From assembly GCA_001029295.1 (NCBI GenBank), contig LDXJ01000054.1, forward strand, positions 1 through 64,000: a stretch of 64,000 bases of DNA. The letters are read 5' to 3'. Source of the stretch: Peptococcaceae bacterium CEB3 (GTDB lineage: Bacteria > Bacillota > Desulfitobacteriia > Desulfitobacteriales > Desulfitobacteriaceae). A program made the translations under genes and the position numbers. Each line of letters starts with the position of its first letter. The first letter of the stretch is position 1. The notes under the pieces are model-generated. The model saw only the letters and a list, made by a program, of their open reading frames with translations, made no database searches and had not been told where the DNA came from. This document shows, in pieces, positions 1 through 64,000 of this stretch.

Positions 1-220
1 GACATCCTCCCCGCTTTAAAAAAGCGAGGATTCCCTGGAATTCCGTGCCCTCACGGGTTCACGCCAGGGTTCGGTCGGGTTTCGCGTCCGCGCGTACATT
101 TCTGCCGCCCTTCATTCGCTCTCCCATTGGGGCCGTGCCAAACGGCCCGCCCCGCCAGGTTCAAGGGATCACCTGCCCTCTACCCTGCCGGGCGGCAGCC
201 CTGTTGACCAGGCTGCTAAG
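1..220 (-). ncRNA. Putative reRNA (omega RNA) of TnpB copy 1, 3' scaffold part
   Basis: TnpB guide RNAs are known to be made from the 3' end of tnpB and the transposon right end, with the guide just past the terminus. Here the 220 bases between the tnpB stop and base 1 are non-coding, GC-rich and conserved with 24638-24856, and end in the 9-11-bp hairpin described for the element. The RNA itself is inferred; its guide falls outside the window. Confidence 0.45.
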
Positions 221-1381
221 TTATGCGGCTGTCGTTCTTCTCCGCGTCTTGGGCTTGAGTATTGTTTTTGCCCGTTTCTCTTCGCTCAGTCCGCTGATGG
301 CCTGGGCAATGTTGTCGGCGGCATTTGCGTCAATGTGCTTAACCTTTCCACACCGGGGGCACGTGTACCACCGGCCCGCCGGGCGGCTGGTTCTGACTTC
401 TCCGCACCGGCTGCATGTGAGACTGGTTAACTCCGGATTGACCAGCTCCACTTCGATTCCTGCCAAAGCCGCTTTGTATTCGATGAACTGCCTGAGCTGG
501 AAGAAGGCCCAGGAGTGGAGACTCCGTCCCGCGTCTTTGCGCTGCTTTTTCCGTTGGCTTTTCGTCCACCGGGCACCCCGCAGGTCTTCCAGGCGGATGA
601 CGCTGACTCCATGCGCTTTGGCAAACTCTATGATCCTGCGGCTGATGGTGTGGTTGATGGCCATGATCCAGCGGTGCTCTTTGTTCCCAAGTTTCCGAAG
701 AGCTTTGTGCGCCCCCTTCTTCTGGAGCTTTTTCCGCAGTTCTGCGTAGTGCCGCCGGATGTAGGCGAGTTCCGCCCCGCTGAAGAACAGGGTAGATCCG
801 AGGATGCTTGCAACCGCAAGGTCGATGAGCCCCAGGTCCACGCCCATATACTTCGGCGGCTTCTTCTCCGCTTTTACGCTGACGGTGAGCGCCAGGTGAA
901 TGTACCACTGTCTGCCGCATTTGATGAGCTGCGCCGTCCCTTGTTTGGCTTGACCGGAGAGCAGAAGTTCCAGGTACTTGACTTGGTACTTCTCTGCTTG
1001 AATGGGCACACCAACCCGTTTCTCCAGGGTGGGAAAGGAGACTTTCCAGGCGGCTCCGCCGTCCTGCATGGTCTCTTTCTCTATCCGGAAGTTCTGGTTG
1101 TTGAAGTCTGGCCAGAGCCGCTTGAACGATTTGGCATTTTTCTTGGCCTCGATGTCCCGGATAGCCTGGCACAAGACAGCGGCTGGCAAGGGTTCTGAGT
1201 GCAGCTTAGCATCCCCTGAGCTTTTGGGACGCATGGGCTTGTCAAGTCCTAGATACCGGTTCGCAAAATCGGTTGTCCGGTCGGCCATGGTCTGGTACAT
1301 GTCCTGTTTCGTCTTCGTGGAATTGAACAGCTTGAGCTTGATTGTGATGACTTGGCCTTTCTCTTCGTCAGTCTGTTTCAT
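221..1381 (-). CDS. tnpB: TnpB RNA-guided endonuclease (copy 1)
   Basis: 386 residues, full length for the family. The RuvC-like triad is intact: Asp182 in YMGVDLGLIDLAV, Glu265 in VIRLEDLRG and Asp351 in KHIDANAADN. A four-cysteine zinc ribbon (Cys323, 326, 341, 344) precedes the last Asp. Start ATG follows a strong GGAGGTG site. TnpB proteins cleave DNA guided by the right-end RNA and promote retention of IS200/IS605 elements. About 90 percent identical to the copy at 24857-26020, so one probably derives from the other within this ICE. The arginine- and lysine-rich C-terminus overlaps the presumed guide RNA scaffold. Nothing suggests it is inactive. Confidence 0.93.
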   Translation of the reverse strand: MKQTDEEKGQVITIKLKLFNSTKTKQDMYQTMADRTTDFANRYLGLDKPMRPKSSGDAKLHSEPLPAAVLCQAIRDIEAKKNAKSFKRLWPDFNNQNFRIEKETMQDGGAAWKVSFPTLEKRVGVPIQAEKYQVKYLELLLSGQAKQGTAQLIKCGRQWYIHLALTVSVKAEKKPPKYMGVDLGLIDLAVASILGSTLFFSGAELAYIRRHYAELRKKLQKKGAHKALRKLGNKEHRWIMAINHTISRRIIEFAKAHGVSVIRLEDLRGARWTKSQRKKQRKDAGRSLHSWAFFQLRQFIEYKAALAGIEVELVNPELTSLTCSRCGEVRTSRPAGRWYTCPRCGKVKHIDANAADNIAQAISGLSEEKRAKTILKPKTRRRTTAA

Positions 1382-1494
1382 TTCTTCACCTCCTCTCTAC
1401 ATGAAGAAAAGCCGCTGCATGATGCAACGACTTTTCTCGATTAAGTTCCAGGCAATTACAATTTCTTGTGCTTTCTCCCTCACCTCCTGTTTTT

Positions 1495-1700
1495 AGACAC
1501 ACAAAAAGAAGCCCTTACGGGCTTCTATTTTGTGGCAATATTTTAGGGTAGGCTTCGCCCCACCCTGTTTTTCTCATTTTATCGCGGATTTGGGCCGTTT
1601 ACAAGCCTTTTTTGGGCCTTTTTACAAAATATTTTTAGCAAAACTTTTGGGACGCGCTTTCATCCCCGGAATCAAATTCCGAGGTTTTCCCGCGCGTATC
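1495..1700. repeat. ICE dispersed structured repeat, copy 1
   Basis: One of four ~190-bp copies (also 5321-5520, 26133-26322, 29562-29762). Shared layout on the plus strand: CACACAAAAAGAAGCCC hairpin, then the hairpin AGGGTAGGCTTCGCCCCACCCT region, then CTCATTTTATCGC and TTTACAAGCC blocks, an A+T tract, and a closing hairpin. In copies 1 and 2 the closing hairpin is of the CCCCGGAAT/ATTCCGGGG type after GGGACGCG. Read on the minus strand, the first hairpin followed by CTTTTTGTGTG is a good intrinsic terminator. The repeat lies between the small ORF at 1672 and tnpB. Confidence 0.8.
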
Positions 1701-1779
1701 CTATAATTTCAGTTGTTCTTTCTTCATCCAAGGGCATGTCGAGCCCAAACAATTCCAGCACATCTTGATTAATGAGCAT
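1672..1779 (-). CDS. Possible 35-residue small protein
   Basis: Starts at an ATG eight bases after a run of G that can serve as ribosome binding site. The product is acidic and leucine-rich (it begins MLINQDVLELFGLDMP). No family recognised. Its last dozen codons lie inside the closing hairpin of repeat copy 1, which argues that the C-terminus is either fortuitous or was supplied by the repeat. An upstream in-frame extension exists but lacks a ribosome binding site. Could be a leader peptide, a remnant or not a gene. Confidence 0.3.
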   Translation of the reverse strand: MLINQDVLELFGLDMPLDEERTTEIIGYARENLGI

Positions 1780-1944
1780 GAGATCCCCCCCCTTTCTCAT
1801 CTTGAGCGAGTGTTCTTGTTGCATATTTCCCGTATTTGGCCGTATAATATGAGCGAGAGAAAACGCGAGATACTGCTCATATCCCGCGTCCCCCCGGTAC
1901 AACGAAACCACCACACATTAGGCGGCCTATAGGTGGACTAAGAG

Positions 1945-1989
1945 AGCGAAAGTAGCCCCCGTTGTCAAGTTGGGAGGGCTACTTTCGCT
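1945..1989 (-). terminator. Bidirectional terminator-like hairpin after the membrane gene
   Basis: Perfect 14-bp arms AGCGAAAGTAGCCC (1945-1958) and GGGCTACTTTCGCT (1976-1989) with a 17-base loop, placed 14 bases after the stop codon of the minus-strand gene ending at 2003. The T-tract is modest on both strands, but the stem is very stable. It probably ends the long minus-strand secretion operon. Confidence 0.7.
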
Positions 1990-2002
1990 TTTCCTGTCGT
2001 TT

Positions 2003-2626
2003 TTACGGCAGCTTCGACATGCGCGGAATAAGTTCCAACTCATACCCCAGTCGCTTTTTCATGGCAAATTTCCTTACCCTACCCCAGTTTCGCAAGATGT
2101 ACAAGGGGGACATGAGCGATAGGATGTTATGCGCTGTGACAATGTAATGATCCGGGTCGTTCGCGTCGCCAAGGCCAACAACTTTGACATCGTAAATCTT
2201 TTGCACTTCGGGGGAACAAATTACGTTCTTGTAAACCCACTTATGGGTGCTTGCCCTAATCCTTTTGTTTTTCTTGGCCAACTTTTGTAGCGCCTGGATA
2301 AACTCCTGTTTGAGCAATTCTGCTACTTTGGCATGTTCTTTGAAATAATCGAGCCGCCAATAACGCCAAAACCACCGAACGCTCATATGCAACGTATGCT
2401 GAAAACGACTGTAAACGGCATTGTTGCTAGCTCTGAAAAGGAAAATCGAATAAACGAGAAAGGCATATAGCACCATCATCACAAGCAGGTTGAACTCCGG
2501 TATCCTTTCTGCTAGCAACATGTTCAACAAGGAAAGAACAACGAAGCCCGTTAAGACGGAGAACCAAAAAGACATATAGCCCATTGTGGATTTTAGTGCA
2601 TAGCACCAGTACGGCAGTTTCTTCAC
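2003..2626 (-). CDS. Membrane protein of the ICE secretion operon, unknown
   Basis: 207 residues from a GTG placed six bases after GGAGG; a longer in-frame ATG at 2683 overlaps the upstream gene and has no ribosome binding site. Two hydrophobic segments lie in the first third (roughly residues 12-34 and 44-64), followed by a basic, aromatic cytoplasmic region rich in Trp, Arg and Lys. No family is recognised. Position as the last gene of the minus-strand operon, just after a small two-TM secreted protein, suggests an accessory of the conjugation machine, but this is inference from context only. Confidence 0.7.
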   Translation of the reverse strand: MKKLPYWCYALKSTMGYMSFWFSVLTGFVVLSLLNMLLAERIPEFNLLVMMVLYAFLVYSIFLFRASNNAVYSRFQHTLHMSVRWFWRYWRLDYFKEHAKVAELLKQEFIQALQKLAKKNKRIRASTHKWVYKNVICSPEVQKIYDVKVVGLGDANDPDHYIVTAHNILSLMSPLYILRNWGRVRKFAMKKRLGYELELIPRMSKLP

Positions 2627-2657
2627 AGTTTCCCTCCTCTTCTTTTTGCCACGAGAA

Positions 2658-3131
2658 TTATTGAAGCGCGTTTCCTGCCCCATTTTTGACCGTCAACACA
2701 ATCTCCGGCAGGAAATGAATCAGCACCACCACGCCTAGGCTGATGAGAATTCCGATGACCCCGGCTGCGATTACCCGCTTCCCGAGGAAGATCCCGAGCA
2801 GAACGAGCAGCACAGATCCGCCGACAGCCCAGACGAACAGGGGGATACTCCCCTTGAGAAGAAAGTTGTAACTCTGATTGCCGAAGTTGACAGCTTTATT
2901 GCCAAGCGCATTGAGATCAATCGGCTTGATTGGCCGCATTCCGTAATTGCTCTTGGACAAGGAGGAAAACGGTCCCGTAGAGGAAGACGGGGCAGAAGAT
3001 GGGGCCGTTGTGTTAGCCGGAGTAGCTGTGTTAGCAGGGGTGGTTGTTGTCGTACCCGCCGCGTAAGCAGGTACGGCCAAAAGGATGAGGAATAGCAGGG
3101 ATAGAAGGGTTGCCACGGTTTTCTTTCTCAC
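2658..3131 (-). CDS. Small secreted two-TM protein, VirB2/TrbC-like topology
   Basis: 157 residues from GTG. Visible: a signal peptide (about 1-25, ending AYAAG), a Thr/Ser/Pro-rich stretch (about 26-55), then two transmembrane segments (about 95-113 and 120-140) separated by a short basic loop. Signal peptide plus two TM helices is the layout of VirB2/TrbC pilins, and the gene is in a conjugation operon. The long Ser/Thr-rich linker is not typical of pilins, so this could instead be a surface accessory. The 138-residue protein at 15961 is a better pilin candidate. Confidence 0.65.
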   Translation of the reverse strand: MRKKTVATLLSLLFLILLAVPAYAAGTTTTTPANTATPANTTAPSSAPSSSTGPFSSLSKSNYGMRPIKPIDLNALGNKAVNFGNQSYNFLLKGSIPLFVWAVGGSVLLVLLGIFLGKRVIAAGVIGILISLGVVVLIHFLPEIVLTVKNGAGNALQ

Positions 3132-3137
3132 TGAAAA

Positions 3138-3269
3138 TCAGATCCTTTCTTTCCGGAGGGAGACTGCGAGTTCCCTCCTGCACAAGTCGTACTTGCGGTT
3201 AACACAGGTTTTGTTGGAACACTTGGCACACTGGCAGGTTCTGCCGTTACAGGTTCTGCAGAGACACAT
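3138..3269 (-). CDS. Cysteine-rich 43-residue protein
   Basis: An overlooked short frame: ATG at 3269, stop at 3138, with AAGGATGGTGATC upstream. It overlaps the last 23 bases of the RNase HI-SWIM gene. The product has eight cysteines in its first 30 residues, in two CxCxxC clusters (MCLCRTCNGRTCQCAKC) followed by two more, then a basic tail. Such spacing suggests metal binding (zinc ribbon or knuckle). No family recognised. The neighbouring gene also ends in a zinc-binding SWIM motif, and another cysteine-rich small protein lies at 5013, so a shared nucleic-acid or metal role is possible but unproven. Confidence 0.5.
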   Translation of the reverse strand: MCLCRTCNGRTCQCAKCSNKTCVNRKYDLCRRELAVSLRKERI

Positions 3270-3870
3270 CTTGGATCACCATCCTTTCTAGGGCAAGCAA
3301 GTGCTTGCAGTTTTTGCTTCGCTGGAACGCAGGGCAGGTACAGGCATGATTCTCTAAATCCACAGCGTAATCTTTCGTGCCATGCGCAACGTAAATTGCC
3401 CCCGAAAGGTGTTCCAGCTTCTCCATATCGAATACCTTTTTCTCGGTCTTGGTGCCCTGGTTGAGGGCTTCGTTGAGGGCTTCGTTGGAAAGCCGGTCTG
3501 CTTGCCGGTTCTGCTCTCTCGGCACCCACTTGAGGTTGGCAATGCGAGTCTCGCTGATAAGTTCGTTGGCTTCGGCACACAGAGGCCACAGGTGCGGCTC
3601 TTTCACCCGCCAACTCCCGTTGACCTGGTTGACTACAAGTTGGCTGTCGCCCCGAACCCACACCCCACGAGCTTTGGTCTCTCTGAGATACTTTAGGAGT
3701 TCGATGAGCGCCAGGTATTCCGCCTCGTTGTTCGTTTTTTCTCCAAGGTACTGAGATTTTTCCCAGAGCACTTCCCCCGTCTCCGCGTCCAGCAGGATAC
3801 AGCCGATGGCCGCCGGGCCGGGATTGCCTCGGCTGGCTCCGTCGAAATGTCCGACGATCACTTTGCTCAC
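3247..3870 (-). CDS. RNase HI domain fused to a SWIM zinc finger
   Basis: 207 residues. Residues 1-135 are a type-I RNase H fold: Asp10 in HFDGASRGNPGPA, Glu49 in TNNEAEY, Asp75 in RGDSQLV and Asp125 in NRQADRLS give the complete DEDD set for cleaving RNA in RNA-DNA hybrids. A charged linker leads to a SWIM motif (Cys177, Cys179, Cys188, His190, CxCx8CxH), a nucleic-acid or protein binding zinc element. RNase HI and SWIM in one chain is unusual. The start codon overlaps the stop of the CWB2 gene by 4 bp, so the two are co-translated. A role in removing R-loops or primers during ICE transfer is inference. Confidence 0.85.
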   Translation of the reverse strand: MSKVIVGHFDGASRGNPGPAAIGCILLDAETGEVLWEKSQYLGEKTNNEAEYLALIELLKYLRETKARGVWVRGDSQLVVNQVNGSWRVKEPHLWPLCAEANELISETRIANLKWVPREQNRQADRLSNEALNEALNQGTKTEKKVFDMEKLEHLSGAIYVAHGTKDYAVDLENHACTCPAFQRSKNCKHLLALERMVIQDVSLQNL

Positions 3871-4967
3871 CCCTTTCCGTTTAGAACATCGCTTACCTGT
3901 TGAACAACACGATCTGGAACGGCAGCAGTCCCTCCAAAAACATTAATCTGGGGATCTATGCCCTGCTGGCGTAAAGAGACCAGATAGTTATATACACTAG
4001 GCGGCAGCGATTTCGCGTTTGGATCGATCAAAACAATGGGGGCATTATTCGCTGCCGCTAAAGGAGCCCCCGCTAACGCATCCGGATAATTGTACCCGTC
4101 CGCTAGATATATCTGGTGCGGCTTCGGGAAAAACTTCTTGAGAATTACTCCAAGCGTTTTGAAACGATCTGCTCCAGCCAATCGTTCTATCTGCACATTG
4201 GGAAGAACGGCTTTGACCTGCGAAATCACCTTATCACTTACGACACCCTCACCCCCGACGACATAGATCTTTGATGGCGCATCTTCCTTAAGAATCTGAG
4301 GAAATACGGTATACTGAGACCAATCTGGTATACTGTCTTTCTCAGACAAAACGATGGGCCAGCCCATCCTTGCGGCTTCTGGTGCGATTCCCAAGGCATC
4401 CGCAAAATCGTAACCATTGACGATCACCATCGGTATTTGAGACGGTTTTTGATCGTTGATGCCCTCTTGTCCCAAAGTCATGTAGACAACACCCTGGTTG
4501 GTTAGAAATCGGTCTTGGGCCCCACATCCGATCTCGCTCACAACTCCCGCATTTTTCTTTAACCAATGTATGATCCTGGAAATAGGTGTTCCAACATCTC
4601 CTTTCCAAGCAGGAGGCGCATCTATTCCCCCCACATAATCCGCTTCGCTTATACTCATATTTTTCGCAAACATAAGGCTTTCCATGGAATCACTCACACC
4701 GTTTCCTCTCAGCAGAATCGGCTCTTTTGTTTGAGTAGCATACGTACAAGCGCTTAGAGCGTCCGGGAAATCGTATGCAGGTACAAACATTGCACTGTGT
4801 GCTTCCTGTGGGTTTTTGTTGAGTTCCTTGGCTATTGCAATCGCTGTCCCAAAGCGATCTGCGCCATAAAAACGATTAATTGCTTGTGGTGCAGCCTGAA
4901 CCGTCGTTGCCCCTACTCCCAACACGAATACCAAAGACATTGCCAAACAAAGAAATTTCTTAAACAT
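3867..4967 (-). CDS. Secreted cell-wall-binding (CWB2) repeat protein
   Basis: 366 residues: signal peptide (about 1-26, ending VQAA), then two to three repeats of the Clostridium-type cell wall binding 2 family, recognisable from RFYGADRFGTAIAIAKE, FPDALS, RLAGADRFKTL and YPDALAGAPLA, with alternating hydrophobic strands. CWB2 proteins bind anionic cell-wall polymers on Gram-positive surfaces. No further enzymatic domain is seen, so this is an all-binding-module protein, possibly a surface or adhesion factor that helps mating contact. It is co-transcribed with the RNase HI-SWIM gene. Confidence 0.88.
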   Translation of the reverse strand: MFKKFLCLAMSLVFVLGVGATTVQAAPQAINRFYGADRFGTAIAIAKELNKNPQEAHSAMFVPAYDFPDALSACTYATQTKEPILLRGNGVSDSMESLMFAKNMSISEADYVGGIDAPPAWKGDVGTPISRIIHWLKKNAGVVSEIGCGAQDRFLTNQGVVYMTLGQEGINDQKPSQIPMVIVNGYDFADALGIAPEAARMGWPIVLSEKDSIPDWSQYTVFPQILKEDAPSKIYVVGGEGVVSDKVISQVKAVLPNVQIERLAGADRFKTLGVILKKFFPKPHQIYLADGYNYPDALAGAPLAAANNAPIVLIDPNAKSLPPSVYNYLVSLRQQGIDPQINVFGGTAAVPDRVVQQVSDVLNGKG

Positions 4968-5012
4968 GCAAAAATCCCCTTTCTCCTTCTTTTGTTTCCA
5001 TTCCTTATTTCC

Positions 5013-5264
5013 TTATTCTCTGGAATACATTGTTTTCCTTTGAACCACCTCCTCAATTTGGGCACACCCCCGCCAGTTGTCGGTTCGCTCCGCCAGCGCA
5101 TCCAGTTCCCGGAGAAGCGTGCCCTCAGATGAGTACACTTTCTGCTTGTACCGGACGGCTTGGCAGCGGTTGGCGCAGGAAGTTCTTTGATCGCACTCTT
5201 GGCAGCAGACATTCTCGCATATGCAGTCCTCCGATTCGTTGCAAAACATAAATACGTCTCTCAT
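5013..5264 (-). CDS. Cysteine-rich small protein, 83 residues
   Basis: ATG preceded by AGGAAGGATTTCA. The N-terminal 35 residues hold eight cysteines (FCNESEDCICENVCCQECD and CANRC), enough for two metal sites. The remainder is a charged helix (SSEGTLLRELDALAER) with one more Cys. No family recognised. It sits upstream of the CWB2 gene in the same direction and lacks a signal peptide, so it is presumably cytoplasmic. With 3138-3269 it is the second cysteine-rich small gene within 2 kb, but the two are not obviously homologous beyond composition. Confidence 0.65.
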   Translation of the reverse strand: MRDVFMFCNESEDCICENVCCQECDQRTSCANRCQAVRYKQKVYSSEGTLLRELDALAERTDNWRGCAQIEEVVQRKTMYSRE

Positions 5265-5320
5265 TGAAATCCTTCCTTTCCTTCCCAGTTTTTGAAGCCC
5301 GGTATGCGCGTACCTTTTTT

Positions 5321-5520
5321 AGACACACAAAAAGAAGCCCCGAAAGGCTTCCATGTGTTTCCAATTATTTAGGGCAGGCTTCGCCCCATCCCATTTTTCT
5401 CATTTTATCGCGGTTCTGAGCCGTTTACAAGCCTTTTTGGGGTCTTGTGAAAAAATATTTTATCTGAGCTATGGGACGCGCTCTCTTCCCCGGAATTAAT
5501 TCCGGGGTTCTCCCGTTCTA
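5321..5520. repeat. ICE dispersed structured repeat, copy 2
   Basis: Second copy of the repeat described at 1495. It shows the same terminator hairpin (GAAGCCCCGAAAGGCTTC), the AGGGCAGGCTTCGCCCCATCC hairpin remnant, the CTCATTTTATCGCGG and TTTACAAGCC blocks, and the GGGACGCG plus CCCCGGAATTAATTCCGGGG closing hairpin. It is the most diverged of the four in its first half, including lost pairing in the second hairpin. It lies between the genes at 5586 and 5013, and fills most of the 320-bp gap between them. Confidence 0.75.
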
Positions 5521-5585
5521 TAGGTACTTAACAATACCTCTCTCTTATACGCGTGTTAGATCACTTAATTTTTGATAACGTACAC

Positions 5586-5963
5586 TCATCTTGCAATCTT
5601 GTACCCTATTCTGGCGCTTTTACCAAAAGGATACCCGCAGTCGCATACTGGACAGGGGGTGGCACCCAAAAACCTGACATAATCCTTCAATGAGTTAAAG
5701 TGCTGATAATGTTCTGCTTGACCGTCGTCAATATCAGGGTTTTCACAAGCCACAACAATAAAATAGGTAAGAATTCCTTCATTAACTAACTCCGGTAGAA
5801 TTGTTTCTACCTTAGAGAAGGGTATAGAAGTTTTACGAGACATTAAAGGAGCCGTGATTACATTCTGCTTCTTTAACTTAGAGAGAAACGCCATAATCGC
5901 CCTTACCGCCTGTTCGTTAAGATTGTACTTTTCTCCGATAGGAACTAATTTTTCTAATGACAT
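5586..5963 (-). CDS. Small winged-helix-like protein, unknown
   Basis: 125 residues from an ATG (the preceding GTG is an alternative) after GAGGCG. The first 80 residues look like a helix-turn-helix or winged-helix fold: helices around NEQAVRAIMAFLSKLKKQ and FSKVETILPELVNEGILTY. The C-terminus has CPVCDCGYPFGKSARIGYKI, a CxxCxC group that could bind metal. No named family is assigned. It follows the L,D-transpeptidase gene, separated by about 70 bp that contain an overlapping 35-codon frame of doubtful reality. A regulator within the ICE is plausible. Confidence 0.6.
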   Translation of the reverse strand: MSLEKLVPIGEKYNLNEQAVRAIMAFLSKLKKQNVITAPLMSRKTSIPFSKVETILPELVNEGILTYFIVVACENPDIDDGQAEHYQHFNSLKDYVRFLGATPCPVCDCGYPFGKSARIGYKIAR

Positions 5964-6033
5964 CACGGATTTTCGCCTCCTCGGTGATCTTGGGCAATTC
6001 CTTGCAAACTCTCGGCATCCGTTTTGCCATGGC

Positions 6034-6831
6034 CTACACCCCCCAGTTCCTTAGCTCAGCCGTTGTCCCTATCCACACCGGCGTTCCCAGCGGCACCTGG
6101 TCAAACACCTTCAGTATGATCTCGTTTTTGAGCTGCACGCACCCCTCCGTCTGCGGCTGCCCGACTCCCGCCCCTTTTGTCGTTCCGTGAATACCAATGG
6201 AATCCGGCTCGCTGTGTCCAACATCCAGCCCCAACCAGCGGGGACCCAGCGGGTTTTCGGGACTGCCGCCGGGCACCGGGGGCTTTTTGCCACCAGGGTG
6301 ATACACCGGATCGACTTCGCGGGAGATCACCCGGAATTTTCCGGTTGGGGTTTGTTCACCCGGTTTCCCCAGCCCAGCCGAAAAGGTTTCTTCCTTGTGG
6401 CCGTTCCGGAAAAGGCTCAGTGTGAACGTGCTTTTGTCTACCACCACCAAAACCCCTTGCGGCAGTACCGGCTTTGGCGGCGGCGCGGACTTCGGAACAG
6501 GTTTCGGTTTGGGAGGCGGCATTCGCTCCGCCTTCTGCGCCGGGGTGAGAATCTTCTGCCCCAATTTCTCCGGGGCTGTTTGCGCCACTATTTGTGCCAT
6601 GGGCACTACCGAAACCGCTACCTTAACTGCCGGCGCCTTTTGGGGAAGTATCGTATGCGCCTCGGCTATCCCGGCTACTAACGAAAATAGCCCTGCAATG
6701 AGGACTATTAGTCTTGTTCTGCGATTTTGTTTTCGCTTTCTTATACACGCTGGATCGATGGTCCTTCGCCTGGTACGATGGGAAGCGATTGGGAATAGCG
6801 ATTCTCTTCTATCGGCATTTCCACCCAGCAC
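6034..6831 (-). CDS. Membrane-anchored L,D-transpeptidase (YkuD domain)
   Basis: About 265 residues; the first possible start is a GTG inside the upstream gene. One N-terminal TM segment (about 41-57) follows a very basic stretch, then a Pro/Lys-rich linker, then a YkuD fold from about 125: strands LVVVDKSTFTLSLF, TPTGKFRV, IGIHGTTKG with His215, and the nucleophile Cys231 in TEGCVQLKN. The usual motif is SHGCIRL; here the His and Arg next to the cysteine are Glu and Gln. The family makes 3-3 peptidoglycan cross-links or anchors proteins. Next to a lytic transglycosylase and the secretion genes, it may remodel the wall around the conjugation channel. Confidence 0.85.
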   Translation of the reverse strand: MLGGNADRRESLFPIASHRTRRRTIDPACIRKRKQNRRTRLIVLIAGLFSLVAGIAEAHTILPQKAPAVKVAVSVVPMAQIVAQTAPEKLGQKILTPAQKAERMPPPKPKPVPKSAPPPKPVLPQGVLVVVDKSTFTLSLFRNGHKEETFSAGLGKPGEQTPTGKFRVISREVDPVYHPGGKKPPVPGGSPENPLGPRWLGLDVGHSEPDSIGIHGTTKGAGVGQPQTEGCVQLKNEIILKVFDQVPLGTPVWIGTTAELRNWGV

Positions 6832-7163
6832 CCGTTCTCACCTACCCCTTCCACCTTGAGATTTTCCGGCTGCATCCACTTTTCTACTTCTTTTTCCGCA
6901 TCGACTAACCGGCCCAACCTTCGCGCAACCTCGATTTTGTACCAGTGCTGAAACTCGCGCGTCTTCACCAGCCTCTCAAACGCAATTTTGCGGTTCTGGT
7001 GCTGGCTCCGTTCTTCCCGGCTCTCCCCTACGGCCCCGCTGGCCGGATGCACAATCCGGCACGCTGAGGCCGTTTTGTTTTGGTGCTGCCCGCCGGGTCC
7101 TCCGGCACAAAAATACTGCATTTTGAAATCCTTTTTGGTTATTGAGAACAGAAGTTCTCGCAT
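6741..7163 (-). CDS. Stand-alone peptide-release-factor domain (GGQ) protein
   Basis: 140 residues, starting at ATG eight bases after GGAGG. Contains only the class-I release-factor catalytic domain: AGGPGGQHQNKTASACRI with the GGQ loop that reaches the ribosomal peptidyl-transferase centre, then the helix REERSQHQNRKIAFERL. There is no codon-recognition domain, so it resembles ArfB/PrfH-type hydrolases or phage release-factor-like proteins rather than RF1/RF2. Unlike ArfB, the C-terminus is not a long basic tail but an acidic, Glu-rich one. Its last ~90 bases overlap the transpeptidase frame. Role could be ribosome rescue or stress response; substrate not deducible. Confidence 0.8.
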   Translation of the reverse strand: MRELLFSITKKDFKMQYFCAGGPGGQHQNKTASACRIVHPASGAVGESREERSQHQNRKIAFERLVKTREFQHWYKIEVARRLGRLVDAEKEVEKWMQPENLKVEGVGENGCWVEMPIEENRYSQSLPIVPGEGPSIQRV

Positions 7164-7197
7164 GTTGCATTCCTCCACTTTCTATATCGTTTTTCGA

Positions 7198-8793
7198 TCA
7201 CTGTGCTTTCACCGTCACATCTTTTCCGTCATCGAATTGCACATTCATCGTATCCCCCCTCTGCACGCCCAGCGACGGATGATAGACCGCAGCCTCGTTA
7301 GCCCACAGGGTCCCGTCTCCGCCGGTGCGCGGCACCAACTCGCTTTTCCCCGTCCTTTCGTCCGTGACCGTAATCTCCGACGGATTGGTGAAATCCACAC
7401 CGCTTTGTCCGTAGGCTTGCCACGTTGTATTGTCCTGCTCCGCCGCAAGCAGTGTCCAGGGCTGTCCGTCCATGGCCGGGACGTACACGGCAAAGGCCGG
7501 AGTGGACTGAAGCTGGGTGTAAATCGCGAGGACTGACGGGGCATACGTGGGATTATAGCGTTCCCCATTGGAGGCTGTGCCGCCGTTGTAGGCGTACAGG
7601 GCCTGGGTGATGTCGTTGTACTGACTCAGCGCATTGTCGAGGATGGACGCTCCGGCGCTGATGTTGCGCACTACATTAAAGGGATCACTCGCGAGTCCGT
7701 AAGCAGCCCAGTTGGTCGAGTTGATTTGACAGAGTCCCGCATCGGTGGTGCCGTCTGATTTGTTGTAATTCTTTGCCCGCCAGTTGCCAACCGATTCATG
7801 CGCAATGAGCGCCAGGAACAAGGGCTGCGGGATGTCTGGGTGCTGCGCCAGAACCAGGGTCACTTCGTTCGCGTAGGCCAGGGCATAGGTCGGCGAGGTC
7901 GCGAAATTCTGTCCGCCCTGTATGCCCAGGTTAATCGCGTATTCTGGGTCATACGTCATGGCAAGGTGAGTCACAACCTCGAATGTCGCCTCATCCTTGA
8001 TACCCCGCGCCTTTTTTAAGTAGGCTTTCAGGGGCAGATAAAGGACCTTCGGCGGCGTGATTTGCTTGACTACCTCGCGGGTTACGGTGACGCTTCCTCC
8101 GCCCGGCCCCGGCGACGTGGTGGTCTGCCACTTGTAGGCATAGCTGAAATGCCCCTCGAACGTATCGGCGGCTGTGACCAGCTTGACCTGCTTTTTGCTG
8201 GTCGTGGTGGTGCACACCCGCTGACTGCTCTTGTTGCCTTGTTTATCCGTCGTCGTCTCGTTGTGGCAGGACACCGTCACGGTGGTGATGGTCGAATCCT
8301 TCCAGCTAAACTGGGGTTGCAGGGCATTAAAGACGGCCTGGGGATGGGGGTGAACATTCCGCTTCCCCTCCCAGACCGCATCATCGTTGACCACCCGGTC
8401 CACGGCCATGAGCATGGACCAGGGAAATTTATAGACCATGACCTGACTGCGCTGGTTCTGTGTGAGCCCTTTGTCCCAGGTGTTCGCAATCGTCTTGTAC
8501 CGCGTGAGCAAGGTTTTCTCCGCTTCGGCTTTTTTTTGAGCATCCGGCGAAGCGGTAATTCCGAGAAATGCTTCGACCTTAGTAATTGTACTTGTAACCG
8601 TGTGCATCGCCTCTGCCGGGATACTGAATAACATCACATAGGCCATGTAGGCCATGAAGAGGATAAGCACCGGCGGCCCCCAATAGGGAGCCGTCGCTTT
8701 GAGAATGTGGCGTGCCGCCTTCTTGCCGAATTTCTTTCCGGCCTTTTTGAGCATTCGTCCGGCAGATTTGACCAAGTCTTTTTCACGGGGCAT
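7198..8793 (-). CDS. VirB1-like lytic transglycosylase of the T4SS
   Basis: 531 residues. A basic N-terminus is followed by a TM helix (about 40-57), a long region with two cysteines (176, 194), and a lysozyme-like SLT domain at about 300-430: catalytic Glu333 in LIAHESVGNW, GLCQIN (353-358) and YNGG (402-405). The C-terminal ~110 residues are a separate beta-rich part. VirB1-type enzymes open peptidoglycan for conjugation channels, and single-pass anchoring is typical of Gram-positive systems. The start codon overlaps the stop of the VirB6-like gene, showing tight translational coupling. Confidence 0.9.
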   Translation of the reverse strand: MPREKDLVKSAGRMLKKAGKKFGKKAARHILKATAPYWGPPVLILFMAYMAYVMLFSIPAEAMHTVTSTITKVEAFLGITASPDAQKKAEAEKTLLTRYKTIANTWDKGLTQNQRSQVMVYKFPWSMLMAVDRVVNDDAVWEGKRNVHPHPQAVFNALQPQFSWKDSTITTVTVSCHNETTTDKQGNKSSQRVCTTTTSKKQVKLVTAADTFEGHFSYAYKWQTTTSPGPGGGSVTVTREVVKQITPPKVLYLPLKAYLKKARGIKDEATFEVVTHLAMTYDPEYAINLGIQGGQNFATSPTYALAYANEVTLVLAQHPDIPQPLFLALIAHESVGNWRAKNYNKSDGTTDAGLCQINSTNWAAYGLASDPFNVVRNISAGASILDNALSQYNDITQALYAYNGGTASNGERYNPTYAPSVLAIYTQLQSTPAFAVYVPAMDGQPWTLLAAEQDNTTWQAYGQSGVDFTNPSEITVTDERTGKSELVPRTGGDGTLWANEAAVYHPSLGVQRGDTMNVQFDDGKDVTVKAQ

Positions 8794-10901
8794 CAGGCAA
8801 CCCCCCTGTTTGCGCTGTAAGACGAATTGTTCCCGGTGGTGCCGGGTTTCTTGCTCCCCACGTACGCTTTCAGCTCATCGTGGGAACGCATTCTCATCCG
8901 TGCCAAGGTCGCATCTGCGGCATGGGTATCATACATGCCCTTGAGCCCCTGATACTGGTCGTGCAGATCTTTCGTCTTCTGATCGTCCGCTCCGTTATGC
9001 GCAAGCGAGTGCTCATATTTGGCCTGGGCCATGTCCATTTGCGGCTGTAGTTCTCTCATACTGTTCTGCGCGGTCTGAATTGTTTCTCGATTCTCCTGAA
9101 AGAATCCCGGCGCATCATAGAGCGGTACGTCGTCGCTTCCCGGTCTTGACGATATTTTGTTCATAGCTCCCTGATATCCAAAGGTGGCCCCGGCCAGCAT
9201 ACCGCCTTTCTCTATAGACTTCGACATGACGTTCTGCCCGATATTCCTGCCGACAGCCCCCAGCCCCCCTCCGGCAGAGAGGGTTTCCGCCGCCGTGCGG
9301 ATATGCCCGCCGACACTCCCGGCGGCATTGCCGACCAGTTTGCCACCGTGTCTGCCCGCAAGAGACGCGCCGCCAATTCCGAGCATGGCACCGGGCGTGG
9401 CTTTGCCGCTGATCATACTGGACATGACACCGCCAGCAACTGCCGCACTAGCCCCCAGACCGACTTTGGCAGCTGTCCGCACGGCTTTGTTCCCGGCCAC
9501 GGCCCCCGCGCTTCTGGCGACCGTACTGCCTGTGTTAAACGCTCCTTGAGCCATGCGTCCAAGCGTTGACGTGGCTCCGGAGAGAGGAGTACTGCCACCC
9601 TTACCGCCGCCGATACCGCCAGCCATGGCTCCCATGGCCCCACCTAAGCCGCCCAGGGCTGTTCCAGAGCCCATGGCACCGCCGATACCGCCTAGGGCTC
9701 CGCCGTCTCCTCCGCTGGCTCCTCCGGCATCCTTTCCGACTTGTCCTTTAATGGGACTTCTTGTCATCATGCGCCCCATGGCGGCAACCGAAGCAATACC
9801 CGCCATAGCGCTGATACCCGCGACCGCCCGACTGCCGCCGCCGGGTTGGAGGCCCAGCATCTCCCGGATGAGCGAGGCAATCGTCGGCATTCCGGCAAAG
9901 TACGTGATCATGAGCCAAAAGGAGACTCCGCTGTAGCTCTGCATCCCTTTAGAGTAGATCGTGATGAAGAAAACTCCGAGCGCCAAGGCGTGAGCTAACT
10001 GCAAAATGACATTGGCGACAAACTCCTTAAACCACATGGGTAAGGCGTGCCGAAATCCGGGGAAAATAGTGAGCCCGGCGGCCAGCGGAAAGATCATGAT
10101 GAGCAAACCCAAGATGATAAAGCGCATGGTGTACTGATAGTTAAGCGCCAGCACCATCATGGCCGCCAAGATGAGCAGGATGACCATGGGAATCCCCAGC
10201 ATCTGAGTTGCAGCATCGAATCCCTTCTGCCCGGCTCCCCAGATCATGTCCATGAAGAAGGTGGGCTTGACTCCGTGCGACATCATGAAAAGCCAAATAA
10301 GCTTGACAAAGAAATCGTTTAAGAGGATGATCCAGCTCCAGATATACGCCCCGAAGCGCACCGTGGCGAGGGCAATCAGGATAAACTTCGCATTGTCTTT
10401 GATTTTGGCTCTCCCTTGTGCCGTGCCGGAGTTAATCATGTGCATGATGGCAAAGAGGATGAGCGCAATCACCAAGGGATAGGGCAGGAGATACTTAAAC
10501 CCGTTATAGAGCACGCTGACTGCATCAAAAAAGGGCTTCGGAAAAAGCCCCAGGACATATTTATTCGCCTGGCTGTAGAGCCCTTGGGCGAGCATTTGAT
10601 TCGACGCGTCGGCTTTCGGCACGACGTTAAAAACCAGCACCACCGGATCGGAAAGCTGGCAGACATTCATGACCCACTTGACCGAGCCGATGAGGATTCC
10701 GGCGATAAATCTCTCGCCATAATTGGGCTTGTTCTTGCTGTTCGCGTAGTAACTACTAACTTTCTTGTTAGACAGCAGCGGCGTGGGCGACGTTGAAGTG
10801 GATGCTGTCGCCGCCATGACCACGGAGGACATGACCAGCACGAGGATGACCGCCAAGATGAGGACGGCCACCCATTTGTACTTTTTGGGCATTCGATACA
10901 T
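8793..10901 (-). CDS. VirB6/TrbL-like polytopic T4SS channel protein
   Basis: 702 residues from the ATG at 10901, five bases after the VirB4 stop codon and preceded by GGGGG. An N-terminal hydrophobic segment resembles a signal, then six to seven TM helices lie between about residues 90 and 360. After that comes a Gly/Ala-rich stretch (about 370-600, many GGxGGA repeats) and a charged, helical C-terminus. This is the VirB6/TrbL or Gram-positive TcpH/CD1112-like pattern: inner-membrane pore component. The glycine-rich region is low complexity and probably extended. Coupled to VirB4 upstream and VirB1 downstream. Confidence 0.85.
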   Translation of the reverse strand: MYRMPKKYKWVAVLILAVILVLVMSSVVMAATASTSTSPTPLLSNKKVSSYYANSKNKPNYGERFIAGILIGSVKWVMNVCQLSDPVVLVFNVVPKADASNQMLAQGLYSQANKYVLGLFPKPFFDAVSVLYNGFKYLLPYPLVIALILFAIMHMINSGTAQGRAKIKDNAKFILIALATVRFGAYIWSWIILLNDFFVKLIWLFMMSHGVKPTFFMDMIWGAGQKGFDAATQMLGIPMVILLILAAMMVLALNYQYTMRFIILGLLIMIFPLAAGLTIFPGFRHALPMWFKEFVANVILQLAHALALGVFFITIYSKGMQSYSGVSFWLMITYFAGMPTIASLIREMLGLQPGGGSRAVAGISAMAGIASVAAMGRMMTRSPIKGQVGKDAGGASGGDGGALGGIGGAMGSGTALGGLGGAMGAMAGGIGGGKGGSTPLSGATSTLGRMAQGAFNTGSTVARSAGAVAGNKAVRTAAKVGLGASAAVAGGVMSSMISGKATPGAMLGIGGASLAGRHGGKLVGNAAGSVGGHIRTAAETLSAGGGLGAVGRNIGQNVMSKSIEKGGMLAGATFGYQGAMNKISSRPGSDDVPLYDAPGFFQENRETIQTAQNSMRELQPQMDMAQAKYEHSLAHNGADDQKTKDLHDQYQGLKGMYDTHAADATLARMRMRSHDELKAYVGSKKPGTTGNNSSYSANRGVA

Positions 10902-10905
10902 TGGT

Positions 10906-12990
10906 TTAGGCCCCCTTCTGCTCGGGCACGGCTTCCGGTTCGGGTACTTCTCCGGGTTCAGGCACTTCTCCGCCCAACTTCTGTTTAAGCAGTTTAAGCA
11001 GGTCTTTGCGCTGCCAAAAGGCGGGGTCATTGGGGTCGGTCGTAAACATCATGTGCTCGTAATCGGAGGCTTGGGTAAAGACCACATCCGACTCGTCTTC
11101 GATACGCAGAATGACTTCTCCCCGCCGGGCATTGAGCAGAAAGCCCGATTCGCCCTCGGACAAACGCAGCTGTTCCTGGATGGTTTCAATGTCCACCGCC
11201 TCCTGCTTGCCAATAATTTTTACCGGCGAGTTTTTGATCGCGGCGATGCCCGCCTTCGATCTGGCAAAGACTTCAAGTCCCTGGGTGACAGCGCAGACTC
11301 CGGTGTTGGTGGTCCGAAATTCCCGGTAAGCCGTCTCGGCAAAGGGCCCGCCCACATCCTCGTCGTCAAAGATGTTCTGCGCCTCTTCGATAACGATGAT
11401 TTTCGCCTGGCTCACGTCCGCTTTGGCAAAGTTTTCGTTAAGCCAGATGGCCATAGCCGATAACCCAATCGGCCTCATGATGTCTTTGTCCAGACGATTT
11501 AGGGCAAAGCCATAGCCAGGATGCCCTCGCAGTTCCACGGTACTCTGGCCGTCAAAAATTGCGTAAGACGGGCTGACACCATGTCGAGTAAACGGTTTAA
11601 GGAGTTCCGCTGCTTGCTGTACGCTTTCGATGTCACTTGCCGCCATTTTGAGGTAGAGTCCACCTAATTCCGGCATGGGTTTCTTCTGCCGGGTGGATAT
11701 GCTTTCACTTGAGATCGCTGTTTGATACAGACTTTTGGGGTCTTTTGTTATACCGGCTTCGGCGTATTGTTCCCTGATAGCCTCGCCGATGAAAACTTTA
11801 ACCCGGCCTGTGAGAACACTCCGGTCATAGCTGCCGATCATCTTGAACACGAGGGCCTGCACGTTGTTCGACACCGATTCGATGTCGATATAGCGGGTAC
11901 CATCCACGTCCTGAGTCACTTCCAAATCATAGGGGTTGACCCGGTTCGGGGAATGTTCGCTGAACTCAATATAGGGTAAACCGCTGAGCAGAAACCAGTC
12001 TTTGTGCTCCCCCTTCCAGTCTAAGACCGCTACCTTGCGGCCAATGTGCATACTCCGGTGCATGATAATCTGAGTCGTATAAGTTTTTCCCGCGCCGGTG
12101 CGTCCTAAGACAACCATGTGCTGGCAGGGAAGCGACGGGTGCCACTGATCAAAGCGGACGGGTCTGCCTAATCCATCCAGGCCAAGAATCACACCGGTTT
12201 TGTGTGTGATCCCCCCCTGCGCAAAGGGAAAGAAATCCGCTAAGTTAGAGGATTCCAAAGTCACAAAATGCTCCTTCTGCATCCCCTGCGGCGGGGCAAT
12301 GGGCAGGATGGCTTGCAGGGCCGCCAACTGCTGGCCGTCGGCTGGGCGCAGATAGATAGACTTGCCCGCGAACCGCTTGATAAGCGCGTTGCAGTACATC
12401 TTGAAACTTTTTAAGTCGGTGCCGCTGGCGATGACCTGAATGGACGTTTTGAACGAACGTTCAATCTCCATCCTGAGCTTCTTCTGCCGGGTTTTGATGT
12501 CCTCAACCTCGTCGCGCATGGTGTCGATCTTCGAGGGATCACCGGCCAGGGCAATGTCCGAGAGCAGCCCCCGGAGTCTGCGGCTGAGTTCCTGGAGTTC
12601 CACGTCAGTGGAAGCGGGACGGACATGGATGGCAATATCTACGTCGCCATCCCCGAAGTTCCCCCGCGAGAGTTCGTCGAGCATCCCGCCCCAGGTGTTG
12701 CCGGACATGATTTCCGCGAAGAAGGACCGATAGTAGCGGTGGATGGTGGACGTGCCGCCGATTTCCACCATGTATTCGCCGACCACCGCCCCGTCGGAAA
12801 TGTCGGTGGGCAGCAGTTCTTTGACCACGGAGGGGGCCACAAAGTCGATAGGTTCAGGCTTGCCGTCATAGATACCGGGTTGGGCTTTCCTGCCGTCCAC
12901 TCGTTTGGCAGCAGCGTTCTCCGGACTGGACGGACCAGCCGCCGGTTGAATCGTCGGTTTACTCTTCTTGATTGTTGTTTTTAAGGCCAT
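10906..12990 (-). CDS. virB4: VirB4-family conjugation ATPase
   Basis: 694 residues from the ATG after GGGGAGGAAAAGA. The N-terminal half is the VirB4/TraC-like non-catalytic region; the C-terminal half is the HerA/FtsK-type motor: Walker A GRTGAGKTYTT (about 296-304), Walker B KIIVIEEAQNIF with Glu535/536, and a downstream Gln/Arg sensor region ending in QEAVDIETIQEQLRL. VirB4 powers pilus assembly and substrate transfer and is the hallmark gene of T4SS. The extreme C-terminus is a low-complexity EVPEPGEVPEPEAVPE repeat. No VirD4-type coupling ATPase is seen in this window. Confidence 0.95.
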   Translation of the reverse strand: MALKTTIKKSKPTIQPAAGPSSPENAAAKRVDGRKAQPGIYDGKPEPIDFVAPSVVKELLPTDISDGAVVGEYMVEIGGTSTIHRYYRSFFAEIMSGNTWGGMLDELSRGNFGDGDVDIAIHVRPASTDVELQELSRRLRGLLSDIALAGDPSKIDTMRDEVEDIKTRQKKLRMEIERSFKTSIQVIASGTDLKSFKMYCNALIKRFAGKSIYLRPADGQQLAALQAILPIAPPQGMQKEHFVTLESSNLADFFPFAQGGITHKTGVILGLDGLGRPVRFDQWHPSLPCQHMVVLGRTGAGKTYTTQIIMHRSMHIGRKVAVLDWKGEHKDWFLLSGLPYIEFSEHSPNRVNPYDLEVTQDVDGTRYIDIESVSNNVQALVFKMIGSYDRSVLTGRVKVFIGEAIREQYAEAGITKDPKSLYQTAISSESISTRQKKPMPELGGLYLKMAASDIESVQQAAELLKPFTRHGVSPSYAIFDGQSTVELRGHPGYGFALNRLDKDIMRPIGLSAMAIWLNENFAKADVSQAKIIVIEEAQNIFDDEDVGGPFAETAYREFRTTNTGVCAVTQGLEVFARSKAGIAAIKNSPVKIIGKQEAVDIETIQEQLRLSEGESGFLLNARRGEVILRIEDESDVVFTQASDYEHMMFTTDPNDPAFWQRKDLLKLLKQKLGGEVPEPGEVPEPEAVPEQKGA

Positions 12991-13054
12991 TCTTTTCCTC
13001 CCCTTTTGGGGATGTTCCCCAAGGTATACTGACTCCACATTCCATTTCCTGCTT

Positions 13055-13735
13055 CTATCCCACCGCGCTTCGCAAAATAACGAGCATCAGCAGGTGCACA
13101 GGGTAGAAGGCATAAAAGAACCACTTATTCAGTCGGACAGAAACCGGGTGCTCCCTGAACCAGAGGACCAGCAAAACCCCAGCATAGGCCGCAAAGTCTA
13201 CCGGCCAGTTCGAGCGGATTGCCAAAAGAATTACCGCAATACCCTGGCTTATGGCGAGGAAAACCGGATTGTCCCGGCCCAGGTAGAACAGCACCGGCAT
13301 GGCAACGCCGACAAAGCCATAGTCCACCGGGACAACAGAGGCTAAGACTGCTATCCCAACGGCCAGCAGAAGTCTCCTTTTGTCCAGAGCTTCTATGAGC
13401 AGGAGGGCAAAAACAAGGGTGAATAGGGTATCCCCTCTATGCCCTCCGAAAAAGAGAGTATACGGGATCTGCGCCGCAAGGGCACAAAGAAAAAGCCGCC
13501 CTTTGTATCGGCGGATATTGCGTGTTCGGGTATATCCTTCCGCAACTTCATAGGCGAAGATGGGGAAGGCGAGACGGCCCAGAATTCGCAGGATAGGGTA
13601 CTGTGGGAAGAAACCAAAGCCAACATGATCGACGAGCATCGAGAGGATACCTATGAGCTTGAGCGCATCGACGGCCACCGGCCTTACCCTCCGGAGGCCG
13701 GTGTGTTTTGAGTGTTTTGCCGAACTATGCTGCAA
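13055..13735 (-). CDS. traX: TraX-family membrane protein
   Basis: 226 residues (an internal GTG at 13678 with GGAGG nearby is an alternative start). Seven or so TM helices; characteristic family segments DALKLIGILSMLVDHVGF, GRLAFPIFAYEVAEGY and FYAFYPVHLLMLVIL. TraX of plasmid F N-acetylates pilin, and the family is an acyltransferase-like group common in Gram-positive conjugative elements. Here it lies immediately upstream of virB4 with 65 bp between, and its 5' end overlaps the gene at 13684, consistent with one operon. Confidence 0.88.
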   Translation of the reverse strand: MQHSSAKHSKHTGLRRVRPVAVDALKLIGILSMLVDHVGFGFFPQYPILRILGRLAFPIFAYEVAEGYTRTRNIRRYKGRLFLCALAAQIPYTLFFGGHRGDTLFTLVFALLLIEALDKRRLLLAVGIAVLASVVPVDYGFVGVAMPVLFYLGRDNPVFLAISQGIAVILLAIRSNWPVDFAAYAGVLLVLWFREHPVSVRLNKWFFYAFYPVHLLMLVILRSAVG

Positions 13736-14388
13736 AAGACTTGCTCAATGGCGCTTCTATACCTCTCGTAAATCCCCTGTTCCTCCTTGTTGCCATACGC
13801 CTCCAAAGCGCACTTGAGCCCCTTTTCTCCCCCTACCTCAAGCCTTTTGGAGATCAGACTTTGAGAGAAATCGTCGAACTCCTTTCTGTCCGCTACCCGC
13901 CTTACAATCGCTTCCACTTCCTTCATCATCTGCCGATAGTTTGCCATTTCCTCCATAACCGCCACAGCGACAGAACTTTTTAGTTCATTATGAGCGAATA
14001 GATTCTCCAGCATTTTAAGTCCCATTAGGGCGATAGCGTCCTGGAGCCACTTCTCGTTCCTAATGGACAAGGAAAATTGAGTAATCCACTTGGAATTTTG
14101 AACGAAACTATCGTCCGTTAACTTCTTTAGCGCATAATCCACGAAGACCACGGCATTTCGGCCTTGCCACTTGCCATCCTTAAAATGCTCAGGAAAATGC
14201 TCTTTGTACAGGCAGATAACCCCTTTTCGCCGGACAGAAGTGTTAAGACAGGCAAGCAGTGTCCTTCGAGTGGCTAATCCCGGCCCATAAGACTTCTTTG
14301 TATGCAGCACGTTCTTACTCTGCGCAAAGTAGATCTCGTAGGCAATATCCAGTTCGTTCTCGTCCCACTTAAAACAGATTCTCTGCAC
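13684..14388 (-). CDS. Unknown soluble ICE protein
   Basis: 234 residues from a GTG that directly follows the stop of the preceding gene; GAAGGAAGGGG precedes it. Predicted soluble and charged, with helix-rich regions; no signal peptide, TM segment or familiar motif. C-terminal third has an amphipathic run (AYGNKEEQGIYERYRSAIEQ). Genes on both sides belong to the conjugation operon, so it is probably an ICE maintenance or transfer accessory. I do not recognise the family. Confidence 0.7.
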   Translation of the reverse strand: MQRICFKWDENELDIAYEIYFAQSKNVLHTKKSYGPGLATRRTLLACLNTSVRRKGVICLYKEHFPEHFKDGKWQGRNAVVFVDYALKKLTDDSFVQNSKWITQFSLSIRNEKWLQDAIALMGLKMLENLFAHNELKSSVAVAVMEEMANYRQMMKEVEAIVRRVADRKEFDDFSQSLISKRLEVGGEKGLKCALEAYGNKEEQGIYERYRSAIEQVFCSIVRQNTQNTPASGG

Positions 14389-14724
14389 TCAGATCCCCTT
14401 CCTTCGCACCTCAATCGCCTGTATCGCTATCTTGTACAGCGTATCGCCCCATGTCCGCACCCCACGCACCAGATCGACTTCGCCTCCCATGAACAAGTGC
14501 TCAGCGAGTTTCAGCAGCAGTTGGTATCCGCTGGACCAGTCCTGCTCCCAGATTAAGAGCCACGGGATCCCATCTTTCCGAACAAACCGGAGTGTTTTTC
14601 GCCGCAGTTCCTCGTCCGCCGTCAAGACGTAATACGCTGCCAGATATTCCCGGTCTCCCGTCCGGTCGTGTTCCTCAACGAGTATTCTGAACGTTCGCTC
14701 ATGTTCCTCATCGACAAAATACAT
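14389..14724 (-). CDS. DUF6075-like small protein
   Basis: 111 residues, ATG overlapping the previous stop, with GGAGGAGGGGG upstream. The pattern (MYFVDEEHERTFRILVEE at the N-terminus, LAAYYVLTADEELRRKT, then SSGYQLLLKLAEHLFMGG) matches my memory of DUF6075, a family found on Firmicute plasmids and ICEs, usually in multi-copy with no known function. Likely soluble and helical. The family assignment needs a profile search; the gene itself is well supported by spacing and ribosome binding site. Confidence 0.7.
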   Translation of the reverse strand: MYFVDEEHERTFRILVEEHDRTGDREYLAAYYVLTADEELRRKTLRFVRKDGIPWLLIWEQDWSSGYQLLLKLAEHLFMGGEVDLVRGVRTWGDTLYKIAIQAIEVRRKGI

Positions 14725-15584
14725 TAGGATACCCCCTCCTCCTCGTCGGCAAATTCCAGCACAAGATCTTTGGCCGTCTCACTCTCATAAAACGCGGTGA
14801 AGCATTGAGCTTGACTTGCCTCTTCCGGGCTGGAAAAGCTGGCATAATCCTTTTGGAGGATCTTATAAGCCAGCCCGTATACCTGGCCCCGATTGAGCTG
14901 TCGGCACTGCATCCCCATCTGCTCGGCATAGTTGCGCGTGATGTTCGCCGCTTCTTGGAGCATCATGCGGGCCAGGTTCTTGCGCTCGCCCTCCGGCATC
15001 CGTTTCTTCCCTGTTAACTTGCTCATTACCTCATCCATCCGGGCGTTGCCGGTCGCCACCCCGGAGTCGATGGAATCGGAGTCCGGATCGTAGTGGAACG
15101 TGATGTAGCCGTGATAATCCCTGGAATTCCGGTTTTCATCCATGCTCTCGATGAATCGGGCAACGTTCAGGCCGCTTTCCGCGAGTTCCGGGGTAAGGTG
15201 TCCTTTTCCCAACTGGTCCCGGTAATTGAGGGCATACTCGCGGATATCCACAAACTGGGACAGCTGCACGAGCGTGAACGGCATTCCGACCTCGTTGAGG
15301 AAATTCCGAAACGATGTCCAGACTTTGTATTTTTCCAGATCCGTGTTGGTGCGCATGTTGACCTGCGAGACATAGAGGCAGACCCGATAGGTCCCGTTGA
15401 TTTCCACAATCCCCTCGGGGCTGACCACGGTCTCTTTCCCGAAAAGGGCCTGGGTGGTGTCGGGTTCCTTGGGGTCCGCTTTTCCCCCTTCGCCTTTTTC
15501 GCCTTTTCGGGGAGCACTGCCACGGTTTTTGGTGACGGTGAGGATTTTCAAAAAGGCAAAGATGGCCGCTAAGGTGACGGCCAA
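14724..15584 (-). CDS. T4SS protein with VirB4 N-terminal-like domain
   Basis: About 286 residues. One N-terminal hydrophobic segment (residues 1-17), a basic Gly/Lys linker, then a soluble domain. The stretch GIVEINGTYRVCLYVSQVN, followed by a region ending in LVQLSQFVDIREY, resembles the non-ATPase N-terminal part of VirB4/TraC proteins (a strand-rich domain used for membrane partner contact), here detached from any ATPase. Start is unclear: the TTG at 15584 has no close ribosome binding site, while a G-run is well placed for a rare ATA at 15602. Located directly after the PrgI-like gene, as such proteins often are. Confidence 0.7.
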   Translation of the reverse strand: MAVTLAAIFAFLKILTVTKNRGSAPRKGEKGEGGKADPKEPDTTQALFGKETVVSPEGIVEINGTYRVCLYVSQVNMRTNTDLEKYKVWTSFRNFLNEVGMPFTLVQLSQFVDIREYALNYRDQLGKGHLTPELAESGLNVARFIESMDENRNSRDYHGYITFHYDPDSDSIDSGVATGNARMDEVMSKLTGKKRMPEGERKNLARMMLQEAANITRNYAEQMGMQCRQLNRGQVYGLAYKILQKDYASFSSPEEASQAQCFTAFYESETAKDLVLEFADEEEGVS

Positions 15585-15594
15585 TTCGATGAGG

Positions 15595-15948
15595 TTATAT
15601 ATGACGATCTCCCCCCTTCGCAGTGTTTATTTTCCGGTAGTAGAAGACTCTCTGCCGCCGCCGCACAGCCACCCAGCGAAGGATGTATTTCCACAGCGGT
15701 ACGCCGGTGGCAGGGTGACTCGCTTTGGCGAAGAAATAAGCGACCAGCAGCGGAATCGGGTAATGCAGGTATTTCAAGGGGAAGGGCAGCAGGGGGATAG
15801 GGGGCACGATCTGCGTCATTTTGTAGCTGACGATGACCCCTGCGGCAATCCAGGCGAACTCGCCTAAAGAAAAAGCAAGGGGGCCCAAAGAGAAAAAGAT
15901 CTCTTTGAGGCCCGATTGATAAGGTAACTCGTGAATTTCTCTGTACAT
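15595..15948 (-). CDS. PrgI/TcpE-like (VirB3-type) T4SS membrane protein
   Basis: 117 residues with two closely spaced TM helices (about 30-52 and 62-75) and a basic C-terminal cytoplasmic segment RRRQRVFYYRK, the signature of PrgI/TcpE proteins of Gram-positive conjugation systems, the functional counterparts of VirB3. These anchor the VirB4 ATPase at the membrane. The gene lies between the pilin-like gene and the VirB4-N-like gene, the common order in Firmicute ICEs. Confidence 0.82.
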   Translation of the reverse strand: MYREIHELPYQSGLKEIFFSLGPLAFSLGEFAWIAAGVIVSYKMTQIVPPIPLLPFPLKYLHYPIPLLVAYFFAKASHPATGVPLWKYILRWVAVRRRQRVFYYRKINTAKGGDRHI

Positions 15949-15960
15949 GTGTTTTTTCTC

Positions 15961-16377
15961 CTATGCCTTTAGGCCGAGCCAGTGCATCAAAGTTCCCACA
16001 ATTTGTTCTGCCATAAAGGCAACAATCAATGCCAACACTAAGGCTCCGACTCTGCCCTTCATGTCCGTAATGGTCTTGACATTCGGACTCCAAATCAAGC
16101 TGTAGGCAACTACAATGAGCATCACGACCACAAAGACAATTGCAACAGTCCGCAAAAAACCGACGACGGAATTCCCCGCGTTCTGTGCGCTGGTCGTGAG
16201 CCCATTGACGGAATTGCCGCTGATCGCCGCCTGAACCCCGGCCATGACGTTTGTTGTCGTGTTTGTTGTATTGCTGGCGAGAGCCACGACCGGCAGGGCC
16301 ATGAGCAAGGCCATAACCACCAGCACTACGATGCTGGTTTTGCGTAGATTGGACCGTTTAAAAAGATGTGCAAACAT
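15961..16377 (-). CDS. VirB2/TrbC-like pilin candidate
   Basis: 138 residues: signal sequence (about 1-35, cleaved near VVALASN), a short Thr/Asn-rich N-terminus, then two hydrophobic helices (about 72-93 and 108-130) with a short polar loop, as in VirB2/TrbC major pilin or channel subunits. It opens the VirB-type run (pilin, PrgI, VirB4-N, ...). No good ribosome binding site precedes the ATG; instead a short hairpin (arms 16390-16395 and 16401-16406) and a T6 run end right at the start codon, so either the true start is elsewhere or initiation is unusual. Confidence 0.78.
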   Translation of the reverse strand: MFAHLFKRSNLRKTSIVVLVVMALLMALPVVALASNTTNTTTNVMAGVQAAISGNSVNGLTTSAQNAGNSVVGFLRTVAIVFVVVMLIVVAYSLIWSPNVKTITDMKGRVGALVLALIVAFMAEQIVGTLMHWLGLKA

Positions 16378-16441
16378 AAAAAAGCGAGAACCGCTAAGAC
16401 AGCGGTCCTCTTCCCTCCCCTTATGGTTGATGCAGATAGTG

Positions 16442-16630
16442 CTAGACTTCTTGTGCCGAAACGAACAGCTTCTCATGGATGTTCTGTACGGTTGTTCGCT
16501 CTTGCACGGTATCGCGCACATAATCCAGGATCTCAAAGGCCGCGTCCAGCGTACATTCGTTTTCGGCCAGAAGATTGACAATCGTTCTTGCGATCTTTTC
16601 GTTCTTGGCAGTGGCTTCCACTTTGTCCAT
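16442..16630 (-). CDS. 62-residue acidic helical protein
   Basis: ATG preceded by GGGAGGGGAG. The product is soluble, acidic and helical (begins MDKVEATAKNEKIARTIVNL). No family recognised. Placed between the selenoprotein and the pilin-like gene in the same direction with short gaps, so translated from the operon mRNA. Could be a regulator, chaperone or antitoxin-size protein; nothing decisive is visible. Confidence 0.6.
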   Translation of the reverse strand: MDKVEATAKNEKIARTIVNLLAENECTLDAAFEILDYVRDTVQERTTVQNIHEKLFVSAQEV

Positions 16631-16642
16631 CTCCCCTCCCTT

Positions 16643-17131
16643 CTACTTGTTTTTGACAGCGGCCAGGACGGTGCCGAGTTGAACCTCCTTTCTCGTCCCA
16701 TTCTCAACTTTGAATACGGCTGGAACACGGTCCACCCCATATTCCGCCTTGAGTTTGTCCATGTCGGCCTGGGACAGGACGGACACATCCACCCGCCACA
16801 CCGGCATTGCCTTCCCTGACAGTTGCAAATACTTCTTGAGCTTCGGCCCGAAGCTAATGCAGCCAGGTCAGGTCGGGCTGAAAAAATAAAGATAGTACGA
16901 TTTGTCGGAAATCGTACTAATCTTGTCGAACGCTATGGTTTTGCCTACCTCACTGGACTGATTGGCCGTTGAAACCGGTTGTGGCAGAATGGCATGTACC
17001 TGGGGCTGAACAGCCGCCGGGTCTGCTCTCACGGGCGGTGTGGTGGACGCTCTTACCGGGAGGAGTGTGCCGCGAAGGGCGATCACCGCCACGATGAGCC
17101 CCACCAAGAGCAAAACGAGCGAGCGTTTCAC
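16643..17131 (-). CDS. Selenocysteine-containing membrane-anchored thioredoxin-like protein (in-frame UGA)
   Basis: 163 codons with a single in-frame TGA at codon 88 (16868-16870). Before it: a basic start, one TM helix (about 4-22) and a linker leading to YYLYFFSPT. After it: PGCISFGPKLKK, then a thioredoxin-fold tail with the cis-proline in RVPAVF (Pro137). The TGA is exactly where the first Cys of CxxC belongs, giving UPGC, and a hairpin follows at bacterial SECIS distance. The start codon overlaps the TM2 gene stop. It would face the outside and reduce or isomerise disulfides, perhaps of T4SS parts. Alternative: a nonsense mutation; the exact position and the hairpin argue against it. Confidence 0.8.
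16839..16867 (-). promoter_or_regulatory. Candidate bacterial SECIS hairpin after the UGA
   Basis: Reading the minus strand from the base after TGA, 12 bases are followed by AGCTTCGGGCCGAAGCT (16839-16855), a 7-8-bp perfect stem with a tiny loop containing GGGC. The loop G starts 18 bases after the UGA, the same spacing as the GGUC loop of E. coli fdhF. Unpaired T residues precede the stem and could supply the bulged base SelB recognises. Function is inferred. Confidence 0.65.
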
Positions 17132-17403
17132 GCGGAAATTCCCCCTCCGGGAATACTTCCCTGGTTGATCTTTTCGGCGAGCTTATATGCGTCGTAGATG
17201 GCCCAGATCCAGGTGATGAGGCCGGTAAGATAGCCGATGAACACAAACATGAGCAGTACATTGATGAACTGAATGCCGATGATGATGAGACCCCGAAGAA
17301 TCCGACCATTGTAGATTTGCCCCAGGCCGCTGATGAGGAAACTGAGCACCGCCGCCACACCGGGGCTCTTACGAGGATTTTGGTTGAGCATTTGATTGGA
17401 CAT
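17128..17403 (-). CDS. TM2-domain membrane protein
   Basis: 91 residues from ATG with GAAGGA upstream. Two TM helices (about 15-35 and 40-65) carry the TM2 signature: SPGVAAVLSFLISGLGQIYNG, then GLITWIWAIYDAYKLAE, followed by a short tail. The family has unknown biochemical function; the DxF/DAYxxA loop is present. It is co-translated with the selenoprotein (ATGA overlap), suggesting a joint role in the cell envelope. Confidence 0.85.
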   Translation of the reverse strand: MSNQMLNQNPRKSPGVAAVLSFLISGLGQIYNGRILRGLIIIGIQFINVLLMFVFIGYLTGLITWIWAIYDAYKLAEKINQGSIPGGGISA

Positions 17404-17447
17404 AAACATCCTTCTTTCGTTTTGGTTTTTTCTATGAGACTCGCTCA

Positions 17448-18167
17448 CTACAGCGAGATTCCCACCATGTGCAGGATCGGCAGTCCCCCGGCGTACACAA
17501 ACCACGCCAAGAGCCCCAGCCGGATCACCACAACATCCCAGAGACTGCCGGTCTTGATCGACACCGGCAGATGAATGCGCTTTTTATACAGCGGGTACAA
17601 CAGCGGCACCCCGTCGGCAATGAGATCTAACAGCAGGTGGCTCAGGTATCCGGCTCCGAAGACCATGAGCAGCGGCACGCGCCAGGGTGCCAGAAACGGT
17701 GACAAACCGAGAAGCGTGTCCGCGCCCCAAAGGAAAAGCGCCATGCCCAAAAGGGTATGGGTCATTCCCCGGTGCTTGAGAGACGAGATGATGACCAGGA
17801 CAGCCCCCAGCAGTCCGAGAATTAGGCTTGCCTTGCCGCCGTAACGTAAGACAAGGCTCTGGGCTGCGTGGACGCTGACAACCCGTTCTGCGAGCGCCGG
17901 GATACGCAGACACACGCTGAGTGCAAGTAGGAACAGTCCGCCGAGCATGGCCCCGGCCCGCGAGCTGCCCAGCGGCCCGAAGAGATCCCGGTCAATGGTG
18001 CTTCCGGGCTGATCCATGTCCGGCAGGAGTCCCCCCAAAACCGCGCCCCCCAGTCCGACCGTAAGAACGGCGATATTCTGGGGGGCTGTGACCAGAGTAC
18101 CGGATACTGCCGGGTGTAAGAGTGACCAGGCGGCCAGAGCCCCGGCAATGTGTGTTTTTCCCATCAT
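17448..18167 (-). CDS. YdjM-like membrane metal-dependent hydrolase
   Basis: About 239 residues, ATG (two in tandem) after AAGGGGAT. Multi-TM protein with the PF04307 signature: GKTHIAGALAAW at the start, GLLPDMDQPGS, then SSLKHRGMTHTLLG with the His and Asp ligands, and YLSHLLLDLIADGVPLLYP. E. coli YdjM is a LexA-regulated inner membrane protein of this family; the activity is not established. Here the start overlaps the stop of the HNH gene. Present in many Firmicutes, so a housekeeping envelope role carried on the ICE is possible. Confidence 0.85.
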   Translation of the reverse strand: MMGKTHIAGALAAWSLLHPAVSGTLVTAPQNIAVLTVGLGGAVLGGLLPDMDQPGSTIDRDLFGPLGSSRAGAMLGGLFLLALSVCLRIPALAERVVSVHAAQSLVLRYGGKASLILGLLGAVLVIISSLKHRGMTHTLLGMALFLWGADTLLGLSPFLAPWRVPLLMVFGAGYLSHLLLDLIADGVPLLYPLYKKRIHLPVSIKTGSLWDVVVIRLGLLAWFVYAGGLPILHMVGISL

Positions 18168-19057
18168 AACAGTGTATCCCCTTCTTTCTGAGTTTCTTGT
18201 GTACACTGAATTAGGACTGCAAGTTGTGCCTTTAGATATTCTGCGGCCTCACCCCCCTTCGCCAAAAACGCATCGACTGTCTTCAGGATCTTTTCCGCCT
18301 GTTTCTGTTCGGCGGACTGCTCTTCTTGCACAATGTTCTGTTTGCCCTCGTCTTCCAAGATGGCTTTGCGCATCTGTCGGGTACTCAGTTCCTGATCGGC
18401 GGCCTCCTGGATGTACTTAGCAGGATCAGGAGAGTTGGCCGCGACCCGGTGGTGGTACCAACTCAGGGAGGGGACGCGCATACCCTCCTGCGGGAAAGCC
18501 CGGTAAACCTTCACCAGTTCCCGAATCTGCGCCGTGCTGCTCCCTACCTGGGAGGCGAGCCAGCCCTGCTGTACGCCGGAATCGAGCATGGCCGAAAGCA
18601 GTTGCCCCTTGATCCAGCGAGCATTCTTCTCCTGTTCGTCGATCTGGACATAGGCGCTGATCATTTCTTCCAGACTGGGTTCCTGCCGGGGAAGGGCACC
18701 GCCCTCCGGCAGTTCTGTCGGCTTCGATGGTTTTTCTAGGGCGGATGGATACAGGCGTATTTTTGCACAAACCTCATCATACCCAATTCCCTCCCTGTCG
18801 GCAACGATTTGCACGAGCGTTTGCCGCGCTATGTTGCCGTCGTGCGCCTTCCGGTGGCATTCCCCGCAAAGGCTGATCAGATTTTCCTTAATGTCGTCCC
18901 CGCCCGCGCCCCGGCTTTTGATGTGGTGGGGCTGGCCGAAAACCGGTTGATTGCAGCGGACCCCGGTGGCGGGATCGACATACTTGCAGTATTTGGTACG
19001 GACAGCTTCGATAGCCGAACTGTCCTCAATTCGCTTTTCAATTTGCAGACTCAACAT
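18164..19057 (-). CDS. HNH nuclease domain with ParB-like helical C-terminus
   Basis: 297 residues. N-terminal HNH module: a CxxC-type pair (YCKYVDPATGVRC), PHHIKSRGAGGDD with the His-His metal/catalytic pair, NLISLCGECHRKAH as the finishing zinc and His residues. The C-terminal two thirds are charged and helical; QQGWLASQVGSSTAQIRELV looks like a helix-turn-helix as in ParB/KorB- or DUF3102-type proteins. It could be a site-specific nicking or nuclease protein or a partition-related regulator. The start lacks a strong ribosome binding site. Translationally coupled to the YdjM-like gene. Confidence 0.78.
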   Translation of the reverse strand: MLSLQIEKRIEDSSAIEAVRTKYCKYVDPATGVRCNQPVFGQPHHIKSRGAGGDDIKENLISLCGECHRKAHDGNIARQTLVQIVADREGIGYDEVCAKIRLYPSALEKPSKPTELPEGGALPRQEPSLEEMISAYVQIDEQEKNARWIKGQLLSAMLDSGVQQGWLASQVGSSTAQIRELVKVYRAFPQEGMRVPSLSWYHHRVAANSPDPAKYIQEAADQELSTRQMRKAILEDEGKQNIVQEEQSAEQKQAEKILKTVDAFLAKGGEAAEYLKAQLAVLIQCTQETQKEGDTLL

Positions 19058-19140
19058 TTTATCCCTACTTCCACACGAAAAGAGAGCCTTTCGGCCCTCG
19101 TTGTGTTTATTGCACCCACCTGGCATACGGTTGGAATCTC

Positions 19141-19764
19141 CTACTTTTGCTTTGCGATTTCATTCATATCAGGGAATGTATTATCATAGCCATATCTATA
19201 AGTCATAATCACCAGCCTCAAAAGGGTGCCAAGTAACATTATCGAATATACAACAACGAACCAGAAAAAGTATGATGCGATAATCGAAATTACTATGACA
19301 CCCGGCAAGGAAATATCCCAAGGAGTATGGACTAACAAGTAAGTCCCAATAAATATAACCAAAGTTACTCCTGTAACCGCACCGCCAAAGTAGAAAGAAA
19401 AGATAATAGACATCAGATGATCAAATTTCTTCTCCGAATTAATGTTATATAGAACTTTACTGCCGACGGTCCCCGCAATTATTGCCAGACCCCCAACCAG
19501 AAAACCCAAAATGCTAATAAGCCCTACACCCAATGTCAGCGTAAGATTACTAACGAACGTTGAAAAATCTTTTGTAGCCGTTGTCATATATATAACGAAA
19601 ACCAACCAAGTGGACAAGACCGCTAAGACAATAGAAAAAGCCGCTTCCTTTCGTATCAGCAGATCTCGCCATTTGTGAGTTATAAGTAGTAAATTAATAA
19701 ACCGATTCTTCTTGTAATAATATTCAATTTTGTCCGAGGACAATTCGCCTGCCACAAAACTCAC
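19141..19764 (-). CDS. Four-TM membrane protein of an A+T-rich two-gene module
   Basis: 207 residues from GTG. Four hydrophobic helices (about 40-60, 68-100, 113-143 and 152-188), basic N-terminus, short cytoplasmic tail. The DNA is clearly more A+T-rich than the ICE genes around it, and codon use shifts accordingly (many ATA, AAA, TTA). It follows the soluble partner at 19780 by 15 bp. The soluble-plus-4TM layout resembles pairs such as RexA/RexB or KwaA/KwaB, in which membrane disruption is the output, but I see no sequence motif that proves homology. Confidence 0.7.
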   Translation of the reverse strand: MSFVAGELSSDKIEYYYKKNRFINLLLITHKWRDLLIRKEAAFSIVLAVLSTWLVFVIYMTTATKDFSTFVSNLTLTLGVGLISILGFLVGGLAIIAGTVGSKVLYNINSEKKFDHLMSIIFSFYFGGAVTGVTLVIFIGTYLLVHTPWDISLPGVIVISIIASYFFWFVVVYSIMLLGTLLRLVIMTYRYGYDNTFPDMNEIAKQK

Positions 19765-19779
19765 CCACTCCCAGTTATT

Positions 19780-20664
19780 CTAACTTTTACCGCCCGTATT
19801 TCCGGTTGCAATCTCAACCGTGGATTTGCTTTCGAGCATTTCTACAATGCCTGCTCTGGCATACCGGGGAAATTCTACCAAATTGTCCTTATCCTTGTCG
19901 GGAATAGCCTTAGTATACAGGGCATCCTCGTCACTTGTGACCTTTGTTCTAGTCCCGGCAACGTCTTTCCCTATAACCTCCATTTTACCATAACCCTTGG
20001 ATACCGCCGCTACTAATTTCCTAATGTATTTGCTCGAAGCATTGATACCAGTTTTTGCAGCCGCAACCAACGAAATGCCAAATTTTGTTGCCCAGGTTTC
20101 TCTAATTTCATCAGACCCCGTACTGAATAAAGCGTCAAAATCATCTTTATCACCGTTGGGAGGTACTATATGAACCTGAACTTGTTGGATAAGTGCCAAT
20201 TGTTTCATTCTTTGCAGCAGCATATTGACATTCTTCTCTAAATAAATCTCAACTTCCATATCGGGAACAGCTAATTCCAATAAAGCCTTAAACTCTCTTA
20301 TAAACATATTATGCCCGAAGTCTTTTTTCGGAACAAAAGCAATTTCTTCTTTATTTAAATCAAATAGAAATGCAACATAGGCAGCTTTATTGTCAATCAA
20401 CTCTTCAACAATATCGTCACTAGTTTCATCATAACTGGTATTAATTCCTGGGGTAATTAAAACCAATCTTCCAGAAATCCAAAAGTCGTCTGGGTTTTTT
20501 GTCAACGTTATGAATTTATATTTCTCATTGTTTTCTACATGCATGATCTTTTCCGTTAAACCTTGATATATTTGGTTTAGCAATTTTCCCTTTAAAGAAG
20601 CGTCGTCATACACCTTATAAATCTCAGAGTTAAAATTCAGCTTTGCAAAATACATTGTTGACAT
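19780..20664 (-). CDS. Soluble partner of the A+T-rich two-gene module
   Basis: 294 residues, no TM or signal sequence. The N-terminal 100 residues are strand-rich (KYKFITLTKNPDDFWISGRL); the middle has AYVAFLFDLNKEEIAFVPKK and the C-terminal third has a Lys-rich helix followed by an acidic tail. No family assigned with confidence. The gene begins within the last codons of the gene at 20630 and is lower in G+C than either neighbour. With the 4-TM gene it forms a compact two-gene unit inside the ICE, the style of defence or exclusion cargo. This role is inference. Confidence 0.65.
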   Translation of the reverse strand: MSTMYFAKLNFNSEIYKVYDDASLKGKLLNQIYQGLTEKIMHVENNEKYKFITLTKNPDDFWISGRLVLITPGINTSYDETSDDIVEELIDNKAAYVAFLFDLNKEEIAFVPKKDFGHNMFIREFKALLELAVPDMEVEIYLEKNVNMLLQRMKQLALIQQVQVHIVPPNGDKDDFDALFSTGSDEIRETWATKFGISLVAAAKTGINASSKYIRKLVAAVSKGYGKMEVIGKDVAGTRTKVTSDEDALYTKAIPDKDKDNLVEFPRYARAGIVEMLESKSTVEIATGNTGGKS

Positions 20665-21043
20665 TTTCCTGCCCCCTATCTTTCCTTCTTTCCTTCCTAA
20701 TTTCTACCTTGGGAAGCCTTTCCCTGCTCAACTTCCCAATTATTTTTCCAAATGTGTCCTCGGAAAGGGCTCTTGTCAACGTCCCCAGCTCGTGGCACGC
20801 TCGCGTATACCGCTGTTCCACGAGAGCTTTCTTAACCAGGATGAGGTTGGGAAAATAAGACATGTGCACGCCGGATCGTCCGGCCACTTGGTATTTTTTG
20901 TCCGGCTTGCACTTCTTGAGCGCGTCGTAAAACCGGCACAGAGCCTCTTTTGCCTCCCTGTGCTTTTCCTCGTCCTCGTTTCCCCAACTGCTGTACGGTT
21001 CCAGCATCTTGAACAGCCTGATTTTTTGCTTGTCCCATCCCAT
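20630..21043 (-). CDS. Unknown soluble protein, 137 residues
   Basis: Basic, predominantly helical protein; Trp and Tyr clusters (MGWDKQ, EPYSSWGNEDEE) at the N-terminus and a Lys/Arg-rich tail. ATG is preceded by GGAGATGG; the distance to the 3D-domain gene stop upstream is 4 bp, so it is in the operon. No family recognised. The 3' end overlaps the start of the next gene by 35 bases, which suggests that the A+T-rich module joined or replaced sequence here. Confidence 0.6.
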   Translation of the reverse strand: MGWDKQKIRLFKMLEPYSSWGNEDEEKHREAKEALCRFYDALKKCKPDKKYQVAGRSGVHMSYFPNLILVKKALVEQRYTRACHELGTLTRALSEDTFGKIIGKLSRERLPKVEIRKERRKDRGQENVNNVFCKAEF

Positions 21044-21047
21044 CTCC

Positions 21048-21605
21048 TTATCCCTCCTTCGGTAATCGAATTTCTACCTTCAGCCGCCGCCGTCCGAACT
21101 TGATCGCACGCGCCCGGCTGTTCATGTACAGATCGAGATGGTCCCCCCGGATGGCACCACCCCGATCTGTAACTGTGTACGTGCGGCCTAGCGCCGGGAT
21201 GAAGATCCGCGTTCCGAACGGGATCTGCGGCGGGGCCGCGATGGTGACACCTTCTTCGACCGGTGCACCGGAGGCTGTGATCCCGCACCCGTTCATGGTT
21301 TTGTCGTTTTTGGTATATGCCGTGACGATCATCCAGCGTATTTCCGGCTTACTTGCTGCGGGCTTTCCCCGCGATACGGTTTCCTTTGGGAGTACGGGTA
21401 CTCTCCTTATGGCCTTGATCACCTTGAGCTTATTGGGCAGTTGGTGCTGTGCGGGCGGGGGACAGGCTAGATTTGCCCGTACTGCCGCTTCCCTGCCTTG
21501 TACAGACGCGCAGGGGACGGTTGGCTGTGCTTGGACGGTGGACGCTAAAAGAATCGTTGCAAGGGCAATAACGGCGGCTGAGGATCTACTCGGGGGAGCC
21601 AACAC
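21048..21605 (-). CDS. 3D-domain (double-psi barrel) secreted wall protein
   Basis: 185 residues from GTG/TTG after GGGAGA; the longer frame upstream overlaps another gene. Signal-like hydrophobic start (AAVIALATILLASTVQA), a linker, then the 3D domain: TAYTKNDKTMNGCGITASG, VTIAAPPQIPFGTRIFIP and the Asp triad in TVTDRGGAIRGDHLDLYM. This is the MltA-like lytic fold of Rpf2/YocH-type proteins, cleaving or binding peptidoglycan. With the VirB1-like and L,D-transpeptidase proteins, it is the third wall-active enzyme on the ICE. Confidence 0.88.
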   Translation of the reverse strand: MLAPPSRSSAAVIALATILLASTVQAQPTVPCASVQGREAAVRANLACPPPAQHQLPNKLKVIKAIRRVPVLPKETVSRGKPAASKPEIRWMIVTAYTKNDKTMNGCGITASGAPVEEGVTIAAPPQIPFGTRIFIPALGRTYTVTDRGGAIRGDHLDLYMNSRARAIKFGRRRLKVEIRLPKEG

Positions 21606-21780
21606 AGATCTCCCATCGGTAGCCTTCGCCGTAGAGCCCTTGCAGTTCCGCCATGTACTTTTCCGCCGCATCCCTTGCATCTTCGCGTGTCTTAAACTCG
21701 GTGCCCACCCTGTAGGTCTCGTATGCCTTATCCAGATGGGCTTGACTCTCTTCGGCCACAAAAACAAAAGCGACAAACAT
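21586..21780 (-). CDS. Small acidic protein, 64 residues
   Basis: ATG with a strong GGAAGGAGG site. Composition: hydrophobic first nine residues, then a charged helix (KTREDARDAAEKYMAELQGL) and an aromatic end. The start overlaps the stop of the gene at 21780 and its own end overlaps the 3D-domain gene, so all three are co-translated. No family recognised. Confidence 0.65.
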   Translation of the reverse strand: MFVAFVFVAEESQAHLDKAYETYRVGTEFKTREDARDAAEKYMAELQGLYGEGYRWEICVGSPE

Positions 21781-22016
21781 TAGACTGCCTCCTTCCTTTT
21801 CCGGCTCTTGCCGGGATCGGTTAGCAGAATCAGACCGAGCACCAGGTCAATTTTGAGGTAGCTTTGGCAGTATCTGCCGCGCACCGTAAAAAATCTCTTG
21901 TTCTGGCTTTCGACGATCCCGATGAACGACTTGGTGTCCCCCTCTTTGCCTCGGGGTTCCACCCGGACCAGGGCACCCAACGGGAGTTTCATCGCTTCCA
22001 GTGCTGTTACTTGCAT
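21780..22016 (-). CDS. Small beta-rich protein, 78 residues
   Basis: ATG at 22016 sits seven bases after GAGGGGAG (an ATG two codons earlier is too close to it). Strand-rich N-terminus (GALVRVEPRGKEGDTKSFIG, FFTVRGRYCQSYLKIDLV) resembling a small SH3-like or OB-type barrel, and a basic tail. Unknown family. Sits between the primase zinc finger and the 64-residue gene in one operon; nucleic-acid binding is conceivable. Confidence 0.6.
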   Translation of the reverse strand: MQVTALEAMKLPLGALVRVEPRGKEGDTKSFIGIVESQNKRFFTVRGRYCQSYLKIDLVLGLILLTDPGKSRKRKEAV

Positions 22017-22099
22017 GTGCATTCTCCCCTCTTTCGTTTCTCGTTTTTTTGAGTTGGTTTGGTTGGCAGGAGCTGCCGATTTTGTCCAAAAAGGACAAG

Positions 22100-22708
22100 T
22101 TAGGGTGGTCGTGTTCTTCCCAGCATTTTGCTTACCCAGCGCTGTACCACGCCAGACGCGAGGAATTCCCGTTTCTCGGCATCCGTGCCGAACTGGAGAA
22201 TATCCAAGTATGTGTCGAGCATGTCGGGAACGAAGGCGTACCGAAGTCCGTATTCCCCGGTACTGTCAATGGCCTTGCAGCACTCGATCCGGACATCGCA
22301 CAGATCCTGGTATGCGCGTTCCACCTCCGCATCGAATGTTTTCTTCCTTTGCCGGGCTAATTTGGCCGTTGCAATCTGTTGGCGTTGCTGCTTAGATGTG
22401 TTTGCGGGAAGACCGAAATCCTCGGCTATTTGCTTAGCTGCCTGAACTTTGGGTAGGTTGTGAAGTCGAGCAACAAACTCTACTCCATCACCTCCTGCTC
22501 CACAGCCGAAGCACTTCCAGTATTGCCCCTTAATGCTTAGGCTTGGATTTTTATCTTGGTGAAATGGACAGAGAATCCACAGGTGTCCCGACTTCCAAAG
22601 TATTTCCGTGTCTACGTACCGTTGGATGACAGCATTTAAGGGTACGTTGCGTACTGTTTCAAAGATACTAACCTGGGACTGAGGGAGACTTTGAGCATGG
22701 AACTGCAT
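22100..22708 (-). CDS. CHC2 zinc-finger protein (DnaG N-terminal domain only)
   Basis: 202 residues, ATG after GGAGGTGATAAG. Residues about 20-105 are the DnaG-type CHC2 zinc-binding domain: ILCPFHQDKNPSLSI, YWKCFGCGAGGDGVEFV, followed by a helical region. The TOPRIM catalytic domain is missing, so it cannot prime alone. Stand-alone CHC2 proteins occur on plasmids and ICEs and may deliver DNA to a host or separate polymerase. The C-terminal half is helical with Cys-Cys near YQDLCDVRIECCKAIDS. It lies next to the replication-type winged-helix genes, which fits a replication module. Confidence 0.85.
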   Translation of the reverse strand: MQFHAQSLPQSQVSIFETVRNVPLNAVIQRYVDTEILWKSGHLWILCPFHQDKNPSLSIKGQYWKCFGCGAGGDGVEFVARLHNLPKVQAAKQIAEDFGLPANTSKQQRQQIATAKLARQRKKTFDAEVERAYQDLCDVRIECCKAIDSTGEYGLRYAFVPDMLDTYLDILQFGTDAEKREFLASGVVQRWVSKMLGRTRPP

Positions 22709-22734
22709 CTTATCACCTCCTCAACGGCAAAAAG

Positions 22735-22757
22735 AAAAAAGGCTCCAAAAAGCCTTT
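22735..22757 (-). terminator. Intrinsic terminator downstream of the RepL-like gene
   Basis: On the minus strand AAAGGCT/AGCCTTT (7-bp stem, 22738-22744 and 22751-22757) with a six-base loop is followed by TTTTTTC. It lies between the winged-helix gene ending at 22970 and the CHC2 gene, so the two are probably separate transcripts. The gap 22758-22969 otherwise holds GC-rich short repeats (GGCACCCCTTACTTG twice) and a hairpin near 22838-22858; no gene is seen. Confidence 0.7.
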
Positions 22758-22969
22758 CTGAAAAACGAGATCCCAAAGAACTCTTCCCTTTTGGGGCCCT
22801 TTCCCGGTTCTGTCCTGGGTTGAATGCGGCGAAGCACCCCTTCGCCGTACCCCCCTTTTTGGCACCCCTTACTTGTTTGGCACCCCTTACTTGCCATCCC
22901 CAGTCCGTCTGCGTTATCGAGGGGATGTATCTATTCATGGTTCCTTCTCACGGCTGGGAACAGCGTTCC

Positions 22970-23518
22970 CTATTTGCTGTTTCTCCCTTTTGGGGCGCTC
23001 CTCCGCTTCTTCTCCAGATACGCTTGCCGACTGTACAGCCGCCCAAATTGCTCTTTTGGCTCGATCCAAACTTTCTTTTCCAAGAGGATACCGCTGTTTT
23101 CCAGAACATCGTTTTCCAGTACCAGCCGACACAGGTTCCCGCTAATCCTTTCGGGGTCCCCCCGGAATACGATTTCGGGATTGAGAAATAGTGGCCGTTC
23201 GGTTACGGGGCGGCCATATTTTTCAATTTCTTGGCGGTTAATGATCTGGAGTATGATTCCCTTGCGAAGAAGGGATGTTACCAATTTGCTCACGGAGATT
23301 CGATCTCGCTTCAGTTCCCTCGCCATGCCTCCGATAGTCATGTATTGGCCGGTTTCTGGGTTGGCGAGTGCATTTGATCCGACTCCGCACAAATATTGCA
23401 GGTCGAATATGAGTGCCTTCTCTGCCCCTGTAAGATACTCTGCCTGTGTTAACACGTAGACATTCTCGCCATTAATCCTGGGAAATAGAGGTTTGATGTT
23501 GCTCATTTTCATATCCAT
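22970..23518 (-). CDS. Winged-helix replication-type protein (RepL-like), copy A
   Basis: 182 residues, ATG after GAAAGAAGGG. N-terminal half has a helix-turn-helix: MTIGGMARELKRDRISVSKL then LLRKGIILQIINRQEIEKYG, followed by the wing and the segment RPLFLNPEIVFRGDPERI, which is typical of RepL-type or MarR-like plasmid replication and control proteins. It is paired with the related gene at 23745. The same gene with 95 percent identity but truncated occurs at 27984-28432. This copy retains the uninterrupted site at which IscB inserted in the other copy. Could be a replication initiator or a repressor. Confidence 0.7.
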   Translation of the reverse strand: MDMKMSNIKPLFPRINGENVYVLTQAEYLTGAEKALIFDLQYLCGVGSNALANPETGQYMTIGGMARELKRDRISVSKLVTSLLRKGIILQIINRQEIEKYGRPVTERPLFLNPEIVFRGDPERISGNLCRLVLENDVLENSGILLEKKVWIEPKEQFGRLYSRQAYLEKKRRSAPKGRNSK

Positions 23519-23642
23519 CCCTTCTTTCTTTCGTGTGCCGGAAAAGGCGCTTGGAACTTGTATATTTATAGAGTGAGAAAGGGAAACCTGGTCATAAGGC
23601 CCTATGAAGCCCTTGTGACGCGGGTTTTAGGGCATTTTGATG

Positions 23643-23660
23643 TACCCGAACTTTCGGGTA
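23643..23660. promoter_or_regulatory. Palindromic operator TACCCGAA-CT-TTCGGGTA
   Basis: A perfect 8-bp inverted repeat with a 2-base centre in the 226-bp gap between the two winged-helix genes. Copy B of the region holds two such palindromes (28558-28573 and 28580-28597). Location upstream of copy A (22970) suggests an operator or replication iteron bound by one of the RepL-like products. Confidence 0.55.
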
Positions 23661-23744
23661 TGTCCTGATCCTTCTAACCCCTTGTTTTACGCCCCCTCCA
23701 AAAAAAGTCTTTGTTAAGGGGGGTATCCGAATTTTGAGGTACCC

Positions 23745-24530
23745 TCAATCCTGCTCTGTGCTCTGCGGAAGCGCCTTCTTGAGTTTTAAATATGTCTTTC
23801 GTTTGTACATTTTACCGAATTCCTCATGGCGCTGTAGCCACACTTTGTGCTCCAGGGGGATATTGCTTTTCTCGAACGGATCATGGCGCATACTAAGCCT
23901 ACAGAGTGTGCTGTTGATCTTATTTTTGTTTCCGGCAAAAACAATTTCGGGATTAAAAAATAGTGGACGTGCACTCAATGGTCTTCCATACTTTTTGATT
24001 TCTGCCCGACTAACGAATTCGTAAATTGCGCCCTTGTTAATGAGCGAGTTAATTAGCGCACTTGTGTTGTGTAATGAACGTCTGAGCTTTTTTGCAATTT
24101 CAGTGACCGTCATGAATTGTCCGTTATGCTTGTTGACGATAGCGTTTGAGTGCATTTCGCAGTACGGCATGAGATCTATCAGGAGTCCCAGTTCACCCAG
24201 TGTGAAATAATCTTTTTCTCTGAGCGCAATCATGTTGTCTCCGATTAGTTGTGTGAAGGGGACACTGCTGGATTTTCTCATTTTGTATAGGGCAAACCCC
24301 TGCTCTGCCGCTTTACGCGCTTCTGCGTTGATTGCGTCTATATTGATTCTGTCGAGAATGGCAATCTCGTTATCCCGGTTGGGTGCTTGCTCATCCACCA
24401 GTGCTGCCCTAATCTTGTCTGGATCGTTAAGATCGTCGGTAATGTCATCGTCCCAGTCAATTGCAAGCTCAACACTTTCATCTATCCTGGGTGCTTTTTC
24501 ACTCCCAGATGTTTTCCTTTTGCCTGCCAT
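23745..24530 (-). CDS. Winged-helix replication-type protein, copy A of the long paralog
   Basis: 261 residues, ATG after GAAAGGAGAAATGTGTAA. An acidic N-terminus (about 1-90) precedes the same winged-helix module as its neighbour: FMTVTEIAKKLRRSLHNTS, then RPLFFNPEIVFAGNKNKI and the tail MYKRKTYLKLKKALPQ. The related second domain and gene pairing indicate an ancient duplication. A near-identical copy lies at 28682. It may be a replication initiator partner or a regulator. Confidence 0.7.
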   Translation of the reverse strand: MAGKRKTSGSEKAPRIDESVELAIDWDDDITDDLNDPDKIRAALVDEQAPNRDNEIAILDRINIDAINAEARKAAEQGFALYKMRKSSSVPFTQLIGDNMIALREKDYFTLGELGLLIDLMPYCEMHSNAIVNKHNGQFMTVTEIAKKLRRSLHNTSALINSLINKGAIYEFVSRAEIKKYGRPLSARPLFFNPEIVFAGNKNKINSTLCRLSMRHDPFEKSNIPLEHKVWLQRHEEFGKMYKRKTYLKLKKALPQSTEQD

Positions 24531-24637
24531 TTACACATTTCTCCTTTCTACTTAAACAAAAAAAGAGCCCCCTTCTGGGGACCCTCCGGCAGCGAGGCGT
24601 GTTTTATGGGTTTGGTCTGGTTAGTTGTACATCCCTT

Positions 24638-24856
24638 GACATCCTCCCCGCTTTGAATAGCGAGGATTCCCTGGAATTCCGTGCCCTCACGGGTTCACGC
24701 CAGGGTTCGGTCGGGTTTCGCGTCCGCGCGTGCATTTCTGCCGCCCTTCATCCGTTCTCCCATGAGGGCCGTGCCAAACGGCCCGCCCCGGCGGGTTCAA
24801 GAGATCACCTGCCCTCTACCCTGCCGGGCGGCAGCCCTGTTGACCAGGCTGCTAAG
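24638..24856 (-). ncRNA. Putative reRNA scaffold of TnpB copy 2
   Basis: Non-coding stretch between the tnpB stop and the element end, highly similar to 1-220 in copy 1 and GC-rich. By analogy with known TnpB systems, it is transcribed with the 3' end of tnpB and its guide is the flank just left of 24638 (about AAGGGATGTACAACTAACCA on the minus strand). Expression is inferred. Confidence 0.45.
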
Positions 24857-26020
24857 TTACGCGGCTACAGTTCTTGTGCGCTTGGCTGTCTTCTTCCTCC
24901 TGAGTGTGGTCGGCACCTGGATACACTCGCCCGCTAACCCGCTGATGGCCTGGGCAATGTTGTCGGCGGCATTTGCGTCGATGTGCTTGCTCTGCTTGCA
25001 CCGGGGACACGTGTACCACCGGCCCGCCGGGCGGCTGGTTCTTACTTCTCCGCACCGGCTGCATGTGAGACTGGTTAACTCCGGATTGACAAGCTCTACT
25101 TCGATTCCCGCCAAAGCCGCTTTGTATCCGATGAACTGCCTTAACTGGAAGAAGGCCCAGGAGTGGAGACTCCGTCCCGCGTCTTTGCGCTGTTTTTTTC
25201 GTTGGCTTTTTGTCCACCGGGCACCCCGCAGATCTTCCAGGCGGATGACGCTGACTCCGTGGAGCCTAGCCATTTCCACCAGCCTCCGGCTGATCATGTG
25301 GTTCATGGCGGTGATCCATCGGTGTTCTTTGTCCGCTAGTTTCTTGAGTGCTTTGTGCGCCCCCTTCTTCTGGAGTTTTTTCCGCAGGTTTGCGTAGTGT
25401 CGCCGGATGTAGGCGAGTTCCGCCCCGCTGAAGAACAGGGTAGATCCGAGGATACTTGCAACCGCAAGGTCGATGAGCCCCAGGTCCACGCCCATATACT
25501 TCGGCGGCTTTTGCTCCGCTTTCACGCTGACGGTGAGCGCCAGGTGGATGTACCACCGTCTGCCGCACTTGATAAGCTGCGCTGTGCCTTGTTTGGCTTG
25601 ACCGGCAAGCAGAAGTTCCAGGTACTTGACTTGGTACTTCTCTACTTGGATGGGCACACCCACCCGCTTTTCCAGGGTGGGGAAGGAGACTTTCCAGGCG
25701 GCTCCGCCGCCCTGCAGGGTCTCTTTCTCTACCCGGAACTTCTGGTTGTTGAAGTCCGGCCAAAGCCGCTTGAATGATTTCGCGTTTTTCTTGGCTTCGA
25801 TGTCCCGGATGGCCTGGCACAGGACAACGGCTGGCAAGGGCTCCGAGAATGCTTTGGCATCCGCTGATGACTTTGGACGCATGGGTTTCTCCACTCCGAG
25901 ATACCGGTTTGCAAAATCGGTTGTCCTGTCGGCCATGGTCTGGTACATGTCCTGCTTGGCTTTCGTAGGTTCAAAGAGTTTGAGTTTGATCGTGATGACT
26001 TGGGTTCTAGTCTCTTCCAT
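24857..26020 (-). CDS. tnpB: TnpB RNA-guided endonuclease (copy 2)
   Basis: 387 residues with all catalytic parts: Asp179 in YMGVDLGLID, Glu262 in VIRLEDLRG, Asp348 in KHIDANAADN, zinc ribbon Cys320/323/338/341 (SRCG and CPRCKQSKH). A GGGGAGGTAAAC site precedes the ATG. Differs from copy 1 mainly at both ends and in scattered substitutions, so both appear to be under coding constraint. The C-terminal 30 residues (GLAGECIQVPTTLRRKKTAK) differ from copy 1, as expected if the guide-RNA region evolves faster. Confidence 0.93.
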   Translation of the reverse strand: MEETRTQVITIKLKLFEPTKAKQDMYQTMADRTTDFANRYLGVEKPMRPKSSADAKAFSEPLPAVVLCQAIRDIEAKKNAKSFKRLWPDFNNQKFRVEKETLQGGGAAWKVSFPTLEKRVGVPIQVEKYQVKYLELLLAGQAKQGTAQLIKCGRRWYIHLALTVSVKAEQKPPKYMGVDLGLIDLAVASILGSTLFFSGAELAYIRRHYANLRKKLQKKGAHKALKKLADKEHRWITAMNHMISRRLVEMARLHGVSVIRLEDLRGARWTKSQRKKQRKDAGRSLHSWAFFQLRQFIGYKAALAGIEVELVNPELTSLTCSRCGEVRTSRPAGRWYTCPRCKQSKHIDANAADNIAQAISGLAGECIQVPTTLRRKKTAKRTRTVAA

Positions 26021-26132
26021 GTTTACCTCCCCTCTACATGAAGAAAAGCCGCTGCACCATGCAACGACTTTTCTTGATTAAGTTCCAGCCAATTATGGGA
26101 TTATTGTGTTTTAGCACTCACATCCTACTTTT

Positions 26133-26322
26133 GGGCACACAAAAAGAAGCCCTCACAGGCTTCCATTTTGTGGCAATATTTTAGGGTAGGCTTCGCCCCA
26201 CCCTGTTTTTCTCATTTTATCGCGGATTTGGCCCGTTTACAAGCCTTTTTTGGGTCTTGTGAAAAAATATTTTTGTTTCCTACGACTGCTGGACGGCAAA
26301 GCCCACGGTTTTAGCCGTGGGC
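26133..26322. repeat. ICE dispersed structured repeat, copy 3
   Basis: Third copy of the repeat described at 1495, closest to copies 1 and 4 in its first 120 bp. It ends with a different closing hairpin, GCCCACGG-TTTTA-GCCGTGGGC (26301-26322), shared with copy 4 only. That hairpin is typical of IS200/IS605 right ends. It fills the gap between tnpB copy 2 and the IscB unit; 26323-26430 carries a piece similar to the end of the RecD2-like gene (see findings). Confidence 0.8.
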
Positions 26323-26430
26323 GTCTGAAAGTTGCCTGGAAGATGCCATTTCCTCCGCTCTATCCGAGCAGTGTTTCCCCCTCTTTTCCATGCGTATCGA
26401 GCGGAAACAAACGACCGATGATCCCACCGA

Positions 26431-27738
26431 TCATGCGCAGGTGGGTGCCCCCGGATTCATCCGTGGGGAGGAAACCTGCGCCCCCAATTGATACTCATAC
26501 GCATCCGCGCGTTGAATAATTTTGAGGTACTTTGGGTGTACATCAAACCCGTTGAGCTTAAAACTAGGTCTAAAGCGGATGGCTATGCGTCCCGTATGCG
26601 TACCAGCATATTTCCCTTTCGGTATCATGGCTTTTGCAATATCACCCGTCTGAAATCCAATGAAAAACTTTGCTTTTGGAGCGTGTTTTATTGGGAATCC
26701 GTATTTATCTGTGATACACCGTTGCCTCTTACCATGCCCGGCGGCGGCAATCACTAGAATCGGCCTTGCGGGAATCACGATCCGCCCCGGCGTACTCTTG
26801 CCAACGCAAGTCGCATCTAGCCAGTGTGTCTTTGGTAGGTTTCGCTGTGCCCGATTGTACTTCGTCTGTCCCCCGGTGCCAGTTTCGACCGGCAAGCCAG
26901 TTGCTTTAAGACGTTCATACAACTGCCAGCGTGTGACATTGACGCCTGCTGCGTCTCTCAGCGGCTTTTTTGCTTGCTTTTGAATATCCGGAAAACCAAA
27001 TTCTTCCGCTGTCCTGTTATCTTTTTTCCAGTTGCAAGCATGACAGGCCAGCGTTAGATTACTCACCCGATTTGTACCTCCTCTGGATTTTGGTACGATA
27101 TGCTCGACTTCCAGCGGTACGTCAACTTTGCCGCAGTAGGCACATTTACGGCCCCATTTTTCCAGCAGGTATTCCCGGATTTCGTAACCAAAGAGTTCGC
27201 CTTGCTGATACTCTATCCCGGAGATTTCTGGGTTTTGTAACTTTTGGGTATCGAACCGGACTAACTCCATTGAGATTGCTCCAATGGGAGCCAGTCTGCA
27301 CAGCCTGTTTACCCAGGTTGTGATGTTCTCGACACGGCTTTGTAGCGAGGGTGGAAGCCAACCTTTCGGTCTGCGCCGGTTTAGAAATCGGCACGCCCGA
27401 TAGCGCGTTTTCCGGTTACGACAGCCTCTCCGCAGTCCTCTGCGCTTAGCCAGTAATTTCTTGATGGCGAAGCCCCGGTGATTCAGTTCTGCCGCCCAAA
27501 GAACGGTCCCGGTGTTACCGTTTTCCAGCAAAAGTGCGAATCCAGTTGTCTTTGCGCCAGGATCAATCTTGAGCCGCAGTCCGATTGGCCTTGCATCTGA
27601 CTTAGCCTCTTTCAGAATAATCATAAACGGAAACCGTCGGAAAATTGCTGCCCTACCCTGTTTGAGAAGTTTCCGCGCTATCGCCGGATGACACGGTGAT
27701 AACGGCTTTTTGTTAGTGTCCAGTACTAATACGAACAT
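26431..27738 (-). CDS. iscB: IscB RNA-guided nuclease (ancestor-type of Cas9)
   Basis: 435 residues from the ATG after AGGGGAGAGAACAGAA. Domain order: PLMP/RRXRR-type N-terminus (about 1-50), RuvC-I Asp59 in LRLKIDPGAKTTGF, arginine-rich bridge helix (about 97-125), RuvC-II Glu158 in AISMELVRFD, HNH (CAYCG at 199-203, His213 in VEHIVPKSRGG, ACHACNWKKDN), and RuvC-III HWLDA (305-309). All catalytic residues are present, so both nuclease sites look active. The C-terminus is encoded by the right-end hairpin region. It should use the adjacent omega RNA, possibly also the orphan scaffold at 37985. Confidence 0.94.
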   Translation of the reverse strand: MFVLVLDTNKKPLSPCHPAIARKLLKQGRAAIFRRFPFMIILKEAKSDARPIGLRLKIDPGAKTTGFALLLENGNTGTVLWAAELNHRGFAIKKLLAKRRGLRRGCRNRKTRYRACRFLNRRRPKGWLPPSLQSRVENITTWVNRLCRLAPIGAISMELVRFDTQKLQNPEISGIEYQQGELFGYEIREYLLEKWGRKCAYCGKVDVPLEVEHIVPKSRGGTNRVSNLTLACHACNWKKDNRTAEEFGFPDIQKQAKKPLRDAAGVNVTRWQLYERLKATGLPVETGTGGQTKYNRAQRNLPKTHWLDATCVGKSTPGRIVIPARPILVIAAAGHGKRQRCITDKYGFPIKHAPKAKFFIGFQTGDIAKAMIPKGKYAGTHTGRIAIRFRPSFKLNGFDVHPKYLKIIQRADAYEYQLGAQVSSPRMNPGAPTCA

Positions 27739-27983
27739 TTCTGTTCTCTCCCCTTTCGAGGGTAATGTTTGCCTCGCCAATGTTATCGGGGCTTTTTGCG
27801 CTTAACACACTGGCTTAACCCTTGTACACCTGTTTAATGCTAAGCGACAGTTGCCTGGAACTTGCACGCATTCCAGGGTGTCGTGACCTCGATAACGTAG
27901 TCTCCGAAGGACTTAGGCTGGTCAACTGAGCTTGTTAAGATCGCTCCCTACAAGCTCCTGGCTTTAGCCATGGGGTGGTTGAC
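27739..27983 (-). ncRNA. IscB omega RNA with guide from the insertion flank
   Basis: Upstream of IscB the 245 non-coding bases begin GTCAACCACCCC...GGAGCTTG and contain ACTACGTTA and the hairpin CCTGGAA/TTCCAGG, the conserved blocks I associate with IscB omega RNAs. The guide sits just 5', at 27984-28003: ATCCTTTTGGAAAGGAAAGT. It matches 18 of 20 bases of the intact paralog site at 23070-23089. The 3' end reaches close to the iscB ribosome binding site. RNA ends are inferred. Confidence 0.8.
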
Positions 27984-28432
27984 ACTTTCCTTTCCAAAAG
28001 GATACCGCTGTTTTCCAGAACATCGTTTTCCAGTACCAGCCGACACAGGTTCCCGCTGATCCTTTCGGGGTCCCCCCGGAATACGATTTCGGGATTGAGA
28101 AATAGTGGCCGTTCGGTTACGGGGCGGCCATATTTTTCGATTTCTTGGCGGTTAATGATTTGCAGTATGATTCCTTTGCGAAGAAGGGATGTTACCCATT
28201 TGCTCACGGAAATTCGATCTCGCTTCAGTTCCCTAGCCATGCCCCCAATGGACATGTATTGGCCGGTTTCTGGGTTGGCGAGTGCATTTGATCCGACTCC
28301 GCACAAATATTGCAGGTCGAATATGAGCGCCTTCTCTGCCCCCGTAAGATACTCTGCCTGTGTTAACACGTAGACATTCTCGCCATTAATCCTGGGAAAT
28401 AGAGGTTTGATGTTGCTCATTTTCATATCCAT
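27984..28432 (-). pseudogene. RepL-like gene copy B, truncated by the IscB unit
   Basis: Identical in plan to copy A (22970-23518) from the ATG at 28432 to the codons for GILLE. It then runs into the IscB omega RNA, adding about 20 foreign residues (stop at 27935), and has lost the last ~30 residues. Some substitutions mark it off from copy A (MSIGG for MTIGG, SKWVT for SKLVT). The winged-helix part and wing are intact, so a shortened DNA-binding protein may still be made; a replication role is doubtful. Confidence 0.85.
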
Positions 28433-28557
28433 CCCTTCTTTCTTTCGTGTGCCGGAAAAGGTGCCTGGAATTCGTATATTTAACAGAGTGAGAAAGGGAA
28501 ACCTGGTCATAAGGCCCTATGAAGCCCTTGTGACGCGGGTTTTAGGGCATTTTGATG

Positions 28558-28597
28558 TACCCGAAAGTTCGGGCAGATGTACCCGAACTTTCGGGTA
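28558..28597. promoter_or_regulatory. Doubled palindromic operator upstream of RepL-like copy B
   Basis: ACCCGAA-AG-TTCGGG and TACCCGAA-CT-TTCGGGTA lie side by side with GATGTA repeats around them. Copy A of the same gap has just one, and the extra unit appears to be a tandem duplication in which the centre changed. Candidate binding sites of the RepL-like proteins. Confidence 0.55.
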
Positions 28598-28681
28598 TGT
28601 CCTGATCCTTCTAACCCCTTGTTTTACGCCCCCTCCAAAAAAAGTCTTTGTTAAGGGGGGTATCCGAATTTTGAGGTACCC

Positions 28682-29467
28682 TCAATCCTGCTCTGTGCTC
28701 TGCGGAAGCGCCTTCTTGAGTTTTAAATATGTCTTTCGTTTGTACATTTTACCGAATTCCTCATGGCGCTGTAGCCACACTTTGTGCTCCAGGGGGATAT
28801 TGCTTTTCTCGAACGGATCATGGCGCATACTAAGCCTACAGAGTGTGCTGTTGATCTTATTTTTGTTTCCGGCAAAAACAATTTCGGGATTAAAAAATAG
28901 TGGACGTGCACTCAATGGTCTTCCATACTTTTTGATTTCTGCCCGACTAACGAATTCGTAAATTGCGCCCTTGTTAATGAGCGAGTTAATTAGCGCACTT
29001 GTGTTGTGTAATGAACGTCTGAGCTTTTTTGCAATTTCAGTGACCGTCATGAATTGTCCGTTATGCTTGTTGACGATAGCGTTTGAGTGCATTTCGCAGT
29101 ACGGCATGAGATCTATCAGAAGTCCCAGTTCACCCAGTGTGAAATAATCTTTTTCCCTGAGCGCAATCATGTTGTCTCCGATTAGTTGTGTGAAGGGGAC
29201 ACTGCTGGATTTTCTCACTTTGTATAGGGCAAACCCCTGCTCTGCCGCTTTACGTGCTTCTGCGTTGATTGCGTCTATGTTGATTCTGTCGAGAACGGCA
29301 ATCTCGTTATCCCGGTTGGGTGCTTGCCCATCCACCAGTGCTGCCCTAATTTTTTCCGGATCGTTAAGATCGTCGGTAATGTCATCGTCCCAGTCAATTG
29401 CAAGCTCAACACTTTCATCTATCCTGGGTGCTTTTTCGCTCCCAGATGTTTTCCTTTTGCCTGCCAT
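28682..29467 (-). CDS. Winged-helix replication-type protein, copy B of the long paralog
   Basis: 261 residues, almost identical to 23745-24530; differences are few (NDPEKI for NDPDKI, VDGQ for VDEQ, a Val for Met in YKVRKS). The duplicated block runs from about 27990 to 29530 and 23090 to 24590. The gap between this gene and the truncated copy contains the doubled palindrome. Because the shorter partner is truncated here, copy A may be the functional unit, or dosage may matter. Confidence 0.7.
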   Translation of the reverse strand: MAGKRKTSGSEKAPRIDESVELAIDWDDDITDDLNDPEKIRAALVDGQAPNRDNEIAVLDRINIDAINAEARKAAEQGFALYKVRKSSSVPFTQLIGDNMIALREKDYFTLGELGLLIDLMPYCEMHSNAIVNKHNGQFMTVTEIAKKLRRSLHNTSALINSLINKGAIYEFVSRAEIKKYGRPLSARPLFFNPEIVFAGNKNKINSTLCRLSMRHDPFEKSNIPLEHKVWLQRHEEFGKMYKRKTYLKLKKALPQSTEQD

Positions 29468-29561
29468 TTACACATCTCCTTTCTACTTAAACAAAAAAAG
29501 AGCCCCCTTCTGGGGACCCTCCGGCGGCAAGGCTCAAACTCGTGTTGCCGTTTTTCCGTTT

Positions 29562-29762
29562 TGAGCACACAAAAAGAAGCCCTCACGGGCCTCCATTTTG
29601 TGGCAATTTTTTAGGGTAGGCTTCGCCCCACCCTGTTTTCCTCATTTTATCGCCATTTTGGGCCGTTTACAAGCCTTTTTGGGTCCTTGTGAAAAACTAT
29701 TTTTGTTTCCTACACCTGCTGGACAGCAAAAGCCCACGGTTTTAGCCGTGGGCGGATGTCAC
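29562..29762. repeat. ICE dispersed structured repeat, copy 4
   Basis: Fourth copy. The first 120 bp match copy 3 closely, then comes the closing hairpin GCCCACGG-TTTTA-GCCGTGGGC followed by GGATGTCAC, which resembles the terminus of an IS200/IS605 right end on the plus strand. It lies between the membrane gene at 29780 and the winged-helix gene ending at 28682. Confidence 0.8.
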
Positions 29763-29779
29763 TATTTCTACTTTCGCTA

Positions 29780-30127
29780 TTACTTTTTGGGCTTTAACGG
29801 CGCGGCGATTAATTGCGCAAAAGCAACAATCACCCAGGCGAACAGAACCATACCAATCAGGACCTGAACCCACGTTGGAGCGTTGGCACTACCGTTGGCT
29901 AAAAGAGACGGCCAACTGATGTGCCCAATGTTAAGCCAACTGTTCTGCGGCATTGCCGTAGATATGATGAGGCCACCGACAACGGCCCCGCCTACGAGTT
30001 GCCATTTCCGCCTGATGATCCCGGTAAGAACACCGGCCAAACATAGAACTAATCCGACCAGTCCTATTCCGACGATTAGAGTGTTTTGGATAAAGTTGGC
30101 AAGCTGCGTAAAAAAAGAATTGTCCAT
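29780..30127 (-). CDS. Small three-TM membrane protein
   Basis: 115 residues with hydrophobic helices at about 15-35, 43-60 and 83-105 (LIVGIGLVGLVLCLAGVLTG; WVQVLIGMVLFAWVIVAFAQ). Short basic tail. ATG is preceded by a weak purine tract. Topology could fit a VirB2/TrbC-like channel subunit or a holin-like protein, but nothing specific is seen. It lies between repeat copy 4 and the IS110 unit. Confidence 0.6.
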   Translation of the reverse strand: MDNSFFTQLANFIQNTLIVGIGLVGLVLCLAGVLTGIIRRKWQLVGGAVVGGLIISTAMPQNSWLNIGHISWPSLLANGSANAPTWVQVLIGMVLFAWVIVAFAQLIAAPLKPKK

Positions 30128-30243
30128 TACTATAAACCCGCCTTTCTGCGAAAGGCACCGATGGGGTTATGAAACAAAAACCCATCATCCTTTCACTCTT
30201 TTTATGTTATCCTCCTCTTGTAGGCCACTGGTATACTACAGAA

Positions 30244-30434
30244 CCCGAGGAGGTGAGTGGCGGGGCTGTATAGCGGCAACCCCGTATTACTATATGGTGT
30301 CGGTCATCCGTTAAGGCATCAATGAATGGCGCAAAACAGTAGCCCGTAAACTTATCTCTTCCGAAGTTGACTCGATTTCGCCGGATGACCAGTCCCTGCC
30401 AGCCCTACAAGTATTTTTGCAGGAGGTACTTTTT
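30244..30434 (+). ncRNA. IS110 bridge-RNA candidate leader
   Basis: Between an extended -10 (TGGTATACT, 30229-30237) and the transposase start is a ~190-nt leader with stem CGGGG/CCCCG (30261-30265, 30280-30284) and a 9-bp long-range stem GGTCATCCG (30302-30310) with CGGATGACC (30382-30390) closing a 71-base internal region. IS110-group elements are known to express a structured bridge RNA in this position that pairs with target and donor DNA. Guide loops not assigned. Confidence 0.6.
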
Positions 30435-31688
30435 TTGTTCAAAATCTTTCGCAAAAACTGCTGTGGACTTGATGTCCACAAAAGCTGGATCTATGCCTGC
30501 ATCGGTATTACTGATACAAATGGCCGTACTGAGTATAAGCAAGCTCGCTTCTCTTCCTTTTCCAAAGGCCTTAGAGAGTTGGCTGATTGGCTTGCGAAAT
30601 TCTCCTGTACCGAAGTTTGTATGGAATCTGCCGGCAAGTTTTGGATTCCCGTATTCAACATCCTTGAAAAGACCTGTTTTGTTACCCTGGCACATCCCAA
30701 GTACACAAAACCTCAAAAAGGAAACAAAACGGATCGCAAAGATGCCAAATGGATCTGTGACCTCTTTATGTGCGATATGATCAAACCCAGCTTTATCCCT
30801 TCTCCTGTAATCAGGCATCTCCGTGACCTGATGCGTTACCGCTTCAAGATCACAAATATGCTGACCGGCGAGAAGAACCGTGCCCAGAACTGCCTGACTG
30901 TTTCCAACTTAAAGCTCGATGATGTCTTCAGTGATGTCTTTGGAAAGTCTGCCCGATCTATCACTACCTACATCCTTGACCACCCCAGTGAACCCTTTGA
31001 TGTCGCTCCCTTTGTCAATGGACGCTGCAAAACCCCTATCGAAGAGATCCAGGATGCCGTGGATGGTGCGATTTCTCCCGAGCAGGCTGTCAAGCTGCGT
31101 CAATGTCTCGCACACATTGATGAACTTGAAAACCACAAAAGGGAAATCGAGCAGGCAATACTTTTACTTGTACAACCTTTTTCAGCCATTCTGGATTTAC
31201 TTCGTACCATTCCCGGGCTCAATTCCAATCCGATGACTGCCATTGCCATTCTCTCTGAGATTGGTCCGGACATGTCCGTGTTTCCGTCATCTAAGAATCT
31301 TGTTTCTTGGGCTGGATGCTGTCCACGCAATGATCAGAGTGGAGGAAAAGTAAAATCCACCCGTATATCTCGTGCCGGCTGTTATTTGAAACCTCTTCTT
31401 GTTCAGGTTGCAAATGCACTTCTCAAGTCTAAGGAACACCCTGAATTCCAAGAGAAGTATCACAGAATCAAGACCCGCCGGGGTCACAAAAAGGCTATCA
31501 TCGCTGTCTGCAAGATGCTCTTGACCGCTATCTGGAATATCTTGCATAAGCAGGAGCCATATACCCCCGAAGGCTTTCTGGAGCACCGCCCTGTCAATGA
31601 ATCTAAGGTTCTGACAAAGGCGCAGGCTCTGGAACTTCTCAGGAAAAGAGGTTACACAATAACAGACGAATCTCCCGTAATCACTTAA
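30435..31688 (+). CDS. IS110-family transposase (DEDD recombinase)
   Basis: 417 residues from a TTG seven bases after AGGAGGT; 30417 is an alternative with no binding site. N-terminal DEDD RuvC-like domain: Asp13 in GLDVHKSWIYA, Glu64 in CMESAGK, Asp100 and Asp103 in TDRKDAKW. C-terminal Transposase_20 domain with IPGLNSNPMTAIAILSEIG and the presumed nucleophile Ser in STRISRAGCYLKPLL. Full length, so probably active. The bridge-RNA leader lies upstream. Confidence 0.93.
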   Translation: MFKIFRKNCCGLDVHKSWIYACIGITDTNGRTEYKQARFSSFSKGLRELADWLAKFSCTEVCMESAGKFWIPVFNILEKTCFVTLAHPKYTKPQKGNKTDRKDAKWICDLFMCDMIKPSFIPSPVIRHLRDLMRYRFKITNMLTGEKNRAQNCLTVSNLKLDDVFSDVFGKSARSITTYILDHPSEPFDVAPFVNGRCKTPIEEIQDAVDGAISPEQAVKLRQCLAHIDELENHKREIEQAILLLVQPFSAILDLLRTIPGLNSNPMTAIAILSEIGPDMSVFPSSKNLVSWAGCCPRNDQSGGKVKSTRISRAGCYLKPLLVQVANALLKSKEHPEFQEKYHRIKTRRGHKKAIIAVCKMLLTAIWNILHKQEPYTPEGFLEHRPVNESKVLTKAQALELLRKRGYTITDESPVIT

Positions 31689-31839
31689 CCCGAAAACTCC
31701 CAATGTTATTTTTTGCCATCCGCAAAATGTGAATGGTTTGTTTGCTGTACGCTTTTTACTCCCTAGCCACTACCTCTTTGTTTCAAACTTAAAAAACCTC
31801 TCTTTCTTTTTTGTTCTTGTAAAAAAATATTTTAATTGC

Positions 31840-32322
31840 CTACAACACGTGTACGAAGTACACAATCGCCAACGTTGCAACCGAAAAGAGTATTATGGCG
31901 ATAAAAATATCGAAGTAGTTAACGTATGGGATGAAAGGCAGAATTGGCAGGTACATTGGTCCCGTATGCCAGATCACTTCCCGCGCCAATTCGCTGAGCA
32001 GCGTTCCGTATTTCTTGCAGTCCTCTAGGTTCCGAATCTCCAGATCGTCCAGTTGGCGAAGCATGTCCCCTGCATACGGGTACTCGTCCGCCCTCGTTTT
32101 GAGCTTCTTGGATATGTTTGCCTGAAACCGCAGGCATTCCCAGACGGTTTTCTCTGTGTGCCCAAGTTCCTTTGCTGCCTCTTTGTCGGCTGCCTTCGCC
32201 GCAATTCTTCCGCCGAGTATGGTGAGTCGGTACATCTCTTTAGCAAGACTGCGGTTTTGCAAATAAATGTATACTGGGAGGATTATGTGTATTAGCCATT
32301 TTCTTTTCTTCACAAGCCGCAC
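31840..32322 (-). CDS. Membrane-associated protein, unknown
   Basis: 160 residues (GTG start; a second GTG three codons later is alternative). A short hydrophobic N-terminal segment, a long charged helical middle (KEAAKELGHTEKTVWECLRF; ISKKLKTRADEYPYAGDML), and two C-terminal TM helices (about 120-155). The start overlaps the end of the 202-residue gene by 13 bp, so they form a pair. No family recognised; may be ICE cargo (toxin-like or exclusion) or simply a helper. Confidence 0.6.
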   Translation of the reverse strand: MRLVKKRKWLIHIILPVYIYLQNRSLAKEMYRLTILGGRIAAKAADKEAAKELGHTEKTVWECLRFQANISKKLKTRADEYPYAGDMLRQLDDLEIRNLEDCKKYGTLLSELAREVIWHTGPMYLPILPFIPYVNYFDIFIAIILFSVATLAIVYFVHVL

Positions 32323-32918
32323 CCCGTGGGCATTTGATTGATCCTTTTTCTGTTGTTCTCTTTTTCAGTGTGTAGTTGCGCCTGATTAAATTCCACCTCG
32401 TATGTTTCGCTCAAACAAGTTTTTTCGCCGATGAGTCCGAAAATGGTCTTAATATCCTTGAGAATTTGAGCTTGCATCTGCTCGACAAAAATATGATGCC
32501 ACCGTGCGGACAAGATGCTTAAAAAGCCACAGGTTAGATTAGATACCTTGTTATATTTTAAGCACAATACCGAATCCTCGCCCATATCGCTGAAAACGCC
32601 GAATCGCAACGATATTTCCCCACGGTTAATAATGATAGAAAGCTCTCCGGTTAGAAGCCTCATATTTAGTTCAGTTCCCAGGTTTTTCGTTTGAGCAATG
32701 TGTACGAGAGCGTTGTATAGCTCTGCAAACGCTTTTCTCTCGATTTCACTAAGAGCATCATCGTTAATGATGAGTTCTCGTGCTATCGCGCCATCGTCCC
32801 TTGCGAGAAATTTTTTGTTGAAGTAGTCTTTCCAGGACTTAATTTTCGTTAACTGAAGCTGTCGATCAATGAACCCGCCATGATCGACCGTTAAGGCTTC
32901 GCGTAGATTCTCAAACAT
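32310..32918 (-). CDS. Unknown soluble protein paired with a membrane gene
   Basis: 202 residues, ATG after GGAGGAAAGCAGT. No TM helices; strand-rich with helical ends and a Cys-containing segment (CLKYNKVSNLTCGFLSIL). C-terminal basic patch. It overlaps the downstream membrane protein gene. No recognised domain. Lies about 160 bp downstream of the RecD2-like gene, which ends with several T-rich stretches, so it may be a separate transcript. Confidence 0.6.
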   Translation of the reverse strand: MFENLREALTVDHGGFIDRQLQLTKIKSWKDYFNKKFLARDDGAIARELIINDDALSEIERKAFAELYNALVHIAQTKNLGTELNMRLLTGELSIIINRGEISLRFGVFSDMGEDSVLCLKYNKVSNLTCGFLSILSARWHHIFVEQMQAQILKDIKTIFGLIGEKTCLSETYEVEFNQAQLHTEKENNRKRINQMPTGCGL

Positions 32919-33077
32919 ACTGCTTTCCTCCTTGCCTTATTGTACTAGTTTTTTGGATGCTCAGAAAGCCCCTAGAAGAAAAGGCTTTTTGCGTGCTGAA
33001 TTCCGAGCCATTGCCTATCTCGCCTTTGCTTTTTCTTATTTGTACCTTGCCCTCTGAAAACTGCCATTTTCTCCGCT

Positions 33078-35348
33078 CTATCCGAGCAGTGTTTCCCCCT
33101 CCTTTCTCTGGCTTACCAATCCCCTGATCCTCTCGGCCAAGAACGTCCTCCTTAGATTCGGAGTATTGTTCTTTATCGCTATGGCTACCGCTTTTTTCTG
33201 CCCCACCAGGATCAGCATTTCTTCGGCCCTCGTCATGGCTGTAAACAGAATATTCCGCGTCAGCATCATATAGTGGTTCGTGATCACCGGCGCAATAACC
33301 ACCTTAGCCTGGCCTCCTTGGGACTTGTGCGTCGTGATGCAGTAGCCCGTGGTGAAGTTAAAGTCCATGATGTCTTCACGGCTGAGCCACACTTCCTCTC
33401 CCCAGAGGTCACAGAGCAGTCCCTCTTCACTCCCTTCCGGATCGGCTGGGTCAGGGCCTATGTCTTTGACAATCCCCATGTTGCCGTTGTACAGCCCCTT
33501 ATCCACCGAATTCCGTTGGTTCTGTATGATCACGTCTCCCACCCGGAAGGCTCTGTTGCCAACGATAAGTTCTTTCTTGTCGCCGCGCGGCGGGTTCACG
33601 AGTGCTCTGATCGCCTCATCCAGCGCCACGACCCCCGCTATGCCCTTTTTCATGGGGGACAGGACGAGAATATCCTCCGGACGGTAGCCAAGCTCAAGGA
33701 GCCTCTTCACGCTTGCGAGGATGGTCCGCTGAGTGCTTTCCGCGTCCGGACGCTCAATGAAGCAGAAATCTTTTCTGCCGGGCACGGTGTAGATCATTTC
33801 ACCCCGCTTGACCCGGTGAGCATTTTCCGTGATGAGGCTGTTTTTTTCCTGCCGGTAGATCTCTGTCAGCTCTACGCTCTTGATGACTCCGCTGTCCAGC
33901 ATGTCTCGCAGAACGGCTCCAGGCCCTACTGAGGGCAGCTGATCCGGATCGCCCACCAGCAGGACTTTCCCTCCGCGCGGAATCGCCCGCAGGAGGCCGC
34001 TGGCCAGCTCAATATCCGCCATGGACCATTCGTCTGCCTCGATCAAGTCCTCTTCGAGTGGATTCAGCTCGTCTTTCCTGGCCTTTTCGGGGTTGACTCC
34101 CTCGTCTTCTGAGATTCTGACACCCCAGTTTAAGAGCCGGTGAACCGTCTTAGACTCGTAACCCGTTGTCTTATGCAGGTTCTGGCTGGCCCGGCCTGTG
34201 GGCGCACAGAGGGCAATCATTTTATGCGGAAAGATCTGACGGTAGATGGAAACCACGGCTTTTATGACTGCGCTTTTACCAGTTCCAGGGCCACCTGTCA
34301 ATATTAGGCAGTTGGTCTTAAAGAGGCTGTATATGACTTCCTGCTGTTGCGCATTGAGGATCAGCCGGTGCTTTGCCTGATACTTCACGATCTCCTGCGC
34401 AATTCTGCTTGGGGACACTGCCGGGCAGGGAGTCGTGACCAGATCGGCAATCCTAGCCGCCACCATGCGTTCGTATTCATAAAGGGTTTTCAGGTACACT
34501 CTGCCGTCTTCGGTCACGGTCTTACCGGCTTTTTGCAGGTAGTAGAGCGCACTGTCGATGACATTGCCACCCAGGACATTTTTAGATCGTTTGTTGAGCA
34601 GTGTCAAGGTGTCACGGACCAGCGCGTCATGCTCTGCGTAGCAGTGGCCGTCATACTCCCTTAGAACGTGCAGGACAGCGGCCTGACAGCGGGAAGGCGC
34701 GTCTTCGGACACACCCATGTTCCGGGCGATTTCATCGGCCTTGTCGAAGCCGACCATGCTGAGGTGGGTCAGTTCATAGGGATTGGCTTGGACCACGGGC
34801 ACAGCGTTGCCCTTGTACACCTGGTGCAGCTTGATCGCCATGGTGACGGTCACGCCGTACTGAGCCAAGTGCTTGATGATGTTTTGGACGTTGAAGTTTT
34901 CGGAGAGACTTGCGACGATCTTGTCCGCGCTCTTGGGTCCAATGCCCCTGATGGGGCGAAGGCAAGCTGCGCCATCCCGGAGGATACGCTCAATCGCGCC
35001 GTCTCCGAGGGTATCGACGATAAGTTTCGCCGATTTGGGACCGCATCCTTTTATGACACTGGAGGATAAGAGGTCAATCGCTTGGTTTCGGGTATTGGGG
35101 ATGGGTCTTTCCCACCCGGTGACTTGAATTTGCAGACCGTATTTCTTGTCGTTCACCCACTGGCCTTCGATGATAATATCGTCTTTTTCGTGGATTCCGC
35201 ACATGGCCCCTTTGATCGTGACTTCTGTCGTGTTTCCCGCAAGTACGGCAATCAGCCAACTTGTTTCTGTCGTCACTACACGCGGGAAGATAATCTTTTT
35301 GATCGTCCCTTTTAGGCGGACCGTCTCCTTTTGCCCTACGTCTGCCAT
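33078..35348 (-). CDS. recD2: RecD2-like superfamily-1 DNA helicase
   Basis: 756 residues. N-terminal OB-fold-like and helix-hairpin-helix segments (GTIKKIIFPRV; IRGIGPKSADKIVASL), then helicase motifs: Walker A GGPGTGKSAVIK (352-359), Walker B-like DEWSMADIELA, motif III GDPDQLPSVGPG and the C-terminal UvrD-like motif YCITTHKSQGGQ. RecD2 proteins unwind 5' to 3'. In an ICE it likely handles DNA strand separation during excision, replication or transfer. ATG after AAGGGAAGTG; start overlaps the end of the next gene upstream. Confidence 0.92.
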   Translation of the reverse strand: MADVGQKETVRLKGTIKKIIFPRVVTTETSWLIAVLAGNTTEVTIKGAMCGIHEKDDIIIEGQWVNDKKYGLQIQVTGWERPIPNTRNQAIDLLSSSVIKGCGPKSAKLIVDTLGDGAIERILRDGAACLRPIRGIGPKSADKIVASLSENFNVQNIIKHLAQYGVTVTMAIKLHQVYKGNAVPVVQANPYELTHLSMVGFDKADEIARNMGVSEDAPSRCQAAVLHVLREYDGHCYAEHDALVRDTLTLLNKRSKNVLGGNVIDSALYYLQKAGKTVTEDGRVYLKTLYEYERMVAARIADLVTTPCPAVSPSRIAQEIVKYQAKHRLILNAQQQEVIYSLFKTNCLILTGGPGTGKSAVIKAVVSIYRQIFPHKMIALCAPTGRASQNLHKTTGYESKTVHRLLNWGVRISEDEGVNPEKARKDELNPLEEDLIEADEWSMADIELASGLLRAIPRGGKVLLVGDPDQLPSVGPGAVLRDMLDSGVIKSVELTEIYRQEKNSLITENAHRVKRGEMIYTVPGRKDFCFIERPDAESTQRTILASVKRLLELGYRPEDILVLSPMKKGIAGVVALDEAIRALVNPPRGDKKELIVGNRAFRVGDVIIQNQRNSVDKGLYNGNMGIVKDIGPDPADPEGSEEGLLCDLWGEEVWLSREDIMDFNFTTGYCITTHKSQGGQAKVVIAPVITNHYMMLTRNILFTAMTRAEEMLILVGQKKAVAIAIKNNTPNLRRTFLAERIRGLVSQRKEGETLLG

Positions 35349-36325
35349 TTGTTCACTTCCCTTTTCACAAATTTGAGAAAGGCGGTGAGTTTCAGCAGGG
35401 CCATTTGCACGGTCGGGGTACTGCCCAAGTCAAGCATGTCAAAGAGCTTTTGCGGGACGGTGTAGATCATCCTTTTGGGAGTGGTCTTGATTTTCACGCC
35501 GGAGACCAGCTTTTGGAGCTTGAGCACAACTTCGTCTTTTACCTGTGCGGCCTTTTCCTCCAGGGCCTCGGCAGTTGTTTTCACAAGGTTGGCAATGGCG
35601 TCATACTTGGCGCTGGCTGTTTGCATCCAGGTTTGGACCGTCTGGACAGCTTCGGCGGCCTTCCGCACGAGGTTGACCATTGCAGCCGTTTCGCGATTTT
35701 CCTGCTCAACCGCGGATTCCGGACGGATCGCGGGTTCAATGGCTTTCTCGGGTTCCATGGTTTCGGCAGACAGATCCTGTACGGTGCTTTCGGGGATACT
35801 TATGGGTTCGTTTGTCTCGGTTTGTTCCTGTGGTTCATGGGCTTCGGTATACGCATCCACGAGGCAGTTCCAGTATTCTTTGAGTCCTTTGACACGCTCA
35901 ATCCAGTTTTGTTTGCGGTTTTCCTTGCTTTCACTAAGGACAATATCGACTTCCGGCTCCAGGCTATTATTCATGCTTTTTTGGAACTCTTTCCATTCGT
36001 GGTATTCGATATAGGCGGTATGTAGAATGTGCATGTAGAAAGGAAGTCCTTTTTCTTTAAGCCCTTTAAGCCACTGGTAGCATTCCGGGTCCATGCCCTT
36101 TCCATTGTGGTCCGTTCTTGCTGTGGTTACGAAAATATATGAGGATAACTTTGCTATTCCCCTTTTAGCACGCAACCCTTTCTTGTCAAGCACCTGCCTA
36201 GAAGACTCAAAGGCATGGACTGCTACTATTCCAGGATTACCCAGCAAATCAAGCATTTTTACAATAAGTGCTGCTATGATTGCCTCCATACCCCACGGAA
36301 CCTGAATAACGAATGTGAACCCCAC
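35336..36325 (-). CDS. Unknown ICE protein with Glu-rich middle
   Basis: 329 residues from the GTG eight bases after GGAGG (an upstream GTG lacks it). N-terminal part looks like a small alpha/beta fold (VGFTFVIQVPWGMEAIIAAL, AVHAFESSRQVLDKKGL), the middle (about 165-215) is a Pro/Glu-rich linker, and the C-terminus is helical and basic with coiled-coil character. No recognised family. It overlaps the start of the RecD2-like gene, so it is probably a partner in DNA processing or mobilisation. Confidence 0.65.
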   Translation of the reverse strand: MGFTFVIQVPWGMEAIIAALIVKMLDLLGNPGIVAVHAFESSRQVLDKKGLRAKRGIAKLSSYIFVTTARTDHNGKGMDPECYQWLKGLKEKGLPFYMHILHTAYIEYHEWKEFQKSMNNSLEPEVDIVLSESKENRKQNWIERVKGLKEYWNCLVDAYTEAHEPQEQTETNEPISIPESTVQDLSAETMEPEKAIEPAIRPESAVEQENRETAAMVNLVRKAAEAVQTVQTWMQTASAKYDAIANLVKTTAEALEEKAAQVKDEVVLKLQKLVSGVKIKTTPKRMIYTVPQKLFDMLDLGSTPTVQMALLKLTAFLKFVKREVNKWQT

Positions 36326-36441
36326 AACGATCCCCTCCTTCACCGAAAAACACGCTTCTGCCGGAGCTATGAAAGATTGCCGCCGGACTTCTTACATGAA
36401 CCCTCTCTCGCTTGCGCTTACCTGTGTTCTCCTGACCGAAC

Positions 36442-36657
36442 TCAGCTTGCCGTTCTCTGCTGTGCATCTGCGTCCACCAACGCTAGTTCCACTCCTAGAG
36501 CCTCACAGGCTTTCATAAGCGTTGTTTCATTCCAGCGGCGTTTGTCCGCCAAAAGGTCTGAGACATGCTGGCGTGTGCAGCCCATACGCCGGGCAAGCTC
36601 GGCAGAGGTCATCCCTCGCCTGTTTAAAACGTTCTTAATGGCATCTGAAATCACCAC
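36442..36657 (-). CDS. XRE-family HTH regulator (71 residues)
   Basis: Single helix-turn-helix: MTSAELARRMGCTRQHVSDLL then a recognition helix and wing-less tail. Sits opposite the XRE gene at 36790, with two 17-bp palindromes in the 132-bp gap. GTG start after GAGAGGGG. Resembles HigA/Cro-type regulators. Probably controls its own and its neighbour's promoter. Confidence 0.85.
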   Translation of the reverse strand: MVISDAIKNVLNRRGMTSAELARRMGCTRQHVSDLLADKRRWNETTLMKACEALGVELALVDADAQQRTAS

Positions 36658-36685
36658 GTTTTACCAACCCCTCTCTTTTAAATAT

Positions 36686-36768
36686 GTCAGCTATTTGCTG
36701 ACACCATTTCTATACCCCGTTGCAATATCCACCTAAAACTGGTATTCTGTTGTTAGCTATTTGCTAAC
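36686..36768. promoter_or_regulatory. Divergent promoter with two XRE operators
   Basis: Plus strand: -35 TTGCAA (36720-36725), 17-bp spacer, -10 TATTCT (36743-36748) drives 36790. Two palindromes GTCAGCTATTTGCTGAC (36686-36702) and GTTAGCTATTTGCTAAC (36752-36768) share the core AGCTATTTGCT, one upstream of and one overlapping the start region. They are operator candidates for 36442 and/or 36790. Confidence 0.75.
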
Positions 36769-36789
36769 TTTCCCAAGGGAGTATCGGCT

Positions 36790-37014
36790 TTGCGCAAGTT
36801 TGAAAACCGCATCCGCCAAGTGCGGCTGGAGAAGGATCTAAGCGGAATCCAGATTGCCAAGATTTTAGGAATATCGCGGCAATACTACTACGACATTGAG
36901 CGTGGGAAACGGACATTGAGTGCAGAGATGGCCGTACAGTTAGCCGATTATTTTTCAGTTTCATTAGACTACCTCCTATGCCGGAGTGATAATCCCAATA
37001 TGTCCAAATTCTGA
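36790..37014 (+). CDS. XRE-family HTH regulator (74 residues)
   Basis: TTG start after GGGAG with 8-base spacing. XRE helix-turn-helix at 8-60: LSGIQIAKILGISRQYYYDIE, RGKRTLSAEMAVQLADYF. Short C-terminal tail ends in a Ser/Asn-rich tract. Plus-strand counterpart of 36442. The pair resembles a small cI/cro switch controlling ICE genes. Confidence 0.88.
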   Translation: MRKFENRIRQVRLEKDLSGIQIAKILGISRQYYYDIERGKRTLSAEMAVQLADYFSVSLDYLLCRSDNPNMSKF

Positions 37015-37033
37015 GCCATGAGGATTTTTTCTC

Positions 37034-37273
37034 TTAACCCTCCCCGGCTTTAGCCTGCCGTGGTCCTTCCTCCGTAGCCAGAAGCTCGCTGGCAGGGATA
37101 CCAAAGAACCGTTCGAGGCGTTGAGCCACATCCCACGAAGGATTGCAATGACAGTTTTCAAGGAGACTTATCATGGCCTTGCTTACATTTACCTTTTCAG
37201 CAAGGTCCCTTAGAGATAGTCCAGCATTTTTTCTAGCCTGGATAAGCCTTAATCTTTTAGGAATATTTATCAC
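37034..37273 (-). CDS. XRE-family HTH regulator (79 residues)
   Basis: Typical HTH: GLSLRDLAEKVNVSKAMISLLEN with downstream PSWDVAQRLERFFGIPASELL. Starts at GTG 73 bp from the opposed gene at 37348, with which it shares a palindromic control region. Likely a repressor of the second divergent unit. Confidence 0.88.
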   Translation of the reverse strand: MINIPKRLRLIQARKNAGLSLRDLAEKVNVSKAMISLLENCHCNPSWDVAQRLERFFGIPASELLATEEGPRQAKAGEG

Positions 37274-37279
37274 GTCCTT

Positions 37280-37330
37280 GGTTAAGCTATGCTTAACCCT
37301 CGATTCTATTTTAGTTTAGTATTACTTAAC
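37280..37330. promoter_or_regulatory. Divergent control region with palindrome pair
   Basis: GGTTAAGC-TAT-GCTTAACC (37280-37298) is a perfect 19-bp palindrome and GTTTAGT-ATT-ACTTAAC (37314-37330) is a related imperfect one. Both lie in the 74-bp gap between the genes at 37034 and 37348; the consensus differs from the pair at 36686. Operator candidates for the XRE proteins. Confidence 0.7.
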
Positions 37331-37347
37331 CGTCAAGAGGTTTTTAG

Positions 37348-37578
37348 ATGTTTAACAAGGAAATTCTTAGTAATCGCCTAAGAGAACTACGCCAGCAAAA
37401 CAAAATATCTATGCAACAACTGGCAAACTCTATAGGGCTGAAAAGTAAGGCCGCCGTCAGTCAATTTGAAAACGGTGCTAACTTGCCGTCGATAGATACG
37501 CTCTTTGCTCTCGCCGACTTCTTCCACGTGTCGCTCGATTACCTCGTGGGTCGCTCCGACGATCCTCAGCGCCACTAA
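37348..37578 (+). CDS. XRE-family HTH regulator (76 residues)
   Basis: HTH: KISMQQLANSIGLKSKAAVSQ, then FENGANLPSIDTLFALADFF and the tail SLDYLVGRSDDPQ shared with 36790. AAGAGG precedes the ATG. Opposed to 37034. The two related proteins 36790 and 37348 probably arose by duplication and then acquired different operators. Confidence 0.88.
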   Translation: MFNKEILSNRLRELRQQNKISMQQLANSIGLKSKAAVSQFENGANLPSIDTLFALADFFHVSLDYLVGRSDDPQRH

Positions 37579-37720
37579 TCCTGCACCCGCCTCCCTTTTC
37601 GACTTATTTCGCGCGAGAGTTGTGTTAGAATGTGGGTACCTCGACCCCGAATTTCTAGCTGGCTTTCGCGAATTAACGTATTGGTGGTGATTGTGTGGAC
37701 TGATAGATGCGTTTTGCTAT

Positions 37721-37963
37721 CTACTTTGCCTTCATCGCCTGGTACAAAGCCAATCGCCCTTTCTCGCTTCCCAGCCATTCCTGGAGTGCGTTACGGGGGA
37801 ATTTTACCGCTTTGGGTCCAAACCAAAGGGCGGGAAAGCCTGTCGTTGCTACAGTGTGCGCGAGTTGGTAGAGCCGGTCGCGGCCAATGCCGAATTCTTG
37901 CGCCACTTCTTTTGCCGATAGCAATACTTCTGGTCTGGACTGATAATCAGTTGATGATTCCAC
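37721..37963 (-). CDS. Excisionase/AlpA-like HTH protein (80 residues)
   Basis: Winged-helix or MerR-like DNA-binding domain: LLSAKEVAQEFGIGRDRLYQL, with a wing region FPALWFGPKAVKFPRNALQEWL. This is the pattern of HTH_17/AlpA excisionase-type proteins. GTG start with GAGAGTG close by. It lies immediately downstream of the orphan omega-RNA-like sequence, at the place an IscB gene would occupy. Confidence 0.75.
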   Translation of the reverse strand: MESSTDYQSRPEVLLSAKEVAQEFGIGRDRLYQLAHTVATTGFPALWFGPKAVKFPRNALQEWLGSEKGRLALYQAMKAK

Positions 37964-37984
37964 TCGACATCACTCTCTTTCTCA

Positions 37985-38213
37985 CGGCTCTGTTATGTTG
38001 TTTAAAAACTCGCCGCAGAGCCTGGGACGTGTGGGAGATCCCAGGGTGCCTATCTATTCCAGCTTAACGTAGTGGTTCGCTGTCCCCTTTCCGTAAACAT
38101 CCCGACCACTGAGGCATAATCAACCGGGCCTGAGGGCGTATAAGCCTGGCTTACACGTTTCCCCAAGCTCCCACTTCAAACGCCGATTAAGGCGTTAAGT
38201 AGGGGTAGTTGAC
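37985..38213 (-). ncRNA. Orphan IscB-type omega RNA without adjacent nuclease
   Basis: On the minus strand: GTCAACTACCCC at 38213, GGGAGCTTG, ACTACGTTA, then CACCCTGGGA...TCCCAGGC, the same block order as the omega RNA at 27983 (GTCAACCACCCC, GGAGCTTG, ACTACGTTA, CACCCTGGAA...TTCCAGGC). The guide would be CCATGGACGAACCAGTA (38214-38230). No iscB/tnpB follows; the next gene is the excisionase-like 37721. It is transcribed from the same operon as the excisionase at 38255. Could be a remnant of a lost element or a guide RNA used in trans by IscB. Confidence 0.72.
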
Positions 38214-38254
38214 TACTGGTTCGTCCATGGTCCCCCTCCCCTTCGTCTTTCAGG

Positions 38255-38455
38255 CTAAGCGTGTTTTGGCGTCCGTATTTGCTCTTCAAGCCATTTCTCC
38301 AAAACACTGATAGGAATTAACCTTTTTGTGTACAGCTGGATCGTTGGCAACTTTCCCTCTCTTACTAAACGGAAAGCAAGACTCCGGGAAATTCCAATAA
38401 ATTCTGCTGCCTCGGCGATGGTGAGTGTACGCTTTTCGATTTTTGTTTTTTCCAT
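38255..38455 (-). CDS. Excisionase-like HTH_17 protein (66 residues)
   Basis: ATG after GAAAGGACAGAAAA (a longer frame starts upstream at 38524). DNA-binding helix: LTIAEAAEFIGISRSLAFRL, then VREGKLPTIQLYTKRLIPIS and VLEKWLEEQI. MerR/HTH_17 type, as used by ICE and phage excisionases to direct integrase. Its promoter at 38654-38683 is overlapped by a repeat of GTACACC. This places it under the S24 repressor transcribed in the opposite direction. Confidence 0.8.
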   Translation of the reverse strand: MEKTKIEKRTLTIAEAAEFIGISRSLAFRLVREGKLPTIQLYTKRLIPISVLEKWLEEQIRTPKHA

Positions 38456-38653
38456 AAGTGTTTTCTGTCCTTTCTCGAACACGCTATGTGTACTATGCTG
38501 GGTAAGATCTAACCTCCGGCGCATTAAATAGCGACGTTCCTAACTTGTCTTGAAGAATCGTGTCCCTCCCTGTGTTCGGTTCACTGCTCTAGAAGACACT
38601 AAGTCCCCGATAATCTTTTTTGTCTGCGTATAAAAGCCACTGTTTATGGAAAT

Positions 38654-38683
38654 AGTATAGTACACCATTATGTGTCCTGTCAA
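38654..38683 (-). promoter_or_regulatory. Sigma-A promoter of the excisionase operon with GTACACC operator
   Basis: Minus strand: TTGACA (38678-38683), 18-bp spacer, TATACT (38654-38659). The spacer contains GTACACCATTATGTGTC (38660-38676), repeated in slightly altered form at 38742-38758 (GTACACCGTTTTTGTGT). Both copies lie between this operon and the divergent repressor gene at 38852, so repression by the S24 protein is likely. 38684-38851 holds no gene. Confidence 0.78.
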
Positions 38684-38851
38684 GCACTCGCTGTGTTCCA
38701 GGGTGACTTTTTTTCTAGCGTTGTCTGGCAATGTGTGCACTGTACACCGTTTTTGTGTATTATATATGGTGTTTGTCGGTACCAAAGGCTGTCGTACTGT
38801 AGCCCCTAGCTTTATCCGTTAGAAGGCTCAAAAAATAAGAGAGAAACGAGA

Positions 38852-39550
38852 GTGTCCCTAATGAATAACCAAAAGATAATACAGCTAATTACTTCTATTA
38901 AAGGAACAGATTCTTTTGAAGAGCTTGCTCAAAAGCTCCAATTTAGTGGACTGAAAATCTCCGCCAGTTCTCTCAAAAAATACGTAGCTAAAAAAAATGA
39001 CACCCGGTTCCCGTCATACGAAACACTCGAAAAGCTCATCGGTTATGGGCAGCATATCAATGTCGAGGTTCCAACCATAGATGAAATTATCGCTGACTTT
39101 AAACAGAAAAATGCCGTCACCCTACGAAAGTACGTGGCAGAGTCAAGATTATCGGGTTTCGGTAGCGGTAATGTGTTTAATATTCCTGTTTTGGGGAGCG
39201 TTCCAGCCGGTATCCCGGTGCTTTCTGAGGAAAACATTAATGGCTATCTCCCTTTGCCCCGTTTGTTCCTGGAAGATCCCAAGACTGCTTTTTGCCTTGA
39301 GGTCTTTGGTGACAGCATGGTTGATGTAGGAATCGAGGATGGGGATACTGTACTTGTCCAGCAGCAGAATACCGCCGAAAGCGGCCAAACCGTTATTGCC
39401 CGCATTGATGGAGAAGTAACTTGCAAACGGTTTTACTTAACGAAAGACAAAATCAGGCTTGAACCCGCGAATAGTAAATATAAGGCTCTGGAGAGCCAGA
39501 ACGTGGAGATTATCGGACGGGTAATTCGCATTTTTAAAAAGATAGACTAA
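38852..39550 (+). CDS. S24/LexA-type repressor (self-cleaving)
   Basis: 232 residues from GTG (a start four codons in is possible). N-terminal DNA-binding region (residues ~1-85; helices FEELAQKLQFSGLKISASSL), linker, and S24 peptidase fold: Ala119-Gly120 cleavage site in GSVPAGIP, Ser155 in VFGDSMVDVG, Lys192 in EVTCKRF. CI/LexA-like repressors that autocleave on RecA activation. Likely controls excision, so DNA damage would induce the ICE. Divergently transcribed from the excisionase operon. Confidence 0.9.
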   Translation: MSLMNNQKIIQLITSIKGTDSFEELAQKLQFSGLKISASSLKKYVAKKNDTRFPSYETLEKLIGYGQHINVEVPTIDEIIADFKQKNAVTLRKYVAESRLSGFGSGNVFNIPVLGSVPAGIPVLSEENINGYLPLPRLFLEDPKTAFCLEVFGDSMVDVGIEDGDTVLVQQQNTAESGQTVIARIDGEVTCKRFYLTKDKIRLEPANSKYKALESQNVEIIGRVIRIFKKID

Positions 39551-39623
39551 AGAAACTCCCCCCTGGCAAAGAGGCACAAGGTGGGAAACCACAAGACCGA
39601 GGTTCACTAGATAGCCATTAGGC

Positions 39624-39667
39624 AAAAAAACTCGTCCAGCACTTAGAACAGGTAAGTGTTGGACGAG
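39624..39667 (-). terminator. Strong terminator for the gene at 39702
   Basis: Perfect 15-bp arms CTCGTCCAGCACTTA (39631-39645) and TAAGTGTTGGACGAG (39653-39667, one G-U pair) with a 7-base loop. On the minus strand the stem is followed by seven T, an excellent intrinsic terminator, 34 bases after the stop of the minus-strand frame. Confidence 0.85.
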
Positions 39668-39701
39668 ACGGTTGTTAAAACAGAGAACCAACGTCTATAG
39701 T

Positions 39702-39953
39702 TTATGCAAGAAGCTTTCGTAAGCAAGGGTATTTCATTGGCATGGACAGGTGGAGAATGGCTTCGCCACCAATAATCTCTAGTTTGCAGTCATAGCCTTT
39801 TTCGGCAGCATTCTCTAACAACGCAGTGTAATACTTAGAGGTTTTTGTCCAGGCATACTCTGTATTGATTATAATAGTTCTTGAATGAAAGAAAACTACT
39901 CCAAACGTGGATTCTGGCAATACTTCATTTTGCAACTGAAAATTATTTTGCAA
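39702..39953 (-). CDS. 83-residue unknown protein
   Basis: TTG start with AAGGG upstream. Product mixed strand and helix (GVVFFHSRTIIINTEYAWTK). No family recognised. Supported by the terminator just after it and a TATAAT-like motif upstream. Codon use is A+T-rich like other ICE regulatory genes. It may be a real short gene read away from the repressor. Confidence 0.5.
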   Translation of the reverse strand: MQNNFQLQNEVLPESTFGVVFFHSRTIIINTEYAWTKTSKYYTALLENAAEKGYDCKLEIIGGEAILHLSMPMKYPCLRKLLA

Positions 39954-40298
39954 ATAGCCTACCCTTCTTTCCTTCTGCTATTATAAATACAAACGGTCCT
40001 ATTAAAAGTATGAACGATACGATTAGTTCAACCGACGGTATGTCGTCGGGAATGATACATCCCAGAGACACCGGGAAAACATGTTCGGTCCTTTCTCCTT
40101 GCTGGTATTATACCGCGAGCCGTCTATCCTGTAAAGGTTATTCAGCTATTTTGAGCCGTTTTTTCTGCTTTTCTCTCTGAAAGCTCTTTTAAACGCTCGC
40201 TGAAGTCCGTTTACTTTAAGAAGGCTCAATGATGTTTATCTGGCTACGCTTTTGGGAATATTTTGTATCCCGAGAAGGGCCTTAACGATTTGCTGATA

Positions 40299-40366
40299 GA
40301 AGCCTAACCCGCCGCAAATTTCATGGTTTCAACCATAGACACAAGGCGGATTTATTCGTAGGCTTC
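40299..40366 (+). other. Nested RNA/DNA secondary structure at the left end of TnpB unit 3
   Basis: Outer stem GAAGCCTA/TAGGCTTC (40299-40306, 40359-40366), middle CCGCC/GGCGG (40309-40313, 40345-40349) and inner ATGGT/ACCAT (40323-40327, 40332-40336). Three arms nested in 68 bases is strong structure. It is upstream of the third TnpB gene, about where IS200/IS605 left-end structures lie; the rest of 39954-40457 contains no clear gene. Confidence 0.6.
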
Positions 40367-40457
40367 AGCCCGAAATACCCAAGGAAACACTTCCCAAAAG
40401 AGGGTTCTTACTCTATAATTAGAACAGAGGTTCCGTTGATAGGGGTTGTTGCGAGTC

Positions 40458-41735
40458 ATGGCAAAAGCCACGAAAACTATCATCAAACGGCTGGACTCAA
40501 GGAAGCCAGAATGGTTTCAGGAAACCCAACAACTGTTTAACCAGGTGGCGGCCTTCTACTTTGAGGTAATCCAGGCGCACGAGAGAGTGCTGGAACAAAA
40601 AAATAAGGAATCACTGAGAGTATTGGAAATCATTACAGTTACCACAAAAGATAACCCGGATCCGATCATGCCGCTGCCTTACGAGGTTCCTGCCATGTTT
40701 CGCAGGGCGGCGATCAATGCCGCGCTAGGCTCGGCACGATCCTTCTACACCACGCTCCGTAAATATCACACCAAGAAAGCGCAACGTGAAGCCAAGGGTA
40801 AGAAGTACAACCGCCGCCCGCCCGTGCCGCCGAGAGAGTGGAATCGGCACACGACCTTTTACCAAGGCATGATGAAAGGACTTGGCGAAGACCGTATCCT
40901 GCTCAAGCTCTATACCGGGTCCTCCTGGGCCTGGGTAAAGTTTGAGATGCAGGGCCGGGGGATTCCCGAAGGATGGAACACCGGATGTCCCCAGGCCATT
41001 GTTCACAAAAACATCATTCACCTTCACTTTCCTGTGGAAACGAAGATCGATAAGCCGCAGAAAGTTGCCAAACAAGTGGAGAATCCCGAACTCAGAATCT
41101 GCGCTGTGGATCTGAATCTGGGAGACCGGCAAGCGGTCGGCGCAATTCTCAAGAGCGACGGTACGGAGATAGCCCGCAGGTTTTGGAAAGGCGGGGATTT
41201 TCTCCAACGCCGTAGGAATCGTCTCTTGGGGAAAGTGGCGGTCCACCGGTCGGAGTATGGCGAGATCCTTCCGGAGGACGTTCTGGATAACGTCAGACTG
41301 TGGGACAAGGTTCGCAACATCGAGGATTACGAGGCACACAGGCTTTCCCGGAGAATTGTGGAGTTTGCGCAGGAATACGGGGCCACGGTGATCGTCTTTG
41401 AGCACCTGGTCAACCTGAAACCGGAAAAAGGGAGATATTCCAAGCGCAGCAACACGAAACGGGCTTACTGGCTGAAAGGACGCCTTTTCAAATACACCCG
41501 CTACAAGGCGTGGGAGAAAGGGATCATTACGTCCAGGGTCAATCCCCGCAATACCAGCAAGCTGTGTTCGGAATGCGGAGTAGAGGTTTACCGGCACAAC
41601 GAAGGCGAAATACCGAAAGAGTACAGGATGGGGGCCCCGCTTTTCACCTGTACCAACGGACATCGGGGAAACGCCGACTTGAACGCATCCCGTAATATTG
41701 GAGCAAAACTGTTTGCCCGGTATAAAGCCTGCTGA
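40458..41735 (+). CDS. tnpB: TnpB-family RNA-guided endonuclease (divergent)
   Basis: 425 residues from the ATG at 40458. RuvC-like residues: Asp in ICAVDLNLGDRQA (about 217), Glu in VIVFEHLVNLK (about 318) and Asp in HRGNADLNASRN (about 412). Zinc ribbon with CSECG and CTNGH; the second pair uses His and has a longer insert (RHNEGEIPKEYR) than copies 1/2. Larger than standard TnpB and may belong to another branch. Active-site residues are all present. Confidence 0.88.
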   Translation: MAKATKTIIKRLDSRKPEWFQETQQLFNQVAAFYFEVIQAHERVLEQKNKESLRVLEIITVTTKDNPDPIMPLPYEVPAMFRRAAINAALGSARSFYTTLRKYHTKKAQREAKGKKYNRRPPVPPREWNRHTTFYQGMMKGLGEDRILLKLYTGSSWAWVKFEMQGRGIPEGWNTGCPQAIVHKNIIHLHFPVETKIDKPQKVAKQVENPELRICAVDLNLGDRQAVGAILKSDGTEIARRFWKGGDFLQRRRNRLLGKVAVHRSEYGEILPEDVLDNVRLWDKVRNIEDYEAHRLSRRIVEFAQEYGATVIVFEHLVNLKPEKGRYSKRSNTKRAYWLKGRLFKYTRYKAWEKGIITSRVNPRNTSKLCSECGVEVYRHNEGEIPKEYRMGAPLFTCTNGHRGNADLNASRNIGAKLFARYKAC

Positions 41736-41738
41736 GAA

Positions 41739-41937
41739 ACCGGCAGGTATCCGGCCTCTCTATACAGCCGCAGGGCCGGAGAGTCTGGATGGGTTAGTGG
41801 CACCACCCAGGGTTATCCGTCGGGAACTACGATACACAGGAGGTAGCGGCCAAGCCGCACATACTTCCAGTACTGCTTACCCACGGGTAGCCCGAAGAAA
41901 AGAAGCTACACGGCTTTGGCCGTTGTGGAGTGTCACT
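41739..41937 (+). ncRNA. Putative reRNA of the divergent TnpB, guide in the integrase leader
   Basis: The 199 bases from the tnpB stop to AGTGTCAC are GC-rich and non-coding, with hairpins such as CACGGCTTTGGCCGTTGTGG near the end. By analogy the guide is the flank TTCAAAATGAAAGAGGGG (41938-41955), which is the ribosome binding site region of the integrase. RNA and target use are inferred. Confidence 0.45.
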
Positions 41938-41962
41938 TCAAAATGAAAGAGGGGAATTAACC

Positions 41963-43162
41963 GTGCCTAAAAAGAAGAGCAACGGAGAAGGAACAATCTA
42001 CAAACGAAAAGACGGAACGTGGATGGGACAGGTCACTGCCGGTCGTAATCCTGAAACCGGCAAGTTGAAACGTATCACCTTTTATGGCAAGACCAGGAAG
42101 GAAGTGGCTGAAAAAGTCTACGAAGCCCAAGACAAAGTCAATAAGGGGATCTTCGTAGATCCATCTAAAATGCTCCTAAAGGAGTGGATGGATATATGGA
42201 CTGAGCAATACGTCAAAAAAAAGAATCGCCCTAGCACGTGGCGGGCGTATGAGACATTTATTCGCAATCGTATTATTCCTGAGCTTGGAGATTATAGGCT
42301 CTCGAAACTTGAACCGTACCAAATTCAACAGTTTTATAACTCTCTAAAAACAGTGCCGCGATTGGATAACAAGGAAGGCACGATCTCGCCCACCACGATT
42401 GCCAGAATTCACGCGATTCTCCATAAATGCCTTGTGGATGCTCGAAGAAACAAACTGATCTTCTGGAATCCTGCGGATGAAACAGATCGCCCCCCCATAG
42501 AAACTCCTGAAACTGAAATTCTGTCTTCAGAGGAAATGGATATTTTTTTACAAAAAATCATGGACTACCGATATTTTGCCGGATATCTGCTTTCCATTGG
42601 ATCCGGACTACGCCCCGGAGAAGTGCTGGCCTTGAAATGGTCCAATATAAATCTAAAGGAGCAAACCGTTACCATAGAGCAAACTCTTTCGCGGGTTTTA
42701 GACGAGGATCCAGAAACCGCCAATAAGACAAAAATAATAGCACAGGATACGAAGACCCCAAAAAGCAAGCGGACTTTAGCTTTAGCAAGACGGCTTGCCG
42801 TCGCACTCAGACTTCACCGAATAAAACAAGCCAAGGAGAAGTCCTTGGCAGGTGATCAATACACAGATAACGATTATGTCTTTGCCACAGCGACCGGCGG
42901 ATGTGTCGAGTATAGAAATTTTTACAGGTCGTTTCAAGCCTGTCTCAAGAAGTGCGGCATTCGCCCGGTCAAGCTTTATTCTCTTCGTCACACATTTGCG
43001 ACCAGGCTATTGGAAGACGGAGAAGACATCCGGGTCATACAGGAACTTCTAGGGCATACCGATATTCGCACGACGAACATATATACGCACGTAACGAGAA
43101 AAACGAAACAGCAGGCAGCCGCTAAAATGGATATGCACTTGCGTAAAGCTGGTAAACCTTGA
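41963..43162 (+). CDS. int: Tyrosine recombinase / ICE integrase
   Basis: 399 residues from GTG with GAGGGG upstream. N-terminal SAM-like and Arm domains ([37 protein letters not shown]), C-terminal catalytic domain: Arg in [14 protein letters not shown], His-x-x-Arg region [10 protein letters not shown], His in [10 protein letters not shown] and Tyr in IYTHVTRK. All required residues are present. It lies 118 bp from the tRNA-Thr 3' end, the expected attachment site, and probably catalyses both integration and excision with the excisionase-like proteins. Confidence 0.95.
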
Positions 43163-43246
43163 ATCATTTTGGCAGAGATCTTTTTCCGGGTTGCAGTATG
43201 GTTGCAGTAAATAACCCTTTCTTAGGCTAGATCAGCCAAACAAAAA

Positions 43247-43268
43247 ACACCGCAAACCCTTGCGGTGT
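43247..43268. terminator. Bidirectional terminator between integrase and tRNA
   Basis: ACACCGCAA-ACCC-TTGCGGTGT, a 9-bp stem. Minus strand: followed by TTTTTTG, ending the tRNA-Thr transcript; plus strand: followed by CTATGTTTT, weaker, ending the integrase. It is on the ICE side of the tRNA and so part of the ICE end. Confidence 0.85.
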
Positions 43269-43280
43269 CTATGTTTTCGC

Positions 43281-43356
43281 TGGAGCCGACGATGGGACTC
43301 GAACCCGCAACCTGCTGATTACAAATCAGCTGCTCTACCAATTGAGCTACATCGGC
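43281..43356 (-). tRNA. trnT: tRNA-Thr (anticodon UGU), ICE attachment gene
   Basis: 76 nt on the minus strand ending in CCA, with acceptor stem GCCGATG/CGTCGGC, D-arm AGCTCAATTGGTAGAGC, anticodon loop TTTGTAA (anticodon TGT), and T-arm GGTTCGAGTCCC. The sequence supports Thr(UGU). Its 3' end points at the integrase; the 3' portion (about 43281-43300) should be the attachment core duplicated at the other ICE end outside the window. Confidence 0.95.
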
Positions 43357-43545
43357 TTGTTATGAAACCGTTGATTCAGATTTGTTGCCCCGACCCGCGA
43401 CACTCGTATAGTTTACCATATACCGAAGCATTACGCAAGATCAAATTCGATTCTGATCGCGTGCGGAGCCTGTTGACCGGAAATTTATGTACTCTCACCA
43501 AGTATCTGCCCCAACCGGCTGCAACACCTTGTAATATGATGAGGT

Positions 43546-44199
43546 TCATGAATCCCTGCGTTCCAGGTAGCGTTCCAGCTTTCGCTTGACTCTCTGAAGA
43601 GCATTATCGATGGATTTAACGTGCCGCCTCAAATCGACCGCGATTTCCTGATAAGATTTCCCTTCCAGGTAGGACATGAGAACCTTCCACTCCAGCGAAC
43701 TGAGAATTTCGCCCATCTTCTCCTCAATGTCATCGAACTCTTCCCGGCTGATTATGAGTTCTTCGGGATCCGTGATCCTTGTTCCGGAAATTACGTCGAG
43801 CAAGGTCCGGTCCGAATCCTCATCATATATCGGCTTATTTAAAGAGACGTACGAATTGAGTGGTATGTGCTTTTGTCTGGTGGCCGTTTTAATCGCCGTT
43901 ATAATCTGCCGGGTAATACATAACTCGGCAAAAGCCCGGAACGATGATAACTTGTCCCCGCGAAAATCGCGAATCGCCTTATAGAGGCCAATCATGCCTT
44001 CCTGAATGATATCCTCCCGGTCGGCACCGATGAGAAAGTAGGATCTGGCTTTGGCCCGGACAAAATTCCGGTACTTGCCTATCAAGTATTCAAGAGCTGT
44101 GGCGTCACCGTCCTTGGCTAGTTCGACGACCCCCTCATCCGCAATGACTTCACTGCTGTCGCACCCTTCCGGCACCTCTGGTTGGGCGTTTAGTATCAA
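43546..44199 (-). CDS. sigH: RNA polymerase sigma-H factor
   Basis: 217 residues; start TTG (44199) five bases after a G6 run rather than the far upstream in-frame ATG. Sigma-70 regions 2 (LEYLIGKYRNFVRAKARSYF, ADREDIIQEGMIGLYKA) and 4 (YQEIAVDLRRHVKSIDNALQ). SigH controls sporulation onset and transition-state genes. In Firmicutes it is usually followed by rpmG-secE-nusG; here the next locus is tRNA-Thr and the ICE, so the ICE separates sigH from that group. Confidence 0.95.
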   Translation of the reverse strand: MILNAQPEVPEGCDSSEVIADEGVVELAKDGDATALEYLIGKYRNFVRAKARSYFLIGADREDIIQEGMIGLYKAIRDFRGDKLSSFRAFAELCITRQIITAIKTATRQKHIPLNSYVSLNKPIYDEDSDRTLLDVISGTRITDPEELIISREEFDDIEEKMGEILSSLEWKVLMSYLEGKSYQEIAVDLRRHVKSIDNALQRVKRKLERYLERRDS

Positions 44200-44398
44200 A
44201 ATAAATCCCCCCGTATCATTGTGATGAAGACGGTATATACGATTTATTCCTTTTTTCGCAAAGGACCCTGCTTTGTCCACCCAAAGAATAAGATAATTAT
44301 ACTCGACGCGCGAGAACAGCGTCAAGGCGAACTTTCAGAGGTTCTGTCGCCGAAGCCCGTCCCCGAACCCATCCGTCTTCAGCAACGACCGGATTCTG

Positions 44399-45139
44399 TC
44401 AGCCTTTGGCAAGTCTCTGTCGCAGAGTCTCATAGAGAAGAACCGATCCGGCGACACTGGCATTCAGGGAGGTCATCACACCTAACATGGGCAAAGCCAC
44501 CACTTGGTCACAGCTCTCCCGAACAAGACGCCCTAAGCCTTTGCCCTCCCCACCGATCACCAGCACCCGAGGTCCGGTCAAGTCGGTTGCGAAAACATCT
44601 GTGCCCGAAGCATCCGCGCCGCAAATCCAACAGCCGGCCTTTTGCAGTTCCTGCAGAACCCGAACCAAATTCGCAACACGGGCTACCGGAATATGCTCTA
44701 CCGCTCCGGCTGACGTCTTGGCCACAACTCCGGTCACGGGAACACTGCGCCGTTTGGGAATGATTACCCCGTGAACCCCCACCGCTTCCGCGGTGCGCAA
44801 GAGGGCCCCCAAATTATGGGGATCCTCAACCCCATCCAGAACCAGGATAAACGGCTCTTCCCCTTTCGCCTGTGCCCGGACCAGAATGTCCCCGACTTCC
44901 GCGTACGCCCGGGGAGCAGTGTAAACCAGAATGCCCTGGTGACGCCCGCCCTCGCTCAATCTGTCCAGAACCGAACGCTCGACAAATTGAAACGGGATGC
45001 CTCTCTCCCGCGCGATATCCAGCGTCTTCTGTACCTGCTCTCCTTTAAGGCCGTTCTGAAAAAGCACCTTATTCAACGGTTTACCGTCCTTAAGGATTTC
45101 CCAGACCGGATTGCGCCCGTAGATGATATCATCCGGCAC
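44399..45139 (-). CDS. rlmB: 23S rRNA 2'-O-methyltransferase RlmB (TrmH family)
   Basis: 246 residues from GTG. N-terminal RNA-binding part (DDIIYGRNPVWEILKDGK), C-terminal SPOUT knot: VLDGVEDPHNLGALLRTAEA, VLVIGGEGKGLGRLV and LPMLGVMTSLNASVAGSVLL. RlmB methylates G2251 of 23S rRNA (E. coli numbering). Between thyX and sigH; Bacillus usually has yacP here too, which is not present. Confidence 0.93.
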   Translation of the reverse strand: MPDDIIYGRNPVWEILKDGKPLNKVLFQNGLKGEQVQKTLDIARERGIPFQFVERSVLDRLSEGGRHQGILVYTAPRAYAEVGDILVRAQAKGEEPFILVLDGVEDPHNLGALLRTAEAVGVHGVIIPKRRSVPVTGVVAKTSAGAVEHIPVARVANLVRVLQELQKAGCWICGADASGTDVFATDLTGPRVLVIGGEGKGLGRLVRESCDQVVALPMLGVMTSLNASVAGSVLLYETLRQRLAKG

Positions 45140-45185
45140 AGCGACACTTCCCCTCTTGCGGCAAATTTGATTCCGTCCTTTCTGA

Positions 45186-45818
45186 CTAAAGTTCGGGGCG
45201 TAAGTACGGAGCCAGCCAGGGTTCCCTTTCCAATAGCAGCCCTGCCATCCGCTGCAGCATCTCCTTGATTTCCCATTGTGCTCCCGGCGTAAGAACTCTC
45301 TTTTGGTACACGTCGAGAAAAGAGCGCAGATTTAAGGATGTAACGAAATTCGTTCCCGCTCCGCCCGGCAGGACAAAACGGGCGTCTTCTCTCTTCACGC
45401 CCAGAGCCAGAAGTTCGTTGTAAGCTTGCTGAGCTTGGTCCATCGCCCGGAAAAAGGCCCTTTTCGCCTCATCTGTCCGGTCGATCTCATCAGGCAGCAC
45501 AAAGTCAAAGATTTGGTTTTCATGCCGTTCGGAAACGTAACGCTGGCTTTGGACGGATAAACTCACCCCGATACGATGGCGGGAGTATTGCGCCAACAAA
45601 GTCCGCGATACATTTTCTACGGCGAACGTCATCGTACAATGTTCAAGGACGCTGAGGTGTCTCTTTTTCAGCAGATGATCCACAAGGCGCAGCATCTCAT
45701 CAACCGGCGCTTCCTGTTCTAATAGCCCAATCGGAGACAGCGGGCTGTAACAGGTTCTGGCTGCCAGCCAAATCAGCCGCAGATAATTAGGTGTCGTCGT
45801 GATGAGCTTGACTTCCAT
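45186..45818 (-). CDS. thyX: Flavin-dependent thymidylate synthase ThyX
   Basis: 210 residues from the ATG seven bases after GGGAGA. Recognised by the RHR...SQRY motif (QYSRHRIGVSLSVQSQRYV), an N-terminal EVKLITTTPNYLRLIW and a C-terminal active-site FVTSLNLRSFLDVYQKR. Converts dUMP to dTMP with methylene-THF and FAD, the alternative to ThyA. A low-complexity purine-rich tract (about 45840-45955) lies upstream and also reads as an open frame; the real start is the ATG. Confidence 0.93.
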   Translation of the reverse strand: MEVKLITTTPNYLRLIWLAARTCYSPLSPIGLLEQEAPVDEMLRLVDHLLKKRHLSVLEHCTMTFAVENVSRTLLAQYSRHRIGVSLSVQSQRYVSERHENQIFDFVLPDEIDRTDEAKRAFFRAMDQAQQAYNELLALGVKREDARFVLPGGAGTNFVTSLNLRSFLDVYQKRVLTPGAQWEIKEMLQRMAGLLLEREPWLAPYLRPEL

Positions 45819-45839
45819 AGCGGAATCTCCCTTCTCTCC

Positions 45840-45955
45840 TCCGTTTTGTCTCCTCTGCTCTGTCTGTTCTGTCCTGTCTGTACTGTCTCTTCTATTTTGT
45901 GTCCTCCGCTTTGTCTTCTCTGTTTTGTCTTCTCTGTTTTGTCTGCTCGGTGCGC
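45840..45955. repeat. Degenerate purine/pyrimidine tandem repeat upstream of thyX
   Basis: On the plus strand units of 13-15 bases around TTTTGTCTTCTCTG and TTTTGTCTCCTCTG repeat eight or so times (minus: AGACAAAACAGAGA). It lies directly upstream of the thyX ribosome binding site, so could form an A-rich leader. Slippage tract; no gene in it is credible. Confidence 0.65.
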
Positions 45956-46069
45956 CTCTTCCCAGCCGCACACCCAGCTTAACACTTCTCTCCTGCCGGG
46001 CCGCAACCTTCCCGCCCTACTAAAGACTAGCCCGGACATGCCGGGGAATGTAGGTCCCCGGTGAGTCCC

Positions 46070-46468
46070 TTACTTCCTGCCAACTGCGGGCAAGACCGGC
46101 AAAACCGCTTCCACCTGCGCAAAAGCCCATTCCATGCGCTCGTTAAGGCCCTGTAAGTGCCAATACCCCACCAGAGCCTCAAAGGCCGTGGCGTGGCGAT
46201 AAGTTAGGACATCCACATTTCTGGGATAGCCGCCTTTGGCATTTCTCGCCCAGAGGACCACTTCTTGTTCCTCAGGCTCAAGTTCGTCCAGGAGCCCGGC
46301 TAACACCCGGGCCTGGGTCGAAGCCCGCACCCATTCCACGGCTTTCCGGTGTAATTCCTTGACCTTGACAAGCCCGAGTTCCAAAAGATGCTCCCTCACC
46401 CATAACTCATAAACCGCGTCTCCCAGATAAGCCAGGGCCAACGCGTTAAACTCCCGCCAGTTTCTCAT
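46070..46468 (-). CDS. mrnC: Mini-ribonuclease III
   Basis: 132 residues (ATG 46468). RNase III catalytic fold without dsRBD: ALALAYLGDAVYELWVRE with the catalytic Asp, AVEWVRASTQARVLAG, and NVDVLTYRHATAFEALVGY. It processes 23S rRNA precursors. The start lies 48 bp past the cysS stop. Confidence 0.9.
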   Translation of the reverse strand: MRNWREFNALALAYLGDAVYELWVREHLLELGLVKVKELHRKAVEWVRASTQARVLAGLLDELEPEEQEVVLWARNAKGGYPRNVDVLTYRHATAFEALVGYWHLQGLNERMEWAFAQVEAVLPVLPAVGRK

Positions 46469-46515
46469 TTCTTGAGGACCAACTTGGCCCTTCCCCTTTC
46501 TCCGGCCGCTGCGGC

Positions 46516-48054
46516 CTATTTTACTTGCCACCTGGCTCCTTGAGGGGTGTCCTCCAATATTATACCCACGTTTTTCAGTTCGGTACGAATGAAATCCGCC
46601 GTCTCCCAATCTTTGCGCGCCCGGGCCCGATCCCTCACCTGCAAGAGGACCTCCATCACCCCGGACAGCCTGTCGCTTTCCTCAACTTTCTCGACCGGAC
46701 CGGCCAGATCAAAGCCCAACACCCCGGCCAGTTCCAACAGAGTGGAGCGCCCGGCCGCCAACTCCGCCGAACGGTAGGGATACATCCCTACATGGGAATT
46801 AACCGCCTTCGCCAACTCAAACAAGGCCGCCAGCCCCAAGGCAGAGTTAAAGTCATCATCCATGGCGTCGACAAAAGCATCCCGCGCTTCTTCGACCGCG
46901 ACCTGAAGAACCTCCGCCGCCGCTCGGCCCTCAATCTCCGTTTCCCCGCCGCTCGCGCCCTGAACCCCAGCTCGTGCCTGAACCCTTTCTTCCGGCCGGA
47001 GCCGAGCTTCCGCGCTCGTCCGCACCCCCGGCTCGGGCACTTGCGAACCGATTCCTCCCTCCAGGACCTCTCCGGCCAAGCGCACGCTGGTATGGAGACG
47101 TTCCAGTCCTTTCTGCGCCAAGATCAGCTTTTCATCGTCAAAATCAAGGGGACTGCGGTAGTGTGTTTCCAGAAGATAAAAGCGCAGGACCTCTCCCGGG
47201 AAATGTTCCAATACTTCTCGCACCGTAAAGAAATTACCGAGGGATTTGGACATTTTGGCCTTATTCACCGTAATAAAGGCATTGTGCATCCAATACCTGG
47301 CGAATATCCCTCCCTGTAAATACCCTTCGGACTGGGCAATCTCGTTCTCATGATGAGGAAAGACCAGATCCCCTCCCCCGCCGTGAATATCGAAGCCCGC
47401 GCCGAGATATTTCAAGGACATGGCTGAACATTCGATATGCCAACCCGGCCGGCCCAACCCCCAAGGGCTTTCCCAAGCCGGTTCTCCTTCTTTGGCCTTT
47501 TTCCAGAGGGCAAAATCCATCGGGTGATGTTTACGTTCATCAACTTCCACTCGGGCCCCGGCCAGCATATCATCCAAGCCGCGTCCGGAGAGCTTTCCGT
47601 AAGCCGGAAAACGGTCGACCGCAAAATAAACATCTCCCTCCACGACATAAGCCAACCCGTGCTCCACCAAGCCCTGAATCATCCGCACCATCTCGGGAAT
47701 ATGCTCCGTGGCTTTCGGGTGAATCGTGGCCGGAAGGATCCCCAGAGCCTCCGCATCGTGAAAGTACTCCCTGATATACTTTTCAGCCAGGGTCGCGGGC
47801 GGAATTCCTTCTTCCCGGGCCCTCTGAATGATCTTGTCGTCCACATCGGTAAAGTTCTGCACATAACGGACCTCATAACCCTTGTACATCAAATAGCGGC
47901 GGACCATGTCGAAAACGACGAGCATGCGGGCATTGCCCATGTGAATGAAATTATACGTCGTCGGGCCGCAGGCATACATCGCCACTTTCCCCGGCTCCCT
48001 CGCTTGGAACCTTTCCTTTCTCCGGGTCATGGTGTTGTATAAGCTCAAAGACAT
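46516..48054 (-). CDS. cysS: Cysteinyl-tRNA synthetase
   Basis: 512 residues. HIGH-like motif HMGN in [17 protein letters not shown], zinc ligands including CGPTTY Cys and GWHIECSAM, and [10 protein letters not shown]. The region of about residues 325-385 has a Gly/Glu/Arg-rich insert ([20 protein letters not shown]) that is longer than usual and looks disordered. It begins 104 nt inside cysE, and the conserved N-terminus makes this overlap real. Controlled by the upstream T-box through cysE. Confidence 0.95.
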
Positions 48055-48703
48055 TCAAGCGTTCCCCCTCTTCTTTTTCCCGCAAGCGCCTCTCCAACGC
48101 TTCCACCCGTTCCATCAAGCACTGGAGTGTTTCGGCCACCGGATCCGGCAGCTCGTCATGCCGCAGGTCAGGACTCTTGACCGGAACTCCTTTGTGGACA
48201 ACCACCCGTCCCGGCACCCCAACCACGGTAGTATCACTGGGCACCGGCTTATTCACGACGGAACCCGCGCCGATTTTGACATTGTCCCCGACCTTGAACG
48301 AACCGAGAATCTTGGCCCCCGTGCCAATGACGACATTGTTGCCAATCGTAGGGTGCCTCTTCCCTTTCTCCTTCCCGGTCCCCCCCAAAGTAACCCCTTG
48401 GTAGAGGGTCACATTATCCCCGATTTGCGCCGTCTCGCCAATGACCACCCCTGTGCCGTGATCGATAAAGAATCCCTGCCCGATTTTGGCCCCGGGATGA
48501 ATCTCGATCCCCGTCAAAAATCGGGCCAATTGAGAAATCATTCTGGGCAAAAGCACGAGGTGACGTTCATAGAGCCAATGTGCCATCCTATGAAAAAGGA
48601 GGGCATGAAATCCGGGGTAACAGACAATAACCTCAATTACACTTTTTGCCGCCGGGTCCCGTTCGAAAATGACCCGTATGTCGTCACGCAACTGCCGGAA
48701 CAT
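47951..48703 (-). CDS. cysE: Serine O-acetyltransferase
   Basis: 250 residues; ATG after GGAGGTGAGGGCCG. Hexapeptide left-handed beta-helix ([38 protein letters not shown]), catalytic His in IDHGTG. It makes O-acetylserine for cysteine synthesis. The last 104 nt overlap cysS in a different frame; the C-terminus beyond about residue 215 ([19 protein letters not shown]) is charged and not typical of the family, and its exact end is set by that overlap. Confidence 0.93.
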
Positions 48704-48720
48704 CGGCCCTCACCTCCAAC

Positions 48721-48988
48721 GGAATTCCCTCGATCCCGAAAAACATTAAAACGGAACCCTCCGTCCAGAGACGGGGATTCCGTGGTTCCACTCTGTTTGA
48801 ACAGCACCTTCAAAAAAGTCTGCTGTTCCACTCTGGGCCTTAACGCAGCCTCTACGGGTTAAAATACTTTCCTTCATTTAACCTGCTCCGAGGCGCACTT
48901 CCGGGAGTCTCTCCAAGGCGGCTCGCACCGGTTCCACCCTCGCTGAATGAATCTCCTGCCGTACTCTTCCCCATCATCACATTCCCAT
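48721..48988 (-). promoter_or_regulatory. Cysteine T-box riboswitch of cysE-cysS
   Basis: The leader contains the T-box core GAGTGGAACCACGG and a following terminator CCCCGTCTCTGGACGGAG with GGTTCCG alternate pairing and a T-rich tail. The TGGA matches a tRNA with U discriminator (tRNA-Cys). Upstream is a stem-I-like region with GAAGTGCGCC, in which TGC (Cys) is a fitting specifier. A second GAGTGGAAC occurs 45 nt upstream near a 7-bp AACAGCA/TGCTGTT stem. Uncharged tRNA-Cys should allow read-through into cysE. Confidence 0.88.
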
Positions 48989-48994
48989 GTTTAA

Positions 48995-49023
48995 ATTATA
49001 GGAAATCAAACCCCGGCTGTCAA
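48995..49023 (-). promoter_or_regulatory. Consensus sigma-A promoter of the cysE T-box operon
   Basis: Minus strand TTGACA (49018-49023), 17-bp spacer, TATAAT (48995-49000), perfect to consensus. Transcript start should be about 48988, giving a ~285-nt leader before cysE. 49024-49432 contains no gene; a CCGGCAGCAGGAATCCGG repeat occurs at 49230 and 49344. Confidence 0.9.
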
Positions 49024-49432
49024 CTCTGCGCGCTCTGTTCGGCGCATTACCCCTAAATCGCCAAATCCCGGCTTTTCTCGATATCCTCCCCTTTTGATAT
49101 TCCCCAAGTCCTCACAAGTAACTGCTGAGCCAACCTAATCGTATCTTCCTTAAAGATGAGGACCAGCCTTTTCCAGTGTTTTCTTCTCAACGGCAACATT
49201 GATCTCCCACTTTAAAAAGTGAATGCCAGCCGGCAGCAGGAATCCGGTTAAGGGCGGCGAACAAGAATCTTAATGGCGAAAACACGTAGAAAAAAGTGGC
49301 TGCTGCGCAAGGAACCTGCTTGTTGCGGACGACGTGAATGTTTCCGGCAGCAGGAATCCGGAGGTTCCGAAAAAGTGGGAAGGTAAAAAAGGAAAGAGGA
49401 AAGAGAAAAATCCTAACAAGGAGAGAGATGAG

Positions 49433-50176
49433 ATGAAATCATATCTTGATGTCGTAAGAGCGAGGTATGGCGGTCGGGAAAAGGCTCTACCACCGCAGAA
49501 CAATATCTATGCGATCATTAATCCCATTGGCTTCAACGGGTTCAAAGGCATTGCCTATACTCTCTATAGAACTTGTCATTTGCTGCTTGACAACAATGTC
49601 AATATCACTGCCGCTAAGATCCTGGATTTGGGCTGTGGTTCAGGCTCCACCACCCGGCTCTTGGCCGAGTTTACGGGACACCCGGATAATATTAAAGGAG
49701 TTGACTTATCCGCACACAGGATTGAACTGGCCAAGAGCTTCTCCCCCAACATCGAGTACATTCAAGGCGATATCGTGAAGGATTGGAATTTCAGCGAGAA
49801 GTTCGATCTCATCACCGCTTTCGATGTTTTTATGCACTTAGAGTCGGAGGAAGTGATCCAGAAAACCCTGCAAAACATCCGGGATCACCTCAGTCCCAAA
49901 GGGTTTTTCCTCTGGTTTGACTCTTATGCCTCAGACCACTTCCACGGCCCGCACGACGCAGAGTGCTGGGGCTTTAGCTCAAGGCAAATCCGCACCCTGG
50001 CGGGGCAAGCCGGTTTTGAAGCCGCGCTTGAATTCACCCTTCACAAAAACCTTCTCGGTAGGGTTCATTCCCTCTACCTTTACGGACGGTTACCTGACGG
50101 GTTGATTAAGACCTTGGAAAAAATCCTTCCCGGAAAGCCGGGAAATATGGTAAAGATCTTCCGTAAACATATGTGA
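49433..50176 (+). CDS. SAM-dependent class I methyltransferase
   Basis: 247 residues from ATG with AAGGAG nine bases upstream (longer frames extend to 49334 with no conservation expected). Motif I ILDLGCGSGSTT, post-I acidic GVDLSAHRIELA, motif II DLITAFDVFMHLE. A small-molecule type methyltransferase (Methyltransf_11/25-like); substrate not deducible. The tail has a basic helix. It opens a patch of lineage-specific genes between cysE and gltX. Confidence 0.88.
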   Translation: MKSYLDVVRARYGGREKALPPQNNIYAIINPIGFNGFKGIAYTLYRTCHLLLDNNVNITAAKILDLGCGSGSTTRLLAEFTGHPDNIKGVDLSAHRIELAKSFSPNIEYIQGDIVKDWNFSEKFDLITAFDVFMHLESEEVIQKTLQNIRDHLSPKGFFLWFDSYASDHFHGPHDAECWGFSSRQIRTLAGQAGFEAALEFTLHKNLLGRVHSLYLYGRLPDGLIKTLEKILPGKPGNMVKIFRKHM

Positions 50177-50347
50177 ATACGTAAACCGTGGCCCCGTAAT
50201 CATTTGACCCACTAAGTTAATTCGCGGCGAATCTATTAGCACAGGGTCAAGCCGCTCAGTCGGCTATGACTCTGTCCATCAATAAGCCAGCCCATGGCGC
50301 GTTTGCCGCAAAACCCGCGGTGACTCACTTGCGAAAGGATGATTTTT

Positions 50348-50653
50348 ATGGAAAAATCCCCACACAACAAGCTGGGGGCAATCACAACCGCCGCCTTGAT
50401 CGGCGGCTTGGCAGGAGCGGCAGTCGCTCTCCTGCTCGCCCCCACAACCGGCCGCGAGCTGCGCCGGAACCTGCAAAAACGGGCGGATGTCCTAATGAAC
50501 GAGGAACCCGAGTGGCTGGAAAAAGGGAAACAACTGGTCGAAGATCTGCTTGCCACTTTGCAAGATCGCACAGGCGCCTCCGAACCACGCTACACTACTA
50601 TTCCTGTTACCCGCACCCCTGCCCGTAATGACACATCGTCACATCCGGATTGA
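50348..50653 (+). CDS. YtxH-family small membrane protein
   Basis: 101 residues, ATG after GAAAGGATG. N-terminal GxxxG-rich TM helix (LGAITTAALIGGLAGAAVAL) followed by LLAPTTGRELRRNL, the YtxH signature; helical C-terminal tail. General-stress type protein of unknown biochemistry. Faces the DUF948 gene on the other strand. Confidence 0.85.
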   Translation: MEKSPHNKLGAITTAALIGGLAGAAVALLLAPTTGRELRRNLQKRADVLMNEEPEWLEKGKQLVEDLLATLQDRTGASEPRYTTIPVTRTPARNDTSSHPD

Positions 50654-50757
50654 CTATAACCCACCCATAGCCCTCGAGCCGGCCCCCTGCCTAATCTTCT
50701 CCTAGCCTCCGTCGAGCCTTCTTCTAACCCCCGCCTGGCCTTTACCCAGCGTCTCCC

Positions 50758-50870
50758 TAGCCTCCGCCCAATCTTATCCCGGCCAGCCCCTGCCCGACTC
50801 TTTTCTAGCCTCCGCCCAATCTTATCCCGGCCAGCCCCTGCCCGACTCTTTTCTAGCCTCGGCCGAACCC
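50758..50870. repeat. 48-bp tandem repeat (two and a third units)
   Basis: Units 50758-50805 and 50806-50853 are identical; a third begins TAGCCTCGGCC at 50854. More degenerate versions of the TAGCCTCCG start occur at 50703 and 50757. It fills most of 50654-50899, between two convergent genes, and might terminate transcription or be a slippage tract. Confidence 0.85.
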
Positions 50871-50899
50871 CTTCCTAACCTCTGCCCAACTCTGCCTAA

Positions 50900-51250
50900 C
50901 TAGCCTTCGTCTCTCGGGTGGCTCCGGATATTCTGCCACAAACTCCACCCTTCTTTGACGAGCGCCAGGAGTGAGGCCAAAAAGCGCAACGGTTCCCCTT
51001 TCACTTCTTCGATACCCGCCGCCGCCTGGCCGAGACCGCATCCGACCAAGTCCCCGGTCTTGCGCACCTGCCGAGAAACCGCCTGAACATTATCGAGCAG
51101 TTCGGGAAGCTGATGATTGACACCCTCCAGAGTGCGTTTGGCTTCTTCCGTAAGCCGGCGCAGCGAATACAGAGCCAGTGCCAATTCAAAACCCAATACC
51201 CCCAAGAAAATGGTAATGACAATCGCGCATACCTGATAAACCGTTGCCAT
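50900..51250 (-). CDS. DUF948/YtxG-type membrane protein
   Basis: 116 residues, ATG after GGGGGAGGGGAAGC. N-terminal TM helix (VYQVCAIVITIFLGVLGFEL) then a coiled-coil-like helix (SLRRLTEEAKRTLEGVNHQL) typical of DUF948. Often partners YtxH genes, and here faces one across 250 bp. The role is unknown, membrane stress related. Confidence 0.85.
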   Translation of the reverse strand: MATVYQVCAIVITIFLGVLGFELALALYSLRRLTEEAKRTLEGVNHQLPELLDNVQAVSRQVRKTGDLVGCGLGQAAAGIEEVKGEPLRFLASLLALVKEGWSLWQNIRSHPRDEG

Positions 51251-51565
51251 GCTTCCCCTCCCCCGGCCACTGTCAAACGCTCTGCCTGGCGTCTGTTTGT
51301 GCCATCTGCGTTTTTTTCTAGTATTCGCGATCTTCCGCGCCAATTCCTTCCGGGGCTCACAAGCAAGGGATACCGCAACCCGGGAAAGCTCCACCCAGAA
51401 GGTGACAGCCTCATGTTCATAAAAAGAGTCTTTCATACGTCTTGCCGCCTGTTCCCTATTGTCTATTGCCTATCGCCAGTTACTTATTGCCAGTTACGTC
51501 CCGCTTGTGTTCCGGTCATGCCCTTAATAATATTAATCTCCATATTTATATTATTAACTCCAACG

Positions 51566-51594
51566 TTGACATATTTAAACCCATGTGCTATTGT
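51566..51594 (+). promoter_or_regulatory. Sigma-A promoter of the DUF2089 gene
   Basis: TTGACA (51566-51571), 17-bp spacer, TATTGT (51589-51594); start expected about 51601, 40 bases before the gene. The stretch 51251-51565 has no credible gene. Confidence 0.75.
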
Positions 51595-51640
51595 TAAACC
51601 ATCAAGAGAGCCAAAGCGCAAAAACCTAAGAGGTGATTCG

Positions 51641-52036
51641 ATGCCCTATCTCATGCCCCACCGTTGTCCGGTTTGCCATCACGAACTGGTGGTCACCAAG
51701 CTGGCCTGCACCCACTGCCCAACCAAGGTTGAGGGAGAATTTTCCTCGTGCAAGTTCTGTCAATTGCCAGCCGAACAATTGGAATTCGTCGAGGCTTTTA
51801 TCAAGTGCCGAGGAAACATTAAAGAAGTGGAAAAAGTGCTGGGAATCTCTTATCCCACAGTGCGCGGCCGTTTGGACAGTGTGATCGAAGCGTTGGGTTA
51901 CGGCCCCGGCAAAACCGGACCTCAGAATCAAGAAGAGAGTGACCGCCGGCTGGAAATTCTCGCTGCTTTGGAGCGGGGAGACCTCTCTGCCCACGAGGCC
52001 GCGCGGCGGTTAAGAAACAAAAATTTTCATGATTGA
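51641..52036 (+). CDS. DUF2089-family zinc-ribbon regulator
   Basis: 131 residues, ATG after AAGAGGTG. N-terminal zinc ribbon (CPVCHHELVVTKLACTHC and CKFCQLPAEQLEF), then a helix-turn-helix-like block with the hallmark FIKCRGNIKEVEKVLGISYP-T, VRGRLDSVIEALGY. DUF2089 proteins are thought to be DNA-binding regulators. The next gene (SHOCT-type) follows by 28 bp with good ribosome site. Confidence 0.9.
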   Translation: MPYLMPHRCPVCHHELVVTKLACTHCPTKVEGEFSSCKFCQLPAEQLEFVEAFIKCRGNIKEVEKVLGISYPTVRGRLDSVIEALGYGPGKTGPQNQEESDRRLEILAALERGDLSAHEAARRLRNKNFHD

Positions 52037-52064
52037 GTAAAGGAACGAAAGGAGTGATCATGCT

Positions 52065-52547
52065 ATGGGTGAAGAGAAGTTAAAAATCCTGGAGATGATC
52101 CAGGAGGGGAAAATCAGTGCCGCGGAGGGGATGGAACTGCTTAAAGCCTTTGAGGATGAAGAAGGAAGGACCGGAGCGACCTCGGTCGGGGCAGCTCACG
52201 CCCAGGAAAATTCACCCCAGGCCGCGCCGGCTCAAACCGGTGCCGCCGCCCGGACCGCGGAACGCTTTCTCAGAATTCGCGTCATCGGGGACAAAAGTAC
52301 CAAGGTCAATGTCAACATACCTTTCAGTTTAATCAGATCCGCCTCCAAACTGGTTCGCTATGCTCTGGCCTTCATTCCCCCCGAGGCCAGGGCCGAAATG
52401 GAGAAGAAAGGGATTGACCCCTATGAGGTCAATGTCGAGGAACTGGTTCAGTTGCTGGAAGAGGGCACAACGGACGGCAAACTCGTAGATATTGAGACCG
52501 AAGATGAGCACGAAGGGAAGGTCAAGGTGGAAGTCTGTGTGGAATAA
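52065..52547 (+). CDS. SHOCT-like / YvlB N-terminal-type protein
   Basis: 160 residues. Begins with the short helix EEKLKILEMIQEGKISAAEG-MELL typical of SHOCT-type modules, a low-complexity Ala/Gln linker, then IRVIGDKSTKVNVNIPFSLI and a helical acidic tail. Usually paired with DUF2089 in Firmicutes as the YvlB-type envelope-stress group. Its last bases overlap the next gene. Confidence 0.8.
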   Translation: MGEEKLKILEMIQEGKISAAEGMELLKAFEDEEGRTGATSVGAAHAQENSPQAAPAQTGAAARTAERFLRIRVIGDKSTKVNVNIPFSLIRSASKLVRYALAFIPPEARAEMEKKGIDPYEVNVEELVQLLEEGTTDGKLVDIETEDEHEGKVKVEVCVE

Positions 52548-52830
52548 GGCCTCTTTCCTGGTTATCGGCCTGAAAGCACCCGGATTTCCCAAGCTGATTC
52601 TGCCCGTGCCCCTGTTTGTCCTGGAAGATTTCCTGGTCTCCCTCGGCCGCCTGGCCTGGCTGGGTAAGGGGGTTTGGCAAAGATGGGCACAACCCTCCCG
52701 GAAGGTCCCTTTCCCGCGGGGCCTTTCCGGACTGGGGGCCGGAATGCTGCAAGACTTGCGCCGCCACAAAGACCTCAGGCTCATCGATGTGGAAACGGCC
52801 GGAGTTATAGTTTATCTCGTCCTGAAGTGA
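52537..52830 (+). CDS. Small basic hydrophobic protein
   Basis: 97 residues from GTG, 11 nt before the stop of the SHOCT gene, with AGGTGG upstream. Strand/hydrophobic start (NKASFLVIGLKAPGFPKLIL PVPLF region), basic middle, and a final hydrophobic strand (VETAGVIVYLVLK). No family known to me. In an operon with DUF2089 and SHOCT; such small companion proteins are frequent at this locus. Confidence 0.65.
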   Translation: MWNKASFLVIGLKAPGFPKLILPVPLFVLEDFLVSLGRLAWLGKGVWQRWAQPSRKVPFPRGLSGLGAGMLQDLRRHKDLRLIDVETAGVIVYLVLK

Positions 52831-52951
52831 AGAAGCAACTCTCAAACTCGTTCCACGATATACCGTGCGAATAGGGACCACCCGGGGGACCCATGTACCC
52901 GCCTATTTTGGAGTCACAAGGCTGACCACGGCTACAACAACGGAGGACCTT

Positions 52952-53293
52952 ATGCGTCGACAACTCCTGACTTTCATTCTTAACACTCTGGCTCTTGTTC
53001 TGGCTGCTCAATTTCTGCCCATTCACGCGGCCACTCCCCTGAGCTACATCTGGGCCGGTCTCTTACTGGGGCTGGTCAACTTCTTTCTGCGTCCACTTCT
53101 CATCATTCTGACCCTGCCTTTGAATTTGCTCACCGTGGGGCTTTTCACTCTAATCGTCAATACTTGGATGCTCATGCTCACGGCCGCCCTTTTGCCAGGC
53201 CTGGCCATTCCTGGCTTCGGCACCGCCTTTTTGGCCGCTCTCATTATTTCCCTGGCAAACCGGCTCGGCAAGCCCCTGTTGAGAAGGTCCTAA
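52952..53293 (+). CDS. Phage-holin-family IV (PF04020) membrane protein
   Basis: 113 residues, ATG seven bases after GGAGGA. Four TM helices with LLGLVNFFLRPLLIILTLP, LNLLTVGLFTLIVNTWMLML and the final TAFLAALIISLANRLG. Belongs to the 4-TM family often misnamed phage holin; often found next to YvlB/DUF2089 genes. Function unknown. Confidence 0.88.
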   Translation: MRRQLLTFILNTLALVLAAQFLPIHAATPLSYIWAGLLLGLVNFFLRPLLIILTLPLNLLTVGLFTLIVNTWMLMLTAALLPGLAIPGFGTAFLAALIISLANRLGKPLLRRS

Positions 53294-53443
53294 ACACCGG
53301 TTTCTACTTTCAAGGCCCCTCCCAGCCCACCTGTGGCGCGGGAGGCCGTTTGATGTACAAGTGCCGGCGATAGCGAAACACTTGAAGAATATTTACCATG
53401 AGGAAGAATTGACCCGCGAAGCAACTGTTTCGCAGGGCTTCTG

Positions 53444-54718
53444 CTACCCGCGGTCCGCCTGCGCCGCTTTGCCGGAATAACCCTTCTTTTGACAGCGCTC
53501 ATCATACTTCTCCAACCCGTACATAAGAAAAGCGCAGACTAAAGTTAAACCTCCGGCCAGGAGCCAGCCCGTTTGCATCGTGACATATCTCAACATCTGC
53601 CCCATGCCCAAAGGCCCCAGGGTATAGCCCAAACCCATAATGGTCGGAATCAAAGCATTCATGCGCCCCCGGTGCGAAGCGGGTGTGTGGTTGACTAAGA
53701 AAGGGGTGGCACTGATGGAAAGCACAATCTCTCCGATGGTAAAGATAAAAGCGCAGAGAAAAGTTAAGGCCAGGGAGTTCACGACTCCCAAGAGGCCAAA
53801 ACCCACGGCGTAAAAAAACCCGCTCCAAACGATGCGGCGCATATTTTTGATCCGTTCCGTCACTCGGGTCACCACCGGTGTGAAGACCATCACGATCAAG
53901 CCGTTGAAAGCCGCCACCAGCCCGAAATATTGGGCTCCGGCAGCCCCGAAGTTCCGCACGGACTGCATCGGCAAGAGAAAAGCCCATTGGGCATAGGTGA
54001 AATTATAGCCGAAAATGATCAGGGCAAAGTAAAGGAGCACCGGCCGCTTGAGGAGCACGCTGAAAATCGATCCCTCCTCCCGGCGTTCCCAGCGCCTGCC
54101 CTCATCGCCGATCTCCTCCCGTGTGCGGTGCAGGGTATCTTTGACAAAGACGACGACTAAGCCCAAAGCCAACAAGGCTGTCGCCGCGTCGCCGATAAAG
54201 ACCCAGGCCAGATGGTCTTTGAACAGCATCCCCCCCAAAACGGGCCCAACCGCAAAACCGATGTTCCACCCCATATAAATAAGGGAGTAAGCTCCGTTGC
54301 GGTTTTCCGGGGTCGTAAGGTCTGCCAGGAGCGAAACATTGGCCGGATCGGCCATCGCCATAAAAGCCCCCGCAAACATCAGAACATACACCATGATCAA
54401 CGAGGGCCCCAGCAAACCGCAGACAATGTAAAGGATCGCCCCCAAAAAACTGCAAATCACAATCAAGTTCTTGCGGCCAAAACTGTCGGCCAACTTCCCC
54501 CCCAACATCGACGCGGGCATATACAAAAATCCCGCCACACTTATGTACAAACCAGCCGCTTCTTTGGACAACCCGACTTTTTCCGTCAGGATCAGGGTGA
54601 GTAGAGGCATGACGAAACAACCCAAGGCATTGACAATTCTGGCGATAAAGATAATGTAGACTTCTTTCGGCAGCCCCCTGTAGGGTTTAAGCAAGTCGCG
54701 AAACATCTCCCACTCCAC
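53444..54718 (-). CDS. MFS transporter
   Basis: About 420 residues and 12 TM helices; family signs include GGKLADSFGRKNLIVICSFL (loop 2-3), PENRNGAYSLIYMGWNIGFA and the second-half repeat. Start is either GTG (54718) or ATG (54706), both after an AAGGAG tract. Resembles multidrug efflux MFS (MdtG/YttB type). The leader contains a strong terminator-like hairpin, so attenuation is likely. Confidence 0.9.
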   Translation of the reverse strand: MEWEMFRDLLKPYRGLPKEVYIIFIARIVNALGCFVMPLLTLILTEKVGLSKEAAGLYISVAGFLYMPASMLGGKLADSFGRKNLIVICSFLGAILYIVCGLLGPSLIMVYVLMFAGAFMAMADPANVSLLADLTTPENRNGAYSLIYMGWNIGFAVGPVLGGMLFKDHLAWVFIGDAATALLALGLVVVFVKDTLHRTREEIGDEGRRWERREEGSIFSVLLKRPVLLYFALIIFGYNFTYAQWAFLLPMQSVRNFGAAGAQYFGLVAAFNGLIVMVFTPVVTRVTERIKNMRRIVWSGFFYAVGFGLLGVVNSLALTFLCAFIFTIGEIVLSISATPFLVNHTPASHRGRMNALIPTIMGLGYTLGPLGMGQMLRYVTMQTGWLLAGGLTLVCAFLMYGLEKYDERCQKKGYSGKAAQADRG

Positions 54719-54737
54719 TCTCCTTCTCTTTCTACAA

Positions 54738-54794
54738 AAACAAATAAGTCATGGCCCCCCTCAAGCATCAAAGCCCAAGGGTAATCCATGACTT
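54738..54794 (-). promoter_or_regulatory. Attenuator-like hairpin upstream of the MFS gene
   Basis: Minus strand AAGTCATGG (54786-54794) pairs with CCATGACTT (54746-54754) around a 31-base loop, followed by ATTTGTTTTTG, only about 28 bases before the GTG. It ends or attenuates transcription from upstream. Its left arm resembles that of the neighbouring terminator at 54862, AAGTCGCGG, hinting at related origin or alternative pairing. Confidence 0.6.
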
Positions 54795-54849
54795 TCTCTG
54801 ACCACATAGTACCGCCCTCAAAACCGGGGGCCGTAGCCCCATTTCGGGC

Positions 54850-54891
54850 CAAAAACAATAAAAGTCACGGAATCTTACGACCCCGCGACTT
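54850..54891 (-). terminator. Terminator of the 39-codon gene
   Basis: AAGTCGCGG (54883-54891) and CCGTGACTT (54862-54870), 9 bp with one G-U pair, then TTATTGTTTTT. It closes a short minus-strand transcription unit 32 bases after the stop. Confidence 0.75.
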
Positions 54892-54923
54892 ACCGTTACC
54901 AACAACCCAATTCACCTAATCCG

Positions 54924-55043
54924 CTAAATCAGATAGGTCCTTAGTTTTGGTTCACCGTTGCGAAGGCCGACGTATGAACTTGCGCAGGAGCCGACAAGGC
55001 CGGTATTACGGCAAAACACTTCAATGCCGATGAGCGCCATCAT
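54924..55043 (-). CDS. Hidden 39-residue protein with its own promoter and terminator
   Basis: ATG (55043; a second Met follows) ten bases after AAAGGAGG. The product is MMALIGIEVFCRNTGLVGSC followed by a polar, basic tail; two cysteines. No homology recognised. Upstream is a near-consensus promoter (TTGACA 55102-55107, 17-bp spacer, TATACT 55079-55084) and downstream a terminator, giving a self-contained ~220-nt transcript. It may encode a small protein or act as an RNA. It lies just after gltX in the same direction. Confidence 0.65.
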   Translation of the reverse strand: MMALIGIEVFCRNTGLVGSCASSYVGLRNGEPKLRTYLI

Positions 55044-55078
55044 GGGTCAAGCCTCCTTTCTATTGAGTGTACTTCTGT

Positions 55079-55107
55079 AGTATACCTGAATACAATGTGC
55101 ATGTCAA
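55079..55107 (-). promoter_or_regulatory. Sigma-A promoter of the 39-codon gene
   Basis: TTGACA (55102-55107), 17-bp spacer, TATACT (55079-55084) on the minus strand, immediately after the gltX stop. One mismatch to consensus overall. Confidence 0.85.
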
Positions 55108-55117
55108 GGCGTGCGTC

Positions 55118-56578
55118 TCACCGCAACCGGGCTTCGCTTCGCGCCAGCCGGGACAGGACATTCTCCCGCCCCAAAAGGGAGATGATACGGTCAATCTCGG
55201 GCCCGTGTTTTTGGCCGGTCAGAGCGATGCGGATCGGCATATAGACGAGCTTGCCGGACAACTTCAATTCCTTGGTAATCTGTTTCAAAATAGCTTTGCT
55301 GTTTTCCGCGCTGAGTTCCGCCGCCTCCGGGAGCTTCGCCTTGAATAAGGCCAAGACGGCAGGTACCTGTTCTCCCCGCAGGATCTCCTCCGCTTCGGGG
55401 TCCGGAGCCGGGGCCTCCCTGCCGGAAAAATAATGGATGTAATCCTTCACCTGAGCCATATAATCCAAGTGATCCCTGATAGCCGTCAGAAATCCTTCCA
55501 ACCAGCGGGATTGTTCCTGACCCAAGGGCCCCGGCGGGAAAAGCCCCTCTTCTCGCAAATGGGGGAGTGCCAATTCCGACAGACGCTCGACAGACGCCTC
55601 CCTTATGTAATGAGCGTTGATCCAGTTGAGCTTGTTCACATCAAAGACCGCCGGACTTTTGGACACCCGATCCAAGGAAAAAACCTCCGCCAGCCGCTCA
55701 ATGGTATAAAACTCCTCCTCGCCGGGAGGAGCCCAGCCCATCAGAGCGATGAAGTTGACCACCGCCTCGGGCAAGTATCCTTTCTTACGATAATCGATGA
55801 CCGCCGTATCACCGTCCCGCTTGCTCATTTTTCTGCCCTCTGTATTGAGGATAAGGGAGATATGGGCAAACTCCGGGACGGGAAAGCCTAAAGCCTCATA
55901 CAGCAACACTTGGTTAGGTGTATTGGAAAGGTGCTCTTCTCCCCGGATCACATGGGTTATTTTCATCGTGGTATCATCCACCACGACGGCAAAATTGTAG
56001 GTGGGAATACCATCGGATTTGACAATCACAAAATCCCCGATGCCATCGCTCTCAAAAACGACCTCTCCTCGCACCCGGTCGTGAATGACGACCTTCTTTC
56101 CCGCCGGGACCCGAAAGCGGACCACCGGTTTGCGCCCTTCCGCTTCATAGCGCGCCCGCTCTTCCTCTGTCAAATGCCGGCATTTGCCCCGGTAGTGCGG
56201 CGTCTCTCCCCGGGCGATTAATTCCCGGCGTTCCTCTTCCAACTCTTCTTCGCTGCAATAACAGTGATAAGCCCAGCCGCTTGCCAGCAGCTTATCGGTA
56301 TATTCTTTATATAAGGCCAGACGCTCCGTTTGGCGGTAGGGTCCGTATTCTCCCCCCACCTCGATCCCTTCGTTCCATTGGATGCCCAGCCAGCGCAAGG
56401 CCGCCAGGATATTCTCCTCCGAGGCACGGCTGGAACGTTCCAAATCCGTATCCTCGCTGCGCACGATGAAGGTTCCCCCGGACCCCCGGGCCAAAAGATA
56501 ATTAAACAGAGCGGAACGGGCACCTCCGATATGAAGTGGGCCCGTAGGGCTCGGTGCGAATCTGACGCGAAGTTCCAT
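55118..56578 (-). CDS. gltX: Glutamyl-tRNA synthetase
   Basis: 486 residues from ATG, three bases past the ispDF stop. HIGH region VRFAPSPTGPLHIGGARSAL, KMSKRDGDTAVIDY, and the anticodon-binding C-domain. May be non-discriminating as in many Firmicutes. Reading continues in-frame further upstream but the start is fixed by GGAGAGGA and conservation. Confidence 0.96.
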   Translation of the reverse strand: MELRVRFAPSPTGPLHIGGARSALFNYLLARGSGGTFIVRSEDTDLERSSRASEENILAALRWLGIQWNEGIEVGGEYGPYRQTERLALYKEYTDKLLASGWAYHCYCSEEELEEERRELIARGETPHYRGKCRHLTEEERARYEAEGRKPVVRFRVPAGKKVVIHDRVRGEVVFESDGIGDFVIVKSDGIPTYNFAVVVDDTTMKITHVIRGEEHLSNTPNQVLLYEALGFPVPEFAHISLILNTEGRKMSKRDGDTAVIDYRKKGYLPEAVVNFIALMGWAPPGEEEFYTIERLAEVFSLDRVSKSPAVFDVNKLNWINAHYIREASVERLSELALPHLREEGLFPPGPLGQEQSRWLEGFLTAIRDHLDYMAQVKDYIHYFSGREAPAPDPEAEEILRGEQVPAVLALFKAKLPEAAELSAENSKAILKQITKELKLSGKLVYMPIRIALTGQKHGPEIDRIISLLGRENVLSRLARSEARLR

Positions 56579-56580
56579 AG

Positions 56581-58053
56581 CTAATCCTCTCCAGACTTTC
56601 TTAAACTTGTCTTTTCCAGATGAACCATCGCCTGGGCGGCGATCCCTTCTTCCCGGCCGGCAAAGCCCAGACGTTCGGTGGTGGTCGCCTTGACCGAAAC
56701 ACACTCCATGGCCACTGCCAGTGCACGCGCGACGTTTGCCCGCATCGCGGGGATATAGGGCGCGAGCTTGGGCTTTTGCGCGACCAGAATACTGTCCAGG
56801 TTTCCCAGCCTGTAACCCCGCTCTTTCATTAAACCCGCCACACGCTCCAAAAGGACCAGACTGGAAATCCCCCGATATTCTTCCTCTGTGTCGGGAAAAT
56901 GAGCTCCAAGATCCCCCAGGGCCAGAGCGCCAAGCAGAGCATCCGTGACCGCGTGCACCAGGACATCCGCATCCGAATGCCCAAGCAACCCCAGGGCATA
57001 AGGGACTTTCACTCCCCCCAAGACCAGCGGGCGGCCCTCAACCAAGGCGTGAACATCGTAACCCACGCCGACCCGATAAGACGAGGTTCGCGCCCCACGC
57101 TCCTCGGATCGCTTGCCGACAGGTTCAAGCAAAAAATCCGCTTCCCGGCGGACAATCTCATTTTCGCTCTCTGTCCGCCCGATAATCTCCTTTTCGGTCT
57201 CGTTGCACTGGATAATCTCACGTTCTCTCTCGCTACGCCGGATAATCTCTTTGTCTTCCCCCCCGGATGCCTGATTCGCTAAGACGCCCATACTTGCGGC
57301 TGCATCGGGTCCAACCTCTGTCGATGAGGTACCGGTGGCAACGCCGCGCGCCACCGCGGTTTCGGCACGGCGCTTCTCCAGAATCCTCTCCGCCAAGAAG
57401 AGATCCTCGGGCGTCGTGATTTTAATATTCTCAAACGAACCGGGCAGCACTTTCACCGGCTGCCCCAGCCACTCCACCAGCGCCCCGTCGTCCGTAGCCA
57501 CCACGCCGGCCGCCCGAGCCTTGAGATGAGCCTCCCGCAGAACATGCCTCTGAAACAGTTGGGGAGTCTGAACCGCACAAAGTTCCGGGCGTGGCAGGGT
57601 TTCCCGGACCCAACCCGCCTCATCCACTCTCTTAATGGTATCCTTGACCTCCACGGCCATAATGGTCGCGACAGATCCTGCCGCTTCTTCCAAGAAACGG
57701 TTCAGTTCCGCCAACGTTAAAAGGGGCCGGGCCCCATCATGGACCACCACTGTTCCGATGGTCTCACTGAGAGCCTGAAGCCCCGCTAGGACAGATTCTT
57801 GACGTTGTCTCCCCCCAGTAGGAGTCGCGCTGACTTTGCCGAAACGAAAGCTTCGTACGAGCTCCCGGATCTGCGCGATATCCTCTGCGGCCCCTACTAC
57901 GACAATCTCCTTGACGCCTTCCGCTTCCTGAAAGATTTTCAGTGTGTGGGCCAGAACCGGGATCCCGGTCAGTGAGAGAAACTGCTTGTGCACCCCGACA
58001 CCCATCCGGGTACCTTGACCGGCTGCGGGAATAATAACTCCCACACTATCCAA
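56581..58053 (-). CDS. ispDF: Bifunctional IspD-IspF (MEP pathway) fusion
   Basis: 490 residues from TTG/GTG overlapping the yacL stop. IspD half (1-~235): IIPAAGQGTRMG, VVVHDGARPLL; IspF half (~335-490): YRVGVGYDVHALVEGR, ILGHSDADVLVHAVTDALLG. Adds CTP to MEP, then cyclises to MEcPP in isoprenoid synthesis. The ~100-residue linker contains four 10-residue repeats of EIIxRxExE type encoded by 30-bp DNA repeats. Such a linker is unusual; classic fusions are tighter. TTG start after GAGGTG. Confidence 0.94.
   Translation of the reverse strand: MDSVGVIIPAAGQGTRMGVGVHKQFLSLTGIPVLAHTLKIFQEAEGVKEIVVVGAAEDIAQIRELVRSFRFGKVSATPTGGRQRQESVLAGLQALSETIGTVVVHDGARPLLTLAELNRFLEEAAGSVATIMAVEVKDTIKRVDEAGWVRETLPRPELCAVQTPQLFQRHVLREAHLKARAAGVVATDDGALVEWLGQPVKVLPGSFENIKITTPEDLFLAERILEKRRAETAVARGVATGTSSTEVGPDAAASMGVLANQASGGEDKEIIRRSEREREIIQCNETEKEIIGRTESENEIVRREADFLLEPVGKRSEERGARTSSYRVGVGYDVHALVEGRPLVLGGVKVPYALGLLGHSDADVLVHAVTDALLGALALGDLGAHFPDTEEEYRGISSLVLLERVAGLMKERGYRLGNLDSILVAQKPKLAPYIPAMRANVARALAVAMECVSVKATTTERLGFAGREEGIAAQAMVHLEKTSLRKSGED
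57150..57262. repeat. 30-bp coding tandem repeat in the IspDF linker
   Basis: Units at 57150, 57180, 57210 and 57240 (last partial) share ATAATCTC (plus) and encode KEIIRRSERE, REIIQCNETE, KEIIGRTESE and NEIVRREADF. Drift between units suggests age. It is in frame and should form a charged helix. Confidence 0.85.
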
Positions 58054-59227
58054 TCGCGTTCACCTCGTCCGCAGGCGGGATTCCCATTCCCTTCTTCTCG
58101 CTAAAACCCTTGGGTTTGGCGAAAATCATCCGGCCGGCCGCCGTTTGCAGAACGCTTGTCACCAGAACCGGAATGTGCTGTCCCATGAAACGCCGTCCCA
58201 TGTCCACCACAATCATGGTCCCGTCGTCGAGATAAGCGACACCTTGGCCGGGCTCCTTGCCTTCTTTCATGACCTGAACCAACATCTCTTCACCCGGCAA
58301 GACGACCGGCTTGACGGCATTGGCCAGTTCATTGATATTGAGCACTTTGACGCCCTGCAACTCCGCTACTTTATTCAAATTGTAGTCGTTGGTCAATACC
58401 GGCGAACCGAGAACCTGCCCTAGGCGAACTAACTTACTGTCCACCTCGGCGATGTCCTCAAAATCCTGTTCGTGAATTTGTACTTTGATACCCGTCTCCT
58501 TGGAGATCTGGTTTAGGATATCCAAACCCCTGCGGCCCCGGTTACGCTTGAGCAAGTCCGAAGAATCGGCAATGTGCCGGAGTTCCTCAAGCACGAAGCT
58601 GGGAACAAGGAGCGTCCCTTCCACAAACCCAGTCTGAACAATGTCGGCTATGCGGCCGTCGATAATAACGCTCGTGTCCAATATTTTGTAGTTAGGAACG
58701 GTGTCCGCGACAGACCCGGACATTTTGCTATTGGCACTCTCTTTGTGTTTTTCCCCGTGTTTATCCTTGTCCCGGAACTTGGGAAACACATTGAGAAAGC
58801 CAAGAACTTCTTCTTTGCGGCGGGCACCGAGTGTCCAGCCCAGATAGGCCAGCACAAGGCTCAAAATAATCGACAGCAACGGTCCGAAAAAATGAATACT
58901 AATAAACGAGGTACTGAACAAGCTGGAAATAATAAGTCCAATGATGACCCCCATTACTCCACCCATTAAGTCGTGAGTCGGGATCTTCTGAAGCCGTGAA
59001 TCCATCCATTTGACCAGGCTCAGGAATCCGCGAATGCTGCCGGGAGCCACCAAGAAGCCCACCACAGCGAAGATCAGGATCATGGCGACGTAGGTCCAAA
59101 GAGCAGTCGAGGGCGACTGCCAGCCCAAAGACTTCAGGACATCGAGGCGTAAAAACATGTAGTCCAGGTAGAAACCCAAAGCCCCAAACAGTAGGGTGAT
59201 GATAACGCGTATGAGATTGCGAATCAT
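58046..59227 (-). CDS. yacL: PIN-TRAM membrane nuclease (YacL family)
   Basis: 393 residues from ATG eight bases after AAGGAGG. Four TM helices (about 1-140; first at RNLIRVIITLLFGALGFYL), PIN-like domain with Asp residues in YKILDTSVIIDGRIADIVQ and VLEELRHIAD, TNDYNLNKVA, and a TRAM domain at the C-terminus (PGEEMLVQVMKEGKEPGQG). Putative RNase of conserved position before ispD. Linker rich in Lys/Asp between TM and PIN. Confidence 0.92.
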   Translation of the reverse strand: MIRNLIRVIITLLFGALGFYLDYMFLRLDVLKSLGWQSPSTALWTYVAMILIFAVVGFLVAPGSIRGFLSLVKWMDSRLQKIPTHDLMGGVMGVIIGLIISSLFSTSFISIHFFGPLLSIILSLVLAYLGWTLGARRKEEVLGFLNVFPKFRDKDKHGEKHKESANSKMSGSVADTVPNYKILDTSVIIDGRIADIVQTGFVEGTLLVPSFVLEELRHIADSSDLLKRNRGRRGLDILNQISKETGIKVQIHEQDFEDIAEVDSKLVRLGQVLGSPVLTNDYNLNKVAELQGVKVLNINELANAVKPVVLPGEEMLVQVMKEGKEPGQGVAYLDDGTMIVVDMGRRFMGQHIPVLVTSVLQTAAGRMIFAKPKGFSEKKGMGIPPADEVNAIG

Positions 59228-59315
59228 CAATTTCACCTCCTTTTACCCTATTTTGGCTAAAAGTCCTTCCTATTATACTTCAGATCAGCCATATTTTTCA
59301 AGAGACCCCAAAACC

Positions 59316-59792
59316 TTAAGCCAAAACTTTATTTAACCACTGCCTCACCTGAATTTCTTCACTCTCTTCAGCTAAAACCAGTTCACTCACCAGGATCTGG
59401 CAGGCGTTTTCAAACATCTTCTTTTCCCCGGTGGAGAGTCCCTTGTCCTTTTCCCGCTGGGCCAGGCTGCGGACAACCTCCGCGACATCCAGAATGTTGC
59501 CGCTGCGGATCTTTTCCAGATTCGCCCGGTAGCGTCGGTTCCAGGCCAGGGTCGAGACGACCGCCTCATCTTTCAACACCCGTAACACTCCTTGGACTTC
59601 GGCTTTGGAAATAACTCCCCGCAATCCCAGGGGACCGACATTGTTCAGTGGAACCAGAACTTTCATATTTCCAACCGGCAAATGCATGACATAGTATTGA
59701 CGGATTTCCCCCAGGACTTCACGTTCTTCAATCGCTTCGATAATTCCCGCCCCATGCATGGGATAAACGACTTTGTCGCCAACTTGAAACAC
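59316..59792 (-). CDS. carD: CarD-family RNA polymerase-binding regulator
   Basis: 158 residues from GTG seven bases after GGAGG. N-terminal RID/Tudor-like domain FQVGDKVVYPMHGAGIIEAI and C-terminal helical DNA-binding part (ANLEKIRSGNILDVAEVVRS). Stabilises open promoter complexes at rRNA and housekeeping promoters. Divergent from the 60026 gene; its own promoter includes TTGCCT...TATAAT near 59860-59890. Confidence 0.93.
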   Translation of the reverse strand: MFQVGDKVVYPMHGAGIIEAIEEREVLGEIRQYYVMHLPVGNMKVLVPLNNVGPLGLRGVISKAEVQGVLRVLKDEAVVSTLAWNRRYRANLEKIRSGNILDVAEVVRSLAQREKDKGLSTGEKKMFENACQILVSELVLAEESEEIQVRQWLNKVLA

Positions 59793-59942
59793 TCTACCAC
59801 CTCCTTTTTCATCGAATCGTGAGGCCCCCACATTCTACAAGTGGGAGTGGTTCCCTCTCATTATAACAGACTGAACTGTTCAAGGCAAAAAGTTTTAGAT
59901 TATATCATAAATATTATATCAGTGTCAATGGGTATATCAAAA

Positions 59943-59972
59943 TTGACAATACTAAGGCACGCTCGTTATAAT
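59943..59972 (+). promoter_or_regulatory. Sigma-A promoter of the 60026 gene
   Basis: TTGACA (59943-59948), 18-bp spacer, TATAAT (59967-59972), both hexamers perfect. Divergent to the carD promoter. The remaining gap is A+T-rich and without genes. Confidence 0.85.
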
Positions 59973-60025
59973 GAAAGCTGAAGCGAGCGCAATGTGGGGA
60001 AATAAAGGAGTGAGGACTCAACACG

Positions 60026-60418
60026 ATGGAACAACTCACAGAGCAATTTCAAGAAACGGTTAGGTCCCTTCTCATTCGCCATCAAAGTATTTTGGATGTC
60101 CTCTCCAAAGGGCAGGAAGCGTCCGCCCGAGTCAACCGAGCCGTCGTCAAGTCCGTCACCAGTTGCGGCTGTCTGGCCGTGGAAGCCCATAAAAAGCGAA
60201 TTCCGGAAGACGCTTCTGTTTACGATCTTAAACTTTTGCTGGACAGCAACCTGCAAGGAGAACTTTGCGCCAACTGCAGGGACACGATCCAGGCGGAACT
60301 TGGGAAACAGCTTTTTTATATCGCGGCTCTTGCCAACACCCTGGGCATCTCCCTGGAAGACGTCCTAAAGGGGGAGATCAATAAACTCTCGACCCTCACC
60401 ATCTTTAACATGACGTGA
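60026..60418 (+). CDS. Conserved small protein with four cysteines, unknown
   Basis: 130 residues, ATG after GGAGTGAGGACTCAACACG. N-terminal helix, then Cys47 and Cys49 in SVTSCGCLAVEAHKK and Cys81-Cys84 in GELCANCRDTIQAELGKQ, then helix FYIAALANTLGISLEDVLKG resembling MazG-like or HTH helices. The four cysteines could hold a metal. I recall similar genes beside radA in Peptococcaceae but no function. It lies in the position where disA is expected. Confidence 0.7.
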   Translation: MEQLTEQFQETVRSLLIRHQSILDVLSKGQEASARVNRAVVKSVTSCGCLAVEAHKKRIPEDASVYDLKLLLDSNLQGELCANCRDTIQAELGKQLFYIAALANTLGISLEDVLKGEINKLSTLTIFNMT

Positions 60419-60501
60419 CCCAAAAACAACCAAACCCGGACCCCTCTTGACGTCAAAGCATGACGTAAACTCAGACTGGATTTGACATGGGCTGTCCGCG
60501 C

Positions 60502-61869
60502 TCAGGCTCTGAATACTTCGGCAATGACTTCCCGCAAGGTGTTCCGTTGGAACACTTCGACCCGATCGAATTTCAAAGATGGTTTGATACCGTCCCGCGC
60601 AATATACACCCGTTCGAAACCCATACGGTCAAGCTCCCGGATCCTCCCTTCCAGAGCAGGGACTTTTTTCAGTTCTCCCGTAAGGCCCACATCGGCGATG
60701 AACACGCAGTCCGGGGGAATGGGGATATTTTTGACGGAAGAAACAATGCTCATGATGGTGGCTAAATTAACCGCCTGCTCCCTAAACAGCAACCCCCCTG
60801 TCGTCTTGATGACGACATTTTTGTTATAAAGGTCGAGCCCGCCTCTTTGTTCGAGAACCGAAACCAAGGTGTTCAACTGGTCACGGCGCAAACACTCCCC
60901 GATTCGGGCCGGGTAGGGGGTAAAAGAATTCGAAACCAGGCTCTCGATCTCGACAATGATCGGCCGGGTTCCTTCTTTGATCACTGTCAGTGCGCTGCCG
61001 CAAACCTCCCCTCCCTCCGTACGTCCCGTCATGAAGAACTCCGACGGGTTGTCAAGGGAGCGCATTCCTTCGTCTGTCATCGAGAAGAAACCCATTTCAC
61101 CCGTACTGCCAAATCTGTTTTTGGAACACCACGCTTCCCGCAATTCCTCCCCGCTTTCCCCCGTCAGGATGAGAACGGTGTCCACCAAGTGTTCCAAGGC
61201 CCTGAGTCCGGCGATCTCGTCTTCCTTGGTCATCTGTCCCACTATGATGACGGCCCTTGGCCGCTCACCGCCCTTGGCCAGCCGAACCAGTTCATTCGCG
61301 CATTCCATCGTCTGGATCGGTGAACCGGGCCGGGAGTTATAGGCTTCCAAGGCAAAAGTCTGGATGCTGTCTATGACCACCAAGTCCGGATCTGCCTTCT
61401 TGACCACGGCGAGGACATTGTCCATGCCGGTATCGGCCAGAACCCATATGTTTCCGGCTTGCCTGTTGCCGAGAATGCGGTCCGCCCGGCCTTTAATCTG
61501 GCTGTCGCTTTCTTCGGCCGAGGCGTAGAGAACCTTGTACCCTTGAGCCGCCACGTCGGCGGCCACTTGCAAAAGCAAAGTTGATTTTCCCGCTCCGGGC
61601 TTAGCCGTGAGTATCGTCACCGAATCCCGGACAATGCCACCCCCCAAAACCCGGTTGAACTCTTCCATATGTGTAACAATTCGCTCGTTCGTGCCGGAGC
61701 TGAGCTCCGACAGCCTTCTCGGACTCTTGGCATCCTTAGCCTCTTTGTTGTTTTCCCGCGGGAGACTTTGCACCAGCGTGTTCCAGGCATCGCATCCCGG
61801 ACACTTTCCCGCCCATTTGGGGCTTTCGTAACCACAGCGAGAACAGCGGAAAACGGCTTTTGTCTTCAC
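60502..61869 (-). CDS. radA: DNA repair protein RadA (Sms)
   Basis: 455 residues from GTG. Zinc finger CSRCGYESPKWAGKCPGC, RecA-like ATPase with Walker A AKPGAGKST (89-97; GEPGIGKST is usual), KNRFG motif (250-254), and Lon-like C-terminal domain (GLTGELKKVPALEGRIREL). Branch-migration helicase in recombination. The leader between clpC and radA includes a long stem (61915-61923, 61969-61977). Confidence 0.95.
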   Translation of the reverse strand: MKTKAVFRCSRCGYESPKWAGKCPGCDAWNTLVQSLPRENNKEAKDAKSPRRLSELSSGTNERIVTHMEEFNRVLGGGIVRDSVTILTAKPGAGKSTLLLQVAADVAAQGYKVLYASAEESDSQIKGRADRILGNRQAGNIWVLADTGMDNVLAVVKKADPDLVVIDSIQTFALEAYNSRPGSPIQTMECANELVRLAKGGERPRAVIIVGQMTKEDEIAGLRALEHLVDTVLILTGESGEELREAWCSKNRFGSTGEMGFFSMTDEGMRSLDNPSEFFMTGRTEGGEVCGSALTVIKEGTRPIIVEIESLVSNSFTPYPARIGECLRRDQLNTLVSVLEQRGGLDLYNKNVVIKTTGGLLFREQAVNLATIMSIVSSVKNIPIPPDCVFIADVGLTGELKKVPALEGRIRELDRMGFERVYIARDGIKPSLKFDRVEVFQRNTLREVIAEVFRA

Positions 61870-61914
61870 ACTAACACACCTTTCCTACAAGTCCAGACAA
61901 CGGTCTTTTGGGCT

Positions 61915-61977
61915 GGGCAACTTAGCAAAGGCAAGAACACCTGCCCTTCAGGGGCGAAGCAGAAAGCGAAGTTGCCC
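61915..61977 (-). other. Structured leader upstream of radA
   Basis: Minus strand GGGCAACTT (61969-61977) pairs with AAGTTGCCC (61915-61923), enclosing GCCCCTGAAGGGC-type inner pairing. It lies 46 bases before the GTG. Could be a regulatory RNA element; no known family is identified. Confidence 0.45.
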
Positions 61978-62018
61978 TTATACACCCCAGGATTTTATCA
62001 ACGCTCCGCCTGTACACC

Positions 62019-62052
62019 AAAAAAGAGGGAGTTCTTGTTCCGAGAACTCCCT
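62019..62052 (-). terminator. clpC terminator
   Basis: AGGGAGTTCT (62043-62052) and AGAACTCCCT (62026-62035), 10-bp stem with a 7-base loop followed by CTTTTTTGG, 45 bases downstream of the clpC stop. Strong intrinsic terminator. Confidence 0.88.
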
Positions 62053-62096
62053 TTGATTCGCGTTACAGGCTGTCGAGTCTTCTCGCCTCAAACCCC

Positions 62097-64000
62097 TTAA
62101 ATCTTTGCGAAGCGAACCTTTCCGTCTTCGCCCTTCGCCGCGATCTTGTCACCGGCCTTAAAGGTCCCTTCCAAAATCTTCTCGGACAGTTCATCTTCGA
62201 CCAGGCGCTGGATAGCCCGCCGCAAAGGCCGGGCGCCGAAAGTCGGGTCGTTGCCTTCCTTGGCGATGATCTCCAAAGCGCTCTGTTCCACATTGAGCTC
62301 AAACCCTTGTTCCTTCAAACGCTTGTTTACGTCCCGCATGAGTATGCCGGCGACCTGCAGAAGGGCCTCCGCCGGCAGGGAATGAAAGACCACGATTTCG
62401 TCCACTCGGTTGAGAAATTCCGGCCGAAACGTCCGCTTCAGTTCCTCCATGACCCGCGCGCTCATGTTCTTGTACTCGGTCGCCTCGTCCCGGTGAGCGG
62501 CAAAACCTAAGGCCTCTTTGCGCAGGAAGGCTGCGCCCACGTTGGAAGTCATGATGACGACGGAATTGCGAAAATCCACCGTCCTTCCCTTGGTATCCGT
62601 TAACCTGCCGTCTTCAAGGACCTGGAGCAGGATATTGAAAACCTCGGGGTGAGCCTTTTCCATTTCATCCAACAAGATGACGCTGTAGGGCTTGCGCCGC
62701 ACGGCGTCCGTGAGCTGACCGCCCTCGTCGTGCCCGATGTAACCCGGAGGCGCCCCCACCAAACGCGATACGGTATGTTTCTCCATGTATTCGGACATAT
62801 CGATCCTCACCATGGCCTCCTCATCGCCAAAAAGCGCTTCGGCCAAAGTCCGCGCCAGTTCCGTCTTCCCTACCCCGGTTGGCCCCAAGAAAATGAAGGA
62901 ACCAATAGGTCGGCGGGGGTCTTTTAACCCTGCCCTGGCCCGACGCACGGCCCGCGCCACCGCGGCCACGGCTTCGTCCTGCCCGATCACCCTCTTGTGC
63001 AGCGTATCCTCCAGATGCAGAAGACGTTCGCTTTCTTCCTGGGCCAGCTTCTTCACGGGGATACCCGTCCAGCTGGCGACAATTTGGGCGATATCGTCCG
63101 CCGTAACCATCGATTTTTCTACGTCCCGTTTGCTTTCCCAATTCGCCCGCTGTTCGTTCACCTGCTCACGCAGTTTGTGTTCCTGGTCCCGAATCTGAGC
63201 CGCTTTCTCGAACTCCTGGCTCAGGACGGCGGCCTCTTTTTCCTTCTTGAGTCGTTCGATCTCCTCTTCCAGCTTTTTTAAGTCCGGAGGTGCGACAAAA
63301 GCGGCGAGGTGAACGCGGGAAGCCGCCTCATCCACCAAATCGATGGCTTTGTCCGGCAGGAAACGGTCGGAAATGTAACGGTCGGAGAGGCGCACCGCCG
63401 CTTCCAGGGCCTCGTCCGTAATTTCCACCCGGTGATGAGCCTCGTAGCGATCCCTCAGCCCCTTGAGGATAGCAATCCCTTCTTCAATCGTCGGCTCTCC
63501 CACTTGAATCGGCTGAAAGCGCCTTTCCAGCGCGGAATCCTTCTCGATGTATTTCCGGTACTCATCCATAGTCGTCGCTCCCACGCACTGAAGCTCACCC
63601 CTGGCCAAGGCCGGTTTGAGAATATTGGCGGCGTCAATGGCCCCTTCGGCTGCGCCCGCTCCGATCAAAGTATGAAGTTCGTCGATAAAGAGGATAACGT
63701 TGCCGTCGGTTCGGATCTCCTCCATGACCTTTTTCAGACGCTCCTCAAATTCACCCCGGTATTTACTTCCCGCCACCACCGCTGAAAGGTCAAGGGTGAC
63801 AACTCGTTTGTTGCTCAGAATCTCGGGCACCTTGTTGCGGACGATCAACTGGGCCAGCCCCTCGGCAATCGCCGTTTTCCCCACTCCCGGATCTCCTATC
63901 AAGACCGGATTGTTCTTGGTCCGGCGACTCAAAACCTGAATGACGCGTTCGATTTCTTTCTCCCGGCCAACCACCGGATCTAAACGCCCTTCTTTGGCTT
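62097..64000 (-). CDS. clpC: ClpC AAA+ chaperone-protease ATPase (N-terminus beyond window)
   Basis: At least 634 codons, open through base 64000. Two AAA+ domains: [16 protein letters not shown], then [21 protein letters not shown]-domain-like and UVR-type coiled segment ([20 protein letters not shown]), and a C-terminal D2-small region. The Clp-N domain is cut off by the window. Works with ClpP in protein quality control and, in Bacillus-like hosts, McsA/B-regulated degradation. Upstream mcsA-mcsB and ctsR are expected outside the window. Confidence 0.95.

Follow-up and report, generated by a model that had tools for sequence, protein, structure and literature searches.

We examined an integrated conjugative element in the genome of Peptococcaceae bacterium CEB3 and found that its conjugation operon carries a gene that very probably encodes a real selenoprotein, a thioredoxin-like protein with an in-frame UGA at the first Cys position of its active site. 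The gene lies in the window, i.e., the whole stretch of 64,000 nucleotides analyzed here, which belongs to a 5.3-Mb draft genome of 64 contigs. The best explanation for its role, which we consider probable, is that of an envelope thiol-disulfide oxidoreductase with a Sec-x-x-Cys site, which would act on the exported proteins of the element, murein enzymes with additional Cys residues, in a TrbB-like manner.

A first-pass annotation of this DNA had noticed one UGA in an otherwise open frame of 163 codons, precisely where a thioredoxin motif has its first Cys. This was confirmed, and the frame was placed on the minus strand (17131 to 16643), which had not been given before; the UGA is its sole internal stop. 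The locus comprises the following features.

17128-17505, minus strand: small membrane protein, DUF5683/TM2-like, directly upstream of the Sec gene
16643-17131, minus strand: gene for the putative Sec-containing thioredoxin-like protein, with a GTG start, 162 residues plus TAG, and Sec at position 88
16868-16870, minus strand: UGA codon 88, probably read as Sec, in the context YYLYFFSPT-U-PGC
16442-16630, minus strand: ORF of 62 amino acids with no assigned function, the next gene downstream of the Sec gene

The GTG start overlaps the TGA of the upstream gene by 4 nt (GTGA) and is preceded by the purine-rich GGAGGGGG, and the 62-amino-acid ORF begins 12 nt past the TAG of the Sec gene, behind GGGAGGGG. 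When the product was aligned with 10 thioredoxin-like proteins that have a membrane anchor, U88 (SPT-U-PGC) coincided with the invariant first Cys of CxxC, C91 matched the second Cys, and P137 (VPAV) took the place of the cis-Pro, in agreement with the thioredoxin tail described earlier. As in bacterial selenoprotein genes, the in-frame UGA stands where homologues have Cys. The C-terminal half of the product matched Pfam Thioredoxin (PF00085) with E=1.7e-4 and 22.0 bits, just under the curated cut-off of 23.5, with the CxxC and cis-Pro features present, and the PDB thioredoxin 6ali was matched with E=4.1e-5. An AlphaFold model from the single sequence was unreliable (pLDDT 48.5) and was not used for fold searches; the order of strands and helices in this low-confidence model fits the thioredoxin core. 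At the N terminus, a single hydrophobic helix is followed by a proline-rich linker, which bears out the membrane anchor proposed in the first annotation.

Both parts of the frame are coding-like, with log-likelihood ratios per codon of 0.302 downstream and 0.274 upstream of the UGA, and the other forward frames gave negative ratios. The possibility that this host simply uses UGA as a sense codon was considered and rejected: TGA is a normal stop there, e.g., in the gene just upstream. The gene might also be a pseudogene, i.e., a CxxC gene whose first Cys codon mutated to TGA, leaving a stub of 87 amino acids next to an accidental hairpin. This we regard as improbable, since the 163 codons contain no lesion besides the UGA and only 1 of the 51 possible stop-creating single-base changes falls on the CxxC Cys codon. 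In favor of a pseudogene, no close homologue was found that would show selection on the frame, relatives of the element dispense with the gene, and a comparable hairpin is also yielded by a small share of synonymous recodings, as described below.

Downstream of the UGA, two nested structures were found.

16839-16855, minus strand: SECIS-like apical hairpin, AGCUUCGGGCCGAAGCU, with its loop 18-19 nt past the UGA
16815-16867, minus strand: extended stem-loop around the apical hairpin, with lower stems CCUG/CAGG and UGCA/UGCA

The apical hairpin (AGCUUC-GGGCC-GAAGCU) has 6 bp and a 5-nt loop beginning 18 nt past the UGA; in an alternative pairing, 7 bp enclose the loop GGC at 19 nt. The loop position of 18 nt that had been read from the letters thus holds (or becomes 19), whereas the stem, given as 7-8 bp, should be 6-7 bp. 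Of the 10,078 codons in genes of the window, 0.64% are followed by an equally good hairpin whose loop is of the G[G/U] type and lies 16-20 nt downstream; the share is 1.2% if the loop motif is ignored and 4.9% if the spacing may take any value from 16 to 37 nt. The hairpin arises in 5.0% of synonymous codon shuffles with the protein kept. These figures are not independent, and their product is not to be read as a formal p-value. A z-score of -2.8 was obtained for the fold of 58 nt counted from the UGA, and the minimum free energy (MFE) of the 60-nt region is -21.4, a stability that only 0.8% of synonymous recodings reach. The MFE fold of the isolated 60 nt has the same lower stem and another tip, and the SECIS-like tip costs 3.4 kcal/mol; when a 36-nt stretch lacking the lower stem is folded, hardly any difference remains between the tips (-8.0 and -7.9). 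A ribosome that halts on the UGA codon would melt the lower stem. The first-pass annotation had proposed checks against SECIS models. In its loop, its stem, and its distance from the UGA, the hairpin conforms to a bacterial SECIS model (PMC13188914), and its energy of -7.4 alone is at the limit of that model (-7.5). The Rfam part of this check gives no information here: a search of the UGA region found no SECIS family match, and the host's own selD and fdhA UGA sites were not matched either. Taken by itself, the SECIS evidence is moderate, because the 60-nt MFE fold favors a different tip.

A search for the Sec machinery, likewise proposed at the outset, found all four components in the same genome: selA (contig C60, 547 bits), selB (contig C63, 342-369 bits), selD (contig C60, 404 bits, with its own in-frame UGA), and tRNA-Sec, the selC product (contig C63, 66.8 bits, anticodon TCA). 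Two host genes for formate dehydrogenase (fdhA) likewise read through UGA. The hairpins of these genes have loops of AGC at 17 nt (selD), GGUCU at 18 nt (fdhA on contig C61), and AGUU at 18 nt (fdhA on contig C21), each on a 7-bp upper stem. The element's gene shares this geometry (GGGCC at 18 nt) but differs in that its full 60-nt fold favors an alternative tip. Both the match to the host's own SECIS elements and the capacity of the host to decode Sec speak against a pseudogene and support the core claim of a selenoprotein. They also bear on a sequencing or assembly error, in which the true codon would be TGC or TGT and the product an ordinary Cys-containing thioredoxin-like protein. A single wrong base would be enough, and the genome is a multi-contig draft; such an error would, however, have had to strike exactly the Cys codon, next to a SECIS-like hairpin, in a Sec-decoding host, and we consider it highly improbable. 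From the sequence, we infer that the host reads codon 88 as selenocysteine, and decoding would be carried out by SelB and Sec-tRNA, guided by the hairpin just downstream of the UGA.

The surroundings of the gene agree with its earlier placement in a T4SS operon of an integrated element.

7198-8793, minus strand: SLT transglycosylase, exported, whose additional loop is bounded by Cys176 and Cys194; a possible client
8793-11030, minus strand: polytopic membrane protein, VirB6-like in its position and hydrophobicity
10906-13038, minus strand: VirB4/TraC-like conjugation ATPase
15595-15948, minus strand: conserved conjugation protein of 117 amino acids, VirB3-like by position only, 68% identical in the related genome G004
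15961-16377, minus strand: VirB2/TrbC pilin-like protein
21048-21776, minus strand: exported 3D-domain protein with Cys89, Cys105, and Cys164, a possible client
41930-43162, plus strand: tyrosine integrase of the element, abutting tRNA-Thr(TGT)
43279-43325, no strand: 47-bp att core, the 3' part of tRNA-Thr(TGT)

The Sec gene is located just upstream of the VirB2 gene, with one small gene between them. An integrase, a conjugation ATPase with mating-pore genes, and a duplicated att site identify the element as integrative and conjugative. The att core is perfectly repeated elsewhere in the host genome, at ~107,888-107,934 of contig C62. This copy lies beside tRNA-Tyr and tRNA-Met, without an intact tRNA-Thr; on its other side come ~9 kb that contain CRISPR-like genes, followed by housekeeping genes (named by eye). 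The arrangement suggests a rearrangement at the integration site or a far end of the element that lies beyond reach. No relaxase or coupling protein was found among the window ORFs scanned; these genes may sit on another contig, because the contig starts inside the element. A TraX-like protein of the pilin acetylase family (13055-13735, minus strand, 125.7 bits) is also encoded in this operon, which is of the Gram-positive type with a VirB2-like pilin.

Close homologues with Cys at codon 88, which the first-pass annotation had suggested looking for in related elements, were not found. In 84,980 species genomes and in IMG/VR, a search by exact peptide words revealed no close homologue of the Sec gene, and tblastn found none in plasmids and only ordinary phage thioredoxins (E ~6e-3) in phages. 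Among genomes of the class (83) and of the phylum (398), nothing beyond generic thioredoxin-like proteins of up to ~35 bits was detected, and a degenerate DNA pattern for FSPT-U-PGC gave 10 matches in viral contigs, all in short chance frames. Across the genome, viral, plasmid, and phage collections searched, the Sec gene had no close Cys- or Sec-containing homologue, only remote thioredoxin relatives. Relatives of the element itself were reached via VirB4, of which relatives at ~80% identity occur in a Desulfosporosinus MAG (G028) and in G004, a member of the host's family. G004 has no thioredoxin gene between YdjM and VirB2 and carries a methyltransferase-like ORF and a 3D-domain gene at that place. 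In the relatives from Cohnella and Chengkuizengella, YdjM lies directly beside the VirB2-like gene. In the Desulfosporosinus MAG, the contig ends before the corresponding place, and no close relative was found elsewhere in the MAG. The Sec gene is accessory to the element family, because the relatives in G004, Cohnella, and Chengkuizengella lack it at that place.

The Sec protein also resembles chromosomal proteins of the host's family. Two of these (L017 and L011) have an N-terminal anchor like that of the Sec protein and share with it the pattern SPT(C/U)PxC (SPTCPKC versus SPT-U-PGC) and ~30-35% identity across the thioredoxin core. They differ in having Cys at both active-site positions and a shorter linker, and no conjugation operon was seen around either of them. 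Such relatives, with SPTCPxC, in the chromosomes of the host and a sister species would fit a real selenoprotein that is only cargo, a host-type membrane thioredoxin for general envelope redox balance or stress, as would the unrelated gene found in the corresponding stretch of the operon in one of the element's relatives. We consider this unlikely given the tight overlap with the upstream gene, the position just ahead of VirB2, the low identity to the host copies, and the extra Cys residues in the element's exported enzymes.

These residues were noted in two proteins. In the SLT transglycosylase, Cys176 and Cys194 close an inserted loop (VSCHNETTTDKQGNKSSQRVCTT) that is missing in both relatives (G028 and G004), and the three Cys of the 3D-domain protein lie past its membrane helix, in a part that is free of Cys in the G004 homologue. 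This is a correlation of one element versus two and hints that both proteins are candidate clients. In the oxidoreductase role that we prefer, the product would be a membrane-anchored, extracytoplasmic protein of thioredoxin fold with a Sec-x-x-Cys site. Outside the membrane, it would reduce or isomerize disulfides of exported conjugation proteins, e.g., the SLT transglycosylase and the 3D-domain protein. Electrons may come from a CcdA/DsbD-type protein of the host, whose genome contains three DsbD_TM/CcdA-type membrane protein genes.

TrbB, which belongs to the conjugation system of the F plasmid, has been proven to act as a disulfide isomerase (PMC11315126). The Sec protein would work like TrbB, with Sec as the attacking residue; both are thioredoxin-fold proteins from a conjugation operon with a UxxC or CxxC site, exported in TrbB and probably so here. 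In contrast to TrbB, the Sec protein is membrane anchored, comes from a Gram-positive-type host, and has Sec in place of Cys. The TrbB model (TIGR02738) gave a weak match (E=7.6e-4) of 19.2 bits against an equivalog cut-off of 132; TrbB may thus be a functional analogue, and we do not assign the Sec protein to this family. Sec-containing thioredoxins (PF00085, UxxC) are a known prokaryotic selenoprotein family (PMC13188914) and have been listed for Geobacter, Treponema, and Carboxydothermus (PMC1794560). The protein described here resembles them in its thioredoxin fold, Sec in the first position of UxxC, retained cis-Pro, and SECIS-like hairpin past the UGA, and differs in its membrane anchor, long linker, remote sequence (the Pfam match above), and location in a conjugation operon.

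Selenoproteins are usually catalogued as chromosomal enzymes. The word stems plasmid, conjug, and mobile are all absent from the main text of PMC13188914, and we found no precedent for a selenoprotein in a conjugation operon in the open-access literature, whose coverage was incomplete, so that this absence is weak evidence. If our reading is true, a mobile element would depend on a recoding trait absent from most bacteria, horizontal transfer would meet a testable, nutrient-dependent barrier, and disulfide management, known from F plasmids, would extend to Gram-positive-type conjugation. It is possible but rather doubtful that the conjugation machine relies on the selenoprotein, with transfer tied to the Sec machinery and selenium supply of the host. 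A restriction to Sec-decoding hosts, the only cells that would produce the full-length protein, is plausible for the product of the Sec gene alone; the element family exists without the gene. Further genes of this kind may be hidden, because standard annotation would truncate or miss them.

The element also harbors several other genes. A HEARO RNA (27762-27983, minus strand, 154.7 bits) lies directly upstream of an RRXRR/HNH ORF (26431-27780, minus strand), forming an IscB/OMEGA-type pair. Three TnpB/Cas12f-like ORFs are present (221-1381 and 24857-26020, minus strand; 40446-41735, plus strand). The window contig begins at one of these ORFs and contig C62 begins in a TnpB-like ORF, too; such ORFs are a likely cause of assembly breaks. 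A RecD2-type helicase is encoded at 33078-35348 (minus strand, 649 bits). Finally, an HNH-domain protein (18164-19126, minus strand) adjoins the YdjM gene, and in the Cohnella element the ORF beside YdjM (L031, 1715-2590) is similar by eye (HIKTRGAGGSD, PTLSWYHHRVAA), which suggests that the HNH protein and YdjM may form an old conserved pair.
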